Of a stretch of DNA of 64,000 nucleotides, positions 1 through 64,000 are shown piece after piece. Below the pieces are notes generated by a model that worked only from the letters and a program-made list of their open reading frames with translations, did not search any database and was not told where the DNA came from. Every line of letters begins with the position of its first letter. The first letter of the stretch is position 1. The translations under genes and the position numbers were made by a program. This DNA comes from Meiothermus sp. (lineage in GTDB: Bacteria > Deinococcota > Deinococci > Deinococcales > Thermaceae), in the NCBI RefSeq assembly GCF_026004115.1, contig NZ_BPIM01000001.1, forward strand, positions 2,522,501 to 2,586,500, in the 5' to 3' direction.

Positions 1-113
1 TCGTGCAGCACGTTCAGGCCCAGCAAGTCCACGTAGAAGTGGCGCGATCGCTCGAGGTCGGTCACGTAAAACACCCCGTGGCCGATGCGGACAATATTGG
101 GTATCTGGTTCAT
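1..113 (-). CDS. hpaD: 3,4-dihydroxyphenylacetate 2,3-dioxygenase, N-terminal part (cut by window edge)
   Basis: Only the first 37 codons are in the window. They read MNQIPNIVRIGHG followed by a VFYVTDLERSRHFYVDLLGL segment, the first beta-alpha unit of a vicinal-oxygen-chelate (glyoxalase-fold) extradiol dioxygenase. The family opens the ring of homoprotocatechuate to 5-carboxymethyl-2-hydroxymuconate semialdehyde, the substrate of the HpaE encoded upstream in the same direction. The position as the last visible gene of the hpa operon, 96 nt after hpaC, supports this role over another glyoxalase-fold enzyme. The metal ligands lie outside the window, so the assignment is by context plus N-terminal similarity. 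Confidence 0.75.
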   Translation of the reverse strand, partial: MNQIPNIVRIGHGVFYVTDLERSRHFYVDLLGLNVLH

Positions 114-209
114 GGTTGCACCCCCATCGTGTATAGGTTCTATTTCGCTTGCCAGCGGATAGGGAAAGCTTAAGTTCAGTGCATTTGGCCTTGAGCCTAC
201 AGCTTCAGG

Positions 210-683
210 CTAGGGTAGCTGCCGATAGCTGCGGTTCCAGTACAGCAAGGGCCGGGTATTGCTACCCAGCGCTACTTTTTCCACCTCTCCCACCACAATC
301 TTGTGGGTGCCCCCCGGGTAGACCGCCCAGGTGCGGCAGTAGAGTGTGGCCAGAGCCCCCTCCAGGGCCGGGCTGTCCTCATCGGTGAGGGGTTGGTAGC
401 CGTCCAGCGGTCGGCCCGCAAAATGGGCCGACGTGTGCTCGTGGCCCTCGGCCAGGAGGTTCACGGTAAAACGGCCGGCCTGCTCCAGCACGGGCCAGAG
501 CTGGGCGGTTTCGTTGATACAGACCAGGATCAGGGGGGGCTCGAGGCTTACGCTGGTAAAGCTGCTGGCGGTCATGCCCCGGGCCTCGCTCTGGAAGCGA
601 GCTGCGATCACCGTGATGCCGCTGGGCCAGTAGCTCATGGCCTGACGGAGCTGGTCGGAAAGCGAGGTTTGGGCGGTTTTCAT
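210..683 (-). CDS. hpaC: 4-hydroxyphenylacetate 3-monooxygenase, flavin reductase component
   Basis: This is a protein of about 157 aa with the flavin reductase-like (FMN-binding split barrel) fold. Visible landmarks are the SGITVIAAR strand, the GMTASSFTSVSLEPPLILVC flavin-binding stretch, the HFAGRPLDGY loop and the C-terminal YPGGTHKIVVGEVE. It closely resembles Thermus HpaC and supplies reduced flavin to HpaB. It follows hpaB by 52 nt on the same strand. I chose the ATG at 683, which gives MKTAQTSLSDQLRQAM; an upstream ATG at 713 would add ten residues unlike the family. No strong ribosome site is seen for either start. Confidence 0.9.
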   Translation of the reverse strand: MKTAQTSLSDQLRQAMSYWPSGITVIAARFQSEARGMTASSFTSVSLEPPLILVCINETAQLWPVLEQAGRFTVNLLAEGHEHTSAHFAGRPLDGYQPLTDEDSPALEGALATLYCRTWAVYPGGTHKIVVGEVEKVALGSNTRPLLYWNRSYRQLP

Positions 684-735
684 GTGGAGTGAAGTCAATG
701 GTCTATAGTCCATGGTCTATGGACTCAGGCAGACC

Positions 736-2193
736 CTAGTCGCTGGCCACCACCTCTGGCTGGGGTTGCTCCTTCCAGCCCAAAAAGTCCTTGATGCGCT
801 GCTTGTAGGGTTCTTTGTCGTACACCGAGAACAGGGTCTGGTACATGCGCACCGGGTCACCAAAAAAGTAGCGCTCGTACAGGGTCTGGCGGGCGCCAAA
901 CCCGCTGAGGGTCATGTCCCAGGCCAGGCGGAAGAGCTGAATGCGTTCTTTGGCGGGTAGGGTGGCCGACTGCAAGAACTTTTCCACATAGGGCCCCACC
1001 GGCGAGTGCAGGTCGGCCTCGGAGGGCAGGGTGATCATGCCGGAGGCCCCAATCTGCTGGACAATTTCGTTGATGCGGGGGTAAAGCCTGGGGTAGAGGT
1101 TGCGGGCCCCGTCAATAGCCCCCCGGTCGGGGCACATCAGGCCATACTTATTGAGCCTGGCATCGCGCTCGGCGCGGGCCCAGAAGCCTTTCATGGCCTC
1201 GAGGTAGACGATCACCTCGGCGATTTTCTCCTGCACGTGGGGGAAGGTATCGGCCCCGATGGTCTCGCCCAGCAGCGAAACCAGCCCCAAAAAGGCCTCG
1301 GTCTTGGCGTTCTTGAGCACCACCACCTGATGGGCCATGTGCATTAAGGCCCCGGTCTCGGCGTAGGCGGTGTTGCAGCGCGCCAGGTCTTTGTAGATGA
1401 ACACCCGTTCCCAGGGCACAAACACATCGTCGAACACCGTGAGGCAGTCCATCTCTTCCAATCGGCTGCTGAGGGGGTAGTCAAAGCGCCCATCCCCCAC
1501 AGCCATGCTCTCACGGCTGATGAAGTGAAGCCCCGGGGTGTTGGTGGGAATGGCAAAGGCCACCGCGTATTTGTCGGCCCCGGGCCCTTCCTTGAGCAGC
1601 GTGGAGGGGAAAACCAGAAGCTCGTCGGCGGTGGGCAGGGTGGAGAGCATCCGGGCTCCCCGCACCACAATGCCTTTTTCGCTCTCGCTTACCACGCCCA
1701 GGGGGATGTAGGGGTCGGGCTGCTCGAGGTTGCTCTTGGCCCGGTTGACCTGGGGGTTGGTGAGGCAGTGGGTGGTGGAGAGGTCGTGCTCGCGCACGAA
1801 CTGCACGTAGCGGCGCACGTTGTCGGCATAGGGCCCAAAGAACTCGGCGCTTTGCTCGAAGGCCATCAGCACCGCATTCAGATAGTCCGGGCTGCGCCCC
1901 ATCATGCCCAGGTTGACATCGGCCCAAAGCTTATAGGCCGCGCTACGCCGGGCCAGGTCGTCCTTGGTTCTGGCTGGTAGCAGGCTCATGGCGTAGCGCT
2001 GGCCGTTCTGCTCGTAGGTGAGGGTGTCGCGGTAGCGCGGGTCATGCTGCATCTCGTAGAGCTGCGCCAGGGTGTGGGTGATGCCCTTGAAGACTGGATG
2101 TGTGGTGGGGTCTTCGACCTTCTGCCCCTTGTACCAGAGGTTGGGAGGGTTTTTCTTAAGGGCTTCCAGGTAGTCTTTTCCGGTGCGTGCCAT
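736..2193 (-). CDS. hpaB: 4-hydroxyphenylacetate 3-monooxygenase, oxygenase component
   Basis: This 485-aa flavin-dependent monooxygenase hydroxylates 4-hydroxyphenylacetate to homoprotocatechuate with reduced FAD from HpaC. Arg100, Tyr104 and His142 fall at the same numbers as the substrate- and oxygen-site residues described for Thermus thermophilus HpaB, in the contexts MMGRSPDYLN and LSTTHCLTNPQ. Full family length and the acyl-CoA-dehydrogenase-like C-terminal helices are present. A GGAGG ribosome site sits five nt before the ATG. It lies 11 nt after hpaE in the operon, so co-transcription is almost certain. Confidence 0.95.
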   Translation of the reverse strand: MARTGKDYLEALKKNPPNLWYKGQKVEDPTTHPVFKGITHTLAQLYEMQHDPRYRDTLTYEQNGQRYAMSLLPARTKDDLARRSAAYKLWADVNLGMMGRSPDYLNAVLMAFEQSAEFFGPYADNVRRYVQFVREHDLSTTHCLTNPQVNRAKSNLEQPDPYIPLGVVSESEKGIVVRGARMLSTLPTADELLVFPSTLLKEGPGADKYAVAFAIPTNTPGLHFISRESMAVGDGRFDYPLSSRLEEMDCLTVFDDVFVPWERVFIYKDLARCNTAYAETGALMHMAHQVVVLKNAKTEAFLGLVSLLGETIGADTFPHVQEKIAEVIVYLEAMKGFWARAERDARLNKYGLMCPDRGAIDGARNLYPRLYPRINEIVQQIGASGMITLPSEADLHSPVGPYVEKFLQSATLPAKERIQLFRLAWDMTLSGFGARQTLYERYFFGDPVRMYQTLFSVYDKEPYKQRIKDFLGWKEQPQPEVVASD

Positions 2194-2204
2194 GGGTGCC
2201 TCCT

Positions 2205-3722
2205 TTACTTGCCAAACTTCGGAATCGGGTGCTCGGTTAGCGGCACCGCAATGTGCTTGAGCTCGGTATAAAACTCCAGGCTGTGCTCGCCGCCCTCGCG
2301 GTGGGTGCCGCTCATCTTGACGCCGCCGAAGGGGGTGGGCAGGTGCCGCACGTTGTGCGAGTTAATCCAGGTCATGCCCGCCTCGAGGTGCAGGGCCATG
2401 CGGTGTGCCCGCGATACGTCCCGGGTCCAGACATACGAAGCCAGACCGTACCTGGAGTCGTTGGCTTTTTGCAGGGCATCGGCCTCGTCCTTGAAAGGAA
2501 TTAAGGTCAGGATGGGGCCAAAAATCTCTTCCTGAGCAATGCGGTGGTGGTTCTCGGCCACAAAGAGCCCAGGCCGCACGTAGTTGCCCTCGCTGCCGAC
2601 CCGTTCGCCACCGAAGATGTGCTGCGACTCCTGCTTACCAATTTCTACGTAGCCCAGCACGCGCTCGAGGTGTTCGGGGTGGATCAGGGGCCCTACCTCG
2701 GTGTCGGGCTCTAAGGGATGTCCCACCTTGACCCGAGCGGCCCGCTCGGCCACCCGGTGCACAAACTCCTCAAAGATGCCTTCCTGCACCAATGCGCGGC
2801 TGTTGGCGGTGCAGCGTTCACCGTTGAAGCTGTAAATCTGGAAGACGGTTGCGTCTAAGGCCCGCTCGAGGTCGGCGTCCTCAAAGATGATGGCGGGGGA
2901 CTTGCCTCCTAGCTCCAGGGATAGCCGCTTCAGGTGCTCGGCGCTGTTGCGGGTGATGATGCTGCCGGTGGTGGTCTCGCCGGTGAAGGCAATTAACGGG
3001 ATGTCCGGGTGACGCACTACCGCATCGCCCGCTTCCTCCCCAAAGCCCTGCACCACATTGAACACCCCCGGCGGCAGGTCGGCCTCCTGCATAATTTCGG
3101 CCAGCTTCCAGGCCGTGAGGGGCGACCACTCGGCGGGCTTCAAAACCACCGTGTTACCAAAAGCCAGCGCAGGGGCAATGCGCCAGGTGGAGAGCATCAT
3201 GGGGGCGTTCCAGGGGGTAATGATGCCACATACCCCCACCGGCACCCGGATGCTGTAGTTGAGCCACTCACCGTCCACAGGGTAGCTGCGCCCGTTCATG
3301 GCCCGCTCGGCGTACTCGGCATAAAAACTGAAGTTCTCGGCGGCCCGTGCGACCTGGGCCCGCACAATCCGCAGGGCCTGTCCAGCGTCCAGGCATTCCA
3401 TCACGGCCAGCTCGTCGCCGTGCTTTTCCAGAACCTCGGCAATCTTAAGTAAATACTTCTTGCGAGCCTTGGCGTTCAGTTTCCACTTTTCAAAAGCAGC
3501 CCTGGCGGCCCTGGCCGCTTTGTCCACGTCCTCGGCGTGGCCTTTGTAGGACCTCGCGAGCACCTGGTTATTGGAAGGGTCGAGGCTCTCAAAAAACTCG
3601 CCCCGCACCCCCGGCTGGAAGGTGCCGTTAATGAAGTGCTCGACGGTGCGGGAGGCAATCTTCTGCCGTACCTGGGCGATGTATTCCGGGCTGATGGCTT
3701 GGGTTTTCTCGGATACCTTCAT
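2205..3722 (-). CDS. hpaE: 5-carboxymethyl-2-hydroxymuconate semialdehyde dehydrogenase
   Basis: This 505-aa aldehyde dehydrogenase superfamily member has the oxyanion Asn in PWNAPMM (about 172), the general base Glu270 in LELGGKSP and the nucleophile Cys304 in FNGERCTANS. In the homoprotocatechuate pathway this enzyme oxidises the ring-cleavage product with NAD+ to 5-carboxymethyl-2-hydroxymuconate. The start codon overlaps the stop of the upstream hpaG gene by four bases (ATGA), which points to translational coupling. Substrate is assigned from the operon; the sequence alone only proves an ALDH. Confidence 0.92.
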   Translation of the reverse strand: MKVSEKTQAISPEYIAQVRQKIASRTVEHFINGTFQPGVRGEFFESLDPSNNQVLARSYKGHAEDVDKAARAARAAFEKWKLNAKARKKYLLKIAEVLEKHGDELAVMECLDAGQALRIVRAQVARAAENFSFYAEYAERAMNGRSYPVDGEWLNYSIRVPVGVCGIITPWNAPMMLSTWRIAPALAFGNTVVLKPAEWSPLTAWKLAEIMQEADLPPGVFNVVQGFGEEAGDAVVRHPDIPLIAFTGETTTGSIITRNSAEHLKRLSLELGGKSPAIIFEDADLERALDATVFQIYSFNGERCTANSRALVQEGIFEEFVHRVAERAARVKVGHPLEPDTEVGPLIHPEHLERVLGYVEIGKQESQHIFGGERVGSEGNYVRPGLFVAENHHRIAQEEIFGPILTLIPFKDEADALQKANDSRYGLASYVWTRDVSRAHRMALHLEAGMTWINSHNVRHLPTPFGGVKMSGTHREGGEHSLEFYTELKHIAVPLTEHPIPKFGK

Positions 3723-4513
3723 AGCACCAAAGACCTGTCACCTTCCTCAGAAAGAACCGGCTCGGCTTCCTCGGTTTCCCACTCGATGGGGTTTTCCAGG
3801 GCGCCCAACCCCTCGATTTCCATCCGCATCACATCGCCCGGATGTACCTGCGAGATGCCCTTGGGGGTGCCGGTCAGGATGACGTCCCCGGCTTCCAGGG
3901 TCATGAAACGGCTGATGAACTCAATCACCTCAGGGATGGAGAAAAGCATGCCCTGGGTGGTGGTCTCCTGGCGCAGCGCGCCGTTCACATAGGCCCGCAT
4001 TTTCACGTTGTGGGGGTTGGGCACTTCGTCGGCGGTCACGTAGTAGGGGCCCAGCGGCCCGAAGGTGTCCCAGCCCTTGCCCCGGATGGGCGGGCGGAAG
4101 GTATTGGAGACGTAGTCGCGCACCACCAGGTCGTTGGCGATGGTATAGCCGCCCACGTAGTCCATGGCGTCTTTGGCTTTGACCCGGCGGGCCTTGCGCC
4201 CCATAATTACGGCCAGCTCGCACTCGAAGTGCATGAAGCGCGCGCCCTGGGGGTAAATGACCGTGCCCTTGTGAGGGAGCAGGCTGGTATTGGGCTTCCA
4301 GAACAGAGCCGGCTCGGTCGGGCGTTTGAGGCCAAACTCGTCGGCGTGTTCGGCAAAGTTGAGGGCCAGGGCCAGCACCTTACCGGGCTGCACGGGGAGC
4401 TGCCACACCACCTCGTCGGGGTGGTGGGTTTCGCCGGCGTGGTCCACAAGCATGCCGTTCTGCAGACGCCCCTCTAGGAGGCGGCCTTTGGAGATAAAAC
4501 GTGCGCGCTTCAT
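3719..4513 (-). CDS. hpaG: fumarylacetoacetate hydrolase family decarboxylase/isomerase of the HPA pathway
   Basis: A 264-aa single-domain FAH-fold enzyme starting MKRARFISKGRLLEG at 4513. Family motifs are VLALALNFAEHADEF, the metal-binding FECELAVIMGRKAR, the Asp in YTIANDLVVRDY and LTGTPKGISQVHPGD. In homoprotocatechuate catabolism the HpaG-type protein decarboxylates 5-oxopent-3-ene-1,2,5-tricarboxylate and isomerises the product. Enteric HpaG has two such domains; here there is only one, so either it does both steps or a partner lies outside the window. It overlaps the aldolase gene upstream and hpaE downstream by four bases each. Reading the frame further upstream of 4513 gives no homologous sequence, which fixes the start. 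Confidence 0.85.
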   Translation of the reverse strand: MKRARFISKGRLLEGRLQNGMLVDHAGETHHPDEVVWQLPVQPGKVLALALNFAEHADEFGLKRPTEPALFWKPNTSLLPHKGTVIYPQGARFMHFECELAVIMGRKARRVKAKDAMDYVGGYTIANDLVVRDYVSNTFRPPIRGKGWDTFGPLGPYYVTADEVPNPHNVKMRAYVNGALRQETTTQGMLFSIPEVIEFISRFMTLEAGDVILTGTPKGISQVHPGDVMRMEIEGLGALENPIEWETEEAEPVLSEEGDRSLVL

Positions 4514-5451
4514 ACGTACTGTTTGCCTGCGGGGTCGGGCAGCACCGGGGGGTGGCCCTCCTTGCCGGGAATCAGGCCATAGGACTCGGCCATGCGGCGC
4601 AGGCGGGCCTCGATTTCTGGGGTGGTGGGGCCCAGGGGTTCTCGCCATTCCTTTTCGCACAAACCCATCCAGGAAAGCACCGTTTTGAGGGGGATGGGGT
4701 TGGTGTCCCAGAAGATGGCCTCGTTGGCCTCGAGGCCGTGGTAGTGAAGCTCGAGGGCCTCTTTGTACCGGCCTTCCAGGGTGAGCTGGCACATCTGGGC
4801 GGTCTCTTTGGGTAGCCAGTTGGCCGTGGCGGCGATGGTGCCCACCGCGCCCACGCACATCATGGGGAAGGTCAGGGCCTCGAGGCCGCAGTACACCTTG
4901 AAGTCGCGCCCCACCCGGCGCAACAGCTCCGAAACATACTCGACATCCTTGGAGGAATGCTTGATACCCACGATGTTCTTGAAGTCGTGCTGCAAGCGGG
5001 CCACCGTGTCCACCCGGATTTCGATGCCCGCACGGCCTGGAATGTTGTAGAGCACAATGGGCATCTGCGGCACCGCCTGGGCCACCTGACCAAAAAAGCG
5101 GTAGAGCCCCTCCTGGTTGGGCTTGATGTAGTAGGGCGTGATGACCAGGGCCCCCTGGGCGCCCATCCGGTAGGCCGTCCGGGTGATCTCGAGGGTTTCG
5201 TCAAGCCGCAGGGTGCCGGTGCCGGCCAGGAGGGGTACGCGGCCCCGAATGAAGCGCAGCGCCAGCTCAATAAGGTACTTGCGCTCCTCCACGCTCAGCG
5301 TGCCGGGCTCGCCAGTGGTGCCGCCTACGCTCAGGGCATGGGAACCGGCCTCTATCTGCCGCTCGATGAGCCGCTCCAGGGCGGCTTCGTCTATGGCACC
5401 GTTCTTGAACGGTGTTACCAGGGGTACGATGCTGCCTTTGAACTCGACCAT
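4510..5451 (-). CDS. dihydrodipicolinate synthase/N-acetylneuraminate lyase family aldolase, first gene of the hpa operon
   Basis: A 313-aa class I aldolase of the DapA/NAL family. Residues 43-48 read GGTTGE, Tyr135 lies in VLYNIPGRAG and the Schiff-base Lys164 lies in VGIKHSSKD, so the active site looks intact. True DapA makes dihydrodipicolinate, but being the promoter-proximal gene of the homoprotocatechuate operon and overlapping hpaG by four bases suggests a catabolic role. The natural guess is retro-aldol cleavage of 4-hydroxy-2-oxoheptanedioate to pyruvate and succinate semialdehyde, a step enteric bacteria carry out with the unrelated class II HpaI. That role is inferred from position only. 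Confidence 0.8.
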   Translation of the reverse strand: MVEFKGSIVPLVTPFKNGAIDEAALERLIERQIEAGSHALSVGGTTGEPGTLSVEERKYLIELALRFIRGRVPLLAGTGTLRLDETLEITRTAYRMGAQGALVITPYYIKPNQEGLYRFFGQVAQAVPQMPIVLYNIPGRAGIEIRVDTVARLQHDFKNIVGIKHSSKDVEYVSELLRRVGRDFKVYCGLEALTFPMMCVGAVGTIAATANWLPKETAQMCQLTLEGRYKEALELHYHGLEANEAIFWDTNPIPLKTVLSWMGLCEKEWREPLGPTTPEIEARLRRMAESYGLIPGKEGHPPVLPDPAGKQYV

Positions 5452-5504
5452 GGTACTCCTTTGTGGCTATGTAGCCCAGGTTGCTTATTGCTCCGCAAAG
5501 ATAG

Positions 5505-5516
5505 TTAATATATTAA
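5505..5516. promoter_or_regulatory. 12-bp perfect palindrome, candidate HpaR operator over the hpa operon promoter
   Basis: TTAATATATTAA lies in the 123-nt gap between the divergent aldolase gene and hpaR. On the minus strand a TTGCAA box (5535-5540) is followed after 19 nt by TAATAT, which lies inside the palindrome, so a bound dimer would cover the catabolic promoter. On the plus strand TACAAT (5548-5553) could be the -10 of hpaR. MarR-family dimers usually bind AT-rich palindromes of this kind. The operator role is inferred. Confidence 0.5.
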
Positions 5517-5574
5517 GTAAAACTGTAGCATACTTTGCAAGCCCAGGTACAATTGTCCTTGCAAAAGACTCCCT

Positions 5575-6051
5575 ATGGCTTCCGTCCTTCCCCAAGACCC
5601 CTCCACCCGACTCCTGCGCGACCTTACCCACTCGCTGCCCATGGCCCTTCTGCGCACCCGCGAGGCGGTGGTGCAGCGCTTCAGGGTGGTGCTCTCCCGG
5701 CACGGCCTGACCGAGCAGCAGTGGCGTATTCTGCGGGCGCTCGATGGGCAAGAGGGACTGGAAATATCCCTTCTGGCCGAGCAGTGCCGCATCCTTCTGC
5801 CCAGCATGACCGGCATTTTGAAGCGCATGGAACAGCGCGGTCTCGTGCGGCGCAATGCCAACCAGGCCGATGGCCGCAGCATTCTGGTGAGTCTCACAGC
5901 CGATTCGAAGGCCCTGGTGGAGCGGATCAAGCCCGAGGTGGTGCAGGTCTACGCCGAAATCGAGCGAATCCTGGGCAAGCGCAAGCTCGAGCAGCTTTAC
6001 GCTCTATTGGAAGAGCTCGAGAGTGGGCTGAAGGGGTCTGGCCCGGGGTGA
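5575..6051 (+). CDS. hpaR: MarR-family repressor of the homoprotocatechuate operon
   Basis: A 158-aa MarR-type winged-helix protein. The N-terminal dimerisation helix (SLPMALLRTREAVVQRFR) is followed by LTEQQWRILRALD, the recognition helix region LLPSMTGILKRMEQRGLV and the wing RNANQADGRSILVSLT. Its divergent position beside the hpa genes and length match HpaR, which represses the operon until 4-hydroxyphenylacetate or a related aromatic acid is bound. The stop codon is two bases before the stop of the convergent acetyltransferase gene. Confidence 0.85.
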   Translation: MASVLPQDPSTRLLRDLTHSLPMALLRTREAVVQRFRVVLSRHGLTEQQWRILRALDGQEGLEISLLAEQCRILLPSMTGILKRMEQRGLVRRNANQADGRSILVSLTADSKALVERIKPEVVQVYAEIERILGKRKLEQLYALLEELESGLKGSGPG

Positions 6052-6053
6052 GT

Positions 6054-6626
6054 TTAGCTGGAGGTCAATTTCTCGAGCCAGGCGTCGTCGTGGGGGGGTT
6101 GGAACTCTTCGCGCAACAGACCGAACAAGTGAACATCCTCTTTAATGCCCTGCCGGGTCTCGTGCTGCCGCAAAACCCCTTCTCGCTTGAAGCCCAGTTT
6201 TTCCACCAGGCTCAGCATCCGGCTGTTGGAACTGTGGACTTCGGCGGTAATGCGTTCCAGGCCCAGTTCGCTAAAGCCATGCCCCAGCATCTGCAAACCG
6301 GCGGCAAACCCCACCCCCTGACCCCGGTGGGTCTCATCGCCAATCGCGATGCGCAGGCGGGCCCGTTTTTCCAATGGATTAAGCTCGCGCAAGTCCACAA
6401 ACCCCACCAGGTAGCCCTCGAGGTGCTCCGGGGTGGTGACCACAATTCCTTTGCGAACGAGGTCTACGGGGGGGTTGTTGAGCAGGCGCACGAACCAGTC
6501 CTGCAATTGCTCGCCAGGCAACCCCACCGGCCAGCCATTGGCCAGGCAAAAGGCTTCGTCGCGACTCCACTCGAGCACGCGGGGCAGGTCACTCATCACC
6601 AGCGGACGCAAATACACTTCCAACAT
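6054..6626 (-). CDS. GNAT-family N-acetyltransferase
   Basis: A 190-aa protein of the RimJ/RimL-like GNAT type. Acetyl-CoA-binding features are visible in ARLRIAIGDETHRGQGVGFA and, downstream, in the helix ending SNSRMLSLVEKLGFKREG. The N-terminal LRPLVMSDLPRVLEW is typical. Substrate cannot be told; close relatives acetylate ribosomal protein N-termini, antibiotics or polyamines. It is convergent with hpaR and probably monocistronic. AAGGTGAG eight nt before the ATG is a plausible ribosome site. Confidence 0.8.
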   Translation of the reverse strand: MLEVYLRPLVMSDLPRVLEWSRDEAFCLANGWPVGLPGEQLQDWFVRLLNNPPVDLVRKGIVVTTPEHLEGYLVGFVDLRELNPLEKRARLRIAIGDETHRGQGVGFAAGLQMLGHGFSELGLERITAEVHSSNSRMLSLVEKLGFKREGVLRQHETRQGIKEDVHLFGLLREEFQPPHDDAWLEKLTSS

Positions 6627-6835
6627 CTTCTACTCACCTTACATCGCCCCTTCGCAAAAAAGGGTGAAAATCGCCGTAATTCACGGGGCGATACTGGGTT
6701 TTATGTTCAGGTTACGCCCACTGCGGCTTTCCAGAAACGAGACCTCCAGCACCAGGGCACCGGCTTTGACGGGCGCCGCCGCCCGCGCTAGGCTTGAAGG
6801 GTTGTGGCGCGGCCTAAAGCAAAGACCGAACTCTC

Positions 6836-6841
6836 TATAGT
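6836..6841 (+). promoter_or_regulatory. -10 box (TATAGT) seven nt before an ATG: leaderless start of the ABC-F gene
   Basis: TATAGT is followed by exactly seven nt and the ATG at 6849. In Deinococcota this arrangement marks leaderless transcripts. No convincing -35 is seen. The box is the main reason for preferring 6849 over the in-frame GTG at 6804, which lies upstream of it. Confidence 0.5.
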
Positions 6842-6848
6842 CACCCCT

Positions 6849-8903
6849 ATGCCGGCGGCCCGCAGCGGTCCTGGGTTGGCCGGGCCTCGAGTATGGCTGC
6901 GCTTGAGCCAGGCCGAGAAAGCCTTTGGCGAGCGCATCTTGTTCCAGAAAGCCGACTTTTGGTTGGAGTCAAACGAGCGGGCGGTGCTGGTTGGGCCGAA
7001 CGGCGCCGGAAAAAGCACCCTCTTTCAGATCCTTTGTGGCCGCCAACCCCTGGACGATGGCCATCGGGTGCAGTTGCCCGGGATGCGGGTATTCTACTTG
7101 CCCCAGGATTTCCGCCCGGCATCCGGTACCGTCTACGGGCTGGCTCATGCCATTACCCCCCTGCACCGGGCCGAGCTAGAACTGGAGCGCACCCCGCCGG
7201 AACACACCGGCGAGGTGTGGCGTCAAATTCGCGAACTGTCTTTCTGGAAAGGCCGGGTAGCCCGTACCCTGGCCGACTTTGGCCTGGATGCACACAGCGA
7301 CCAGAGCACGGAACAACTTTCCGGTGGCGAGGGGGTGCGCCTGGGATTGGCCATGGCGTTTTTATCGGGCGCTGAGGTTTTGCTTCTGGACGAACCCACC
7401 ACCCACCTGGACCTGCGCATGCGGTTGCGCCTGGAGGAGATGCTGCTGGCCTACCCCGGCGCAGTGGGGCTTATTTCCCACGACCGGGCGCTTTTGAACC
7501 GGGTCGCCACCACGGTCTACCACCTGGAAGCTGGGCGTTTGTTCAGGGTAGCAGGAGGGTATGCCACCTACCTGGGAGAGCGTGAGCGCATCCGGCGAAC
7601 CCTGGAGAAGGCTCGATTTGAAGCAGAAAAAGAACGCGAACGTTTGCTGCAGGCCATCCCAGACCGCAGACGACCTGGAACGGATCGGCGCAAGCGGGAG
7701 AAGGCCCTTTTACAAACCCGGGCCGAGCGGATTAAAGTGCCCGATCCGCCTCCCCCCGAGCGTCGCTGGAGCCTGGAGCTGGCCGCCGAGGGAACCCCAA
7801 GGCTGGTGCTGGAGGCCCGGGGACTAAAAAAATCGTATCCCCAGGGGGAAGAACAGGCTCGGACGATCATCCGCGAAGCCACCCTGCGCATTTTTCGGGG
7901 TGACCGGATCGCCCTGGTAGGGACCAACGGGGCTGGCAAGACCACCTTGCTGCGCTTGTTGCTTTCCAGAGAATTGCCCGACGAAGGTGAACGAATGCTG
8001 GGCTATGGGGTGAGCGCAGCCTACCTTGATCAGCTGTACCACGGTCTGGAACCCGACCGGCCCCTCTTTGCACAGTTCGCCTCGAGGTTTGGCGAGGCGC
8101 GGGCAGCGGCGCTTTTGGGCCGCATGGGCTTTCGCCCCCCGCACTGGCACGACGCCCCCCGTAGTTTTTCCGGTGGCGAGCGGGCCCGGGCGGGGCTGGC
8201 CTTGCTGGGCGCGCTGCGGGCAGGCTTGCTGGTGATGGACGAGCCTACCAACCATCTCGAGCTCGAGCTACTGGAAGCCCTGGAAAAGGCCCTGGTTGAC
8301 TACCCCGGTACGTTGCTCTTTGTCTCGCACGACCGGGCGTTGGTCAGAAAGGTGGCCACCCGGTTCTGGGGGCTGGAGGAGGGTGTGCTGGTGGAATACC
8401 CCAGCTATGCCGAGGCCGAGGCGGCCATGCTGGGCAAGCCAGCCCTGCGGCTAAACCCCTATGGAGAAACCGCGCCAGAAGCAGAGCCACCCCCCGAAGA
8501 GCGCGACCTCGAGCAAGAACGCATGACCTTTCTGGCAGAACTCGACGAACCAGGCCTGACGCAGCGGAGCCGCCAGCGGCTGCGCGCCGATCTGCTGGCG
8601 CTGGAAGACGCTTTGTACCGCCAGTACGCCCTCGAGTTTTTTCGTCCTTACCCCTACCGCTACCGGGTGCAGCAGGAGGGACTGGAGGTGTTTGCGGAGG
8701 AAGAGCTGGGCTTCTGGCGCTTTTGGAGCCGCGAGGAGGCATGCGGCGGCGAGTTTTCTGGCGGCGTGCTGAGCCTGGAAGGAAAGCCTGGCCCAAGGCT
8801 ACTGCGGGCCGTCCTGCAGATGGCTTTTGAACTCCTGAGTGCTAGGGTCGTGCGGTATGGCAAGCAGAGCTTTGGCCAAAAGGGCTACCTGACAAGAGAT
8901 TGA
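6849..8903 (+). CDS. ABC-F family ATPase, 3' end altered by IS insertion
   Basis: About 684 aa with two ABC ATPase domains and no membrane segments, as in ABC-F proteins (Uup/EttA type) that act on the ribosome. Domain 1 has Walker A GPNGAGKST, signature LSGGEGVRLG and Walker B LLLDEPTTHLD; domain 2 has GTNGAGKTT, FSGGERARAG and LVMDEPTNHLE. A charged C-terminal region of about 140 aa follows. An IS entered at the last codons. The frame now ends LTRD inside the IS left end, but joining across the 6-bp target duplication restores LKQFTGHSHSD and a stop. The loss of ten residues outside the ATPase domains is probably tolerated. An alternative start is GTG 6804 (699 aa). Confidence 0.88.
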   Translation: MPAARSGPGLAGPRVWLRLSQAEKAFGERILFQKADFWLESNERAVLVGPNGAGKSTLFQILCGRQPLDDGHRVQLPGMRVFYLPQDFRPASGTVYGLAHAITPLHRAELELERTPPEHTGEVWRQIRELSFWKGRVARTLADFGLDAHSDQSTEQLSGGEGVRLGLAMAFLSGAEVLLLDEPTTHLDLRMRLRLEEMLLAYPGAVGLISHDRALLNRVATTVYHLEAGRLFRVAGGYATYLGERERIRRTLEKARFEAEKERERLLQAIPDRRRPGTDRRKREKALLQTRAERIKVPDPPPPERRWSLELAAEGTPRLVLEARGLKKSYPQGEEQARTIIREATLRIFRGDRIALVGTNGAGKTTLLRLLLSRELPDEGERMLGYGVSAAYLDQLYHGLEPDRPLFAQFASRFGEARAAALLGRMGFRPPHWHDAPRSFSGGERARAGLALLGALRAGLLVMDEPTNHLELELLEALEKALVDYPGTLLFVSHDRALVRKVATRFWGLEEGVLVEYPSYAEAEAAMLGKPALRLNPYGETAPEAEPPPEERDLEQERMTFLAELDEPGLTQRSRQRLRADLLALEDALYRQYALEFFRPYPYRYRVQQEGLEVFAEEELGFWRFWSREEACGGEFSGGVLSLEGKPGPRLLRAVLQMAFELLSARVVRYGKQSFGQKGYLTRD

Positions 8904-10103
8904 CCCACCCCTGAAAAGGTCGTCATAAAGAAGAACCGTGCCGAGAGTCCTTGCAAAGGATCCGGTCAGCACGGTACTTCTGTACGATGTTTGAAGACGT
9001 ACAGTGTAGTTTATCGCGTTTGCAACGATGGGAACAAGGCTATGTGTTGGGCTTGCTGCAATCAGCCCATAAAACCCCCAGCGCGATAGCAGCCAGTGGA
9101 ACGATAGGGTATAGCCCCAGCTATAGCTGTCGCCTGCTACGACAAGAAGCCAAACCCCACCAGTCCAGTCGAGAGCGACGGTTGGAAGCAGCCCCCAAGG
9201 GGATGTACCTGGGGGTGGACTTGGTTCCCGTAGCCCATCAAGGATGTTGGATCGAGGGCGTGGATCGGGTGTACTCCAGCAGTGATAAAGCTCCGGTGTG
9301 GGGACATAACCTGCTGTCATGTGGGCTGGTTGGATATGGGAAACTTCCCTACCCATTGAGTCTGGAGGGTTTCCCCACCAAGCCCATGAGTTCGGAGGTA
9401 TACCCGTACCGAACCCCTGGTGAGGCGATGTGGCAGGTAGTCGAGGCCATCCGCAAGAATGGTAATGGTTATAGCCTCGCAGGCGTGGTGTTCGACAACC
9501 AGTTTGCGGGTAAGGCTTACCTCGCCAAGCTCTACCAGCACAACATACCTTTCGTAGCTCGGGCCAGACTGAATCAAAAGGTCGAACATGCAGGAAAGCA
9601 ACGATCTATCCGAGAACTGGGTGAGCACTATCCACCCGGTAAAGCCCGCTATTACAAGCGTTTTGGCTGGTATGTCAAACGCATCAAGATCACCTTGGCC
9701 GATGTGGGTCGACTGGATATGCTGCTGATTTGGCTACCCCAGCCAGCAGGTTTCAAGCTGATGGCCCTCTTCTCCACCCTGGATGCAGGCATTCAAGAAG
9801 TCCTTGCCGCCTGGAAAGCTCGTTGGGATCTGGAGCGGGTGCATCGCCTGCTCAAACAGAACCTGGGTTTATCCAAATGCCTCTCTCGTTCCTATGCTGC
9901 TCAACTCAAACATGCTGACCTTGCCATCGAGGCCCTACACCTTATTCGACAGCAAAAACAACTACATCCAGATCTTTCTTGGCGCACAGCACAGCACAAT
10001 GCCGCAAAAACCCTCAAATCCCAGCTACTGACCGTACTCCCTGCCCTTTCAGCCTGACTTTATGCCCTTTTTTTGATACTTTTCACTACAGTTCAATCTC
10101 TTG
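8893..10103 (+). mobile_element. Insertion sequence, copy 1 (1211 bp, DDE transposase)
   Basis: The element is bounded by 11-bp perfect inverted repeats, CAAGAGATTGA at 8893-8903 and TCAATCTCTTG at 10093-10103. It is flanked by the 6-bp direct repeat ACCTGA (8887-8892 and 10104-10109). The second copy at 32259-33469 has the same length and ends, which fixes the boundaries. The two copies differ by a single base as far as I can see by eye (cgatgg versus caatgg early in the transposase gene), so at least one jumped recently. Between the left end and the gene a stem ACCGTGC/GCACGGT encloses the upstream TTG start, a layout that could limit translation of read-in transcripts. Confidence 0.93.
8987..10057 (+). 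CDS. IS4-superfamily DDE transposase, copy 1
   Basis: A 356-aa transposase. Candidate catalytic residues are the Asp in MYLGVDLVP, the Asp in GVVFDNQFAGK and the Glu in WDLERVHRLLKQNLGL; the last segment resembles the conserved Y/W-R-E-K-type C-terminal motif of the IS4/IS701 group. I took the ATG at 8987; a TTG at 8951 is in frame but lies inside the hairpin region. A 6-bp target duplication does not fit the 4 bp usual for IS701, so the exact family is open. The frame is intact, and the protein differs from copy 2 only at one Arg/Gln. Confidence 0.88.
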   Translation: MFEDVQCSLSRLQRWEQGYVLGLLQSAHKTPSAIAASGTIGYSPSYSCRLLRQEAKPHQSSRERRLEAAPKGMYLGVDLVPVAHQGCWIEGVDRVYSSSDKAPVWGHNLLSCGLVGYGKLPYPLSLEGFPTKPMSSEVYPYRTPGEAMWQVVEAIRKNGNGYSLAGVVFDNQFAGKAYLAKLYQHNIPFVARARLNQKVEHAGKQRSIRELGEHYPPGKARYYKRFGWYVKRIKITLADVGRLDMLLIWLPQPAGFKLMALFSTLDAGIQEVLAAWKARWDLERVHRLLKQNLGLSKCLSRSYAAQLKHADLAIEALHLIRQQKQLHPDLSWRTAQHNAAKTLKSQLLTVLPALSA

Positions 10104-10248
10104 ACCTGAAGCAGTTTACGGGGCACAGCCATTCAGACTGAATCGAATCTCAACCTGCTCGAGCTAAACGCACAGAAAAATGCCTTCGGAAAAAAGCTGC
10201 GGCGGGTATAACTGCCACCCTGACCCCAAAGCCCTGACCCGCTGGCCC

Positions 10249-10689
10249 TCACTGCGCCTCGCGTACCTGCCGCTTGATGCGCATGAGCACGGCTTGCAAG
10301 CCACGCAGTCGCAAGGGTGTAATGATTTCCTCGAGCCGGGCCAGACTGTAAAAGTCCTCCGGTACCCTGAGAATGGCCTCGGGGCTTTCGCCCTCCAGGC
10401 CTTCGGCCAGTAGCCCGGCAAAGGCCCGCACCGTGGGGGCTTCCTTGGGGGCGTCGAAGTAGAGGTGAACCTTGCCCTCCTGGAGTTCGGCATGCACGAA
10501 GAAAGGCGTGGTGCACTCGTGGACTTGCTCGAGCTTGCCTTGCATGCCCTCGGGCAAGGGGGGCATTTTCTTGGCAAACTCTAAAAGCATCTCGGTCTTG
10601 ATGACCTTGGGGGCACTTCCCAGCATCTGCACCACGCTTTGGAGTTTGGGGGGCAACTGGGCCAGTCGTTCGTCGGCAGTCATAGACAT
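10249..10689 (-). CDS. sufE: SufE family cysteine desulfuration protein
   Basis: A 146-aa SufE-like protein. Cys59 in VHECTTPFFVHAEL corresponds to the sulfur-accepting cysteine of SufE, and the region APTVRAFAGLLAEGLEGESP is a family hallmark. SufE takes persulfide sulfur from the desulfurase SufS for Fe-S cluster assembly in the cytoplasm. No suf genes are adjacent; the next gene is a small protein of unknown function read in the same direction. An in-frame ATG at 10683 is an equally possible start. Confidence 0.88.
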   Translation of the reverse strand: MSMTADERLAQLPPKLQSVVQMLGSAPKVIKTEMLLEFAKKMPPLPEGMQGKLEQVHECTTPFFVHAELQEGKVHLYFDAPKEAPTVRAFAGLLAEGLEGESPEAILRVPEDFYSLARLEEIITPLRLRGLQAVLMRIKRQVREAQ

Positions 10690-10742
10690 CAGGGTAAAGG
10701 GTCAGGGAGGTAGGGTCTAGGGTTTTGTGCACCGTGCCGCGC

Positions 10743-11006
10743 TCAGGCGCCCTGATGCACAAGCTTGAACAAATCCCGGCCCAGGTCGGCGTAGTTGCGT
10801 ACGGGCCCGGCCTGGTTGCCGTAGGTCAGGTACAAAACCCGGTGAATGGCCTGGGCGGCCTCTTCGCTGCTCTGAACAGCCCGCAGCTTTTCCACAATTT
10901 CGCTCACCACCGGCCCATAGAGCGCTTCAAGGGGGGCCAGCTCACCCATACCCAGGGGGTCGTAAATCTGTAGATAGGTTTGAACCTGCGCCACGAGGTT
11001 ATCCAT
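10743..11006 (-). CDS. small conserved-type protein, possibly DUF1871-like
   Basis: An 87-aa acidic, mostly helical protein. The YDPLGMGELAPLEALYGP and SSEEAAQAIHRVLYLTYG segments resemble, to my eye, the DUF1871 pattern (a YDP-type start followed by a conserved helix pair), but I cannot confirm it. There is no signal peptide, membrane segment or metal motif. It lies 53 nt upstream of sufE on the same strand, so the two may be co-transcribed. Function unknown. Confidence 0.6.
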   Translation of the reverse strand: MDNLVAQVQTYLQIYDPLGMGELAPLEALYGPVVSEIVEKLRAVQSSEEAAQAIHRVLYLTYGNQAGPVRNYADLGRDLFKLVHQGA

Positions 11007-11094
11007 GAGCGTGTTTCCTGCAAGGGCCAGAGGCCCAAGTCCAAAGGCTGAAAGAGCTGGCTTTACCTCAAGTGCTCAACCTTGAAAAGGTCTG

Positions 11095-11772
11095 CTAGGG
11101 TGCGGGGGTGACGGTAAACGCTGCACTCTCCCCCAGGGCCATGTTGAACTGGCTGGGAACGATGGGGGGGTCGGTGCTGATATTGCTGCTGGCCGGGTAA
11201 ACCTCTACTGCGTACGTGTCGGCGGGATTCAGGTTGAGGTTGCTGAAGGTGGTGCTGAGGGCCGCGATGATGTTGCGTGCGACCACGGTACTGGTGGTGC
11301 GGTTCACCAGGCGCACCAGGTAGCCCGTGGCCCCACTGCTGGCGGTCCAGGTGGCCGATACGGACTTGGTGGTGGGGTTGTTGCCAATGGTTACGGTGGG
11401 CCTGGCGAGGGTGGCGCTGGCATCCACGTTCAGACTGACTTGTTCGGTTTGTCCGTCAATGGTGGCCGAAAACGTATAGGCACCGCTCGTGAGGGTTTTG
11501 GAGGCATCCCACCCAATCTCCCACCACACCCCCGAGGGGGTGCGGGCCGAGGCGCTTTGCAGGGTAAGGGTCTCGCTGTAGCCGCCCGGCCCGCTCACGC
11601 TGACGTTAATGCTTTCGGGTTGTTGCTGGGGCCGTAGAACCAGGATGTAGGCTCTTCCAGTGGTCGTGGCATTGTAGGTGCCGATGGAGGCCTGAAGTTT
11701 GGCCTGGGGGACGCTCGAGCACCCGCTCAAGAGCCCCAGCACTAAGATACCGGCGAGTAGATAACGGTTCAC
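11095..11772 (-). CDS. lipoprotein of unknown function
   Basis: A 225-aa protein starting with a lipoprotein signal peptide: MNRYLLAGILVLGLLSGCSS, with a lipobox ending in Cys18. The mature part is rich in Thr, Ser and Ala and has repeated beta-sandwich-like stretches (for example GAYTFSATIDGQTEQVSLNV and SATWTASSGATGYLVRLVN, the latter fibronectin type III-like). It is presumably anchored in the cell envelope. It lies downstream of the sigA terminator, so it probably has its own promoter. No specific family recognised. Confidence 0.75.
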   Translation of the reverse strand: MNRYLLAGILVLGLLSGCSSVPQAKLQASIGTYNATTTGRAYILVLRPQQQPESINVSVSGPGGYSETLTLQSASARTPSGVWWEIGWDASKTLTSGAYTFSATIDGQTEQVSLNVDASATLARPTVTIGNNPTTKSVSATWTASSGATGYLVRLVNRTTSTVVARNIIAALSTTFSNLNLNPADTYAVEVYPASSNISTDPPIVPSQFNMALGESAAFTVTPAP

Positions 11773-11795
11773 AGGTCACCTCGAGGCTGTAGCCT

Positions 11796-11834
11796 AAAAC
11801 AGAAATGTGAGAGCTGCCAAACAGGGCTCTCACA
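11796..11834 (-). terminator. intrinsic terminator after the sigma factor gene
   Basis: A nine-base stem (TGTGAGAGC at 11806-11814 with GCTCTCACA at 11826-11834) and a loop of about 11 nt. Read on the minus strand it is followed by TTTCTGTTTT. It sits 22 nt past the sigma factor stop. Confidence 0.8.
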
Positions 11835-11856
11835 TCCTCGCTTATTCCCTGGCCGA

Positions 11857-14373
11857 TTAGTCCAGGAAGTCCCGTAGCTTGCGGGTGCGGCTTTCGTGAT
11901 ACTTGAGCTTGCGGAGGGCTTTGTTTTCAATCTGGCGGATGCGTTCGCGAGTCACCCCAAAGTAGGCGCCCACCTCTTCTAAGGTGTGCTCGCGCCCATC
12001 AATCAGGCCTTTGCGGAGCTTCAAGACCATGGCCTCGCGCTCGGAGAGCTTATTTAGGGCCTTCTCGAGCTCCTCCGAAAGCATGCTCTGGGCGGCGGAG
12101 TCCACCGGCGAGGCCATGTGTTCGTCGGGGATGAAATCGCCGTAGAAGCTGTCCTTCTCGTCGCCGATGGGGGTTTCCAGGCTCACGGGCTCCTGGGCAA
12201 TTTTGAAGGTTTCTTCTACCTTTTTGGCGTCCCAGCCGGGCCCCATGGCCTCGGCAATTTCCTCGTAGGCCGGTTCGCGGCCCAGCTCCTGCTGCATCTG
12301 GCGGGCGGTGCGGGTCAGCTTGTTGATGGTCTCCACCATGTGTACCGGAATCCGGATGGTGCGGGCCTGGTCGGCGATGGCCCGGTTGATGGCCTGCCGA
12401 ATCCACCAGGTGGCGTAGGTGGAGAACTTGAAGCGGCGTTTAAACTCGAACTTCTCCACTGCTCGGATGAGACCCTGGTTGCCTTCCTGGATCAAATCCA
12501 GGAAGGAAAGGCCCCGGCCGGTGTACTTCTTGGCGATGGAGACCACCAGCCGCAGGTTGGCCTCAATCAAGTGCTGGCGGCAAATCTCGCCGTCCCGGGC
12601 GATGTGCAGGTAGCGCTTGACCTCGCGGGGCAAGGCCCGCAGGCGGGCATCGACCGCCTGCACGGTGTCGGGGTCAATGCGCAGCTCGGTACCGGGGATA
12701 TTGGTAACGCGGCTGCTGCCCTGCACCTGGCTGCGCAGAACGTGGCGGATCAGCTCGGCCTCCAGGCCGGTTTCCTCGGCCAGCCGCTGGGCCGCGGCTA
12801 CCCCATCCTCCACGCGGCGAGCCAGGTCAATCTCCTCCTCCAGGGTCAGGAGTGGCACCTGGCCAATCTCATGCAGGTATTGCCGGACAGGGTCGGAGGT
12901 GGAGATGCGCGGTAGGGGCAGGTCTTCCTCGAGCTCCTCCTCGGCTTCCTCTACCGGCAGGGTGCCCAGCTCGAAGTCGGGCTCGAGGATCTCGATGTCT
13001 TCCAGATCGGCCTCAAGTACCTCTTCGCCAATTTCCTCCTCCACCAATGCAACCGCAGCCAGCTTGCCCGCCTTGGGCGTGGGGGGCACCAGCATATCGA
13101 GGTCGGGCTCGGCCTCGAGGTCGTCCACATCGGCGATTTCGAGCTCGGGGGCCTCGAGTTCATCGGCATCCAGGGCCAGATCCTCTTGCAGAAGTTCTTC
13201 GGCTTCCTCAATCACAGCGGTGCTTTTAGACGCGGTTTTAGGCGCCAACTTGGTGGACGTTGAAACCTTGGGCTTTGGGGCTGCGGGTGTTCTAGCGGCA
13301 GCCGTCTTGGTGGTTTCTTTGGGCTCAGGTTTGGAGAGCGCCTTTTTAGGCTTGGTGTCCTCGCTATCGGTTTTGACAGGAGCCGGTTTAGTGGCTGTTT
13401 TGGTTTTGCTCGCACCCTTGGCTTCGGCTTTGGGTTTGGCGGGTGTTTTGAGGGTGGGCTTACCCTTGGATTCGGGCTTGGCAGTGGCTTTTGCCGATTT
13501 CGATTCGCTGGCGGATTTCGATGGTGTTTTGGGCATAGTTTTTTGTGGTGTTGTGGCAGGTGCTTTGGTGGCGGGTTTGGTAGCGGTCTTGGGCTTGGAC
13601 TTGCTCACTGGGGTTTTGGCTGGTTTGTCACTGGTTTTGCTGGGCTTATGGTCCTTCAGCGAGGGCTTGGTTTGGGGTTTCCTGGCTTTGCCTGTGGTTG
13701 CCCCCTTAGCAGGGAGCTTGCCTTTGGTGGCTTCTTTTATGGTGGGCCTAAAGACTGAATTGCTTCGAGTAGAACCTGCATTCTTTTGATTGTTGGTTTT
13801 GGTAGATGTTTTGGCTTGAGGTTTGGTAGCCGTTTTGCTGGGCACCTTAGCTTTTGCGATCCCACTTGCCTTGCCGGTCTCCTGGGTTTTACTCGTCCTT
13901 TTGGCCTTACTGGCGGGTATAGAAGCCGATTTAGGGGTTGTCCTGAGCTCGGTCTTGCCGGGTTTGAGTGGCCTGGAAGCTGCTTTGCTCTTATCGGCGG
14001 TTTTGCTGCTTACCACTTTGGCTTGCGCAGAGGAAGTGGTTTTTGGGGCAGGGGGCTTTTTTGCCTTCGTACTGGAAACCGCAGCCTTTGCTGCTTGTTG
14101 GCTTTTACCGCTATGAAGGGTACTTTTTTCCTTAGATGTACGGAGCGCGCTTTGTCCCGAAGGGGATCGTCCCGTGGGTGTACGGACGCCAGTCCGTCCC
14201 GAAGGGGATCGTCCCGTGGGTGTACGGACGCCAGTCCGTCCCGAAGGGGATCGTCCCGTGGGTGTACGGACGCCAGTCCGTCCCGAAGGGGATCGTCCCG
14301 TGGGTGTACGGACGCCAGTCCGTCCCGAAGGGGATCGTCCCTTCGCGTCAGCAGCGGTCTTGGTCTTGCTCAA
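11857..14373 (-). CDS. rpoD: primary sigma factor SigA/RpoD with a very long basic N-terminal extension
   Basis: The last ~350 aa form a complete group 1 sigma factor: region 1.2 begins at [15 protein letters not shown], region 2 has [19 protein letters not shown] and [17 protein letters not shown], and region 4 has [18 protein letters not shown]. Before this are about 100 aa of acidic sequence (region 1.1-like), about 300 aa of Lys/Thr/Pro/Ala/Ser-rich histone H1-like sequence, and at the N-terminus five 14-aa repeats with core [14 protein letters not shown]. The total of about 838 aa is roughly double Thermus SigA. I chose the TTG at 14373 because GGGAGGTGA lies five nt upstream; GTG 14385 is possible. 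The gene starts 59 nt after rsmC and may share its transcript. Confidence 0.9.
14137..14346 (-). repeat. five 42-bp tandem repeats coding for 14-aa units inside the sigma factor gene
   Basis: Four perfect units begin at 14179, 14221, 14263 and 14305 (the last diverges in its final bases), and a degraded unit begins at 14137. Each carries the inverted repeat ACGGAC-GCCA-GTCCGT and a second dyad around GGGACGATCCCC. Because 42 is a multiple of three, the coding frame stays open and repeats [14 protein letters not shown]. Near-perfect identity implies recent expansion and probable length variation between strains. Confidence 0.92.
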
Positions 14374-14431
14374 GCGCTTCACCTCCCAGTGAGGGGTCCA
14401 GGCCCCCGGCGATGCCGGTACTACAAGGGTG

Positions 14432-15532
14432 TCAATCCGACTTATGGGCCAGCAGAACTTTGTGGCTATCCACGGCCAGGGTGCGTACGGTGGCAAAGCG
14501 GGCCTCGAGCAGGGGCTCGTAGGGGAGGAAACGGTTTGCCACAAGATAAAACTTCCCGCCCCTCTCCAGGCGGGCGTAGGCGGCTTCAATGAATGCGATG
14601 GCGGTTTCTAACACGACAAGGCCCCCCACGTGGAACGGGGGGTTCGTCACAATAGTAGTGAAAGTTTGGCCCGGTGTCAAGGCCTCATCCACATCGGAAT
14701 GCAACACGGTGGCCTTTTCACCCAAATTTTGCCGGGCCGAGAGCACGCTGGGCCAGTCGTCCTCGAGGAGGGTCAGGCTCAGGGCCCGGCCCACCAGGGG
14801 GCGGCTCAGGGCGCCGTACCCCCCGCCGATGTCCAGTACGTGGCCTGGCTGGTCGGGCAACTCGCGCAGCAACATGGCGCTACCGGGGTCTATATGCCCA
14901 CCGGAAAAAACCCCAGGCAGATAGGCAAAATCCAGGGTCTGGCCCTGAAGGTCGCAGGCAAAGGACTGCCAGACAGCGGGCAGTTCGGGGGCCGGTTTTT
15001 CTTTTTCCAATACCGCCACCCGCAAGGGGCCGTCTCGTTTGACCAGCAGGCCAAAGCCCAGCAGTTCCTGAGCCAGCCTGAAATAGTGCTCGAAGCCCTT
15101 GTCCCTGCTGCCCGCTATCCAAAGCCGCCCTCCCATTCGCAAGGCTCTGGCCGCTCCTAAAAGCGATAGTTCCACGTACCGTGTTCCGCGATTGGCCGGT
15201 AGTACCAGGGCCACGAGATCTGTCGAGGCGGACTCGGTTTCCCAGGGCAGCCCACGGCTGACCTCCACCGTGGCGCCAAAGCTGACCTCCAGACAGCGTA
15301 AAGAGGCCCTCGAGGTTTCGATGGCCTGAACCTGTAGCCCATGTTTCTGGAGGGCATAGGTGATTAGCCCGATACCCGGGTTCAAATCGAGGGCTTTCTG
15401 ACCGTGGGGCTCTAAGTGCTGTGCCAGTAGCTCGTAGGCGGGATCGGCCAGCCCCCGTGCCCCCGCTTTGGTATACAAATACCCTCCGGGGACGGGGGTC
15501 TTGTGCAGCGAATGGTATTCCTCCAGGGTCAT
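14432..15532 (-). CDS. rsmC: 16S rRNA (guanine-N2) methyltransferase, RsmC-like
   Basis: A 366-aa protein with two related methyltransferase domains. The C-terminal domain is catalytic: SAM motif [17 protein letters not shown] and the N2-guanine motif [11 protein letters not shown]. The N-terminal half ([14 protein letters not shown], no NPP motif) looks like the degenerate partner domain. It matches Thermus RsmC over its whole length; that enzyme makes m2G1207 in 16S rRNA. It overlaps tsaB by four bases, so the two are coupled. Confidence 0.88.
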
Positions 15533-16062
15533 AGGTATAGGGGTTCAATCAGGGTGCGCCCGGCCTGCAGGGCCTCGATGCCCAGGTGGACCAGGGCCTT
15601 GCCGGAGGGGGGTTGATCGAGGGCAAACAGCCCGGTGGGGTGTAACTCATTCAGTCGGCTGCGGTGGGGTGCTTGCAGGGTTTCCAATTTTGCCCCAACA
15701 ATCCGGTAACCAGCGGCATAGCAGAGCCCATTGCGCGTGGTCTGGGCCACCGTAACGCGTCCCTGGTAGCGCAGGGCGGTGGCTTCTAGGGTTTCTACTC
15801 CGGTCACCGGAACCCCCAGACCCCTGGCCAGCCCCAACCCCGCCGCAATGCCCACCCGTAGCCCGGTGTAGGAGCCCGGCCCGCGCCCAACGGCAATCCC
15901 TTCCAGCTCCCCTAGCCCCACACCGGCCTGGTGCAAAAAAGCCTCGAGCTCCCCCCACAGCACCTCGGCGTGGCGGCGCCCTAAACGAATAGCTCGCTCG
16001 GCATGGGGTAAGCCTAAAACTAGATAAGACGTGGCAGTATCCAGCGCGAGTACCAGCACCAC
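15529..16062 (-). CDS. tsaB: tRNA threonylcarbamoyladenosine biosynthesis protein TsaB
   Basis: A 177-aa ASKHA-fold protein starting VLALDTATSYLVLGL, with IAVGRGPGSYTGLRVGIAAG, the diagnostic TsaB stretch. TsaB partners TsaD and TsaE to place threonylcarbamoyl on A37 of ANN-decoding tRNAs. Two consecutive GTG codons can start the gene. TATACT lies six nt before the second (16059), which suggests a leaderless start there giving MLVLALDTATS. The gene heads a probable tsaB-rsmC(-rpoD) transcript. Confidence 0.9.
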   Translation of the reverse strand: MVLVLALDTATSYLVLGLPHAERAIRLGRRHAEVLWGELEAFLHQAGVGLGELEGIAVGRGPGSYTGLRVGIAAGLGLARGLGVPVTGVETLEATALRYQGRVTVAQTTRNGLCYAAGYRIVGAKLETLQAPHRSRLNELHPTGLFALDQPPSGKALVHLGIEALQAGRTLIEPLYL

Positions 16063-16333
16063 AGGAGTATAGCAATGGGCTAAGCCAAGAGCCCAATGCT
16101 GAAGTTCAGGGCTGGTGCATAAAGTAAAACGGTCTTCCTTCCCCGACGGGGGAGGCTAGGTGGGGATATAACACCCAGCTAAGTTGCCTACCTGCGAGCA
16201 TTTTTTGTAACACCAACCGGCTGAAGCGCTTGCGAGGGTTCATGCACCGCCCCTGTGCTGAAAGCCGAAATCATAGGAAGCACAAACCTCCTCCCCCTGT
16301 CCCCACCGTCTGCATGCTGCTAGACTTGAGGCC
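16063..16333. other. intergenic region between tsaB and proC
   Basis: 271 nt with divergent promoters for tsaB and proC. It holds one short hairpin (CCTTCCCC/GGGGGAGG near 16136-16154), part of no recognised RNA. The proC -10 TAGACT lies at 16321-16326. Nothing else is evident. Confidence 0.5.
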
Positions 16334-17116
16334 ATGAAATTGGCGATTGTGGGTGTGGGCAAGATGGGTAAAAGCATTCTGGAGGGCCTGCTGCGGGCCG
16401 AGATGCTGGGGCCCAGTGAGATCGGCATCCTCGATACCCCCGAGCGCACCCAGCAGGTGGCCCAGGAGACCGGAGCGATCCCCTTGAGCCTGGAAGATTT
16501 GCGCCGCTGCGAGCGGATTTTACTGAGCGTGCAGCCCAAGGACATCGCCGCCCTGGCTCCGCAGGTCGCCCATCCCAACACCGGCTACATCTCCATCATG
16601 GCGGGGGTGTCCACGGCGGTGCTTTCGCGTCGGCTGGGCACCCGTCGGGTGGTGCGCTGCATGCCCAATCTGGCCGCCACCATTGGCAAAAGCTCTACCG
16701 CCATCACCGGCCCCCGCGAGGCCGAGGAGGCGGGCGATCTGGAGTTCACGCGGGCCTTGTTTTCTACCGTTGGCGATGTCTATGAGCTACCCGAGCGTTT
16801 GTTCGATGCTTTTACCGGGATGTCGGCCTCGGCCCCGGCCTATGTGGCGGTGGTTGCGGAGGCCCTGGCCGATGGGGGAGTGAAGCAGGGCATTCCACGG
16901 GCCCAGGCCCTGCAACTGGCGGCCGATGTGCTTATCGCCACCGGTGAATTGCTCCGCAAGAAACACCCGGCGGTACTCAAGGATGAGGTCAGCAGCCCCG
17001 GCGGTACTACCATTCATGGCCTGGCCGCGCTCGAGGCCCGGAGCGTTCGGGCAGCCCTGATTGAGGCCGTGGAAGCTGCTACCCAACGGGGTCACGAGCT
17101 GGGAAGAGAAGAATAG
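16334..17116 (+). CDS. proC: pyrroline-5-carboxylate reductase
   Basis: A 260-aa protein with the N-terminal Rossmann motif [10 protein letters not shown] and the C-terminal P5C reductase dimerisation domain, including [20 protein letters not shown]. It catalyses the last step of proline synthesis, NAD(P)H-dependent reduction of pyrroline-5-carboxylate. TAGACT ends seven nt before the ATG, so the mRNA is probably leaderless. It stands alone between a divergent tsaB and a repeat element. Confidence 0.95.
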
Positions 17117-17196
17117 ACAGATTGTTCCGATTGCAATGATAGGTCGCAACCTCGAGGTATGGCCGAATAAAGGGCAAAATCGAAAGTAAGGGACTC

Positions 17197-17369
17197 ATAT
17201 CAAATCCACAGTAAACCCCTTGCCCTCTCCCCGGAGGGAGAAGATGGCGACACCCCGACCGCGCTATTTACAAACAGTTACGCAAACGCGATTGACTGCA
17301 CCTGGGGTGTCGTCGGATGAGGGAGCTTGGAACGATCCTCAAAGCAAACTCTACAGGTAGAGTTGATAC
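17197..17369 (+). repeat. interspersed 173-bp repeat, family 2, copy 1
   Basis: This segment is the reverse complement of 60211-60383 over its full length with scattered differences. Shared landmarks are AACCCCTTGCC, GGCGACACCCCGACCGCGCT, TATTTACAAACAG and CAAGCTCCCTCATC (here on the other strand). The ends form short inverted repeats, TATCAA and TTGATA, while copy 2 has ATACCAA and TTGGTAT. Size, paired ends and lack of coding capacity suggest a non-autonomous (MITE-like) element. Confidence 0.8.
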
Positions 17370-17466
17370 CATATCCGCGACCAGGAACGGACATCCTGAA
17401 AGCTGGGTGTTTGGGCCCAGGGTGAATGCACCATTTTTTGCTGGAGGTGGGCGTAGCATAAAAAGG

Positions 17467-18018
17467 ATGAAGCGCCTCTTGACTCTGGGCTTACTGCTGC
17501 TGGGGGGGCTGGCGGCGCCTACCGCCTATTACCCCAACGGCATAGGCTATTCCTGGACATACTCCTCCGGCATGGAGCAGGTCTTCACCCGCGAGCAAAA
17601 CGGGATGCTGGTGCTCGAGCGCAGGCTTGCTAAGCAGCCCGTCAGCGCCGACCTGTTGCGCTACACCCCGGATAAAGGGGTACTGCTGGAGGGCCTGATT
17701 GTCGGTCAGGCTGTGCAGCGCTACAACCCGCCCCTGCAACTATATCCAGCCCCCCCACTGGTACTGGGGCAGGAATGGGGCGGGCGCAGCAATTTTGGCG
17801 GCCAGAGTGTGGCCCTGTTGGGCAAGGTTTTGCGCATCGAAGGGGTAAACGTTCCGGCGGGCCGCTTCAACGCCTACGTCATCCGAACCTCCACGGTAAC
17901 AAGTGGCGGTGGCAGCCAGGTGATGGAGATTTTCTTTGTCCCTGGCGTGGGTATCGTGCGCTACGCTACCCCGGATGGGGCGACCGTTGACCTGGTGAAG
18001 TTAAGTGTGCCTAAATAA
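17467..18018 (+). CDS. secreted protein of unknown function
   Basis: A 183-aa protein with a cleavable-looking signal peptide (MKRLLTLGLLLLGGLAAPTA) followed by a beta-rich domain without recognised catalytic motifs. Segments such as GIGYSWTYSSGMEQVFTREQ and IFFVPGVGIVRYA resemble DUF-type periplasmic lipoprotein-like domains that measure or bind hydrophobic ligands, but I cannot name a family. TAGCAT sits seven nt before the ATG, consistent with a leaderless transcript. The open frame continues upstream into the repeat, which is why the internal ATG is preferred. The stop is three nt before the next gene. Confidence 0.75.
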   Translation: MKRLLTLGLLLLGGLAAPTAYYPNGIGYSWTYSSGMEQVFTREQNGMLVLERRLAKQPVSADLLRYTPDKGVLLEGLIVGQAVQRYNPPLQLYPAPPLVLGQEWGGRSNFGGQSVALLGKVLRIEGVNVPAGRFNAYVIRTSTVTSGGGSQVMEIFFVPGVGIVRYATPDGATVDLVKLSVPK

Positions 18019-18021
18019 GGT

Positions 18022-18510
18022 ATGGAACTTCAAATCGTCAGGGTCGAGAAACCGCAAAACCTGAACGTCATCCTGGGCCAGAGCCACTTCATCAAGACCG
18101 TTGAGGACTTGCATGAAGCCCTGGTGACGGCTGTGCCGGGTATCCAGTTTGGGCTGGCCTTCTGTGAGGCTTCCGGCAAGCGACTGATTCGCAAAAGCGG
18201 TACTTCGGCTGAACTGGTGGATTTGGCCGTCCGTAATGCAGAGGCCATAGGGGCTGGCCACTCCTTTTTGATCGTGCTGGGTGAAGGTTATTTTCCCATC
18301 AACGTTTTACACGCCATCAAGGCTTGTCCCGAGGTGGTGCGAATTTTTGCCGCAACCGCCAACCCCCTCTCGGTGATTGTGGCCGAACAGGACGACCAGC
18401 GCGGGATTTTGGGCGTTCTGGACGGACACAAGCCGCTGGGGGTCGAAGCAGATGAAGACATCCAGTGGCGCAAAGACCTTCTGCGACGCTTTGGCTACAA
18501 GCTGGGCTAA
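18022..18510 (+). CDS. adenosine-specific kinase family protein (PF04008)
   Basis: A 162-aa protein matching the small conserved family described as adenosine-specific kinase: LNVILGQSHFIKTVEDLHEA, PGIQFGLAFCEASGKRLIR, AIGAGHSFLIVLGEGYFPIN and VVRIFAATANPLSVIVAE. The family is common in archaea and thermophiles; the biochemical role is weakly established. It probably shares a transcript with the secreted protein three nt upstream. Its 3' end overlaps by four bases the end of the convergent DUF3445 gene. Confidence 0.85.
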   Translation: MELQIVRVEKPQNLNVILGQSHFIKTVEDLHEALVTAVPGIQFGLAFCEASGKRLIRKSGTSAELVDLAVRNAEAIGAGHSFLIVLGEGYFPINVLHAIKACPEVVRIFAATANPLSVIVAEQDDQRGILGVLDGHKPLGVEADEDIQWRKDLLRRFGYKLG

Positions 18511-19310
18511 AAGAACCCCCGGGCCTCGAGCCACCGGTAAGCAGCCACGGTTCCGGGCTTGTAGGCGCGGTGGGCTTCTGGCATGGTTTGCAGGGCTTCT
18601 CGCAGGGCAGCCCGGCGCTCTGGGCTGTCGGCTACAGTCTCGACCGGCGCCACATACACCCGGATCAAGAACCAGCTTCGGTTTAGTTCGGGCAGGGGTA
18701 AGGTTACCTGGCGTTCGGTGCGAAAATAGACCCGTTCCCCTGAGAGCAACACAGGGCGGCTGGGGTGGGCCGAGAGGGCAGGGTCAAAGGTTAGCCCCCA
18801 CACATAGCGCACGAAGGGGCCTTTTTGGCTCATAGCTCTGGCCACATTGTGCTGGGCAGCCCGAAGCTTTTCGCTGTGGGGTACGGGGCTATGGATCTCG
18901 GCGAAGCTACGCCCAATTTTTTCGAGTGGGTTCCAGTGGCTGGGAAAGCAGACCCAAAGTGCTTCGAGCAAGGTTCCGTGCATCAGCACCAGGTCTTCCT
19001 GAACCCGCAGTGCGGCGGCTTTTCCGAGCTCGAGCAGGTCTTTTTTATTGGGCTCTGGAGCTGCTTTTGTACCTGGCGCATGCGGAAGCTGCTGCCACAG
19101 CCACTCAAGCGCCGCCCGTACCCATGCGGGCTGGTGGGTAGGGGAGAGAAGGGCGCTGGAGGGCTCCTGGGCAAAGGCCTCGAGCTTGGCTGCTTGGTAG
19201 CGCGGGTACTCATGGTCGAGCAGAAATGGCGGCCCCTCGAGCCGCGCCAGATCCGGTCGCACGCGGTGGTCTGAAGAAACTGGAAACGGTACTTGCAGCC
19301 CGGGTAACAC
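18507..19310 (-). CDS. DUF3445 / heme-dependent oxidative N-demethylase-like protein
   Basis: A 267-aa protein matching the DUF3445 family: ALWVCFPSHWNPLEKIGRSF followed by the IHSPVPHSEKL stretch, then GPFVRYVWGLTF and the C-terminal region with a strand like SWFLIRVYVAPVE. Characterised fungal and bacterial relatives bind heme and oxidatively demethylate small amines (for example dimethylamine). Partner subunits are not encoded nearby, so the substrate is unknown. It is divergent from the peroxiredoxin gene. Confidence 0.75.
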   Translation of the reverse strand: MLPGLQVPFPVSSDHRVRPDLARLEGPPFLLDHEYPRYQAAKLEAFAQEPSSALLSPTHQPAWVRAALEWLWQQLPHAPGTKAAPEPNKKDLLELGKAAALRVQEDLVLMHGTLLEALWVCFPSHWNPLEKIGRSFAEIHSPVPHSEKLRAAQHNVARAMSQKGPFVRYVWGLTFDPALSAHPSRPVLLSGERVYFRTERQVTLPLPELNRSWFLIRVYVAPVETVADSPERRAALREALQTMPEAHRAYKPGTVAAYRWLEARGFF

Positions 19311-19343
19311 CTTGTCCAGATTTTAGTGGTTATCATGTATTCC

Positions 19344-19820
19344 ATGCTGAACCCAGGTGTTCCCGCCCCCGACTTTAGCCTTCCCGACCAAAGCGGCAAA
19401 AAGCACAGCCTGACCGACTACCGGGGCAGTTGGGTGGTGCTTTACTTCTACCCCAAGGACGACACCCCTGGCTGTACCAAAGAAGCCTGTAATTTCCGCG
19501 ACGAAAAGGGCCGCCTGGAAGAACTGGGCGCGGTGGTGCTGGGGGTATCCGCCGACGATGTCCAAAGCCACGGAAAATTTCACCGCAAGTATGACCTTAA
19601 CTTTCCTCTGTTGTCCGACCCAGATACAACCATGATCAGGGCCTATGGCGCCTGGGGTAAGAAGGTCATGTACGGTAAGGAGTACGAAGGGGTCTTTCGC
19701 TATACCTTCCTGATTGACCCCGAGGGCCGGGTGGCGAAGGTGTGGGACAAGGTCAAACCCGACCAACACGCCCTCGAGGTGGCCGAAGCGCTAGTCGAGC
19801 TGCAAAAGCAAGCGGTGTGA
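19344..19820 (+). CDS. bcp: thioredoxin-dependent peroxiredoxin, Bcp/PrxQ type
   Basis: A 158-aa AhpC/TSA-fold peroxidase. Cys44 (peroxidatic) and Cys49 (resolving) lie in PGCTKEACNFRD, the C-x4-C arrangement of Bcp/PrxQ enzymes, and the FYPKDDTPGC lead-in is intact. It reduces hydrogen peroxide and organic hydroperoxides with thioredoxin. TATCAT ends seven nt before the ATG at 19344, favouring a leaderless start there over in-frame codons at 19326 and 19335. Confidence 0.93.
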   Translation: MLNPGVPAPDFSLPDQSGKKHSLTDYRGSWVVLYFYPKDDTPGCTKEACNFRDEKGRLEELGAVVLGVSADDVQSHGKFHRKYDLNFPLLSDPDTTMIRAYGAWGKKVMYGKEYEGVFRYTFLIDPEGRVAKVWDKVKPDQHALEVAEALVELQKQAV

Positions 19821-19966
19821 AACCGAAACGGCCCTTACGTTGTGCTTTACAGACGCCGCCCGGATGGGCGGCTTGTGCTTCTAAACCTGTAAGGCTCGCT
19901 CTTTGTGAAGCGTGCTCAAGACAACGGATGTTCCACTCATCTGCTGACGCAAATTCGGTAATCTGA

Positions 19967-20692
<726 letters not shown>

Positions 20693-20770
20693 CCGCCACG
20701 TTTTTCTCCCCATCACCCTTTCCTGCCGTTGAGCAGTGAAGCTGCTAACCGAGAAAAGCCTGCTGCCGGC

Positions 20771-20800
20771 TTGTCAACCGCTGGTCTGGGACGCTAAAAT
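20771..20800 (+). promoter_or_regulatory. promoter of the metG leader (TTGTCA, 18 nt, TAAAAT)
   Basis: A near-consensus sigma-70 promoter: TTGTCA at 20771-20776, an 18-nt spacer and TAAAAT at 20795-20800. Transcription would start around 20807 and give a leader of about 148 nt before the metG GTG. Confidence 0.75.
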
Positions 20801-20843
20801 ACAGGTTGTGGTAGGGCCTTGCTTTAACCGAATGATGCGAATG

Positions 20844-22862
<2,019 letters not shown>

Positions 22863-22916
22863 AAAGCCGGTGTCGATGGTTTATAGCCGATGGTGGAAAC
22901 ATGCCTGGTATGACCG

Positions 22917-23285
22917 TTATTGGGCACTTTCCAGGTCGGGCCGCAAGCGCACCGCCTCGCGTAAATACACGTGCTTGACCTGTTTTTGGGGGACCTCGGT
23001 GTTCCACAGCATCATAACCCGAATCACCCTGGGCAAAGCACCCGGCACCGGAATTTCACGGGAGTTGATGAGCGGAACCATCTGCATCCCGAGCTGCCGG
23101 GCGGCCTCGGCAGGGAAAGCGGCCCGTAGGTCGTCGGTCAGAGTGAAAAACATGGCCCCGATGGTGTCGAAATCGGTGATCTGGTTGACCTCGAGCATCT
23201 TTTGCAGCAGTTCCCGCGTAGCGCCCAGAATTGCCTCACGGGTATCCTGGTCTACTGTTATGGCGCCTCGAACCCCTCGCATCAT
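22917..23285 (-). CDS. aroH: chorismate mutase, AroH type
   Basis: A 122-aa monofunctional chorismate mutase of the Bacillus subtilis AroH fold. Hallmarks are the N-terminal [13 protein letters not shown], the [19 protein letters not shown] stretch, the catalytic Arg in [12 protein letters not shown] and the C-terminal [15 protein letters not shown] with its Tyr. It converts chorismate to prephenate for Phe and Tyr synthesis. It is divergent from rpmE and convergent with metG. Confidence 0.93.
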
Positions 23286-23380
23286 CGTGTGCGCGATTTT
23301 ATCCCAGCTTGCCCTTCCCGCCTAGACCTGCTATAGTGCATGAGTTGACAGCACGGCAAAATCCGTGCTCAGGAGAGGCT

Positions 23381-23608
23381 ATGAAAGAGAAAATTCACCC
23401 CAAGCTGGTGCCTTGCAAAATCATCTGCAATGGCGAAGTAATCATGCAAACCTACAGCACCAAGCCCGAGATCCATGTCGAGGTTTGGAGCGGTAACCAC
23501 CCCTTCTGGACCGGACAGCAGCGTTTTGTAGACACCGAAGGTCGGGTTGAGAAATTCCAAAAGAAGTTTGCTGGCACCTACGGCAAGAAAGCCTCAAAGA
23601 AGCAATAA
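23381..23608 (+). CDS. rpmE: 50S ribosomal protein L31, without zinc-binding cysteines
   Basis: A 75-aa L31 starting [16 protein letters not shown], with the family core [15 protein letters not shown] and [20 protein letters not shown]. An AGGAGAG ribosome site precedes the ATG. Thermus L31 as I recall it has Cys pairs at the two zinc positions (CGCG and CSKC); here the equivalents read CNGE and WSGN, so a four-Cys site cannot form. This is the C-minus type of L31. Whether a C-plus paralogue exists elsewhere cannot be seen. Confidence 0.93.
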
Positions 23609-23625
23609 TCGTCCCTGCGGGCTGC

Positions 23626-23654
23626 CAGGCGGGCAGTCGCTCGCCTGTTTTTTT
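23626..23654 (+). terminator. intrinsic terminator of rpmE
   Basis: CAGGCG (23626-23631) pairs with CGCCTG (23642-23647), followed directly by seven T. It lies 17 nt after the rpmE stop. Confidence 0.85.
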
Positions 23655-23735
23655 AGAGCACCCTTTGGAAGCTATGGCGTGTGGGGTAACTTACGCTGCA
23701 CTGTGTGTGGCATAAATGTGGGAAACGCGATAGTA

Positions 23736-25355
23736 TCAGACCACCAACCACTGCTGCCGCCACTCTTCCACCCACTCGCTGTAGTAGCCGGCCATGAAGG
23801 TTTGGGAAGGGTCTTCAGCGCTGGGGAAGGGGTAGCTTTTTGGCTCGAGGTCGCACACCCACTCGGCGCGGGGGTCGAGGGTGTAGACCCTGCCGCAGCT
23901 TTGTACGCTGTCCTTCCAGCCCAAAGCCCGGCGTAGTTTTTCGATTGTTTCCCATAAAGCCTTGCGGGGGTTTTTGTTGTGGGGGTCGCCCAGCCGATCC
24001 AGCAGCAGCTCGAGGCTGGCCTGCCCGCGCTGCACCAGCAAAAAAACCAGCAGTTCGCCCGCCTTGCTCACCGCGCCAATGGGCACCGGTCGGCCATTGA
24101 CCCGCACCTCGAGCCGCCCGAAAGGTTGCACCTCCACCCTAAAACGCTGGGTATGGGGGGGGTGTAGCCCCATCTGCCGGGCCAGCCCCGGAAAGCAACC
24201 CAGCTCTTCTCGCACCCACAGGCTTTGGGGGTCTAGCTCGGCAATCAGCGCTTGGGCCTGGCGCTCGCTTCCCTGTTGACGGGCCAGTTCCGCTTCCAGC
24301 ACCCGCAGCACCACCCGGCTGCGCTCGCCCAACTTGCCCTCTTGCAAAAGGGTCTGAAGTCGCGGAAGGCTCTCCAGAACACTTTTTCGCTCGCCCAGCA
24401 TCAGGCGGGTGGCGGCCAGGTCGGCCTCGAGCCATTCCTCGGGCTTGAGTTCCCAGGCCTGAATCAGTTTAGAAAAGGCTTGCTCCACACGCCCCATCAG
24501 GCGCAGGGTATGCCCCCAGCCCCACAGCGCCAAGAGCCGATCCTGGGTATCGCCGGCTTCCTTGAAGGCATACTGGTAGCTATCCAGCGCACGTTCCCAT
24601 TCCCCTAAGCTACGTCGAACAGCGCCCAAGCCCACCAGGGCCCGGGCCCGAAACTCTCTGGCGGCCTCCTTGCGGCTAACCTTGTAGGCTTCCAGCAGGT
24701 GATGCTCGGCCTTGTGGGGTTGGTCGTGGAGAAGAGCAGAGCCCAGGCTGTGATGGGCCCAGGCCAGGTAGTAGGGGTCGCGCTCGAGGTAGGCCAGGGC
24801 TTCGGCCCAAGAAACCAGGGCCGCAGGTCGCTGCCCTCGGTGGTTCAGAAACCATCCCCGGTCTAGCAGCATGCGCCCCAGAGCGGTGCCTTGCAGGTGG
24901 GCCCGCGAGCGGTCGAAAACCTCGAGCCAGCCAGGGTCTCCCGTCCAGAACAGCGCCTCGCCCTTGCTCCGATAGAAGATGCTCCAGTCCATATCGGTGG
25001 CCGGAGTGGCGTTTTCTAGGGTTTGCAGGGCCTGCGAGTAACGCCCTAGCCGAACCAGGGCCCAAGCCTGATATACCCAAAGAGCGGCTTCTGGGGAGTG
25101 ATTGGAAAAAAATTGCAGGATTTCATCAGGCCGACGGGCACGGCAAAGGGTTTGAACATAGAGCCGCGCTGAGCTAGGGTGGTGGTCATAGGCCAACGGC
25201 AGGCGTCGCAACCGCTCCAGTAAATCTAAAGCCTGCTGGTAGGTCTGACACTGTTCAAAAGCGTTATATAAAAGCTGCAAGGCGGCCTGATCGTGCCCGG
25301 CCTCGAGCATGGCCTCTAAGCCCAACCAAAACTCTGTTGATAGCGGCCTAGGCAC
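23736..25355 (-). CDS. TPR-domain transcriptional regulator with C-terminal winged helix (SARP/BTAD-like)
   Basis: A 539-aa protein. Residues from about 30 to 370 are alpha-helical repeats of TPR type (for example ALVGLGAVRRSLGEWERALD, AHHSLGSALLHDQPHKAEHH). The last ~140 aa contain an OmpR/SARP-like DNA-binding domain: VQPFGRLEVRVNGRPVPIG, SKAGELLVFLLVQRG and the NPRKALWETIEKLRRALG recognition-helix region. SARP regulators normally carry this domain at the N-terminus, so the order is reversed. The GTG start at 25355 has TAAGAT six nt upstream (leaderless). It sits next to the CRISPR leader but nothing proves a link. Target genes unknown. Confidence 0.75.
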   Translation of the reverse strand: MPRPLSTEFWLGLEAMLEAGHDQAALQLLYNAFEQCQTYQQALDLLERLRRLPLAYDHHPSSARLYVQTLCRARRPDEILQFFSNHSPEAALWVYQAWALVRLGRYSQALQTLENATPATDMDWSIFYRSKGEALFWTGDPGWLEVFDRSRAHLQGTALGRMLLDRGWFLNHRGQRPAALVSWAEALAYLERDPYYLAWAHHSLGSALLHDQPHKAEHHLLEAYKVSRKEAAREFRARALVGLGAVRRSLGEWERALDSYQYAFKEAGDTQDRLLALWGWGHTLRLMGRVEQAFSKLIQAWELKPEEWLEADLAATRLMLGERKSVLESLPRLQTLLQEGKLGERSRVVLRVLEAELARQQGSERQAQALIAELDPQSLWVREELGCFPGLARQMGLHPPHTQRFRVEVQPFGRLEVRVNGRPVPIGAVSKAGELLVFLLVQRGQASLELLLDRLGDPHNKNPRKALWETIEKLRRALGWKDSVQSCGRVYTLDPRAEWVCDLEPKSYPFPSAEDPSQTFMAGYYSEWVEEWRQQWLVV

Positions 25356-25847
25356 CTCGATATCTTACCGCCCCGATGCAGCCAAGGGAGCAAAAAATGC
25401 CCCTGACCCCAGGAGCTGTCCCCTACCCTCCGCTACCAAGCTTGGGCTGGTCACCATCGGCAAAGGGGCTGGGTTGAAACGGGTTTGCTGCCGGTGGCGC
25501 TACCAAAAGCAACGCAAGTAGCAAAACCACAACGCCAATACAAGAGATTTGCTTATAGCCGATAGCACCGACGCCGGGGTTACGAAGTTTCTTTTTCATA
25601 ACCCCAGCCTTGGGCCGGGGTCTGCACGGTTTGTGCAGGGTGGTGTAATCTATGCCCTAGGAATCCGCGCGAACCCCAAGCAAGTGCCAAAACCCGGGGG
25701 GGTTCGCGCAAGCCGAGAAATCGGCTAGGGGACATTGAAAACCTGTTTTCCCTTCACCTTGCCCCACCCTGCGCCGGAACCCTTTTCAGGGGGGTTCGCG
25801 CAAACGGCCTCTTGAGCTTTGTCCAGCACGCACGCTAGAATGAGGCC
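25356..25847 (+). promoter_or_regulatory. CRISPR leader region
   Basis: 492 nt without a credible gene, ending at the first repeat. The element GGGGGGTTCGCGCAA occurs twice (about 25697-25711 and 25789-25803), and GCGAACCCC lies inverted near 25668-25676. GCAGGGTGG (about 25636) and CCACCCTGC (about 25764) are a further inverted pair. Hairpins GGGGTTA/TAACCCC and CTGCAC/GTGCAG lie between 25595 and 25640. Position upstream of the repeat end opposite ATTGAAAC fits a leader that drives array transcription rightward. Confidence 0.65.
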
Positions 25848-27676
25848 GTTGCACTCGGGCGAAAGCTCGAGTGAGGATTGAAACTGTTGTCCTGCACAGA
25901 AACTAAATTACCTTCCCGTGTTGCACTCGGGCGAAAGCTCGAGTGAGGATTGAAACCTGAAGGGCGATTTTGCGGGCGCTTGGGCCGAGGTGTTGCACTC
26001 GGGCGAAAGCTCGAGTGAGGATTGAAACTTTGGGGTCTAAAAACCCTGCATCCATTCGCGCAAGTTGCACTCGGGCGAAAGCTCGAGTGAGGATTGAAAC
26101 TGCAAGCTCATCATCCCTTGGCTTCGCTCCCTGGCGGGTTGCACTCGGGCGAAAGCTCGAGTGAGGATTGAAACCACACATCAAGTCGAAATACCTTTTG
26201 GCTCAGGCACGTTGCACTCGGGCGAAAGCTCGAGTGAGGATTGAAACTTCAAAACCAGTAGGCTTATATGCTATGCCGCTATGGTTGCACTCGGGCGAAA
26301 GCTCGAGTGAGGATTGAAACGTGATGTAAACATTATTTATGATGCCTTATCTTTGGTTGCACTCGGGCGAAAGCTCGAGTGAGGATTGAAACTACATACT
26401 TCACCTTGAATCCTTCCCACTCTGTGGGTTGCACTCGGGCGAAAGCTCGAGTGAGGATTGAAACGCCAGCAGGGATTGGTGTGGAGTGACCGGGAGGCGT
26501 TGCACTCGGGCGAAAGCTCGAGTGAGGATTGAAACTGCTAGACTGGACGTGAGGGCCATGTCTAAGCTCATGGTTGCACTCGGGCGAAAGCTCGAGTGAG
26601 GATTGAAACATTATCGTGCACTGAAACGATATTGTTTTCCCTCCGTTGCACTCGGGCGAAAGCTCGAGTGAGGATTGAAACCTCGAGCACCCGCAGCGGC
26701 ACGCTGTTCATGGTTTGTTGCACTCGGGCGAAAGCTCGAGTGAGGATTGAAACTGGGCGAGGAGGGCTATTTTGACGAGGCTGTGCTGCGTTGCACTCGG
26801 GCGAAAGCTCGAGTGAGGATTGAAACACCAAGCTGAGCACCCGCCCTGGTTCTGCGGGTTGGTTGCACTCGGGCGAAAGCTCGAGTGAGGATTGAAACGA
26901 TCATATGCCCTCGAAGAGCAAGGCGGAAACGTTGCACTCGGGCGAAAGCTCGAGTGAGGATTGAAACATATATTTTACAACGCACCCTTCCCACTCTGTG
27001 GGAGTTGCACTCGGGCGAAAGCTCGAGTGAGGATTGAAACGGCCAGCGCATGTCAGCTCTCATCTCTCGGCAGTTGCACTCGGGCGAAAGCTCGAGTGAG
27101 GATTGAAACGCAGAAAAGGCAACTTGGGCAAGCTACCAGGCATACGTTGCACTCGGGCGAAAGCTCGAGTGAGGATTGAAACGTGGGCCATCGCGAGGTA
27201 GCCCACGAACTCTGGGTGTTGCACTCGGGCGAAAGCTCGAGTGAGGATTGAAACAGCCTGCCCCAGGGCGCTCAGGTCGATTGGTACATTGGTTGCACTC
27301 GGGCGAAAGCTCGAGTGAGGATTGAAACTTGAATACCACCATACCCTTTGAGGTCGACGTCACGTTGCACTCGGGCGAAAGCTCGAGTGAGGATTGAAAC
27401 GCACAGGGGCTCATCTCCAGGCCCCCGCACGCACTCGTTGCACTCGGGCGAAAGCTCGAGTGAGGATTGAAACGTGCTGATGCCGGTTTAGCTCTCGCCC
27501 GTGCCCCGGGTTGCACTCGGGCGAAAGCTCGAGTGAGGATTGAAACGATGGAGTCGCCTCCAACAGCGATGATGAGGGAGGTTGCACTCGGGCGAAAGCT
27601 CGAGTGAGGATTGAAACTTAGAACTACTACATGGTAGCCAGGTTCCACTGGCGTTGCACTCGGGCGAAAGCTCGAG
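25848..27676 (+). CRISPR. CRISPR array: 26 repeats of 37 bp, 25 spacers
   Basis: Repeats begin GTTGCACTCGGGCG and end GAGGATTGAAAC. By eye the first 25 copies (starts 25848, 25920, 25992, 26064 ... 27581) are identical; the last (27653) keeps only its first 24 bases, marking the trailer end. Spacers are 32-37 bp, mostly 35-36. The repeat folds into a nine-base stem (CACTCGGGC with GCTCGAGTG, one G-U) closed by a GAAA tetraloop. The ATTGAAAC end is typical of type I-A/B and type III repeats, giving the usual 8-nt crRNA handle. No cas gene is in the window. Confidence 0.98.
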
Positions 27677-27691
27677 CACACAAAAAAGTAA

Positions 27692-27729
27692 CGCTTGTGG
27701 GCTAGGGAGGGGAACCCACAAGCGCTTTT
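27692..27729. terminator. bidirectional terminator between the CRISPR array and hypF
   Basis: CGCTTGTGGG (27692-27701) pairs perfectly with CCCACAAGCG (27715-27724). The plus strand continues CTTTTTG, and on the minus strand the stem is followed by TTACTTTTTTG. It can end both the array transcript and the convergent hypF transcript. Confidence 0.85.
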
Positions 27730-27802
27730 TGAATCCCCACTGCTGTGGGTTGACATTTTTTTACTGCTAGTAAATGCGATTGAATAGGGAAAAAAGTCCT
27801 GC

Positions 27803-30094
27803 TTAGGGCTTTTGTAGTGTCTGAGCCAGGGCTAACTGCCCCAGGGCTATTCCACCATCGCCCGGTGGTACCGCTCGATTCCAGCAGACCTCTAGACCCT
27901 GCGCCTGCAGTTCTACCAAGGCCAGGCTGTGTAGCAGGCGATTTTGCCACACCCCCCCTGAAAGAACAACGGTGGAGTAAACATAGCGCTCGCGCAAGGT
28001 ACGTGCAACGTCTACTACGGCGTTGGCTAAAGCGGCGTGAAATTGCCAGGCGACCTGTTCTTTCGGAGCACCTTTCTTCAGGTCAAGGAGGAGGCCCTCG
28101 AGCAAGGGTCGATAGTCCCACTCGAGCAACTCCTCTTGCAAAAGCGGAAGCGAAAAACGGTACGCTGAAGGGGCTGGGCAGGTGCGGGCCAGTTTCTCTA
28201 ACCACATGGCGGCCTGCCCCTCGAAATCTTGCCGGGTATGAAAGCCCAGCAACGCAGCCACCGTATCGAACAAACGCCCCATGCTGCTGGTGAGAGGAAT
28301 GGGCAGCCTGGAGCGTAGTAAACTTTTTCCTTGTTGTACGACTTGCTCGGGTAGCAGGGTCTCCCAGCCCGAAAGATCCCTTAAAAAACCTACTGCGGCC
28401 TGGGGCGGGAATGCGGCTGCAGCGTCACCGCCCGGCAGGGGGGCGTAGTGCAGATGGGCCACCCGCTTGAAGCCCTGGTTCAAAGAGCCATAAAACACCT
28501 CCCCACCCCAGATGGCCCCATCCAGGCCCAGCCCGGCGCCATCGAAGGCAAAGCCCAGCACGGTTTCGTCCCAACGCTGGTGCTCGGCCAGCACCGAGGC
28601 GATGTGGGCCTGGTGGTGCTGCACGGCTTGCTTGGGGCCGGGGAGTTCTGCGGCGTACTGGGTAGAGGGGTAGTCGGGGTGCAGGTCGTGCACAACCAGG
28701 GTTTGCTCCAGGTTCACCTGGAACATCTGCGTTAGATCCCGAATGGTTTGCTGGAAAGCCAGGCGGGCTTCGAGTTCTTCCAGGTCGCCGATGTGCTGGC
28801 TCACGAATACCTGGCCTCCTGTGCACAGAGCGATGGCGTTTTTGAGCTGGGCTCCCAGGGCCAGGATGGGTCGTTGGAAACGCTCCGAACGCAGAATGGG
28901 GGCAGGGGCAAAGCCTCGAGCGCGGCGCAAAAGCATGGGCTTGCCATCGGCCAGCGCTACGATGGAGTCGTCTACCCGGCGGGCGATAGGTCGCTCGCCT
29001 ATCAGAAAAAAATCGGCCAGGCCAGCGAGGGCGGGTAAGTCTTCGTCGCGGTAGACCATGGGTTCGCCCGAGCGGTTGGCGCTGGTCATGACCAGCAGGG
29101 GAGGAGCCCCCTCGGCAAAAAGCAGGTGCTGGAGGGGGGTGTAGGGCAGCATAAGGCCCAGGTCGGGGCTGCCCGGTGCAAGGGCTTCGGGTAGGGGAAC
29201 CGGGCCTTTGGGGAGGAGCACGATGGGCCGCTCGAGGCTCTTTAGCAGGCGCAAGGCCGCCTCATCTAACAAGACGTGGCCGCGCAGCACTTCGGTGTCC
29301 TTTGCCATGAGCGCGAAGGGCTTGGCGCGGCGCTTTTTGCGGGTTCTAAGGGCTTCGACCGCTTGTGGGTTGGTTGCGTTACAGGCCAGGTGGTAGCCCC
29401 CCAGCCCCTTGATGGCCAGAATCTGGCCCTCGCGCAGGAGCTGTGCGGCTTCTGCAACGGCCGGGTGTCTGGACGCAATGGGCACCATCCTGGCGTTCCA
29501 CAGATGTACCTGCGGGCCACACACTGGGCAGGCGATGGGCTGGGCGTGGAAGCGGCGGTTGGTGGGGTCGTGGTACTCGGCGGCGCAGTCCGGGCACATC
29601 TCAAAAGCCCGCATGGTGGTGTGGGGGCGGTCGTAGGGCAACTGCTGGATGATGCTGTAACGCGGGCCGCAGTTGGTGCAGTTGATGTAAGGGTATAGGT
29701 AACGGCGATTTGCGGGGTCGAACAGCTCCTGCAAGCAATCTTCACAGAGGGTCAGGTCGGGGGAGATGAGGGTGGTGATGGGCCCGCTGGCTGCACTCTG
29801 AATAATGGTGAAGCCGGGGGGTAAGCCGCCTGGACGTCGTTCTACAACGTCAATGCGCTCGATCCGGGCGGCAGGTGGGGCCTGTTCGCGCAGGGCTTGC
29901 ACAAAACTCGATAAAACCTCAGGCGTGGCCGAAACCTCGATGAGCACCCCCTCGAGGTCGTTGCGTACCCAGCCCGAAAGCCCCAGCGCCTGGGCCAGCC
30001 GAAACACAAAGGGGCGAAAGCCCACACCCTGCACCACCCCGCGCACCCGCAGGCGCAGCGTTTGCAGGTGGGGCTGGTCGAGAGGGTTTGGCAC
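27803..30094 (-). CDS. hypF: carbamoyltransferase HypF, [NiFe]-hydrogenase maturation
   Basis: About 763 aa with the full HypF layout. An acylphosphatase domain comes first (RVRGVVQGVGFRPFVFRLA). Two zinc-finger units follow (CEDCLQELFDP and CTNCGPR; CPDCAAEYHDP and CPVCGP), then a YrdC-like domain (KGLGGYHLACNA) and a Kae1-like C-terminal domain (VVLSGGVWQNRLL). HypF uses carbamoyl phosphate and ATP to carbamoylate the C-terminal Cys of HypE, the source of the active-site cyanides. I chose GTG 30094 with AGGAG eight nt upstream, which puts the acylphosphatase domain at the N-terminus; the frame is open to 30205. It lies about 9 kb from the other hyp genes, separated by the tRNA and phage remnant. 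Confidence 0.95.
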   Translation of the reverse strand: MPNPLDQPHLQTLRLRVRGVVQGVGFRPFVFRLAQALGLSGWVRNDLEGVLIEVSATPEVLSSFVQALREQAPPAARIERIDVVERRPGGLPPGFTIIQSAASGPITTLISPDLTLCEDCLQELFDPANRRYLYPYINCTNCGPRYSIIQQLPYDRPHTTMRAFEMCPDCAAEYHDPTNRRFHAQPIACPVCGPQVHLWNARMVPIASRHPAVAEAAQLLREGQILAIKGLGGYHLACNATNPQAVEALRTRKKRRAKPFALMAKDTEVLRGHVLLDEAALRLLKSLERPIVLLPKGPVPLPEALAPGSPDLGLMLPYTPLQHLLFAEGAPPLLVMTSANRSGEPMVYRDEDLPALAGLADFFLIGERPIARRVDDSIVALADGKPMLLRRARGFAPAPILRSERFQRPILALGAQLKNAIALCTGGQVFVSQHIGDLEELEARLAFQQTIRDLTQMFQVNLEQTLVVHDLHPDYPSTQYAAELPGPKQAVQHHQAHIASVLAEHQRWDETVLGFAFDGAGLGLDGAIWGGEVFYGSLNQGFKRVAHLHYAPLPGGDAAAAFPPQAAVGFLRDLSGWETLLPEQVVQQGKSLLRSRLPIPLTSSMGRLFDTVAALLGFHTRQDFEGQAAMWLEKLARTCPAPSAYRFSLPLLQEELLEWDYRPLLEGLLLDLKKGAPKEQVAWQFHAALANAVVDVARTLRERYVYSTVVLSGGVWQNRLLHSLALVELQAQGLEVCWNRAVPPGDGGIALGQLALAQTLQKP

Positions 30095-30241
30095 TGTTAC
30101 TACTCCTGAAATAGGGCAAGCGAAGCTTCGTTGCCAGTTTACGCTGGGCTCGAGGGGGTTCCAACTTTTCCAGCTCTCTGGGGACGCATTCCCAAAGCGA
30201 AGCAAAACCAGCCGGCGAACACCTGCTTGGATGCCCTGGCC

Positions 30242-30269
30242 TTGTCAGAATAAAAGCGGACGATAAACT
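30242..30269 (+). promoter_or_regulatory. promoter of tRNA-Leu
   Basis: TTGTCA (30242-30247), a 16-nt spacer and TAAACT (30264-30269), ending 13 nt before the mature tRNA. Confidence 0.6.
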
Positions 30270-30282
30270 AAAGAGCGGGTCT

Positions 30283-30368
30283 GCCGGGATGGCGGAATGG
30301 TAGACGCTACGGACTTAAAATCCGTTGCCCGCAAGGGCGTGTGGGTTCGAGTCCCATTCCCGGCACCA
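30283..30368 (+). tRNA. tRNA-Leu (anticodon UAA)
   Basis: An 86-nt class II tRNA. The acceptor GCCGGGA (30283-30289) pairs with TCCCGGC, followed by discriminator A and an encoded CCA. The anticodon stem CGGA/TCCG holds the loop CTTAAAA, so the anticodon is TAA (30316-30318). There is a variable arm GCCCGCAAGGGC, and the T-loop reads GTTCGAGTC. The 3' end is followed by an integrase remnant, so it probably served as a phage attachment site. Confidence 0.97.
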
Positions 30369-30399
30369 AGCTGGACGCGCATTTCTCGCTGTTGTCGCG

Positions 30400-30433
30400 T
30401 TGAGTCCAAAAACCTTGAGCCCATGTTGAGCCC
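30400..30433 (+). repeat. three TTGAGYCC repeats beside the tRNA, possible integrase arm sites
   Basis: TTGAGTCC (30400-30407), TTGAGCCC (30415-30422) and TTGAGCCC (30426-30433) lie between the tRNA 3' end and the integrase stop. Short direct repeats at this spot are often arm-type binding sites of a tyrosine recombinase. Function is inferred from position. Confidence 0.4.
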
Positions 30434-30439
30434 AAGAGG

Positions 30440-30871
30440 TCAGCGGAGCACTTCATTGAGACTCAGCGCGGCTGAACGTTGCTCAGACTCTTCCGTCTCG
30501 TCGTAGTGGCGCATCTGCACGGCGGGAGAGTGAGCCGCGATGCGGGTGGGGAGGCCGGTAGACTTGGCCAGGCTGATTGCGGTCGAACGCAGGCGGTAGA
30601 GGTAGATGAACGGCACTTCGGCGGCCTGGCAGAAACCGCGCCAGGACTCGAGCAGGCTGCTCTCACTCCGAGGGCCACCCCTTACCGAGGAGAAAACTAA
30701 ATCCTCATCCTGAAACGTGGGGCGCCTGCGCAGCGCCTCCACCAGCACGCTGCCGCTCAAAGGCATAGCGGGCGTCCACGTGGAACCAGACACGCGATGC
30801 GAATCAACTGGCTTGTCCGTGACGTAGACCACTGCTCCGTTCACGTCCAGGTAGCCTTCCTCGAGGCTGCG
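30440..30871 (-). pseudogene. phage tyrosine recombinase (integrase), C-terminal remnant
   Basis: The frame is open from 30871 to the stop at 30440 (144 codons); the first in-frame ATG is at 30844. The C-terminal catalytic part is recognisable: YRLRSTAISLAKSTGLP (active-site Arg; the usual first His is Tyr) and AHSPAVQMRHYDETEE (His and nucleophile Tyr). The N-terminal SAM-like domain and first catalytic Arg/Lys are missing. Homology stops where a head-morphogenesis fragment begins on the opposite strand. The gene points away from the phage genes and ends 72 nt from tRNA-Leu, the usual place for an integrase. Confidence 0.75.
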
Positions 30872-31538
30872 CTACCCCGGCGACCGCAGCCTGGGGGCTC
30901 CGGCGGGGGAGGTGGTGAACTGCCGGTGTACGGTGGTGGGGGTGGTGCTCGAGGGTACGATGAAGGGCGTGGAGCGAGAGCAAATTCAAATTGGCGTGCA
31001 CGTTCTCGCCTCCAGCAGCGTGTTGTCACGTAGTAAGACCAAACAGGTATTCCGCGCCATCAACACCGCAGGGCTGGAAGGGTTTTTGCGAGAACACCCT
31101 CTGGCTCGGTTGGATGTGGTAAGGGTCCAGGTAGTAGGGGGCCGCCAAATTAACGGGGAGTATGACGAGCAGACGCAGGAGTTGTGGATCAATGCGCGCA
31201 GGAGCGAACGGACCTTCGCTTAGCCGTTCAAATTGGGGGCAACTCCCACCGTATCCGCTTTGGCCCCTACCCTTTTAGCGGCCATCCAACGCAGCTTGAT
31301 CCATGAACTAGCACACCACGTGTTCAGCCGAAAAATCTTCGCCACCCCACTTGAAGGCGCTGTTATAGAAGCTGCTAAACTGGGCACACCGCTCACGTTC
31401 CGCGCCTCGGTGGGCACCAAGGAGTATTTCGCGGAGTGTTTCGCGGCATATACCTGCGAACGTGACCTGCTCCAAAGGCATGACCCTGTTGGCTATGCTA
31501 TGATCAGAAAGGTACGAGAGGAGTTGGGTTTACCATGA
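30867..31538 (+). pseudogene. phage head-morphogenesis protein (SPP1 gp7-like) fragment with metalloprotease-like domain and an in-frame stop
   Basis: From 30867 the plus strand reads LRYPGDRSLGAPAGEVVNCR, the C-terminal signature of gp7/MuF-type minor head proteins. The N-terminal majority is absent. The same frame runs on through an amber codon TAG at 31221-31223 (…RSERTFA stop PFKLGATP…) into a second segment with the zinc-protease-like motif HELAHHV at about 31303. The shared frame and the lack of a gap suggest one gene interrupted by a nonsense mutation, though two separate products (30912-31223 and 31233-31538) cannot be excluded. Confidence 0.65.
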
Positions 31539-31789
31539 CCCTTGCCCATAACCGCCCACGCCCCCAAAAGGCCGACTTCGAGCGGCTCAAAAAGCTTTAC
31601 CTTGAGGTAGAGGAGCTTCGTGCTGCGGGCAGGTGGGACCGGGCGGCGTTTGACCGGTTGTGGCCTCAATTCCTGGAGGCGGTGGGGGACGAGGGGGACG
31701 AGCTCGAGCCCCTGCTGGTGCATTCGCCCCGTGAGTGGTACGGCGAGTACGTTCGGGTCGAACGGGGTCCCGAACTCAGCCGCCTGTAA
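31535..31789 (+). CDS. small phage-derived protein of unknown function
   Basis: An 84-aa, highly charged protein (ADFERLKKLYLEVEELRAAG). Its ATG overlaps the TGA of the preceding phage fragment by four bases, a typical phage operon join. No family recognised; helical propensity is high and there is no membrane segment. Probably a leftover of the structural gene operon. Confidence 0.5.
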   Translation: MTLAHNRPRPQKADFERLKKLYLEVEELRAAGRWDRAAFDRLWPQFLEAVGDEGDELEPLLVHSPREWYGEYVRVERGPELSRL

Positions 31790-31806
31790 GCGCTGCTGTA
31801 TGCTTT

Positions 31807-31872
31807 AGCGGCCTCATCCCTGGCGAGTGGGTTCGTGCCTCCGAAGTCAGGGCCGACCCCCTCACCCCCGAA
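31807..31872 (+). repeat. 66-bp direct repeat, copy 1
   Basis: Identical over 66 bases to 32079-32144, starting AGCGGCCTCATCCCTGGCGA and ending CTCACCCCCGAA. In copy 2 this codes for the end of the 60-aa gene (GLIPGEWVRASEVRADPL). In copy 1 the same words are fused to a different tail (31873-31998: GDRQNTPGYEIGYN… to a stop), so copy 1 looks like the product of a local duplication or recombination. Confidence 0.85.
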
Positions 31873-31985
31873 ATTGGTGACCGGCAGAACACGCCGGGCT
31901 ACGAGATCGGGTACAATATCCAGTGGGAAGACCAGGACTTCGAGCCTATAGCCGACGCGCTTGAGAAGATCTTTAGGAGACTCGG

Positions 31986-32168
31986 GTGGATACGCTAAAC
32001 CGCGAAACCGCTACGCCCCAGGAGCATTACCAATACCTGGTGCGGCTAGGCTTTTCCGAGGCCGAGGCCGGGGCCATCAGCGGCCTCATCCCTGGCGAGT
32101 GGGTTCGTGCCTCCGAAGTCAGGGCCGACCCCCTCACCCCCGAAGAGCTGGCCACGTACGAAGATTGA
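31986..32168 (+). CDS. small phage-derived protein of unknown function
   Basis: A 60-aa protein starting at a GTG with AGGAG six nt upstream (MDTLNRETATPQEHYQYLV…). The middle (GFSEAEAGAISGLIPGEWVR) could be a small helix-loop-helix. It ends shortly before an intrinsic terminator, so it is the last gene of the remnant operon. No family recognised. Confidence 0.5.
   Translation: MDTLNRETATPQEHYQYLVRLGFSEAEAGAISGLIPGEWVRASEVRADPLTPEELATYED
32079..32144 (+). repeat. 66-bp direct repeat, copy 2
   Basis: Second copy of the repeat at 31807-31872, here within the 3' half of the 60-aa gene, which is probably the original location because the frame and stop are intact. Confidence 0.85.
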
Positions 32169-32190
32169 TTGTGCTATAGTTAACTCATAC

Positions 32191-32238
32191 ATCCCCCTCG
32201 GGGAAGGCCCACCGGGCACCTCGAGGGGGATTTTTCTT
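32191..32238 (+). terminator. intrinsic terminator in the phage remnant
   Basis: ATCCCCCTCG (32191-32200) pairs perfectly with CGAGGGGGAT (32222-32231), with a 21-nt loop, followed by TTTTCTTT. It closes the small phage gene cluster. Confidence 0.8.
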
Positions 32239-32258
32239 TGCCCATTCGCTCTTTTCAC

Positions 32259-33469
32259 CAAGAGATTGACCCACCCCTGAAAAGGTCGTCATAAAGAAGA
32301 ACCGTGCCGAGAGTCCTTGCAAAGGATCCGGTCAGCACGGTACTTCTGTACGATGTTTGAAGACGTACAGTGTAGTTTATCGCGTTTGCAACAATGGGAA
32401 CAAGGCTATGTGTTGGGCTTGCTGCAATCAGCCCATAAAACCCCCAGCGCGATAGCAGCCAGTGGAACGATAGGGTATAGCCCCAGCTATAGCTGTCGCC
32501 TGCTACGACAAGAAGCCAAACCCCACCAGTCCAGTCGAGAGCGACGGTTGGAAGCAGCCCCCAAGGGGATGTACCTGGGGGTGGACTTGGTTCCCGTAGC
32601 CCATCAAGGATGTTGGATCGAGGGCGTGGATCGGGTGTACTCCAGCAGTGATAAAGCTCCGGTGTGGGGACATAACCTGCTGTCATGTGGGCTGGTTGGA
32701 TATGGGAAACTTCCCTACCCATTGAGTCTGGAGGGTTTCCCCACCAAGCCCATGAGTTCGGAGGTATACCCGTACCGAACCCCTGGTGAGGCGATGTGGC
32801 AGGTAGTCGAGGCCATCCGCAAGAATGGTAATGGTTATAGCCTCGCAGGCGTGGTGTTCGACAACCAGTTTGCGGGTAAGGCTTACCTCGCCAAGCTCTA
32901 CCAGCACAACATACCTTTCGTAGCTCGGGCCAGACTGAATCAAAAGGTCGAACATGCAGGAAAGCAACGATCTATCCGAGAACTGGGTGAGCACTATCCA
33001 CCCGGTAAAGCCCGCTATTACAAGCGTTTTGGCTGGTATGTCAAACGCATCAAGATCACCTTGGCCGATGTGGGTCGACTGGATATGCTGCTGATTTGGC
33101 TACCCCAGCCAGCAGGTTTCAAGCTGATGGCCCTCTTCTCCACCCTGGATGCAGGCATTCAAGAAGTCCTTGCCGCCTGGAAAGCTCGTTGGGATCTGGA
33201 GCGGGTGCATCGCCTGCTCAAACAGAACCTGGGTTTATCCAAATGCCTCTCTCGTTCCTATGCTGCTCAACTCAAACATGCTGACCTTGCCATCGAGGCC
33301 CTACACCTTATTCGACAGCAAAAACAACTACATCCAGATCTTTCTTGGCGCACAGCACAGCACAATGCCGCAAAAACCCTCAAATCCCAGCTACTGACCG
33401 TACTCCCTGCCCTTTCAGCCTGACTTTATGCCCTTTTTTTGATACTTTTCACTACAGTTCAATCTCTTG
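32259..33469 (+). mobile_element. Insertion sequence, copy 2 (1211 bp)
   Basis: Same length, ends and orientation as the copy at 8893-10103, with 11-bp inverted repeats (CAAGAGATTGA / TCAATCTCTTG). It is flanked by the 6-bp target duplication TTTCAC (32253-32258 and 33470-33475). It split the phage remnant between the terminator and the capsid-protease fragment. Intact duplications at both copies show each arose by transposition, not by recombination between copies. Confidence 0.93.
32353..33423 (+). CDS. IS4-superfamily DDE transposase, copy 2
   Basis: A 356-aa intact transposase identical to copy 1 except for Gln in place of Arg (LSRLQQWEQG) near residue 14. The same candidate catalytic Asp, Asp and Glu residues are present. 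The start is the ATG at 32353, with the same hairpin upstream. Confidence 0.88.
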   Translation: MFEDVQCSLSRLQQWEQGYVLGLLQSAHKTPSAIAASGTIGYSPSYSCRLLRQEAKPHQSSRERRLEAAPKGMYLGVDLVPVAHQGCWIEGVDRVYSSSDKAPVWGHNLLSCGLVGYGKLPYPLSLEGFPTKPMSSEVYPYRTPGEAMWQVVEAIRKNGNGYSLAGVVFDNQFAGKAYLAKLYQHNIPFVARARLNQKVEHAGKQRSIRELGEHYPPGKARYYKRFGWYVKRIKITLADVGRLDMLLIWLPQPAGFKLMALFSTLDAGIQEVLAAWKARWDLERVHRLLKQNLGLSKCLSRSYAAQLKHADLAIEALHLIRQQKQLHPDLSWRTAQHNAAKTLKSQLLTVLPALSA

Positions 33470-33470
33470 T

Positions 33471-34027
33471 TTCACCCACCGCATCCCGCTCCAACTGCGG
33501 CAACTGCGCCAGGGCATCGTGCTGGTGCGGGCCAGCAACGACACGGTGGTGGATGAGTACGCCACCACCATCACCGTTGAAGCCCTCATGCGGGACTGGC
33601 TGCCCGGCTTCTGGCAGCACCGCACCATCAGCCTGCAGCACAACCTACCGGATCTGCGGGGCATCCGGGGCAAGCCCTTCGTAGGGCTGGCCCGGCGGGT
33701 GGATTTCGCTCCCCAGCTCGAGGTGGAGGTGGAGGTGCTCGGCCCGGAGACTCGAGCTCTGGTCGAAGCGGGCCGGATCACCGGGGCTAGCCTGGAGTTT
33801 GTGCCCCTCGAGTCCCGCACCCAGGTCGTGGGGAACCGGGAAAGCGAGGTCTACTACCGGCTGGCTTCCGAGCCGGAGCTGGCCGGGCTGACCCTCACCG
33901 ACCACTTGGGTTTGGACATAGATGATTCGCGCAACCTGCAGGTCGACACTCCGCCGTGGCTGGGTTGCTGTACCTGCCTGGCAAGAACATCTTGGGGAGC
34001 GTTTATGCCCCATCGGGCTCCGTTGTT
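33471..34027 (+). pseudogene. phage capsid-maturation protease-like fragment (XkdF type)
   Basis: Right of the IS the frame reads HRIPLQLRQLRQGIVLVRAS, then GIRGKPFVGLARRVDF and LVEAGRITGASLEFVPLES. This pattern (GxA.. strand, then ITGASLEFVP) resembles prohead protease/XkdF-type domains that follow head-morphogenesis genes in tailed phages. The upstream part was separated by the IS, no convincing start is visible, and the 3' end runs into a repeat element, so the gene is broken at both ends. Family assignment is tentative. Confidence 0.5.
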
Positions 34028-34345
34028 ATACCGGATTCAAAAAGATAATCATCCAAACCAAAGACCCCCAGAGGCTATCTTTTTGAATCCTAGAGCACTC
34101 CCTTCCAAGGGGCGGTATCGCCCTCCGCTACGCGGATAACTTCCAAGGGGCGGTATCGCCCTCCGCTACGCGGATAACTTCCAAGGGGCGGTATCGCCCT
34201 CCGCTACGCGGATAACTTCCAAGGGGCGGTATCGCCCTCCGCTACGCGGATAACTTCCAAGGGGCGGTATCGCCCTCCGCTACGCGGATAACTTCGGCCC
34301 TGTTAGTTCGCCGCCATACGGCGCCGAACTAACCGAATCTGGTAT
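34028..34345 (+). repeat. interspersed palindromic repeat, family 1, copy A (with tandem expansion)
   Basis: The ends are ATACCGGATTC and GAATCTGGTAT, an imperfect terminal inverted repeat. Like copy B at 53010-53135 it has an outer stem (GATTCAAAAAGATA… with TATCTTTTTGAATC) and a second hairpin (GTTAGTTCG with CGAACTAAC). Copy A carries five 38-bp tandem units that copy B lacks. No coding capacity is visible; it appears MITE-like. Confidence 0.85.
34103..34292 (+). repeat. five perfect 38-bp tandem repeats
   Basis: The unit begins TTCCAAGGGGCGGTATCGCC and ends GCTACGCGGATAAC; starts are at 34103, 34141, 34179, 34217 and 34255. Each unit contains two small hairpins (GGGCG-gtat-CGCCC and CCGC-tac-GCGG). 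All five look identical, so expansion is recent. Confidence 0.95.
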
Positions 34346-34391
34346 TACAAACCTTGCATCAAAGCAATAAACTTTCTCTAGCCAAAGCCCC

Positions 34392-34424
34392 AAAACAAAA
34401 AAGGGCGACCACAAAGCCGCCCTT
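34392..34424 (-). terminator. intrinsic terminator of sucCD
   Basis: AAGGGCG (34401-34407) pairs with CGCCCTT (34418-34424). On the minus strand it is followed by TTTTGTTTT. It lies 39 nt after the sucD stop. Confidence 0.88.
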
Positions 34425-34462
34425 GTAGCCTTGATCTTACCTGGGATCTTACCTGGCCCAGC

Positions 34463-35335
34463 CTAGCCCAACTTGGCCCGCACGTACTCCACGATCTCGT
34501 CGATGGTCTCAGCCACTGGCACGTCAGCATCAGCAAAGGCGGCCAGCTTGCTCTCAGGCGTGCCCACGTTGCCCATGATGATGGCCCCGGCATGGCCCAT
34601 TTTTTTGCCCTTGGGGGCGCTGCGCCCGCCAATAAAGCCGACTACTGGCTTCTTCATGTGCTCCTTGATGTAGGCGGCGGCGTCTTCCTCGTCCGAGCCA
34701 CCGATCTCGCCGCAGACCACCACCGCATGGGTTTCGGGGTCGTCGTTGAACATGGGCAGCAGGTCTTTGAAGGTAGTACCGATGATGGGGTCGCCCCCAA
34801 TGCCGATGCAGGTCGAGATGCCATAGCCTGCGTCGGAAAGGGCCTTGGCGGTTTCGTAGGTGACCGTGCCGGAGCGCGAAATGAGGCCCACACGCCCCTT
34901 CTTGAACACGCTGGCGGGCATGATGCCCAGCTTGCACTCTTCCGGGGTAATCAGGCCGGGGCAGTTACCCCCAATCAGGCGCACCTTGCCCAGTGCCTTG
35001 ATTTCGGCCACGGCCTTGACCATATCCATGGTGGGGATGCCCTCGGTAATGAGCACTACCAGCGGCACCCCGGCGTGGGCGGCCTCGAGGGCGGCGTCGG
35101 CAGCAGCCGGAGCGGGCACAAAGATGATGGAAGCGTCAATGTGGTGGTGCAAGGCAGCTTCCTTGACCGTATCGTAAACCGGCACGCCCAGTGTGGTTTG
35201 TCCGCCTTTGCCGGGGGTCACGCCCGCTACTACCCGGGTGCCGGCTTTCATCATGGCCTCGGTGTGAAAGGCTCCTTCGCGCCCGGTGATGCCCTGGACG
35301 ATCACGTTGGTATTTTTATGGACCAGGATGCTCAC
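34463..35335 (-). CDS. sucD: succinyl-CoA synthetase, alpha subunit
   Basis: A 290-aa protein with the CoA-binding N-terminal Rossmann domain ([16 protein letters not shown]) and the phosphohistidine loop [24 protein letters not shown] is the family signature. With SucC it makes succinate plus NTP from succinyl-CoA in the TCA cycle. The start overlaps the sucC stop by four bases. A clear terminator follows. Confidence 0.97.
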
Positions 35336-36468
35336 TTTGCACCTCCCGTCATGGAGATGATGGCTTTGGCTGCTTCGACTGAGGTGGGATACATATAGAC
35401 CGGGCGACCTTTCAGAAGCGCTTTGGCTTCTTCCTCGGCGGTGCCAGCAACCCGCATGGCCACCGGCTTGGTCAGGATGCCCTCATCCATGGCCCGGATC
35501 ACCCCCTTGGCTACCTCGTCGGCGCGGGTGATGCCCCCGAAAATGTTGATGAAGACCCCCTTCACATCGGGGTCTTTGAGCACCACCTTGAGGGCGTTGT
35601 AGACAGTATCGGCCTTGGCGCCCCCCCCAATATCCAGGAAGTTGGCCGCCTTGCCCCCGGTGCGCTGCACCAGGTCGAGGGTATACATCACCAGCCCGGC
35701 CCCGTTGCCAATCACCCCCACGTTGCCGTCGAGCTTGACGTAGCTGAAGCCGTAGTTGGAGGCCTCGACCTCGAGGGGATGCTCGGCCTCGAACTCGCGC
35801 AGGGGCATCAGGTCGGGGTGGCGGTACAGGGCGTTGTCGTCCAGCACAATTTTTGCATCGGCAGCGACTACCTCGCCGGTATCGGTGATGACCAGCGGAT
35901 TGATCTCGGCTGTCGAGGCATCAATGCCCACATAGGCCTGATAGAGCTTGACCAGCACATCGGCCAGCTTATTGAGGTTGCCCTCCATGCCTGCGCGTTT
36001 GACGAGTTCGCGGGCTTCAAAAGAGCGCAGGCCCGTGTGGGGGTCGATGGGGTACTTGATTAGGGCGTAAGGCTTGGTAGCGGCTACCTCCTCGATGTCC
36101 ATGCCCCCCTCCCTGGAGAGCATCAGCACCACCCGCTGGGTAACCCGGTCCAGAATCATACCGGCGTAGTATTCCTTGGCGATATTGATGCCCTTGGCCA
36201 CCAGTACCTTCTTGGTAATGAAGCCCTTGATGTTCAAGCCCAAAATCTGGGCGGCTTTTTCGCGGGCCTCCTCGGGGTTCCGGGCGAGCTTGACCCCACC
36301 TGCTTTGCCGCGCCCGCCGGTGTGAACCTGGGCCTTGATAACCACCAGATCACCGTACTCGGTGGCGATTTGCTTGGCCTCATCGGCGGTAAATGCAACC
36401 TTGCCGGGGGGAACCGGGATGCCATACTTGGCGAGGATGTCTTTGGCCTGATACTCGTGTAGGTTCAC
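35332..36468 (-). CDS. sucC: succinyl-CoA synthetase, beta subunit
   Basis: A 378-aa ATP-grasp subunit starting [20 protein letters not shown], with [15 protein letters not shown] in the nucleotide domain and [15 protein letters not shown] in the C-terminal CoA-ligase domain. I chose GTG 36468, with GGAGG seven nt upstream, rather than the ATG at 36495. A TATAAT box lies 69 nt upstream. Confidence 0.97.
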
Positions 36469-36536
36469 GCTTGCCTCCAGTGGTCTTAGCCTCACGCTTG
36501 GGATAGCCTTATCGGCACCCTATTTTGCCGCCCGCT

Positions 36537-36542
36537 ATTATA
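36537..36542 (-). promoter_or_regulatory. -10 box (TATAAT) of sucCD
   Basis: A perfect TATAAT on the minus strand, 69 nt before the sucC start. The -35 position (TTTCCG at 17-18 nt) is poor. Confidence 0.5.
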
Positions 36543-36682
36543 TGTTCTTTCTGATAGCTCGGAAATGCCACCCACTAAGCAAAAAAATGCCTTGTTGCCC
36601 ACTGCTTGGGGTAGGTGCGGTCTTGTAAACTTGTTTTTTTCTGCTTTGCTAGGGTCTTTTTTTAAGTCGTACTGATTCCAAT

Positions 36683-37750
36683 CTATCGCTCGGCTTTGGA
36701 GGTCGGGCGGTTGGTTTCTTCGTTTAGGAGCTTTCCAAAGAGCAAGCGACCAATTTGAGTCTGAATGGACTGGGTAATCACCACCCCTACTTCCTTGCCC
36801 TTGAAGGGAATGGCGTCGTCGACTACCACCATGGTGCCGTCCTCCAGATAGCCCACCCCCTGGCCGGGCTCCTTTCCCTCCTTGACGATGGTAATGCTGA
36901 GGGTATCGCCCTGCTGAAGCGGGGCCCGCAGGGCCGAGGCCAGGGCCTGTACCGAGAGCGTCTTGACCCCATAGATGCGGGAAAGCTGGGCTAAGGCGTG
37001 GTCGTTGGTGACCAATGCCGCGCCCATCCTTTTTGCTTCGGCCAGAATCTGGTCGTCTACCGGGTCGTCGGACTCGTCGCCATCGAGTACCTCGAGGCCC
37101 ACGCTTAGTTTGAGGCGCTCGAGGGTGTCCAGGCCCCGGCGGCCCTTGCCCCTTTTCTGGGCATCCGGGGCGTCGGCAAACTGTTGCAGTTCGCGCAAGA
37201 CCTGCCGGGGTACAAACAGGGGGCCCTCCAGAAAGCCCATTTCGGCCACATCCCCGATGCGTCCATCAATCAGAACCGAGGTATCGAGCACCTTGCCGCC
37301 CCGGGTCTTGGTAGCATGCGCTGGCGGGCGGGCCAGCCGGAAATAATCGCGATTGGCGATGGCAAAGGCCGATAGGGAGCTGACCAGTACGGCGGCGATG
37401 ATGAGCGAGTGAATGGCGGAAAACCCCGGAATCTGGCTCAGCAGGTTGGTAAGCAGGACGGCCAGCAAGAGACCCAGGCCAGAGGCTGCCGTGATGGCGA
37501 CCGGGATTTCAGGTGGCAGACGCCTGAGCCAGGCCTGGCCGTTCTCCCAACGGCGCTCCATCCAGTAGGTCAGGCGTGGCACCAGCAAAAAGCCCACCAG
37601 CAGGCCCACCACGCCCAGGTAGAGCCGGTTGAGGCTGGTCAGGTTGCCCAGGGGGCTGATGCTAATGAGATTGCTGACCTCGAGCCACACCCCTACCCGG
37701 TAGCCCAGATAGGCAAACAAGGTATATGAAACCCAACGTATCACGCTCAT
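36683..37750 (-). CDS. PIN-TRAM domain membrane protein (YacL-like)
   Basis: A 355-aa protein. Membrane helices lie at the N-terminus (about residues 8-60 and 90-130). A PIN nuclease-like domain follows, starting [20 protein letters not shown] with further acidic residues in [14 protein letters not shown]-terminal TRAM domain ([16 protein letters not shown]) is the likely RNA-binding part. This matches the YacL family often found next to radA. It is presumed to be a membrane-bound RNase or RNA-binding factor; activity is not proven. It overlaps radA by four bases. Confidence 0.85.
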
Positions 37751-39066
37751 AAAAACTTGCTCACGGCTGCTTCCAGACTCTTGAATTGGGGGGGGTGTAC
37801 CAGGTGCTGGAAGCCTGCCCGTTGCCCTTCGCGCAGGCGACGCTCGAGGCCCTCCACGCTGCGCAACTCACCGGCCAGCCCCACCTCGCCCACCACCGCG
37901 ACCTCTTCCGGAAGGGGACGGCCTACCACAGCAGAATACACCGCCAGCCCCACCGCCAGGTCCAACCCCGGGTCGAAGACCCGCAGCCCGCCCGCCAGGT
38001 TGACGTAGATGTCCAGGTTGCCCAGGGGCAGGTTGAGCCTTCGCTCCAATACTGCCAGCACCACGTCCACCCGGCGGCTGTCCAGCCCTTGCGAGACCCG
38101 GCGGGGGGCCGGGAAAGGTGTGCGGGCCGCCAGGGCCTGCACCTCCAGGGCCAGCGCTCGCTCGCCGGAAAGGCAGAGGGCCACCACCGAACCCGGCGCT
38201 CCCACCGGACGCTCGGCCAGAAAGGCTGCCGAGGGGTTGGCGACCTCCTCCATGCCCTCGTGAACCATGCTGAAAACGCCCAGCTCGCCCACCGGCCCGA
38301 AGCGGTTTTTGCTGGAGCGCAAGACCCGGAAGTGGCCGGCGGTTTCCAGGTACAAGGTGGCGTCCACCACGTGCTCGATCACCTTGGGCCCGGCCACGAT
38401 GCCCTCCTTGGTGACGTGCCCGACCAGCACGGTGGTGACCTGGTGGTGCTTGGCGAAGCGGGTCAGGGCAGCGGTGGCGTCGCGCACGGCCACCAGCGAC
38501 CCCGGCGCGGCGGTGGTCTCCAGGGTCTGGATAGAGTCCACCACCAGGAAATCGGGCGGGCTGGCCTCGAGGGTGGCGAGCATGGCCTCGAGCTCGGTTT
38601 CGCGCAATAGCTCGAGCTCCCCCGAAACCCCTAGCCGCTGGGCCCGCAGGCGAATCTGCCCGGGCGATTCCTCGCCCGCCAGGTACACCACCCGCTTGCC
38701 CATCTCCAGCATTTTTTGGGCCACCTGCAACAGAAGGGTGCTCTTGCCCACGCCGGGTTCACCGCCCAAAAGGAGCACCTCACCCGGCACAAAACCGCCG
38801 CCCAGCACCCGGTCGAGCTCGCCCATCTGGCTGGAGAAGCGTGCCTCCCCCCCCTCGGGCACATCCCCCAAGCGGGTCAGGGCGGCAGGGTTGGGGAGCG
38901 GACGAGCGCGCGATAGCCCGCCCCTGCCTGCTACTGAGCCTGGCTTGAGCGCAGGTGCTTCCTCTTTGAAGCTGTCCCAGGCCCCACAGTTGGGACAGCG
39001 ACCCAGCTCCTTCACCGATTTATAGCCGCATCCGATACAGCGATATTGAACAGAAGCCTTTGCCAT
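37747..39066 (-). CDS. radA: DNA repair protein RadA
   Basis: A 439-aa RadA with the N-terminal zinc finger (Cys10, Cys13, Cys24, Cys27), Walker [10 protein letters not shown] at about 102-110, the RadA-specific KNRFG motif ([13 protein letters not shown]) and a C-terminal Lon-like domain ([12 protein letters not shown]). RadA promotes branch migration of recombination intermediates. It is the first gene of a pair with the PIN-TRAM gene. Confidence 0.96.
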
Positions 39067-39195
39067 CTAACCGCAAGTTTAGCCCGCTGATAGCTGGAAT
39101 CAAAGGCTTTGGTGCACGTTCCTTAGTGCGCTTCCCAGATCACAGGTGTCCTCGAGGCAGGAAGATGTTTAGAGGTACACTCCCTGAACCCGGCC

Positions 39196-39873
39196 TCAGC
39201 GCTGGCTGCGCTTGGTCTGAAGGGCACGCTCGAGCCGCTCCAGCCAGGCCGCCATGCCGGTACCACGCTTCCCCGAGACCTCCAGGATCTCGATGCCCGG
39301 ACGCATCTCGCGCAGGTTCCGGTACATGGCCTCGCGGTCGAACTCCACCGCTTCGGCCAGGTCAATTTTAGTAATCAGAGCGATGTCTGCGGTGTTAATA
39401 AGGGTGGGGTACTTGAGGGGTTTGTCCTCGCCTTCGGTGGTGGAGAACAGCGCTACCCGCAGGTCTTCACCCAGATCCCAGCTCGAGGGGCAGACCAGGT
39501 TGCCCACATTCTCGATAAAGAGCAGGTCAATCTGGCGCAAGTCCCAGTCCTGCAGGTGTTCCTCGATCATGCGGGCCTCGAGGTGACACAGGGTCTTGGT
39601 CTCGATCTGCCGCACCGGCGCACCGCTCTCGGCCAGCCGCCGGGCATCGTTGTCAGTGGCCAGGTCGCCGACCAGGGCCGCTACCCGGTAGCGGGGGCTC
39701 AGCTCCAGCAGGGTCTGGCGCAGCAGGGTGGTTTTGCCCGAGCCGGGGCTGCTGACCAGGTTTAGAACTAGCGACCCGGTCTGGGCAAAGCGCTCACGCA
39801 ATGAGCGGGCTAGCACGTCGTTGTCCTTGAGCACGTTGGCCCGCACCTCGAGGATTCGGGGGGATTTGGTCAT
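39196..39873 (-). CDS. hypB: hydrogenase maturation GTPase HypB
   Basis: A 225-aa SIMIBI GTPase. The P-loop is SSPGSGKTTL (42-49), with VGDLATDNDA, ENVGNLVCPSSWDLGE (metal-binding Cys at the switch) and TKIDLAEAV. HypB drives nickel insertion into the hydrogenase large subunit together with HypA. It lacks both the N-terminal CxxCGC nickel motif and a His-rich stretch, so extra nickel binding must come from elsewhere, perhaps SlyD. It overlaps hypA by four bases. Confidence 0.95.
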   Translation of the reverse strand: MTKSPRILEVRANVLKDNDVLARSLRERFAQTGSLVLNLVSSPGSGKTTLLRQTLLELSPRYRVAALVGDLATDNDARRLAESGAPVRQIETKTLCHLEARMIEEHLQDWDLRQIDLLFIENVGNLVCPSSWDLGEDLRVALFSTTEGEDKPLKYPTLINTADIALITKIDLAEAVEFDREAMYRNLREMRPGIEILEVSGKRGTGMAAWLERLERALQTKRSQR

Positions 39874-40220
39874 GGTTGCTCCTTCAACTCCAGGGCTACT
39901 ATCTCCAGCTCCTTACCGCGCCGGATATCGCTGGAGAGCTCCTGACACTTCGGGCAGCGCAGGCTCTGGATACCCGCCAGTTCAAACTCGGCCTGACAGT
40001 TGGGGCAGTAAATGGTAAGGGGCACCTCCTCAATCAAGAGCCGGCTGCCCTCCAGGGGCGTGCCCTGGCTGGCGACTTCGTAGCCAAATAAGAGCGAATC
40101 CACCACCACCCCCGCGAGCGCTCCCAACCGCAGGTACACGGCCTCTACCTCTACCCCGCGTGCCGCTGCTTCCTCCTGGGCAACCGCAACGATGTTGGTG
40201 GCAATGGAGAGCTCGTGCAT
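39870..40220 (-). CDS. hypA: hydrogenase maturation nickel metallochaperone HypA
   Basis: A 116-aa HypA starting MHELSIATNIV, whose His2 and Glu3 belong to the nickel site. The zinc site is YCPNCQAE and LRCPKCQEL. The start is the ATG at 40220; a GTG nine bases upstream would block the N-terminal nickel site. It is divergent from hypC across 138 nt. Confidence 0.95.
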   Translation of the reverse strand: MHELSIATNIVAVAQEEAAARGVEVEAVYLRLGALAGVVVDSLLFGYEVASQGTPLEGSRLLIEEVPLTIYCPNCQAEFELAGIQSLRCPKCQELSSDIRRGKELEIVALELKEQP

Positions 40221-40316
40221 GGGGTGCACCTGGAGAATGTCTAAACAATGTCCAGTACCGGAAACCCTCTTAAGTCTGACCGAAATGCATGGGTACAGGT
40301 GTCCTGGTCTAGCTCA

Positions 40317-40322
40317 TATAAT
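40317..40322 (+). promoter_or_regulatory. -10 box (TATAAT) of the hypC operon
   Basis: A perfect TATAAT 36 nt before the hypC ATG, with an AAAGGAG ribosome site in between. No good -35 at 17 nt, so an activator is possible. Confidence 0.5.
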
Positions 40323-40358
40323 CTAGGTAGCGTCGCCTATTTTTGAAAGGAGTCCAGA

Positions 40359-40649
40359 ATGTGCCTTGCCATTCCGGGTCAGATCGTACAGTTCGATAGC
40401 GCCGCCAAGCATATGGCGACCGTTGATGTCTCGGGGGTCAAGCGGCAGGTCAACTTGGACTTGCTGCGCGGCACACCCCTCGAGGTAGGCGACTGGGTGC
40501 TGATTCACGTGGGCTTTGCCATGAGCAAGATCAGCGAGGCCCAGGCCCAAGAGCAGCTTCAGCTCCTGACCATGCTGGGCGAGGCCGAGGAAGCCATGGA
40601 AGAACTCGAGGGCTACCAGTTCGCCGAGGAGCGAAGTTCCCATGCTTGA
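40359..40649 (+). CDS. hypC: hydrogenase maturation chaperone HypC
   Basis: A 96-aa HypC/HybG protein beginning MCLAIPGQIVQF, with the essential Cys2 that binds the Fe(CN)2CO unit, and the OB-like core VSGVKRQVNLDL. It carries the iron centre between HypD and the hydrogenase large subunit. The C-terminus is acidic (EEAMEELEGY). It overlaps the next gene by eight bases. Confidence 0.95.
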   Translation: MCLAIPGQIVQFDSAAKHMATVDVSGVKRQVNLDLLRGTPLEVGDWVLIHVGFAMSKISEAQAQEQLQLLTMLGEAEEAMEELEGYQFAEERSSHA

Positions 40650-40886
40650 CCTGGAATTCTACGGCAGCTGCACCCTTGATGCCGACGGCTGCACTACCTG
40701 CGGCGACGTGGCAGTGCCGGTTCGGGTGGTCAAAATCGAGGGCTGCGATGCGCTGGTGGAAGATCGCCTGGGCCATCAGGCCAGGGTTGCGGTGGATTTT
40801 TTTACCGACCTTAAGGTAGGTGACGCGCTCCTGGTGCACATGGGCGTGGCCATCGCAAAACTTTCCGACCCAGGAAGGGAGCCGCA

Positions 40887-40890
<4 letters not shown>
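40642..40890 (+). CDS. second HypC/HupF-like protein lacking the N-terminal Met-Cys
   Basis: An 82-aa protein with the HypC fold pattern (VPVRVVKIEGCDALVEDRLG, then KVGDALLVHMGVAIAKL) but starting MLDLEFYGSCTLDADGCTTC instead of MC. It has Cys at about 10, 17 and 20. It cannot use the usual N-terminal Cys in the HypC way; the CTTCGD cluster might replace it. It sits between hypC and hypD with overlaps on both sides, so it is certainly part of the maturation operon. Exact role unknown. Confidence 0.8.
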
Positions 40891-42002
<1,112 letters not shown>

Positions 42003-42009
42003 TACGGCC

Positions 42010-43041
42010 ATGACCAAATCCCCCGTCCCTATCCGCTTCAAGGACGCCCAGATCGAACTGGCCCACGGCTCGGGCGGCAAGGCCAGCCGCCGCCTGGTGG
42101 AGGGACTAATTGCCCCTATCCTGGGCAACCCTGCCCTGGACGATGCGGCTCTGCTGAGCCTGGGTTGCTCGTTGTTGGCCTTCACCGCCGACAGCTTTGT
42201 GGTCAAACCGCTGCGGTTCCCCGGCGGCTCGATTGGGGAGCTGGCGGTTAACGGTACGGTAAACGACCTGGCGGTCTCGGGGGCCAGGCCCCTTGCGCTG
42301 CTGTCCACGCTGATTCTGGAAGCAGGTCTCTCGGCTCAGGTTCTGCAAGCCGAGCTCGAAGCGATGCAACAAGCAGCCCGGCAGGCCGGGGTGCAGGTGG
42401 TGGGGGGCGACACCAAGGTGGTGGAGCACGGCAAGGCCGATGGGCTTTTCATCAGCACCAGCGGGATCGGGCTGGTGGACGCTCGGGTTCGGCTGGCGGC
42501 CGCCTCGGTACGCCCCGGCGACCAGGTGCTGCTCTCGGGTCCTATTGGCGACCACGGCATCACCATTCTGTTGGCCCGTGGCGAGCTCGACCTCGAGGCA
42601 AGTCTGAAGTCCGACACCCGCTCGGTATGGCCGTTGGTGGAGGCGCTGATCGAGGCTGCCGCACCCGGCTTGCGCTGGATGCGCGACCCCACCCGGGGCG
42701 GGGTGGCAACCGCACTGAACGAGCTGGCCAGGGAGGCCCAGCTTGCCCTCAGGCTCTACGAAGAGCACATTCCCATCCGGGACGAGGTACGGGGGGCCTG
42801 CGAGATTCTGGGGCTCGACCCCCTGCACATCGCCAACGAAGGTCAGTTCATCGCTATAGTGGGCCCCGAGTGTTCTGAGGCTGCGCTGGAGGCGGTGCAA
42901 CGCGTAGCAGGCGGCCAGGAAGCCAGGCTAATTGGGGAGGTGGTGGAAAACCCCGCTGGCGTTGTGTACACCGTCAGCAGCTATGGCTCGAGCCGGGTGG
43001 TGGATATGCTGGTAGGCGATCCCTTGCCGCGTATTTGCTGA
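42010..43041 (+). CDS. hypE: hydrogenase maturation protein HypE (carbamoyl dehydratase)
   Basis: A 343-aa PurM-like ATPase ending PRIC, the C-terminal Cys that is carbamoylated by HypF and dehydrated to thiocyanate. Other motifs are IELAHGSGGKASRRLVEG, GGSIGELAVNGTVNDLAVSG and MRDPTRGGVATALNELA. It starts seven nt after hypD. Confidence 0.96.
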   Translation: MTKSPVPIRFKDAQIELAHGSGGKASRRLVEGLIAPILGNPALDDAALLSLGCSLLAFTADSFVVKPLRFPGGSIGELAVNGTVNDLAVSGARPLALLSTLILEAGLSAQVLQAELEAMQQAARQAGVQVVGGDTKVVEHGKADGLFISTSGIGLVDARVRLAAASVRPGDQVLLSGPIGDHGITILLARGELDLEASLKSDTRSVWPLVEALIEAAAPGLRWMRDPTRGGVATALNELAREAQLALRLYEEHIPIRDEVRGACEILGLDPLHIANEGQFIAIVGPECSEAALEAVQRVAGGQEARLIGEVVENPAGVVYTVSSYGSSRVVDMLVGDPLPRIC

Positions 43042-43063
43042 TCCTTAGCCCATCCCATCCGCT

Positions 43064-44236
43064 ATGAGTCAAGCCAGGGCCATTGACCAAATCCAGGCCG
43101 CCCTGCACGAGCGCAATGTGCTATCCAGGGCTTTTTTTGACCAGGAGGCGCACCGTCTGGCCGAGGCGTGCCGCGAGATGTCCGAACGGTTTCTGGCCGG
43201 GGGCCGTCTGCTAGCTTTTGGGCAAGGGGCTTACGCCACCGATGCACAGCACGTTTCGGTGGAGTTCGTACACCCGGTGATTGTGGGCAAAAGGGCGCTG
43301 CCAGCGCTCGACCTCTCGCTCCATTTCGGGCCCTGGCTAGAAGCGCTGCTGCAGCCCGAGGATATGGTGATGGGCTTTGCGCCGCCATCGGGCGATGTGG
43401 AGGTCGAGCGAGCCCTGGCGTTCGCCCGGCAAAAAAGGGCCCTGACCTTTGCCCTTACGGGCCAGGAGGCCGATTACGCCGTGGAAATCGCCACGTCCGA
43501 TCCCTTCATTCACCAGGAAATTGTGGAAATTCTGTATCACGTGCTCTGGGAGACCGTTCACGTATTTTTTGAACACCGCCAGAGCAGCCACGAACTGGGG
43601 GCGACCTCGTTTTTGTACCCCTTTTTGAGCCCCCAAAAACAAGACACAGACGCCTTGCTGGCCGAAGCAGCGCAGTCCATCCGGATGAAGGTGGCCGAAG
43701 ACGTCCGGCTTAGGCAGGCCGTGGCCGAACAGCAGTCCGAGGTCATCGCCCGCATGGTAGACATGACGGCCGAGCGACTGAAGCAAGGGGGCAAGCTGAT
43801 CCTCTTTGGCAACGGGGGCTCGGCTACCGATGCTAACGATCTGGCCCTGGACTGCGTGGCACCGCCCCAGGGCTGGAAGCCGGTTCCGGCGGTTTCGCTC
43901 TCGCTCGAGCCCGCCTGCATCTCGGCCATCGCTAACGATATAGGCCCCGAGGTCATCTTTCTGCGCCAGCTGATTGCCCAGGCCCGACCCGAGGACGTTG
44001 CATTGGCCATCTCCACCAGTGGCGGTTCCAGAAACATTCTGCTGGCCCTGGAGGAAGCCCGCAAACGAGGGCTCTTGACCCTGGCGCTGCTCGGTTACGA
44101 TGGGGGTGAGGTGCGCCGGCAAAACCTGGCCAACCGGACAATTGTGGTGCCTTCCGAGCATGTCCCGCGCATCCAGGAAGTACAGGCCTCGGTTTATCAC
44201 GTGATCCGCGAACAGTTGGGGGCTTTATGGCGCTAG
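43064..44236 (+). CDS. double SIS-domain protein in the hyp operon
   Basis: A 390-aa protein made of two tandem SIS (sugar isomerase) domains. The first contains LLAFGQGAYATDAQHVSVEF, the second LILFGNGGSATDANDLALDC and AISTSGGSRNILLALEEA. Each resembles the phosphoheptose isomerase GmhA/DiaA group; GNGGSATDAND is very close to GmhA. It lies 22 nt after hypE and overlaps the next gene by ten bases, so it is part of the hydrogenase maturation transcript. SIS genes of this sort are, to my knowledge, known near some uptake [NiFe]-hydrogenase loci, but the function is not established. Confidence 0.8.
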   Translation: MSQARAIDQIQAALHERNVLSRAFFDQEAHRLAEACREMSERFLAGGRLLAFGQGAYATDAQHVSVEFVHPVIVGKRALPALDLSLHFGPWLEALLQPEDMVMGFAPPSGDVEVERALAFARQKRALTFALTGQEADYAVEIATSDPFIHQEIVEILYHVLWETVHVFFEHRQSSHELGATSFLYPFLSPQKQDTDALLAEAAQSIRMKVAEDVRLRQAVAEQQSEVIARMVDMTAERLKQGGKLILFGNGGSATDANDLALDCVAPPQGWKPVPAVSLSLEPACISAIANDIGPEVIFLRQLIAQARPEDVALAISTSGGSRNILLALEEARKRGLLTLALLGYDGGEVRRQNLANRTIVVPSEHVPRIQEVQASVYHVIREQLGALWR

Positions 44237-44466
44237 AGCTTTTTGGTACCCGGAGCTGCCCGTATACTGCCGAGCTGCGGGAAGACCTCGAGTGGCGGGG
44301 CTTGGAGTTTGTGGAGTATGACGTAGAGGCCGACGAACAAGCCCTCGTGCGGATGCTCACCCTGACCCAGGGGGGGCGCACCGTACCTGTACTGGTCGAA
44401 GATGGGCAGGTCAAGCAAATCGGCTGGCAGGGGCGGGGGTGTGTGGTGGCCGACATCCCTTCCTGA
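44227..44466 (+). CDS. glutaredoxin-like protein (UXX-star type) in the hyp operon
   Basis: A 79-aa thioredoxin-fold mini-protein. TRSCPYTAELREDL holds one N-terminal redox Cys followed by PYT, then GLEFVEYDVEADEQAL, the cis-Pro strand GRTVPVLVEDGQV and a conserved second Cys in GWQGRGCVV. This pattern resembles the UXX-star family, in which the first Cys is often selenocysteine; here it is an ordinary Cys codon. It is coupled to the SIS gene by a ten-base overlap and ends the operon. Confidence 0.75.
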   Translation: MALELFGTRSCPYTAELREDLEWRGLEFVEYDVEADEQALVRMLTLTQGGRTVPVLVEDGQVKQIGWQGRGCVVADIPS

Positions 44467-44510
44467 ACAGCGCTTGCTGACGGAACTGGTGCGACAGGCT
44501 GTCGTGTCTG

Positions 44511-45431
44511 TCAGCTTTCTGGGTCTGCAAACAACGGTGTCGAGAGATACTTCATCCCCGAGTCGCAGGCGATGGTCAGTACGCGTTTGCCCGGCCCCAG
44601 TTCGCGGGCTACCTGCAGGGCGGCCCAGATCATCCCGCAGGCACTCATCCCCACGAAAAGCCCTTCCTCTCGAGCCAGTGGCTTGGCCAGTGGGAAGGCG
44701 TCTTCTTCCAGCACCTGAATCACCCGATCCAGCATCTTCACATCCAGGTTGGGCGGGATGAAACCGGGCCCCATGCCCTGAAACTGATGCGAGCCCATCT
44801 GGCCACCTGAAAGCACATTGCTGCGGCGCGGTTCGCAGGCGATAATCTGCACCTTGGGCAGCCGCTCCCGCAGGTACTTCCCGACGCCCATAATCGTCCC
44901 GCCGGTGCCCGAACCGTACACAAAGGCATCCAGCCGGCCCTGCATCTGCTCGAAAATCTCGGGGCCGGTGGTCTCGTAGTGGGCCCTGGGGTTGGCGGGG
45001 TTGTCGAACTGGTTGGGCATAAAAGCCCCCCGCTCGGCCACGATGCGCTGGGCCTCCTCGATGGCGGCCAGCATCCGGCGGCTGGGGTCGGTGAGGATTA
45101 GCTCGGCCCCGTAGGCCCTGAGGATGCGCTTGCGCTCCTCCGACATCTGGGCCGGCATGGTCAGAATCAGTTTGTAGCCCCGGCTGGCCGCTACCATGGC
45201 CAGGCCAATGCCGGTGTTGCCGCTGGTGGGTTCCACAATCAGTTGCCCCGAGCCTGGCTTCAGGATGCCGCGCTCCTCGGCATCCTTGATCAGGTACCAG
45301 GCCGTGCGGTCCTTGATGGAGCCGCCGGGGTTATCGCCTTCCAGCTTGACCCAGACTTCGGCCATGCCCGGCTCCACCACGCGCTTGAGCCTAACCACAG
45401 GGGTCTTGCCAATGACCTCTTCCACAAACAT
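44511..45431 (-). CDS. cysK: cysteine synthase (O-acetylserine sulfhydrylase family)
   Basis: About 306 aa, a PLP fold II enzyme. The PLP Lys lies in GGSIKDRTAW, the substrate loop is VEPTSGNTGIGLA and the phosphate-binding loop is YGSGTGGTIMGVG. It joins O-acetylserine and sulfide to cysteine; CysK and CysM cannot be told apart here. Of two in-frame ATGs I prefer 45431 (MFVEEVIGKTPVVRL), because TATGCT lies six nt upstream (leaderless) and the family starts there; 45449 would add six residues. Confidence 0.92.
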   Translation of the reverse strand: MFVEEVIGKTPVVRLKRVVEPGMAEVWVKLEGDNPGGSIKDRTAWYLIKDAEERGILKPGSGQLIVEPTSGNTGIGLAMVAASRGYKLILTMPAQMSEERKRILRAYGAELILTDPSRRMLAAIEEAQRIVAERGAFMPNQFDNPANPRAHYETTGPEIFEQMQGRLDAFVYGSGTGGTIMGVGKYLRERLPKVQIIACEPRRSNVLSGGQMGSHQFQGMGPGFIPPNLDVKMLDRVIQVLEEDAFPLAKPLAREEGLFVGMSACGMIWAALQVARELGPGKRVLTIACDSGMKYLSTPLFADPES

Positions 45432-45500
45432 GGCTACAGCATAGGACATGGACTGGATTTCGTATCCTTATCGGTTTACGATTATTTAATCTGAATGCTT

Positions 45501-45506
45501 TATACT
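45501..45506 (+). promoter_or_regulatory. -10 box (TATACT) of slyD
   Basis: TATACT lies 52 nt before the slyD start, in an A+T-rich stretch. The -35 is unclear (TTTACG is 20 nt upstream). A GGAGAGGAG ribosome site precedes the ATG. Confidence 0.45.
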
Positions 45507-45558
45507 CGGCTGTCTCGCGGAAACGCAGTATGGTTTCTGTGAATGGAGAGGAGTCTTT

Positions 45559-46029
45559 ATGACCGCAAGCAAAGGCCAGGTTGTGACCATTCGCTATACG
45601 CTGCACGTTGAAGATGAGCTCATCGACCAGGGTGAGCTGGAGTATCTGCACGGGCACCGCAATATTGTGGTGGGGCTGGAAGAAGCGCTGGAAGGCAAGG
45701 CGGCTGGTGAACGAGTCATGGTCGCGGTGTCTCCGGAAAAGGGCTATGGCCTCTACGATCCCGAAGGGGTTCAGGTCGTCGAGCGCGAGGCTTTTCCCGC
45801 CGACGCCGAGCTGGTGGAAGGGGCTATGTTTTATGCAGAAGATCCACAAGGCAACCCCATGCCCTTCACGGTATTGAGCGTGGACGGCAAGGATGTGACC
45901 ATCGACTTCAACCATGCCCTGGCGGGCGAGACGCTGAACTTTGATGTCACCCTTGTGGCCATCCGGCCGGCAACAGCTGAAGAACTCGAGCACGGCCATG
46001 CCCACGGGCTGCATGGGCACAGCCACTAA
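45559..46029 (+). CDS. slyD: FKBP-type peptidyl-prolyl isomerase SlyD
   Basis: A 156-aa SlyD: FKBP half-domain (VVTIRYTLHVEDELIDQ), inserted chaperone flap (about 65-120) and return to FKBP with FNHALAGETLNFDVTLV. The C-terminus is a short His-rich tail (HGHAHGLHGHSH) suited to nickel binding. In E. coli SlyD assists HypB in hydrogenase nickel loading. Here the gene lies about 1.1 kb from the end of the hyp operon, and the local HypB lacks its own nickel motifs, so the same job is plausible. Confidence 0.93.
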   Translation: MTASKGQVVTIRYTLHVEDELIDQGELEYLHGHRNIVVGLEEALEGKAAGERVMVAVSPEKGYGLYDPEGVQVVEREAFPADAELVEGAMFYAEDPQGNPMPFTVLSVDGKDVTIDFNHALAGETLNFDVTLVAIRPATAEELEHGHAHGLHGHSH

Positions 46030-46108
46030 AAAGGGCAGACAGCTGACGGCAGGGGAGATTCTTCCCCTGCTTTCGATTTGCTTGCCTCAAGGGTGGTGGA
46101 GCGCCTGC

Positions 46109-46114
46109 TAGAAT
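46109..46114 (+). promoter_or_regulatory. -10 box (TAGAAT) six nt before the R2lox start
   Basis: TAGAAT, then six nt, then ATG 46121: a typical leaderless promoter arrangement. Confidence 0.55.
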
Positions 46115-46120
46115 TCAGCT

Positions 46121-46960
46121 ATGCGGCAATTAGCCACCAGCCAGCCTGCTCGGCTCGAGGACGATTTTGTTATCAGCCTGTACCACAAATCCAAGCGGAA
46201 CTTCTGGAATCCGCAAGAACTTGATTTTAACCAGGATCGCCACGACTGGGCCTCTTTGAGCGAAGCCCAACAAAAAGTCCTGCTGCATCTTTCGGCGCTT
46301 TTTGTCGGTGGCGAAGAGGCGGTCACGCTGGACCTGGCCCCCTATTTGCTCCATGTCAGCCAGCAGAGCCGCTACGACGACGCCCTCTATGTGGCGACCT
46401 GGACCTTTGAGGAGGCCAAGCATGCCGAGTTCTTTGACCGCTTTCACCGCGAGGTGGTGGGGGGCGCACCTGAACTGGCACTGTTCCACGTCGAATCCTG
46501 GCAGCAAATCTTTTACCAGGCACTGCCGCAAGCCATGAACGCCCTCCAGACCGACCCCTCTCCTACAGCAGAGGTTCGGGCGCTCGGCACCTACAACCTG
46601 ATTGTGGAAGGGGTGCTGGCCGAGACGGGCTATCGCGCTTACAAAGAGGTACTGGAAAAGGAAAACCTGATGCCGGGTTTGCGCAAGGGACTGGGCCATG
46701 TGCAGGCCGACGAGGGCCGCCACATTGCGTTTGGTCTGCATAACCTGAGCAAGCTATTGCATCGCCATGCGCAAACTAAAGAGGTGCTGGAAGATGTGCT
46801 GGCCGAGCTGATTCCGGCTGCGGTTGGAACTGTACAGGAGGTTTTTGCTGCCCACCAACCCATGCCCTTCGACATTTCCGAACAGGATTTTGTGGACTAC
46901 GCGCTGCGGCAGATTCAGCACCGTACCGAGGTTTTAGAGCGGCCACTCAGTTCGGCCTGA
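46121..46960 (+). CDS. R2-like ligand-binding oxidase (Mn/Fe, R2lox)
   Basis: A 279-aa ferritin-like four-helix protein. The metal ligands Glu65, Glu98, His101, Glu163, Glu198 and His201 and the cross-link pair Val68-Tyr158 are each exactly four positions below the residues described for Geobacillus kaustophilus R2lox (69, 102, 105, 167, 202, 205; Val72-Tyr162). The Val-Tyr ether pair separates R2lox from ribonucleotide reductase R2, which needs a radical Tyr and a partner R1; none is nearby. R2lox assembles a Mn/Fe cofactor and binds a long-chain fatty acid. Physiological substrate unknown. Confidence 0.9.
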   Translation: MRQLATSQPARLEDDFVISLYHKSKRNFWNPQELDFNQDRHDWASLSEAQQKVLLHLSALFVGGEEAVTLDLAPYLLHVSQQSRYDDALYVATWTFEEAKHAEFFDRFHREVVGGAPELALFHVESWQQIFYQALPQAMNALQTDPSPTAEVRALGTYNLIVEGVLAETGYRAYKEVLEKENLMPGLRKGLGHVQADEGRHIAFGLHNLSKLLHRHAQTKEVLEDVLAELIPAAVGTVQEVFAAHQPMPFDISEQDFVDYALRQIQHRTEVLERPLSSA

Positions 46961-47083
46961 ATGGTGGTTTATCAGGAATAACCGCACTTCTGGCCACGAC
47001 CTTTTACACCTGGCCCGCCAGCGCGCTCTCTCGAGCACACTGCGAAAGGCCCCAGACGGACAAAGCAATTCATCAGGACTCGT

Positions 47084-47617
47084 TCAAGCAAAGAGTCCTT
47101 GCAACAACGGCTGGCCTTTGGGAACTTTGAAAGCCAGGTATTCGTCTTGTAAGCGGAATAAAACCAGCAGATGTTGGGGCGTTTGCAAACGCATAAACAA
47201 GGGCAGGACATAGCGGGCCTCGCCCCGTTCGATACGGGTGTGGCCCAGGGTGTAGGCCATAAAGAAATCCTGATCACTTTGCATCAGGCTGGCGGTATAG
47301 AAAATCATCAAATCGGCTTCTTCCTTATCGGCTCGAGCCAGGGCTTCCCAGACCAGTTCCTGAGCCTGGTGGGCGGTCAGGTATTCGCCCTGCACCAGGC
47401 CCAACCGTCCATAAAAGGCAGCAGGAAACCGCTTAAACTCGTAGTAAAACCCTTCTGGACTATGCCACCAGCGAACAATTTCGTTCTCGCCGGGATTGCC
47501 CTGGGCGCTCTCGAGGGCATACTCGCGGGCCAGCGCCAGGGGCTTCAGGTCGGGAAACTCGCCGGACTCCATACCCTCGAGCAGTTGCCGCTGGGGGTCT
47601 ATTTCAAATCCTGTCAT
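47084..47617 (-). CDS. protein of unknown function coupled to menG
   Basis: A 177-aa soluble protein, rich in aromatic residues (FYYEFKRFPAAFYGRLGLVQ), with no signal peptide, membrane segment or metal motif that I can recognise. It starts inside the last codons of the methyltransferase gene (four-base overlap), so the two are translated together. The coupling hints at a role near quinone metabolism, but nothing in the sequence supports a specific function. Confidence 0.65.
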   Translation of the reverse strand: MTGFEIDPQRQLLEGMESGEFPDLKPLALAREYALESAQGNPGENEIVRWWHSPEGFYYEFKRFPAAFYGRLGLVQGEYLTAHQAQELVWEALARADKEEADLMIFYTASLMQSDQDFFMAYTLGHTRIERGEARYVLPLFMRLQTPQHLLVLFRLQDEYLAFKVPKGQPLLQGLFA

Positions 47618-48378
47618 GGCTGTTTACCTGAATGAAACTCCCCGCTACGGGTGATTAGCGAAGGTGAGGTCAAAACGGGCTTGTCTCCAGTATGCAGCGC
47701 GGTGATGCCCCCGGTGAAAAGCTGATAGCGGGTGCTAAAGCCTGCTTTACTCATCATATTTGCAAGGGTTGGAGGATCTGGGAAGCGTTCCACCGATTCT
47801 GGCAGGTAGCGGTAGGCCGAGGCACTGCCGGAAATTAACCCACCGATCAGCGGCAGGATGCGGGTGAAGTAGAACCGGTACAGGACCCCAAGGCCACTTT
47901 TAGGCGGTGGCGGAAACTCCAGAATGCACAGCCTTCCACCGGGCCTAATCACCCGGTACAGTTCGGCCAGCGCTCTGGGGTAGTCGGCAAAGTTGCGGAA
48001 GCCGAACGCGATGGTCACGGCATCGAAGTGCTCGTCGGGGAAGGGCAGCATAAGAGCATCGGCTTCCACAAAAGGAATCGAAAGCCCTGCTTTTTGGGCT
48101 TTTTGTCGGGCCAGCTCGAGCATCGGGGGCGCAAAATCGCCGCCAATCACCTCGGTCTGAGGTGCAACTTTCTTTAACAGCAAAGCAATATCACCGGTAC
48201 CGGTAGCCAGGTCGAGGATGCGTCCTGGATTTTTCTCCAGGGCGGCCTTTACTGCGGCTACACGCCAGACCCGATCCACCCCTGCAGAAAGTATCCGGTT
48301 GAGCAGGTCGTAGCGTGGGGCAATCTCGGAAAACATTTTTTGAATGGCCTGGGCTTTGGCCTCGGTAGCGTTTTGCAC
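47614..48378 (-). CDS. menG: demethylmenaquinone methyltransferase (UbiE/MenG)
   Basis: A 254-aa SAM-dependent methyltransferase with the UbiE signatures: IQKMFSEIAPRYDLLNRILS at the N-terminus, motif I ILDLATGTGDIALLL and IAFGFRNFADYPRALAELYR. It methylates demethylmenaquinone to menaquinone, the quinone of this phylum. The reading frame starts just upstream of the divergent ABC permease region. Confidence 0.93.
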   Translation of the reverse strand: MQNATEAKAQAIQKMFSEIAPRYDLLNRILSAGVDRVWRVAAVKAALEKNPGRILDLATGTGDIALLLKKVAPQTEVIGGDFAPPMLELARQKAQKAGLSIPFVEADALMLPFPDEHFDAVTIAFGFRNFADYPRALAELYRVIRPGGRLCILEFPPPPKSGLGVLYRFYFTRILPLIGGLISGSASAYRYLPESVERFPDPPTLANMMSKAGFSTRYQLFTGGITALHTGDKPVLTSPSLITRSGEFHSGKQP

Positions 48379-48548
48379 TCACAAAGTTTAGCACTGTGGA
48401 AGTTGGGTGGATTGGAGTGGACTGCAAAGTCGGGGGGTTGAAACGTGGTCCGAATTTGATAATCAATGCAAGTGGCGATGACAATTGCCTAGCCTGCGAA
48501 CTACTACCCAAATGGTGCTCGCGGTGTAGAATCCGCTCTGAGGAACTT

Positions 48549-50423
48549 ATGAGTCGGTATTGGTTTTTGATGGTGGGGGGGCTGGTGCTGTTGATCATGA
48601 TCCTGGCTCCCTGGGCAGTTCCGCTACGGGAGTTCGACGGTACGGGCTACCTGCTCAATCCGCTGGGGGTCATGAATCCCAAGGGCCTAACCCTGCCGGA
48701 AGGTCTGACCTTCAACTGGCTTGGGGTTGCTTTTGGTTTGTGGATCCTGCTGCTGCTGGCAGCCAGCGCGGCGCTATTTGTGCCCAATGCAGAAACCAGG
48801 GCTCGAGTGCTTTATATCCTGGGTGGCATTGGTATAGCTATTTTTGCCATTGAGGCGCTTCTTTTTTACCAGGCGATCAATACTTTAAACGATGCGGCTG
48901 TTGCTGCTGGGGCACGTCGCCCACCCCTGCGGCGATTTGCGCTATCGCTGGGTATCTATGCTGGATTTTTCTACTCTCTGGGGCTGCTGTTATTGGCCCG
49001 AATGCAGCTACCGGGCGGCCTGGCCTTCCTGGTGCGTTTTCGGGGCGTGGTGGTGCCCATCGTTTCGCTGTTGCTGGCGGTGGTGATAGGGGCAGTGGTA
49101 GTGGCCATTCTGCGGCCCGGTCTGGGTACCCAAGGGGTAGAAGGGCTGGGGCTGCGTGAGCTGATTGCAGGGAAACTTGATCTGGTGACCTATACTTTCC
49201 AGATTTTGTTCAGCCCTATCCTGAACGTGACCGGCATCTTTACCAGCCTGGGCTTTGCCACCCCCCTTATTTTTACCGGCCTTGCGGTAGCCTTTGGGTT
49301 CCGTGCTGGGATGTTTAATATCGGCGCGCCCGGCCAGCTTACGATGGGTGCGCTCTTTGCCATGTTGGCGGGTGTGTATCTGCCGCTGCCGGGCTGGTTG
49401 TTGCTACCTGTGGCCATCGCAGCAGCAGCGTTGGGAGGGGCCTTGTGGGGGGGTATTGTGGGCTGGCTCAAGGCCCGCTTTGGCGCCAACGAGGTCATCA
49501 ATACCATCATGATGAACTACATTGCGGCCTCGGTGCTGCTGTTCATGATTGCTGCCAACGAGTACCGCTTTTTTGGACAAACCGTGCGCCTGCCCTTCAA
49601 AGCCGAGGGTTTTGAGGGGCGCAGTGAGGAAATGCAAGAAGGGGCCCGAATCCCCTTGATGATCAATATCATCGCGCCCAATGGCACTTTTTCTTGGGCC
49701 CTGCCGCTTGCAGTGATAGCCAGCCTGGGGGTTTATTACGCTCTAAGGCGATTAGATTTGGGAAGGCGTTTGCTGTTTTCGCTGGGTGCGCTGGTGCTGG
49801 GGTTTGTGGTGGGGGGTTTTTTGCCCGGTTTTCCGGTCACCATCAGTTCGGCGCTGGCCTCGCAGTTGCTCAACGGTTCGTTCTTGATTGCCGTTCTTGC
49901 ACTGCTGTTTTACAACTTCTACCTGTTCCGCACCTCGGCCGGTTACGAGCTACGGGCTACCGGTCTGGCACCTAAAGCCGCCGAATATGCAGGGGTTAAC
50001 CTGAGGCGAAAAATGATTCTGGCCATGGTGATTTCCGGTGCGCTGGCCGGCCTGGCCGCCACGCACTATGTGCTGGGGGCCGGTATGGACGGCACCTATC
50101 GGCTCAAGACCGCCATTCCCTCGAGCGTAGGTTTCGACGGCATCGCGGTGGCCCTGATGGGCCAGAACATGCCCCTGGGCATCTTTCTCTCGGCCACCCT
50201 GTTTGGGGTACTGCTGGCCGGCGGGGTCTCGCTGAACGCGCAACTCGGTATCAGCAACCAGATTATCCAGGTCTTGCAGGCCCTGATTATCCTTTTTATC
50301 GCGGTAGGAGGGTTGCTGCCCCGCTACTTTACCGATCCCCTGCGGGCAGCCCAGGTGGAAACCGAGGCCAAAGCCGAACAGGAGGCCCGCCAGGCCAAGT
50401 CCGCACCGGCGGCAGGAGACTAA
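48549..50423 (+). CDS. ABC transporter permease, nucleoside/BMP type (large subunit)
   Basis: About 624 aa, polytopic, with four or more extra N-terminal helices before a branched-chain/nucleoside permease core (GFRAGMFNIGAPGQLTMGAL, ANEVINTIMMNYIAASVLLF, AEYAGVNLRRKMILAMVISG). The NIGAPGQ and NEVINTIMMNY signatures are those of YufP/NupB-type permeases that work with a BMP-family binding lipoprotein. The start is ATG 48549, with GAGGAA upstream; the frame is open further. Neither the ATPase nor the binding protein is in this operon. It is followed after four nt by the second permease. Confidence 0.88.
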   Translation: MSRYWFLMVGGLVLLIMILAPWAVPLREFDGTGYLLNPLGVMNPKGLTLPEGLTFNWLGVAFGLWILLLLAASAALFVPNAETRARVLYILGGIGIAIFAIEALLFYQAINTLNDAAVAAGARRPPLRRFALSLGIYAGFFYSLGLLLLARMQLPGGLAFLVRFRGVVVPIVSLLLAVVIGAVVVAILRPGLGTQGVEGLGLRELIAGKLDLVTYTFQILFSPILNVTGIFTSLGFATPLIFTGLAVAFGFRAGMFNIGAPGQLTMGALFAMLAGVYLPLPGWLLLPVAIAAAALGGALWGGIVGWLKARFGANEVINTIMMNYIAASVLLFMIAANEYRFFGQTVRLPFKAEGFEGRSEEMQEGARIPLMINIIAPNGTFSWALPLAVIASLGVYYALRRLDLGRRLLFSLGALVLGFVVGGFLPGFPVTISSALASQLLNGSFLIAVLALLFYNFYLFRTSAGYELRATGLAPKAAEYAGVNLRRKMILAMVISGALAGLAATHYVLGAGMDGTYRLKTAIPSSVGFDGIAVALMGQNMPLGIFLSATLFGVLLAGGVSLNAQLGISNQIIQVLQALIILFIAVGGLLPRYFTDPLRAAQVETEAKAEQEARQAKSAPAAGD

Positions 50424-50427
50424 CCGT

Positions 50428-51339
50428 ATGGAAATCGTCATTGCGCTTTTCTTCTCAACCCTGCGGCAAGCCGCCCCACTTTTGCTGACCTCGCTGGGCG
50501 GACTGTTCTCCGAGCGCAGCGGGGTGGTGAATATCGCCCTCGAGGGCATGATTCTGTTCGGCGCGGCGGCAGCAGCCATTACGGTCAACCGCATCGAGGT
50601 GGCTACAGGGGGCCTCGAGGCTTTCTGGATTCCCTGGGTGGGGTTGCTGGCTGGGGCCACAGTAGGCGGCCTGGTGGGTCTGGTTCATGCCGTTGCCTCC
50701 ATCAAGTACCGCGCCGATCAGATTGTCTCCGGTACCGCCATCAACATTGCGGCCCTGGGGGCGCCCTCGATTGTCTTGCAGGTGCTCTACAACAACACCT
50801 CCACTTCCAAGGAAGTGCAGAACCGGCTGCCCAATGTAGATCTGGGGCCTAGCAGCGTTTCTATTCTGGTAATTTTGGCCTTTTTGCTGGTGCCGGTGGT
50901 CTGGTGGGTGTTGTTCAAAACCCCCTGGGGCTTGCGTTTGCGGGCGGTGGGCGAGCACCCCGAAGCAGCCGAGACCATGGGGGTCAACGTGATTCGTATG
51001 CGCTACACCGCTGTAATTTTGTCGGGGGTGCTGGCCGGGATTGCCGGTGCATATCTCTCGATTGGGTTCCTCAACCAGTTCATTCGGGCCATGAGCGCTG
51101 GGGCCGGTTTTATTGCCCTGGCTGCGCTCATTTTTGGTAAGTGGCATCCGTTTGGGGTGCTGGGGGCTACCTTGTTGTTTGGCTTTGCCCAGGCCCTGGC
51201 CATCCAGCTTCAAGGTGGGGATATTTTGCCGGCCACCATCGTGCAAGCCCTGCCCTTCATCCTGACCATGCTGGTGCTGGCAGGCTTTATCGGGCGGAGC
51301 CGTCCGCCGGCGGCGGTGGGCAAACCCTACGATAAATAG
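50428..51339 (+). CDS. ABC transporter permease, nucleoside/BMP type (second subunit)
   Basis: A 303-aa polytopic permease of the YufQ/NupC type. LTSLGGLFSERSGVVNIALE is the family hallmark, followed by RADQIVSGTAINIAALGAPS and LRLRAVGEHPEAAETMGVNV (the loop contacting the ATPase). It forms a heterodimer with the protein encoded four nt upstream. Substrate is most likely nucleosides or purines by family. Confidence 0.9.
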   Translation: MEIVIALFFSTLRQAAPLLLTSLGGLFSERSGVVNIALEGMILFGAAAAAITVNRIEVATGGLEAFWIPWVGLLAGATVGGLVGLVHAVASIKYRADQIVSGTAINIAALGAPSIVLQVLYNNTSTSKEVQNRLPNVDLGPSSVSILVILAFLLVPVVWWVLFKTPWGLRLRAVGEHPEAAETMGVNVIRMRYTAVILSGVLAGIAGAYLSIGFLNQFIRAMSAGAGFIALAALIFGKWHPFGVLGATLLFGFAQALAIQLQGGDILPATIVQALPFILTMLVLAGFIGRSRPPAAVGKPYDK

Positions 51340-51369
51340 GGCAGAGGGATCAGGGGTAATGTGCGGGCC

Positions 51370-51984
51370 CTATGGCTCGAAGGCCCGGGTGGGCACCAGT
51401 TGCACGTACGCTACCGCCCGGGCAACCGTGGAGAAACCCAGCAGGAGCAGGTACATGGCGACCTGGAAGGGTAGCCAGGTGGACAGGGTCGAGACCAGCA
51501 CGAGCGACTCGAGGACGGCAATCAGCAGGAGGTGGTTCAAAAGCCCTCCCTGTTGCATCAAATCCCAGCCCTTGCGAATCGCTTTGGGCCAGGTCTGGTC
51601 GTCGTCGACCATAATTTGAAAGGTATAAAACCACAGCAGGTTGATGGCGGCCAGACCCAAATACCCCAGCAAAGAAGCCAGCAGGGCGTTCGGCACAGCA
51701 ACAGGGAGGCCCACCACAAACGCCGCCAGGGCGCTGGCCACAAATACGATGCCGGCCACGATGTTGTGTGCGGTGGTGTTGCCCCAGAGGGCTTCGGGGT
51801 TCCACACGCCGGTACGGGCATACCTCATCAGCACGGTGTAGATGCCTACCTGCATGGGCCCGGCCATCAGGCCAAGGGTAAAAACGCTGACCAGCAGGGC
51901 CTGCACCAGCAACCACACAATGCCCACGGGGTGCTGGGCCAAAAGCCCGAAGCTATGGGTAAGTACCCGACCGACATTAAGCAC
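51370..51984 (-). CDS. integral membrane protein of unknown function
   Basis: About 204 aa with five or six membrane helices (for example GIVWLLVQALLVSVFTLGLM and HLLLIAVLESLVLVS) and a short polar loop FQIMVDDDQTWPKAIRKGWD. That loop resembles the DUF975/YciC-like membrane family, in which a conserved region faces the cytoplasm. I chose GTG 51984 (LNVGRVLTHSFG…), with GGAGGTG just upstream; the frame is open to 52062. Convergent with the ABC permease operon. Function unknown. Confidence 0.65.
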   Translation of the reverse strand: MLNVGRVLTHSFGLLAQHPVGIVWLLVQALLVSVFTLGLMAGPMQVGIYTVLMRYARTGVWNPEALWGNTTAHNIVAGIVFVASALAAFVVGLPVAVPNALLASLLGYLGLAAINLLWFYTFQIMVDDDQTWPKAIRKGWDLMQQGGLLNHLLLIAVLESLVLVSTLSTWLPFQVAMYLLLLGFSTVARAVAYVQLVPTRAFEP

Positions 51985-52178
51985 CCTGCACCTCCGGCCA
52001 TCCGATAGGTATTGGGTTGCCTGGGTCTGTTGTAGCGGGCATGGTCGCACCAAGTCTAGCAAAGCATCGGCATTTCAAGACACGACCTGGTGGGTTGGCG
52101 TCATGGGCAGGTCTGTCTGTCCAGGTAAATCGGCGGCTGGGCACATTTTCAGCCAGCCTGAAGAAATTGCAGAAGGTT

Positions 52179-52961
52179 CTATCGCTCCTGCTTAAGTTCA
52201 CTCTTGTGTACCGTTACCCAGCTGCCTTCCTCGGTAATCAGATCCACAGTTCCGGCCAGGGGGTTGAGCTTGGCGACCTTGCCGCAGGTGCCCTGGATGC
52301 TACAGGCTTTAGAATTCTTTCGGGGCAGGTCGGCCAGAAGCTCCTGGTAGTGTTCGTGTTCGTACTGCAAGCAACACAGCAGGCGCCCACAGGGCCCTGA
52401 GATTTTTTCCGGGGAGAGGGGAAGCTGCTGGTCGCGGGCCATCTTGATGGAGACCTGGGCAAAGTCCTGGAGCCAGCTCGAGCAGCACGACTCCATTCCG
52501 CAGGCCCCCAGGGTGCCCAGGTAGGCGGTCTGGTCGCGGGGGCCCAGGGCAATGAACTCCACTCGAGCCCCCGCCAGCTTGTTCAGTTCGTTGACCCAGC
52601 GCCGCAGGTCTATGCGCTCCTCGGCGGAGTAGTGCACCGAGATGTGGTTGCCGTCCAGGGTGAACTCGCAGCCCAGCACTTTGGCCCGGATGCCCTCGCG
52701 GCGCAGGCGGGCTTTGAGCCACCACTGTACCTCTTCGCCGCGGGTTTTCAGGTTGGCATGGTTATCCAGGTCTTCTGGGGTAGCGACGCGCACCACTTCG
52801 CCCACAGCGTTGCCCAGGTGGGGTTCAGTGCGCACCTTGGCGAGTTCTAGCCCCCGTGCGGTTCGCACCACCACCCAGCTACCGACCGGAGGGGGCAGGT
52901 CGCTATACTTGTAGTCGTAAATTTTGGGGCCATGCGTGAATCGCACGCCAACACATTCCAT
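52179..52961 (-). CDS. PSP1 domain protein (YaaT/RicT-like)
   Basis: A 260-aa PSP1 family protein starting MECVGVRFTHGPKIYDY. Its Cys-rich core (GACGMESCCSSWLQDF and SGPCGRLLCCLQYEHEHYQE) matches Bacillus YaaT/RicT, which with RicA and RicF carries Fe-S clusters and affects RNase Y, sporulation and competence. Gene order holB then yaaT is widely conserved in bacteria and holds here, with a repeat element inserted between them. An AGGAGG ribosome site lies five nt before the ATG. Confidence 0.88.
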   Translation of the reverse strand: MECVGVRFTHGPKIYDYKYSDLPPPVGSWVVVRTARGLELAKVRTEPHLGNAVGEVVRVATPEDLDNHANLKTRGEEVQWWLKARLRREGIRAKVLGCEFTLDGNHISVHYSAEERIDLRRWVNELNKLAGARVEFIALGPRDQTAYLGTLGACGMESCCSSWLQDFAQVSIKMARDQQLPLSPEKISGPCGRLLCCLQYEHEHYQELLADLPRKNSKACSIQGTCGKVAKLNPLAGTVDLITEEGSWVTVHKSELKQER

Positions 52962-53009
52962 GAAAACCTCCTAAAAGGGCCAGCCGCCTGTGGCCCGCGA
53001 GTCGTCATA

Positions 53010-53135
53010 ATACCGGATTCAAAAAGATAGTCACTTAAACCAAAAAACCAGAGGCTATCTTTTTGAATCCTAGAGCACTCCTTTCAGTCGGGTTAGTTCG
53101 TCACTGAACAGTGACGAACTAACCGAATCTGGTAT
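53010..53135 (+). repeat. interspersed palindromic repeat, family 1, copy B
   Basis: 126 bp with ends ATACCGGATTC and GAATCTGGTAT. Stem 1 is 14 bp (GATTCAAAAAGATA with TATCTTTTTGAATC). Stem 2 is a 15-bp perfect hairpin with a 2-nt loop (GTTAGTTCGTCACTG and CAGTGACGAACTAAC). The same architecture occurs in copy A (34028-34345). Here it lies between holB and yaaT, so it would be in their transcript and could fold as RNA. Confidence 0.88.
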
Positions 53136-53196
53136 AAGACGGATTGCGCAGCCCATGCAATCCGAGTCTAGAGTAAAGCAGATTGACTCTAGAAAT

Positions 53197-54075
53197 CTAG
53201 AGCCGCACCAGCTTGAGGGCCAGCCAGGTCTGGACCAGATCCTCACTCACATAAGCGGAAAGGGCGTCCTGGGTGCGGCTTAGAGCCTCGAGGGCCTCTT
53301 TGTGGGCCGGGCTTTCCATTTGAAGCTGTCCCAGCCGCCGACCCAGGTAGGGGAGGGCATCGTCCGCCTCCAGTAGAAGCTTCAGGGCCTCTAGGGTGGG
53401 GGCAGGCCCGGCCCGCATGGCTTCCAGTACCCCCTGGACACGGCTTTCGAGCCGGGCAAACTCGGCGGGATGCTCCAGCGCCCAGCGCACTTTACCCGGC
53501 GACCCCTGAGCAAACGCCAGTACCTCGGGGTCGGTGGTCAGGGTGCGAAGCTCGGCCTCGGGCAAAGGGGAGAAACCGACCTCGAGGCTCCGGCTGGCCA
53601 GGGTGGGCAGCACCAGCTCGCGGCTGGGGGCCACCAGAATCAACCGGGCAAAAGCCGGGGGCTCTTCCAGCACCTTCAGCAGGGCATTGGCGGCAGACTC
53701 CCCCAGCCAGTGCGCCCCATCAATGACCGCAACCTTGGTCTTGAAGCGGGGGTAGGTGGCGATCCAGTCCAGCAAGCTGGTTTCCTCGCTGCCCTCGCGG
53801 GGTGCAATTTGCTCGAGGCGGATTTGCAGAAGGCGGGCTTTTCTGCCGGTCTTGGTCTCGGTCTGGGGGGCAATTTCCAGGTAGTCGGCGTGGGGCTCGA
53901 GGCGGCAAGAGGCACAGCGACCACAGGGCGGAAACCCCCCTTCGCAGTTGAGCCCCGCGGCAAACCACCTCGCTACCGTCCGGCGCCCCACCCCTTCCGG
54001 GCCGGTAAAGAGCAAGGTTTGCGCCTGCAGCCTGGGCAATAGCTCGAGAATTCTTTGATGGCCGAGGATTTGCAT
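53197..54075 (-). CDS. holB: DNA polymerase III delta-prime subunit
   Basis: A 292-aa clamp-loader AAA+ protein. The P-loop is replaced by TGPEGVGRRTVA, and the delta/tau-type zinc cluster is CEGGFPPCGRCASC. AHWLGESAANALLKVLEEPP is the SRC-type/Walker B region. It is a structural subunit of the clamp loader that loads the beta clamp. Gene order with yaaT is conserved. Confidence 0.9.
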   Translation of the reverse strand: MQILGHQRILELLPRLQAQTLLFTGPEGVGRRTVARWFAAGLNCEGGFPPCGRCASCRLEPHADYLEIAPQTETKTGRKARLLQIRLEQIAPREGSEETSLLDWIATYPRFKTKVAVIDGAHWLGESAANALLKVLEEPPAFARLILVAPSRELVLPTLASRSLEVGFSPLPEAELRTLTTDPEVLAFAQGSPGKVRWALEHPAEFARLESRVQGVLEAMRAGPAPTLEALKLLLEADDALPYLGRRLGQLQMESPAHKEALEALSRTQDALSAYVSEDLVQTWLALKLVRL

Positions 54076-54211
54076 GGCTGTTTGTCTAAGAAGATAAAAA
54101 ACAGTATAGGTATGCCATTGGACGGGTCAGACCATCATCTTGCGGTTGCTTTCGGCCTTCGGCTTTGAGTTTTGGGCCGCACTAGGGCACAATTTTAGAG
54201 GCACTTTTCCG

Positions 54212-54985
54212 CTACTTTCCGAGCACCAGCCGCTCGTAGAGCCACATGGGGAACTGCTCGTGGTGCAGGCGTGCTAGCACGTGCTCGAGGTTGTACTTGG
54301 CGCGGAAGAACTCCACGGTGTCTTCTTCGGGATCCCAGATGGCGTAGGCCGCTCCGGTCACGCCGTCCCGGGGCTGGCCGGTGGAGCCGGGGTTGATGAT
54401 GGCCCTGGCCTTGGGCGCCACGATGAGCTCGCCGCCGTTGGCGTAGCGCTGGTAGCGTACCCAACGCCCCTGGGGGGTGCTGACATCGGCGGTGGTGGCC
54501 TGGCCGCGCACGGTGGTGCTTTCCAGGCTCAGGTAGCTACCGGCCAGGTGGGTGTGCCCGTGGAAAATCCAGCGGTGGCTCACCCGGTTGAACACCTCCC
54601 GGGCCTGCTCCACCTCTTCCAGGTAGGCCAGCGGATCCAGCGGACTGCCGTGGACCAGCAGCGCACCCTCGACCTCTACGGTCCAGGGCAGCCTGGACAG
54701 ATACTCGCGGTTCTCGGGGCTGATGCGCTCGGCTTGCCAGGACAAAATTTCCAGCACCGGCCCCTCAATCTGCATGGATTTGATTTCTAGCAGCCAGATG
54801 TCGTGGTTGCCCATTACGCCCTTAGCGTTCACCGAGCGCAACCAGTCCAGTACCCGGTTGACATCGGGGTAGTAGCCCACCGCATCGCCCAGAAAGAGTA
54901 CCTGGTCGTAGCCCCAGGCTTCCTTGAGGACGGCCTCGAGGGCGGGCCAGTTGCCGTGAAGGTCAGACACAATCAGGTAGCGCAC
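54212..54985 (-). CDS. metallophosphoesterase (calcineurin-like)
   Basis: A 257-aa protein with the metal-binding motifs of the YfcE/MJ0936 group: VSDLHGNWPALEAVL, LGDAVGYYPD, GNHDIWLLE, VHGSPLDP and HGHTHLAGS. It ends INPGSTGQPRDG, a typical family C-terminal turn. It is a likely cytoplasmic phosphodiesterase or phosphatase; substrate unknown. It starts GTG (MRYLIVSDLHG), with TATGAT nine nt upstream. Confidence 0.88.
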   Translation of the reverse strand: MRYLIVSDLHGNWPALEAVLKEAWGYDQVLFLGDAVGYYPDVNRVLDWLRSVNAKGVMGNHDIWLLEIKSMQIEGPVLEILSWQAERISPENREYLSRLPWTVEVEGALLVHGSPLDPLAYLEEVEQAREVFNRVSHRWIFHGHTHLAGSYLSLESTTVRGQATTADVSTPQGRWVRYQRYANGGELIVAPKARAIINPGSTGQPRDGVTGAAYAIWDPEEDTVEFFRAKYNLEHVLARLHHEQFPMWLYERLVLGK

Positions 54986-55282
54986 AACACCCCCATCATA
55001 CCTAGCCTTTGTGGAAAAGCGTTGTGAAACCAGGAGGGCATACCAGGTCGAACAATTTTTTTCTCATCCCTTCACTTCATGCTAAGTGCGCCCACGTTAG
55101 ATTTTTGTGGTGACGGTCTCGGTGAAAGAAGTGGCCGGTCTTTAAAGCGGCGCAGCTTATGGGCTCCCCTTTTCGGGTAGAGCAAATTCCTAACGTTGTT
55201 GTACTTAGCAGTACCCTCCCGATTAGGCGGGCCATTTTAAGCTGGGTAAGAAAATGTCCAGCCGGGTTGTTTAGGGTGCAGG

Positions 55283-56854
55283 TTACCCCCGGAGCTTGAA
55301 GCGCTGAATCTTGCCGGTGGTGGTGAGGGGTAGCTCGTCTACGAAGTGAATCTCCCGGGGGTAGGCATGGTGCCCTACCCGCCGGCGCACCTCCTCTTGC
55401 AGCGCCTGGGTCAGGGCCAGGGAGCCGGACTGCCCCTCGCGGAGCTTGACATGGGCCACAACGCGCTGACCGCGTTCGGCATCGGGCATTCCCACCACCG
55501 CCACCATGGCCACCGCCGGGTGATGCAGCAGGGCTTCCTCCACCTCGAAGGGGCTGATGCGATACCCGGCTGCCTTGATCAAGTCATCGGCGCGGGCCTT
55601 GAACCACAGGTAGCCTGCCGCGTCTTTGCTGCCCAGGTCGCCGGTTTTCAGGTAGGGGCCGACGTACTTTTGCTGGGTGGCCTGGGGGTTGTTCCAGTAA
55701 CCCAGGAAGGCCACCGGGTCGGGTGTCCGCAGGGCGATTTCGCCCACTTCCCCAGGCGGGAGGGGCTGGCCGGCTTCGTCAATGATTTCGACCCGGTGCC
55801 CGGGGTAAGGCAGGCCCATCGAACCGGGGCGGATGGGGTCGGTGGTGTAGGAATTGCCGACCAGCAGATTGGCCTCGGTCTGCCCGTAGAACTCGTTGAC
55901 CGGCAGGCCTAGGTTTTCCTGCACCCAGGCCAGAAGCTCGGCGCCCAGGGGTTCGCCCCCGGAGTGGATGCTTTGCAGGGTGGGCGGAGCCTTGAGCCGG
56001 CCCAGTTGCCGCAGCAGCTTAAGGGCGGTGGGGAAGAGGAAGGTGTGCGTGACGCCCTGATCGTGCAGCAGGTGCAGGGCTTCCTCGGGGTCAAAGCGCC
56101 GGGTGCGGTAGGCCACCACGGTGTAGCCGTGGGCCCAGGCGCAAAGGAGCACATTCAGCAAACCCCCAATCCAGGCCCAGTCCGCCGCCGACCAGTAGCG
56201 AGCTTCCTCACCTGGAAAGTTGCAAAAAAGCCGGAAGCCGGGCAGGTGGCCAATCAGGGTGCGGTGGGGCAGGAGCACGCCCTTGGGTTTGCCAGTGGTG
56301 CCGGAGGTGTAGATCAGGATGGCCGGGTCATCGGCCTGGGTAGGGTGGGTCTCGAAGCTGGGTTGAGCGGCTTGCAGCAAATCCAGAACTTGATCCTGGT
56401 AGATGACCCCGATTTCTGCGGGTAGGTTGGGGTTCAGGGCCTGCAGGGTACCCCGGTCGGCCATCAGCAGGCGGGCGCCGGAGTGCTCGAGGCGGTAGAG
56501 CAGGGCATCCTCGCCAAACAGCATCGAGAGCGGCAGGGCGATGGCCCCCGTTTTGTAGACGGCCAGGTGGGCCAGGGCGAGCTCGAGCGACTGCCCCATC
56601 AGGAGCCCTACCCGGTCGCCCGGCTGCAAACCGTGGGCCTGTAGCACGTTGGCCAGGCGGCTCGAGAGGGTGTCTAGCTCGGCGAAGGTGGTCTGTCGCC
56701 CCAGTTGCGGCTCGACGAGGCCGATGCGGCCAGGCGTTCGTTGGGCCGCTTTTTTTACGGTGGCGTCTGCAATGTTATACAAAGCCGGAACGTCCCAGCG
56801 AAATTGCTGGGCGAGCACCGCCCTGGGGGCTGGGTTAAACCTCAGGTTGTCCAC
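55283..56854 (-). CDS. acyl-CoA/acetyl-CoA synthetase (AMP-forming)
   Basis: About 523 aa in the AMP-dependent synthetase family. The phosphate-binding loop is ILIYTSGTTGKPKGVLLPH, then NEFYGQTEANLLVG (A5), YLKTGDLGSKDAAGYLWF (A7) and the C-terminal Lys loop LTTTGKIQR. Length and the C-terminal subdomain fit medium-chain or acetate-activating enzymes; the acyl chain length cannot be told. An ATG at 56908 would add 18 residues, but it overlaps the start of the divergent gene, so I prefer GTG 56854 (MDNLRFNPAP), which has TATATT eight nt upstream. Confidence 0.88.
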   Translation of the reverse strand: MDNLRFNPAPRAVLAQQFRWDVPALYNIADATVKKAAQRTPGRIGLVEPQLGRQTTFAELDTLSSRLANVLQAHGLQPGDRVGLLMGQSLELALAHLAVYKTGAIALPLSMLFGEDALLYRLEHSGARLLMADRGTLQALNPNLPAEIGVIYQDQVLDLLQAAQPSFETHPTQADDPAILIYTSGTTGKPKGVLLPHRTLIGHLPGFRLFCNFPGEEARYWSAADWAWIGGLLNVLLCAWAHGYTVVAYRTRRFDPEEALHLLHDQGVTHTFLFPTALKLLRQLGRLKAPPTLQSIHSGGEPLGAELLAWVQENLGLPVNEFYGQTEANLLVGNSYTTDPIRPGSMGLPYPGHRVEIIDEAGQPLPPGEVGEIALRTPDPVAFLGYWNNPQATQQKYVGPYLKTGDLGSKDAAGYLWFKARADDLIKAAGYRISPFEVEEALLHHPAVAMVAVVGMPDAERGQRVVAHVKLREGQSGSLALTQALQEEVRRRVGHHAYPREIHFVDELPLTTTGKIQRFKLRG

Positions 56855-56906
56855 CAGCGACAAATATACCTTTGAAGGGGGATATTCTGCTATTGTGCAA
56901 ACCATC

Positions 56907-57485
56907 ATGCGTCATACCGATTGGCTGGAATCCCTGCTGGCCGAACGCACCCGAACCTTCGTGGATGAGTTTGGCAGCTTTTATGCCTGGCTCGAGGGCT
57001 CGTATGGGGGCGATACCCTGCTGCTGTGGATGAGCAACTCCAAGGTGGAAGAGGTTGTGCCCCAGCTACCCAAACGCTTCAAGGGAAGAATTGTGCTGGG
57101 CCTCGACGTCTCCGAAGACCACATGGTTCCTTTTGCCAGGGCCCTGCACTGGGCCAACCCCCGCCGGGCGCTGGTGGTGTGTTCGGGTGAAGGAATAGGC
57201 ATCGCCTACCCTGGCCGCAAGGAAGTGGCCGAGGGCGAGTGGGTGCCCTGGGATGACCCGCGCGAGGCCCGACAGCTCGAGGTGGCGCTCCGCCCCGAGT
57301 TTAGCTATTACGAACCAAGGGCCTACGCCCCCTGGGAAGCCCCCGCTCCGGCCCCGTTGCCCACCACCCTAGGGCCCCGGGTGGGGGCCGTGGGTTGGGA
57401 GCAGGGTATACCCACCTATGGCCTGGGTTTGGTAGGCTTAGATAAGAATCTCGAGGCCCTGCTGCGGGTGTGGCGTATGCACTAA
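56907..57485 (+). CDS. protein of unknown function
   Basis: A 192-aa soluble protein starting MRHTDWLESLLAERTR. Parts such as GGDTLLLWMSNSKVEEVVPQ and RALVVCSGEGIGIAYPGRKE suggest an alpha/beta fold, but I recognise no family motif. It is divergent from the acyl-CoA synthetase and only 28 nt upstream of the small membrane protein gene, so the two may form an operon. TATTGT lies ten nt before the ATG. Confidence 0.65.
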   Translation: MRHTDWLESLLAERTRTFVDEFGSFYAWLEGSYGGDTLLLWMSNSKVEEVVPQLPKRFKGRIVLGLDVSEDHMVPFARALHWANPRRALVVCSGEGIGIAYPGRKEVAEGEWVPWDDPREARQLEVALRPEFSYYEPRAYAPWEAPAPAPLPTTLGPRVGAVGWEQGIPTYGLGLVGLDKNLEALLRVWRMH

Positions 57486-57513
57486 CCCGCAAGGCCCACA
57501 GGAGGAGAAAAAC

Positions 57514-57723
57514 GTGCTGTTTGCCATCTTGTTCACCATCGGTTCGATTCTGGTCACCTGGCTTTTGTACCTGGCCCTGCGTCCCCGCGCCCTCGAGGTC
57601 GAAAGCGAGGGGGCCGATTTGCGCTACGTCGGCATGGCCCTGTTGCTGATTATCCTCACCGCGGCCACGGTGGCCTCGATGCTGATCCTGGGTAAGCTCG
57701 GACAAGCCAGCATCAGTTTTTAA
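57514..57723 (+). CDS. small two-helix membrane protein
   Basis: A 69-aa protein with two membrane segments (about residues 2-23 and 39-61) separated by a short polar, acidic loop (LEVESEGADLRYVG). The start is GTG 57514, preceded by AGGAGG. No family recognised; possibly a subunit or accessory of a membrane complex. Confidence 0.6.
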   Translation: MLFAILFTIGSILVTWLLYLALRPRALEVESEGADLRYVGMALLLIILTAATVASMLILGKLGQASISF

Positions 57724-57746
57724 GCTCCAGGCTAGCCCACCCAGAC

Positions 57747-57765
57747 CCCCGGCCTGTGGCCGGGG
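57747..57765 (+). terminator. hairpin after the small membrane protein gene
   Basis: CCCCGGCC and GGCCGGGG form an eight-base stem with a 3-nt loop, followed by a weak T-tract (GTGTTCTTCC). Probably a terminator. Confidence 0.55.
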
Positions 57766-58104
57766 CGTGTTCTTCCTGACCGGGTGTTGGGTACGGGTTT
57801 TTTTCTAACGAAGATCTTAACCTGTCCAGCACCGCGCCACCTTCAAAGAGGGCTGCTATCCTGGCCTGGGTTTTTCCGGGCTGCAGTTTTCTAGACGAAA
57901 AGACACCGTTCCGTTTTGAAACTCAGCTTAACCCCCGAGCATAACGCTCATCTGCACGCAGACCATCGAGGGCAGATTTACATCGGGTCAGCCTCGGTGC
58001 TCCTACGGCTGGGTTTGGCTTCACCGGCCTTGCCCTCAATATTCCGCCCGTCGCGCCCAAAACCTGCACAAAACCCCGCAGTATGCGGGATGATCTTATG
58101 GGCT
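57766..58104. other. non-coding stretch
   Basis: About 340 nt without a credible gene, RNA or repeat that I can recognise. It lies at the 3' ends of two convergent genes. Confidence 0.4.
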
Positions 58105-58791
58105 TCAGGCCAGGTACATCGACAGCACTGCAAAATACATGCCCGTACTGCCGAGCAATACAAACACGTGCCAGAGGCCATGAAAACCCACCAGCCGGGG
58201 CAGCAGATTGGGCCATTTGGCGGCATAGACTAAGGCCCCCAGGCTATAGGCCACCCCGCCCGCAATCAGGAAGCCCAGCGCGAGGGGGTTCAGGGCCAGT
58301 TTGGGTAGCAGAAAGACCGAGAGCCAGCCCATGCCCAGGTAGGTCGCGGTATAAAGCCAGCGGGGCGCCTTGAGGGTGACCAGCTTGAGGCCCACCCCCA
58401 GCGCCGCCAGGCCCCAGACCAGGCCCAGGGCCCAGGGCCGCCAAGCGGGCTCCATGGCTTGCAACAGCACCGGGGTATAGGTTCCGGCGATGAATAAAAA
58501 AATGGCCGCATGGTCGAGCTTGCGCAGCCACAGCAAGGCCCGCTCCGAGACCCGCAGGGCGTGGTAGAGCGCGGAGGAGGTGTACATCAGGATCATGGTC
58601 AGGCCGAATACCAGTGCCCCCACGATTTTAGCGGCGTTGCCCTGGGTGAAAAACAGCAAGGCAACCATGCCAACCAGGCCCAACACTGCACCAGCCGCAT
58701 GGGAATAGGTATTAAACGGCTCACGAACCGTAATGGTGAAAGAAAGACGAAAGCGATTTTTCATAATTTGGGGGAGATCGTTTTGTTCCAT
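58105..58791 (-). CDS. hemolysin III / PAQR-type membrane protein
   Basis: About 228 aa with seven membrane helices. Family motifs are EPFNTYSHAAGAVLG, MYTSSALYHAL, KLDHAAIFLFIAGTYTPV and GLWHVFVLLGS, with the conserved His residues that form a zinc site in PAQR receptors. The bacterial members (YqfA/HlyIII) have no firm function. Starts at 58791 (MEQNDLPQIM) and 58764 (MKNRFRLSF) are both possible. A small dyad ACTAA-N3-TTAGT lies just upstream (58804-58816) and could be an operator. Confidence 0.85.
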   Translation of the reverse strand: MEQNDLPQIMKNRFRLSFTITVREPFNTYSHAAGAVLGLVGMVALLFFTQGNAAKIVGALVFGLTMILMYTSSALYHALRVSERALLWLRKLDHAAIFLFIAGTYTPVLLQAMEPAWRPWALGLVWGLAALGVGLKLVTLKAPRWLYTATYLGMGWLSVFLLPKLALNPLALGFLIAGGVAYSLGALVYAAKWPNLLPRLVGFHGLWHVFVLLGSTGMYFAVLSMYLA

Positions 58792-59002
58792 AATTTCAAG
58801 ACGACTAATTTTTAGTGTAGCAGCAAAAACATGAGATAAGTACATTTAGTGCATCGCGTTTCCCAAGATTGCGCCGCACACGTTGAGCTGTGAGTATTCG
58901 TGAGATCTGCTCTCAAATACTCGAGGTCGGCCATTTGGTGGAGCACGAGGCATCATCTGGCGCTAATCGAATCGGCAGCAATTCTGCTAGCCTGAGCTTC
59001 AA

Positions 59003-60211
59003 ATGACCCCCTTGTATCGGCTAGGCCTGGCGATTGTACTGGCAGCGGCCTGTGGCGCGTTTTTTGCTGCCAAGCCAGAGCCTGTAGCTGACGAAGCAGC
59101 CCGGCGCATTCGGCTGCCCCCAGGGTTTGCCATCCAGATTTTTGCCGAAGGCTTTGAGGGTGCCCCCCGCATGATGACGGTGGGACCCGATGGGCACCTT
59201 TACCTGACCCTGATGTACGGAGGCCAGGTGGTACGGCTGCCCGACCGCAACCGCGATGGCCGGGCCGATGGGGTCGAAGTGCTGGCTGGTAACCTCGAGC
59301 TACCCCATGGCCTCGAGTGGCACCAGGGCTGGCTTTATGTGGCTTTGAGCAACGCGGTCATTCGCATGCAACAAAAGGGAGCTACATGGCAGCGCGAAAC
59401 GGTCGTTGCGGATATTCCGGGACCTTCTGGCCACTTCACCCGCACCCTGCACTTTGGCCCGGATGGCAAGCTCTACGTCTCGGTGGGTTCTGAGACCAAC
59501 TTCGGCCCCGAGCGCGACCCCCGACGGGCGGCCATATTGCGTTATAACCCCGATGGCAGCATTCCCCAGGACAACCCTTTCGTGCGTGACCCCGACCTCC
59601 GCCGCCGGGCGGTCTGGGCCGAAGGGCTCAAGAACAGCGTAGACTTTACCTGGACGCCCCGCGGTTCGCTCTGGGCTACCCACAACGGCACCGATCACCT
59701 AGGGGACGACCTGCCCCCCGAAGAGGTGATTCTGGCGGTGCAACCGGGAGGTTTTCACGGCTGGCCCTACTGCTATACGCCCGGGCTGGGCCTGAACCTG
59801 AAGGCCGAACGCAGCGAGGTGCCCGACCCCCGCGCCGATGGCTTCGACTGCCGCAAGGCGGTTCCGGCGCTGTTTACGGCCCCGGCCCACTCGGCCCCGC
59901 TGGGCATGACCTGGGGTCTGAAGAGCCATTTTCCGCCGGATTACCGTAACAGCCTCTATATTGCCTACCACGGTTCGCTGGGGGTGCAAGACCCGAGGCA
60001 CTACCGCGACTGCAAGATTGAGCGCTTCATTATTCAAAACGACCTTCCAGTGCGTTCGGAGGTATTTGCCACCGGCTGGCGGGAGCCAGGGCAGATGTGC
60101 CGCGATGCCTGGGGCCGCCCGGTGGGGCTGGTGGTTGGCTCCGATGGCGCGATGTATGTCTCCGACGCCAAGGGGGGGCGGGTTTATCGGATCTGGTACC
60201 GGGGCAAATAA
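59003..60211 (+). CDS. secreted sorbosone/glucose dehydrogenase-like beta-propeller
   Basis: A 402-aa protein with an N-terminal signal segment (LYRLGLAIVLAAACGAFFA) and the quinoprotein propeller signatures IRLPPGFAIQIFAEG, PRMMTVGPDGHLYLT, LHFGPDGKLYVSVGSETNFG and PVGLVVGSDGAMYVSD. Characterised relatives use PQQ to oxidise aldoses or sorbosone in the periplasm; many related proteins are untested, so the reaction is uncertain. The stop codon abuts the family 2 repeat (60211-60383). Confidence 0.8.
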   Translation: MTPLYRLGLAIVLAAACGAFFAAKPEPVADEAARRIRLPPGFAIQIFAEGFEGAPRMMTVGPDGHLYLTLMYGGQVVRLPDRNRDGRADGVEVLAGNLELPHGLEWHQGWLYVALSNAVIRMQQKGATWQRETVVADIPGPSGHFTRTLHFGPDGKLYVSVGSETNFGPERDPRRAAILRYNPDGSIPQDNPFVRDPDLRRRAVWAEGLKNSVDFTWTPRGSLWATHNGTDHLGDDLPPEEVILAVQPGGFHGWPYCYTPGLGLNLKAERSEVPDPRADGFDCRKAVPALFTAPAHSAPLGMTWGLKSHFPPDYRNSLYIAYHGSLGVQDPRHYRDCKIERFIIQNDLPVRSEVFATGWREPGQMCRDAWGRPVGLVVGSDGAMYVSDAKGGRVYRIWYRGK

Positions 60212-60383
60212 TACCAACTTTACCTGTAGAGTTAGCTTTGAGGGCCATCTCAAGCTCCCTCATCCAGCGACACCCCAGGTGCAGCCAATCGTGTTCCTAT
60301 CGCTGTTTGTAAATAGCGCGGTCGGGGTGTCGCCACCTTCTCCCGCCAGGGGAGAAGGCAAGGGGTTGATGTGGATTTGGTAT
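60211..60383 (-). repeat. interspersed 173-bp repeat, family 2, copy 2
   Basis: Reverse-complement copy of 17197-17369, equal in length, with ends ATACCAA and TTGGTAT. The ends of both copies pair with themselves although the sequences differ (copy 1 TATCAA/TTGATA), which suggests compensatory change. It begins at the last base of the dehydrogenase stop codon. Confidence 0.8.
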
Positions 60384-60446
60384 AAAGTGCAGAAGAGCAG
60401 GGTAGCAGCTTTTCCAGCGCCTTCCATAGCCTGGTGACACCTGGGT

Positions 60447-62813
<2,367 letters not shown>

Positions 62814-62897
62814 TACCGTACTCATGCCAACATGCCAAGAATACACCGTCGGCAGGCCAGGCCCAAGGAAGCCTGTTCCAAATTGAACCTTCGTCTT

Positions 62898-63941
62898 TTA
62901 TACCTTTACCCAGGTGTTCTCCTGGCAACTCTGCACGGCGGCGTCAATCACCTTTTGGGCGATGAGCCCATCCTCGAGGCTCGGGATGGGTTGCTGGTTC
63001 TGGGCGACGGCTTCCATGAAGCGCCGGGCCAGTTCCACAAACTGGAAATAACCCCACGAAGCGTCCAGATTGCGGCCCCGGAGGAACCCCGCATCCACAG
63101 GGACTTTCTGGTAGTGGCCGGGGCGCTGGGCCAGCTCGAGGGTGTAGCTGCTGCCCCGGCCCCACAGGGCGGGCGAGAGCTTAAGGGCACCCTTGCTGCC
63201 CTGGATTTCCAGCTCGAGCCGCTGGTCGGTCCCAATGTGCACCCTCGAGAGCGAAAAAGCCCCGCTAACCCCTCCCAGCCGGGCCAGCACCGCCCCTTCG
63301 TCCAGGTTGGTGACGGGGTCGGGCCGCTGGAAGTGGATGTGCCCCTGGGCCATGACCTGGGTGAACTCGAGGCCCGTCACCATCCGCACCAGATCAAAAA
63401 GATGGGCCCCCAGGTCGGCCACCGCGCCCCCGGCTCCCCCGGTTTCGGCCTTGGCCCGCCAGGGGGTGGGGCCCCCTGGGTCGCCCATGAAGCCGCCGTG
63501 GAAGTAGCCCCTCAGATAAAGCACCTCGCCAATCTCGCCGGTGCGCACTAGCTGCTGGGCCATCTCGGCGGCCAGGTCGCCCCGGCTGGTGAAGGCGGTC
63601 AGGCCGATGCGCCCAGAGGCCCTGGCAGCCTCCAGAATGGCCTGCCCCTCCGCTAAAGTACGGGCCAGGGGCTTATCCATGAAAAGGTGCTTGCCCGCCT
63701 GTAAAGCCTGGATGCCCAGCGGGGCATGGGTATGGTCGGCAGTGGAGATGGCCACCCCATCGCAGGCGGCCAGCAGGTCTTGATAGTGTTCAAAGGCGCT
63801 GCTGCCGAACTGCTCGGCCAGTTTTTGGGCGTGGGCCGGGGTACGGCTATAGATGCCCGCGATGGTGGCCCCTGCATCCCTGAAGGCGGGAAGGTGGGCA
63901 AAACCGGCCCACCAGCCTGCACCTACGATACCAATTCGCAT
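62898..63941 (-). CDS. Gfo/Idh/MocA family oxidoreductase
   Basis: A 347-aa NAD(P)-dependent sugar or inositol dehydrogenase-like protein. The N-terminal Rossmann motif is IGIVGAGWWAGFAHLPAF, followed by the family EKP-like motif FMDKPLART. The C-terminal beta-sheet domain includes GGAVADLGAHLFDLVRMVTG with the His often catalytic. Substrate unknown; it stands alone with an AAAGGAG ribosome site seven nt before the ATG. Confidence 0.87.
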   Translation of the reverse strand: MRIGIVGAGWWAGFAHLPAFRDAGATIAGIYSRTPAHAQKLAEQFGSSAFEHYQDLLAACDGVAISTADHTHAPLGIQALQAGKHLFMDKPLARTLAEGQAILEAARASGRIGLTAFTSRGDLAAEMAQQLVRTGEIGEVLYLRGYFHGGFMGDPGGPTPWRAKAETGGAGGAVADLGAHLFDLVRMVTGLEFTQVMAQGHIHFQRPDPVTNLDEGAVLARLGGVSGAFSLSRVHIGTDQRLELEIQGSKGALKLSPALWGRGSSYTLELAQRPGHYQKVPVDAGFLRGRNLDASWGYFQFVELARRFMEAVAQNQQPIPSLEDGLIAQKVIDAAVQSCQENTWVKV

Positions 63942-64000
63942 AAGACGCTCCTTTCAGTCAAAACGGGCTACATATTCAGGCTATAGCAAAAAAGGGCAGA

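Follow-up and report, generated by a model that had tools for sequence, protein, structure and literature searches.

The window analysed here, a 64,000-nucleotide stretch of Meiothermus sp. DNA, carries on its forward strand a gene for a 279-residue protein of the R2-like ligand-binding oxidase (R2lox) type (46121-46960, +, ATG to TGA). The upstream neighbour on the same strand is slyD, encoding an FKBP-type peptidyl-prolyl isomerase (45559-46029, +), and beyond it lies the divergently oriented cysK, encoding cysteine synthase (44511-45449, -). On the other side, a gene for a conserved 177-residue protein that matches no Pfam or NCBIfam model (47084-47617, -) converges on R2lox. A terminator-like hairpin of slyD (46048-46071, +) falls between slyD and R2lox. 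The terminator scan that marks it is weak alone, since its 2 sites are near the 1.4 found in shuffled sequence; the hairpin stretch has a fold z-score of -2.04, and similar hairpins are visible by eye 3' of slyD in six of eight printed spacers from relatives that lack R2lox.

The predicted promoter of R2lox is an extended -10 element, TGC-TAGAAT (46106-46114, +), which ends 6 nt before the ATG and would give a leaderless transcript. In all six Meiothermus and Calidithermus carriers of the gene, one of which starts R2lox with GTG, the hexamer (TAGAAT or TACAAT) ends at the same distance of 6 nt from the start codon, and it is preceded by TGn in five of them. A promoter scan upstream of R2lox found no -35/-10 pair. 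Because many genes of the phylum have a -10 motif adjoining the open reading frame (about 30% of ORFs according to PMC12340547), the leaderless start of R2lox appears ordinary. The initial annotation had described the gene as monocistronic and leaderless, and both descriptions seem correct: the hairpin after slyD, the gene's own predicted promoter and the convergent orientation of the next gene point to a single-gene unit, while the constant position of the hexamer argues for the start. A slyD-R2lox operon was considered and ruled out by the hairpin and the separate promoter, leaving slyD as its own unit.

The only Pfam match of the protein is PF00268 (Ribonuc_red_sm), but NCBIfam is more specific and classifies it as an R2-like ligand-binding oxidase. 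The curated cut-off is passed for one of the five NCBIfam R2lox models (NF006200, 229.9 bits against 194); the other four fall below theirs, including the best-scoring model, NF006202 (268 against 315). The best solved relative in a phmmer search is R2loxI of Geobacillus kaustophilus (GK2771; PDB 4hr0; E 1e-56), with 94 of 223 aligned residues (42%) identical and a similar fold (TM about 0.9). The R2lox of Mycobacterium tuberculosis (3ee4, 4ac8; E 3e-50) shares family, fold and metal ligands with the window protein, but differs more in sequence (33-35% identity by structural alignment). Structure prediction and comparison with R2lox, a check proposed in the initial annotation, gave an AlphaFold2 model with a mean pLDDT of 92.6 (42 sequences in the alignment). 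The first 34 of the 50 rows shown in a Foldseek search of the PDB with this model are R2lox structures (TM by query 0.80-0.93), followed by class Ic R2 proteins; among the matches listed, the R2lox fold is closer to the model than that of any ribonucleotide reductase (RNR) R2 subunit.

The diagnostic residues agree with this assignment. Glu65, Val68, Glu98, His101, Tyr158, Glu163, Glu198 and His201 pair with residues 83, 86, 116, 119, 176, 181, 216 and 219 of the 4hr0 construct. Subtraction of a 14-residue tag, whose length was deduced from the construct numbering, converts these to E69, V72, E102, H105, Y162, E167, E202 and H205, which are the published G. kaustophilus (Gk) ligand and cross-link residues (PMC6060897). 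The window protein thus lies four below Gk numbering at all eight positions, as the initial annotation had claimed, and the sole alignment gap precedes them all. All six metal ligands, four Glu and two His, are in place on the + strand: Glu65 (codon at 46313-46315), Glu98 and His101 (codons 98-101, 46412-46423), Glu163 (codons 163-171, 46607-46633), and Glu198 and His201 (codons 198-201, 46712-46723). The predicted ether cross-link partners are Val68 (46322-46324, +) and Tyr158 (46592-46594, +). Codons 163-171 also specify two further R2lox marks, Ala167 and Tyr171. The first corresponds to Gk A171, a position where R2lox has Ala and every RNR R2 group has Phe (PMC6399176), and the second to Gk Y175, the channel Tyr of R2lox (PMC4118035).

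A residue census was taken over 106 aligned rows, made up of 22 Deinococcota loci, 80 named loci from a species collection, three plasmid genes and the Gk protein, with five genomes represented twice. The eight residues are identical throughout, save for one E98D, and the Val68-Tyr158 pair is invariant (106 of 106). Conservation in columns 98-105 and about 160-168 is biased, because these overlap the two search patterns by which 80 of the 106 rows were retrieved; the columns of Glu65, Val68, Tyr158, Glu198 and His201 lie outside the patterns and are unbiased by them. Judged by sequence, diagnostic residues and modelled fold together, the window gene is a genuine R2lox, as first annotated, and an ordinary member of a known family.

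The PF00268 match could be taken to mean that the protein is instead a divergent RNR R2 subunit, and the initial annotation had named two grounds for such doubt: an adjacent R1 gene, or a tyrosine at the radical position of class Ia R2. The radical tyrosine of class I R2 presumably lies four residues after the ligand His (His+4), which we take to be Tyr122 in E. coli R2. The corresponding residue here is Phe105 (46433-46435, +), and Phe occupies this column, which lies within a search pattern, in all 106 rows. The host's own NrdF, which presumably shares the superfamily fold given its PF00268 match, differs in having Tyr at His+4 (motif EHMHAKSY), a comparison that rests on motif reading, as alignments of R2lox with this NrdF are poor. 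Phe at His+4 also occurs in class Ic R2, so that Phe105 by itself leaves class Ic possible. The gene content of the host speaks to the same point. Neither the window, nor the five carrier neighbourhoods with which it was compared, nor the surroundings of the gene in its own genome showed an R1 gene beside R2lox. A second PF00268 protein (C1:111578-112405) does adjoin an R1 gene, and NCBIfam names this pair, at about 112 kb on C1, class Ib NrdF and NrdE; R2lox (C1:2568621, 2.569 Mb) is 2.45 Mb along the contig from them. A third R1-like ORF, larger at 1001 aa, is found at C1:3.185 Mb. With a separate nrdE/nrdF pair in the genome, no R1 nearby, Phe105, Ala where RNR R2 proteins have Phe, and R2lox scores far above R2 scores, an RNR role is so improbable that it was ruled out. 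R2lox proteins are indeed often misannotated in this way, as the initial annotation remarked: several haloarchaeal plasmid copies carry a ribonucleotide reductase label. Separately, two Deinococcota R2 proteins (L026, L027), in which the first ligand reads by eye as Glu and the His+4 residue as Phe, are perhaps class Ic-like.

The initial annotation called these proteins rare, which the distribution does not bear out; R2lox is patchy rather than rare. A match was found in 27 of 111 Deinococcota genomes. Two of these (G001, G009; 29% identity) are class I R2 proteins, one classed by NCBIfam scan and the other judged by sequence, leaving 25 genomes with R2lox: 5 of 18 Meiothermus, 1 of 2 Calidithermus, 15 of 27 Thermus, and 4 in another family of the order. 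R2lox is broken in three Thermus genomes (G046, G049, G068); the broken genes (L023, L024, L025, L028, L029) suggest continuing loss. In a species collection, 382 stretches encode a relative, the best 80 of which served as the named loci; among these 80, the nearest is from Meiothermus hypogaeus (98%). Plasmid records with a match number 34. Viral carriage was considered and rejected: of 10 viral stretches that matched a search pattern, none encodes a relative.

Within Meiothermus and Calidithermus the gene has a fixed address. The order cysK-slyD-R2lox is kept in all six carriers, which span both genera. At 10 of 13 loci lacking R2lox, slyD and the homologue of the 47084-47617 gene are adjacent (0-409 nt apart), with no R2lox remnant between them; at the other three the homologue was out of reach, and one further genome (G042) has no slyD match. 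In the same 10 loci, the 47084-47617 (-) homologue sits between slyD and ubiE. The window R2lox is 72% identical to the Calidithermus copy, and the neighbouring slyD, ubiE and cysK products are 64-80% identical. Recent mobile gain is therefore unsupported, given the shared locus in two genera and a divergence within the range of the neighbours. On a tree of cysK and slyD from 19 genomes, at least three changes in the presence of R2lox are needed, and losses and transfers both fit. Old presence followed by repeated clean loss fits best, and the window gene is best explained as an R2lox that Meiothermus has inherited vertically on its chromosome.

The R2lox genes of Thermus belong to the same organism family, and their products fall in a 42-50% identity range, but they lie at a different chromosomal place. 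In a first protein tree, a long haloarchaeal branch fell inside the Thermaceae group, and the tree was rebuilt without it. The free version of the rebuilt tree did not group Thermus with Meiothermus; the version constrained to do so scored better (p-AU 0.876). These sequences thus do not reject the view that all Thermaceae copies descend from one ancestor.

Several other features of the window deserve mention. Hydrogenase maturation genes occupy 39196-43041, upstream of cysK-slyD-R2lox; they include hypD (40887-42002, by NCBIfam) and what we take to be hypE and hypA/hypB. A functional tie between these genes and R2lox was considered and dismissed as a chance neighbourhood, because three of the five carrier regions compared (L116, L117, L038) have cysK-slyD-R2lox and no hypD/hypE match. 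Positions 25848-27676 hold a CRISPR-like array, with about 26 copies of GTTGCACTCGGGCGAAAGCTCGAGTGAGGATTGAAAC at a spacing of about 72 nt. Two 368-aa ORFs (8951-10057 and 32317-33423) are nearly alike over their first 45 residues and are probably two copies of one insertion-sequence transposase.

Relatives of the window gene keep quite different company. In one Thermus genome (G055, locus L184), four genes lie head to tail with gaps of 2-4 nt: SCP2 (6665-7087), a zinc alcohol dehydrogenase (ADH; 7090-8133), R2lox (8138-9040) and an aldehyde dehydrogenase (ALDH; 9044-10522). An acyl-CoA ligase lies upstream on the opposite strand, and the whole cluster spans 3849-10522. The SCP2-ADH-R2lox-ALDH arrangement occurs in 4 of the 10 Thermus regions examined (L184, L191, L192, L193), although three of the four genomes were picked as near kin of G055 and R2lox is broken in one of them (G068). 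It recurs in two of the 80 named loci, both from Bacillota (L090, L109). Two other Thermus R2lox genes that were compared have different neighbours (an alpha/beta hydrolase and a methyltransferase). Most Thermus genomes also have a second SCP2-ADH pair without R2lox (L209 5471-6894), about 50% identical to the operon pair.

Related sets of genes are found further afield. All three Rhodococcus plasmids examined group ADH, an FAD-dependent reductase, a ferredoxin and R2lox, and two of the three also carry ALDH and SCP2; the reductase and ferredoxin would be a ready electron supply. Beside the copy on a Mycobacterium plasmid lie ADH, CoA ligase and one SCP2-like gene. Unlike the M. tuberculosis R2lox, actinobacterial relatives on plasmids are thus found with ADH, SCP2 and CoA ligase. 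Both G. kaustophilus copies are described as lying near ADH, ALDH and CoA ligase genes (PMC10867098); the plasmid copy was found here with ADH, ALDH and CoA ligase but no SCP2. The three haloarchaeal plasmid copies examined lack such a set. In a group of Anaerolineae, R2lox adjoins a CMAS-like methyltransferase at 11 loci and an EryCIII-like glycosyltransferase at 9. These and the other Anaerolineae neighbours (NUDIX, CorA, SMP-30) were considered as a pathway; they form no clear one and are kept only within related genomes.

The Meiothermus locus has none of these partners. GK2771 is clustered with ADH, ALDH and beta-oxidation genes (PMC10867098), whereas the Meiothermus gene is solitary, flanked by slyD and a gene unrelated to it, behind its predicted leaderless promoter. 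SCP2, ADH and ALDH gave no match in the window or in two other Meiothermus regions, and at the thresholds used neither SCP2 nor the operon-type ADH was found in any of the family's 23 genomes outside Thermus. The best ALDHs of the host genome are distant relatives of the operon enzyme (44-50% identical). An ADH/ALDH cluster, taken as a criterion for an alkane monooxygenase, is thus present in relatives and absent at the window locus.

The association with SCP2 was followed across 100 loci by means of a profile derived from the initial hits, and 14 loci have a match: 7 of the 80 named loci, 4 of the 10 Thermus regions, 3 of 4 actinobacterial plasmids, none of 3 haloarchaeal plasmids, and none of the window and two Meiothermus regions. 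The same seven named loci were found in a first pass with the Thermus SCP2 protein alone. All seven matches lie less than 2 kb from R2lox, with none in the remaining 744 kb; such placement has a chance of about 1.6e-4 if random, a figure that depends on a profile which these hits had themselves seeded and on genomes that are related to one another. The other 73 named loci, including all those from Chloroflexota, have no SCP2. In Natronococcus sp. AD-5, the plasmid NZ_CP132295.1 carries matches to SCP2 and R2lox about 2.3 kb apart (415907-419221).

In four of the seven loci, from three phyla, SCP2 and R2lox are encoded in one open frame. These fusions come from a Calditrichota MAG (L049 7509-8864), two Rhodothermota MAGs (L084 7524-8798; L110 7548-8825) and the genome of a Rhodohalobacter halophilus strain, Balneolota (L100 7506-8828), and in each both Pfam domains, SCP2 and Ribonuc_red_sm, score above their cut-offs. 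Their R2lox domains have all the diagnostic residues and are 41-45% identical to the window protein, but they differ from it in bearing an N-terminal SCP2 domain and a linker. The model of the L049 fusion, of modest confidence (pLDDT 71.4, 4 sequences), shows two domains joined by a disordered linker (137-171). In a Foldseek search, one domain of the model matches R2lox and the second matches the Thermus SCP2 2cx7 (E 2.6e-8, TM by target 0.88), which is also a relative of the SCP2 in the Thermus operon (E 4e-39). A link between R2lox and SCP2 or sterol carriers was not found described in the open-licence literature, and the same is true of the repeated ADH/ALDH operons and of R2lox in Meiothermus.

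The chemistry of characterized R2lox proteins provides a starting point for interpreting these associations. Mn/Fe assembly, O2 activation, formation of the cross-link and a bound fatty acid have been published (PMC6060897, PMC6399176), with the fatty acid bound by both GkR2lox and MtR2lox (PMC6060897). The statement in the initial annotation that R2lox has no known physiological role is partly out of date, because an alkane monooxygenase (hydroxylation) role has been proposed for GkR2loxI (PMC10867098). The evidence for that role is modest, since the alkane activity was seen in crude lysate and was only slightly lower, by 11-21 points, in a double ligand mutant (PMC10867098). The gene context in Thermus and Alicyclobacillaceae and the fusions, which are independent of that report, also point to a route from hydrophobic substrate to alcohol, aldehyde and acid. 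The lipid-carrier fusions suggest that the R2lox family oxidises greasy molecules, and fusions and operons together point to a lipid or hydrocarbon, brought by a carrier, as what is oxidised. Because the Meiothermus R2lox stands alone, we infer its role from these relatives.

The balance tips somewhat toward a Mn/Fe or Fe/Fe R2lox that carries out a two-electron oxidation, most likely a hydroxylation, of a long hydrophobic chain. The window protein would self-assemble its Mn/Fe (or Fe/Fe) site, the metal site would activate O2, and Val68 and Tyr158 would become joined by an ether bond. The enzyme would then oxidise an alkane, fatty acid or other lipid, with the chain held in a channel lined by Ala167 and Tyr171, and the alcohol product would pass to general dehydrogenases. 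Relatives appear to package the same step with SCP2, ADH and ALDH, and Rhodococcus with its FAD reductase and ferredoxin; the solitary Meiothermus oxidase would depend on general partners. Given that partners are absent at its locus and SCP2 is absent from 73 of the 80 named loci, the solitary R2lox may do something narrower.

That solitude is also what one might expect if the useful chemistry were the single-turnover reaction with O2 and the accompanying cross-link, serving in O2 or metal buffering or in stress sensing with no catalytic turnover on a small molecule. The lack of a redox partner, SCP2, ADH and ALDH would then be natural, as would the dispensability of a gene that is absent from 13 of 18 Meiothermus genomes and has been repeatedly lost or broken. 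This seems unlikely, though, because Ala167 and Tyr171, the marks of the channel, have been retained, Thermus relatives from the sister clade lie in an oxidation operon, and the lipid-carrier fusion seen in four relatives implies that the substrate is mobile. Another two-electron oxidation of a fatty-acyl chain or lipid, for example desaturation, could operate in lipid modification rather than catabolism. Desaturase activity has been proposed for R2lox (PMC4118035), and the methyltransferase and glycosyltransferase genes beside the Anaerolineae R2lox would suit such a role, but they are conserved only among related genomes, and the presence of ADH and ALDH beside R2lox in Thermus, Bacillota and Rhodococcus is better explained by an alcohol product. 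This alternative is likewise considered improbable. A further reading, put forward tentatively and with some doubt, is that R2lox belongs to a lipid-carrier-fed oxidation system: SCP2, fused through a flexible linker in some relatives, would pass a long-chain lipid or a hydrocarbon to the Mn/Fe site, ADH and ALDH would process the product, and the Meiothermus gene would be a stripped-down descendant without dedicated partners.

On its own, the window gene is one further example of the family. With one fixed locus and the gene missing in many relatives, natural Meiothermus strains with and without R2lox can be compared. If the lipid-carrier-fed scheme is true, the cargo of the SCP2 domain in the fusion proteins could reveal which class of substrate R2lox uses, a question that dates from 2009. 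The SCP2 fusions and the ADH/ALDH operons are a direct handle on the R2lox substrate and are worth a specialist's time.
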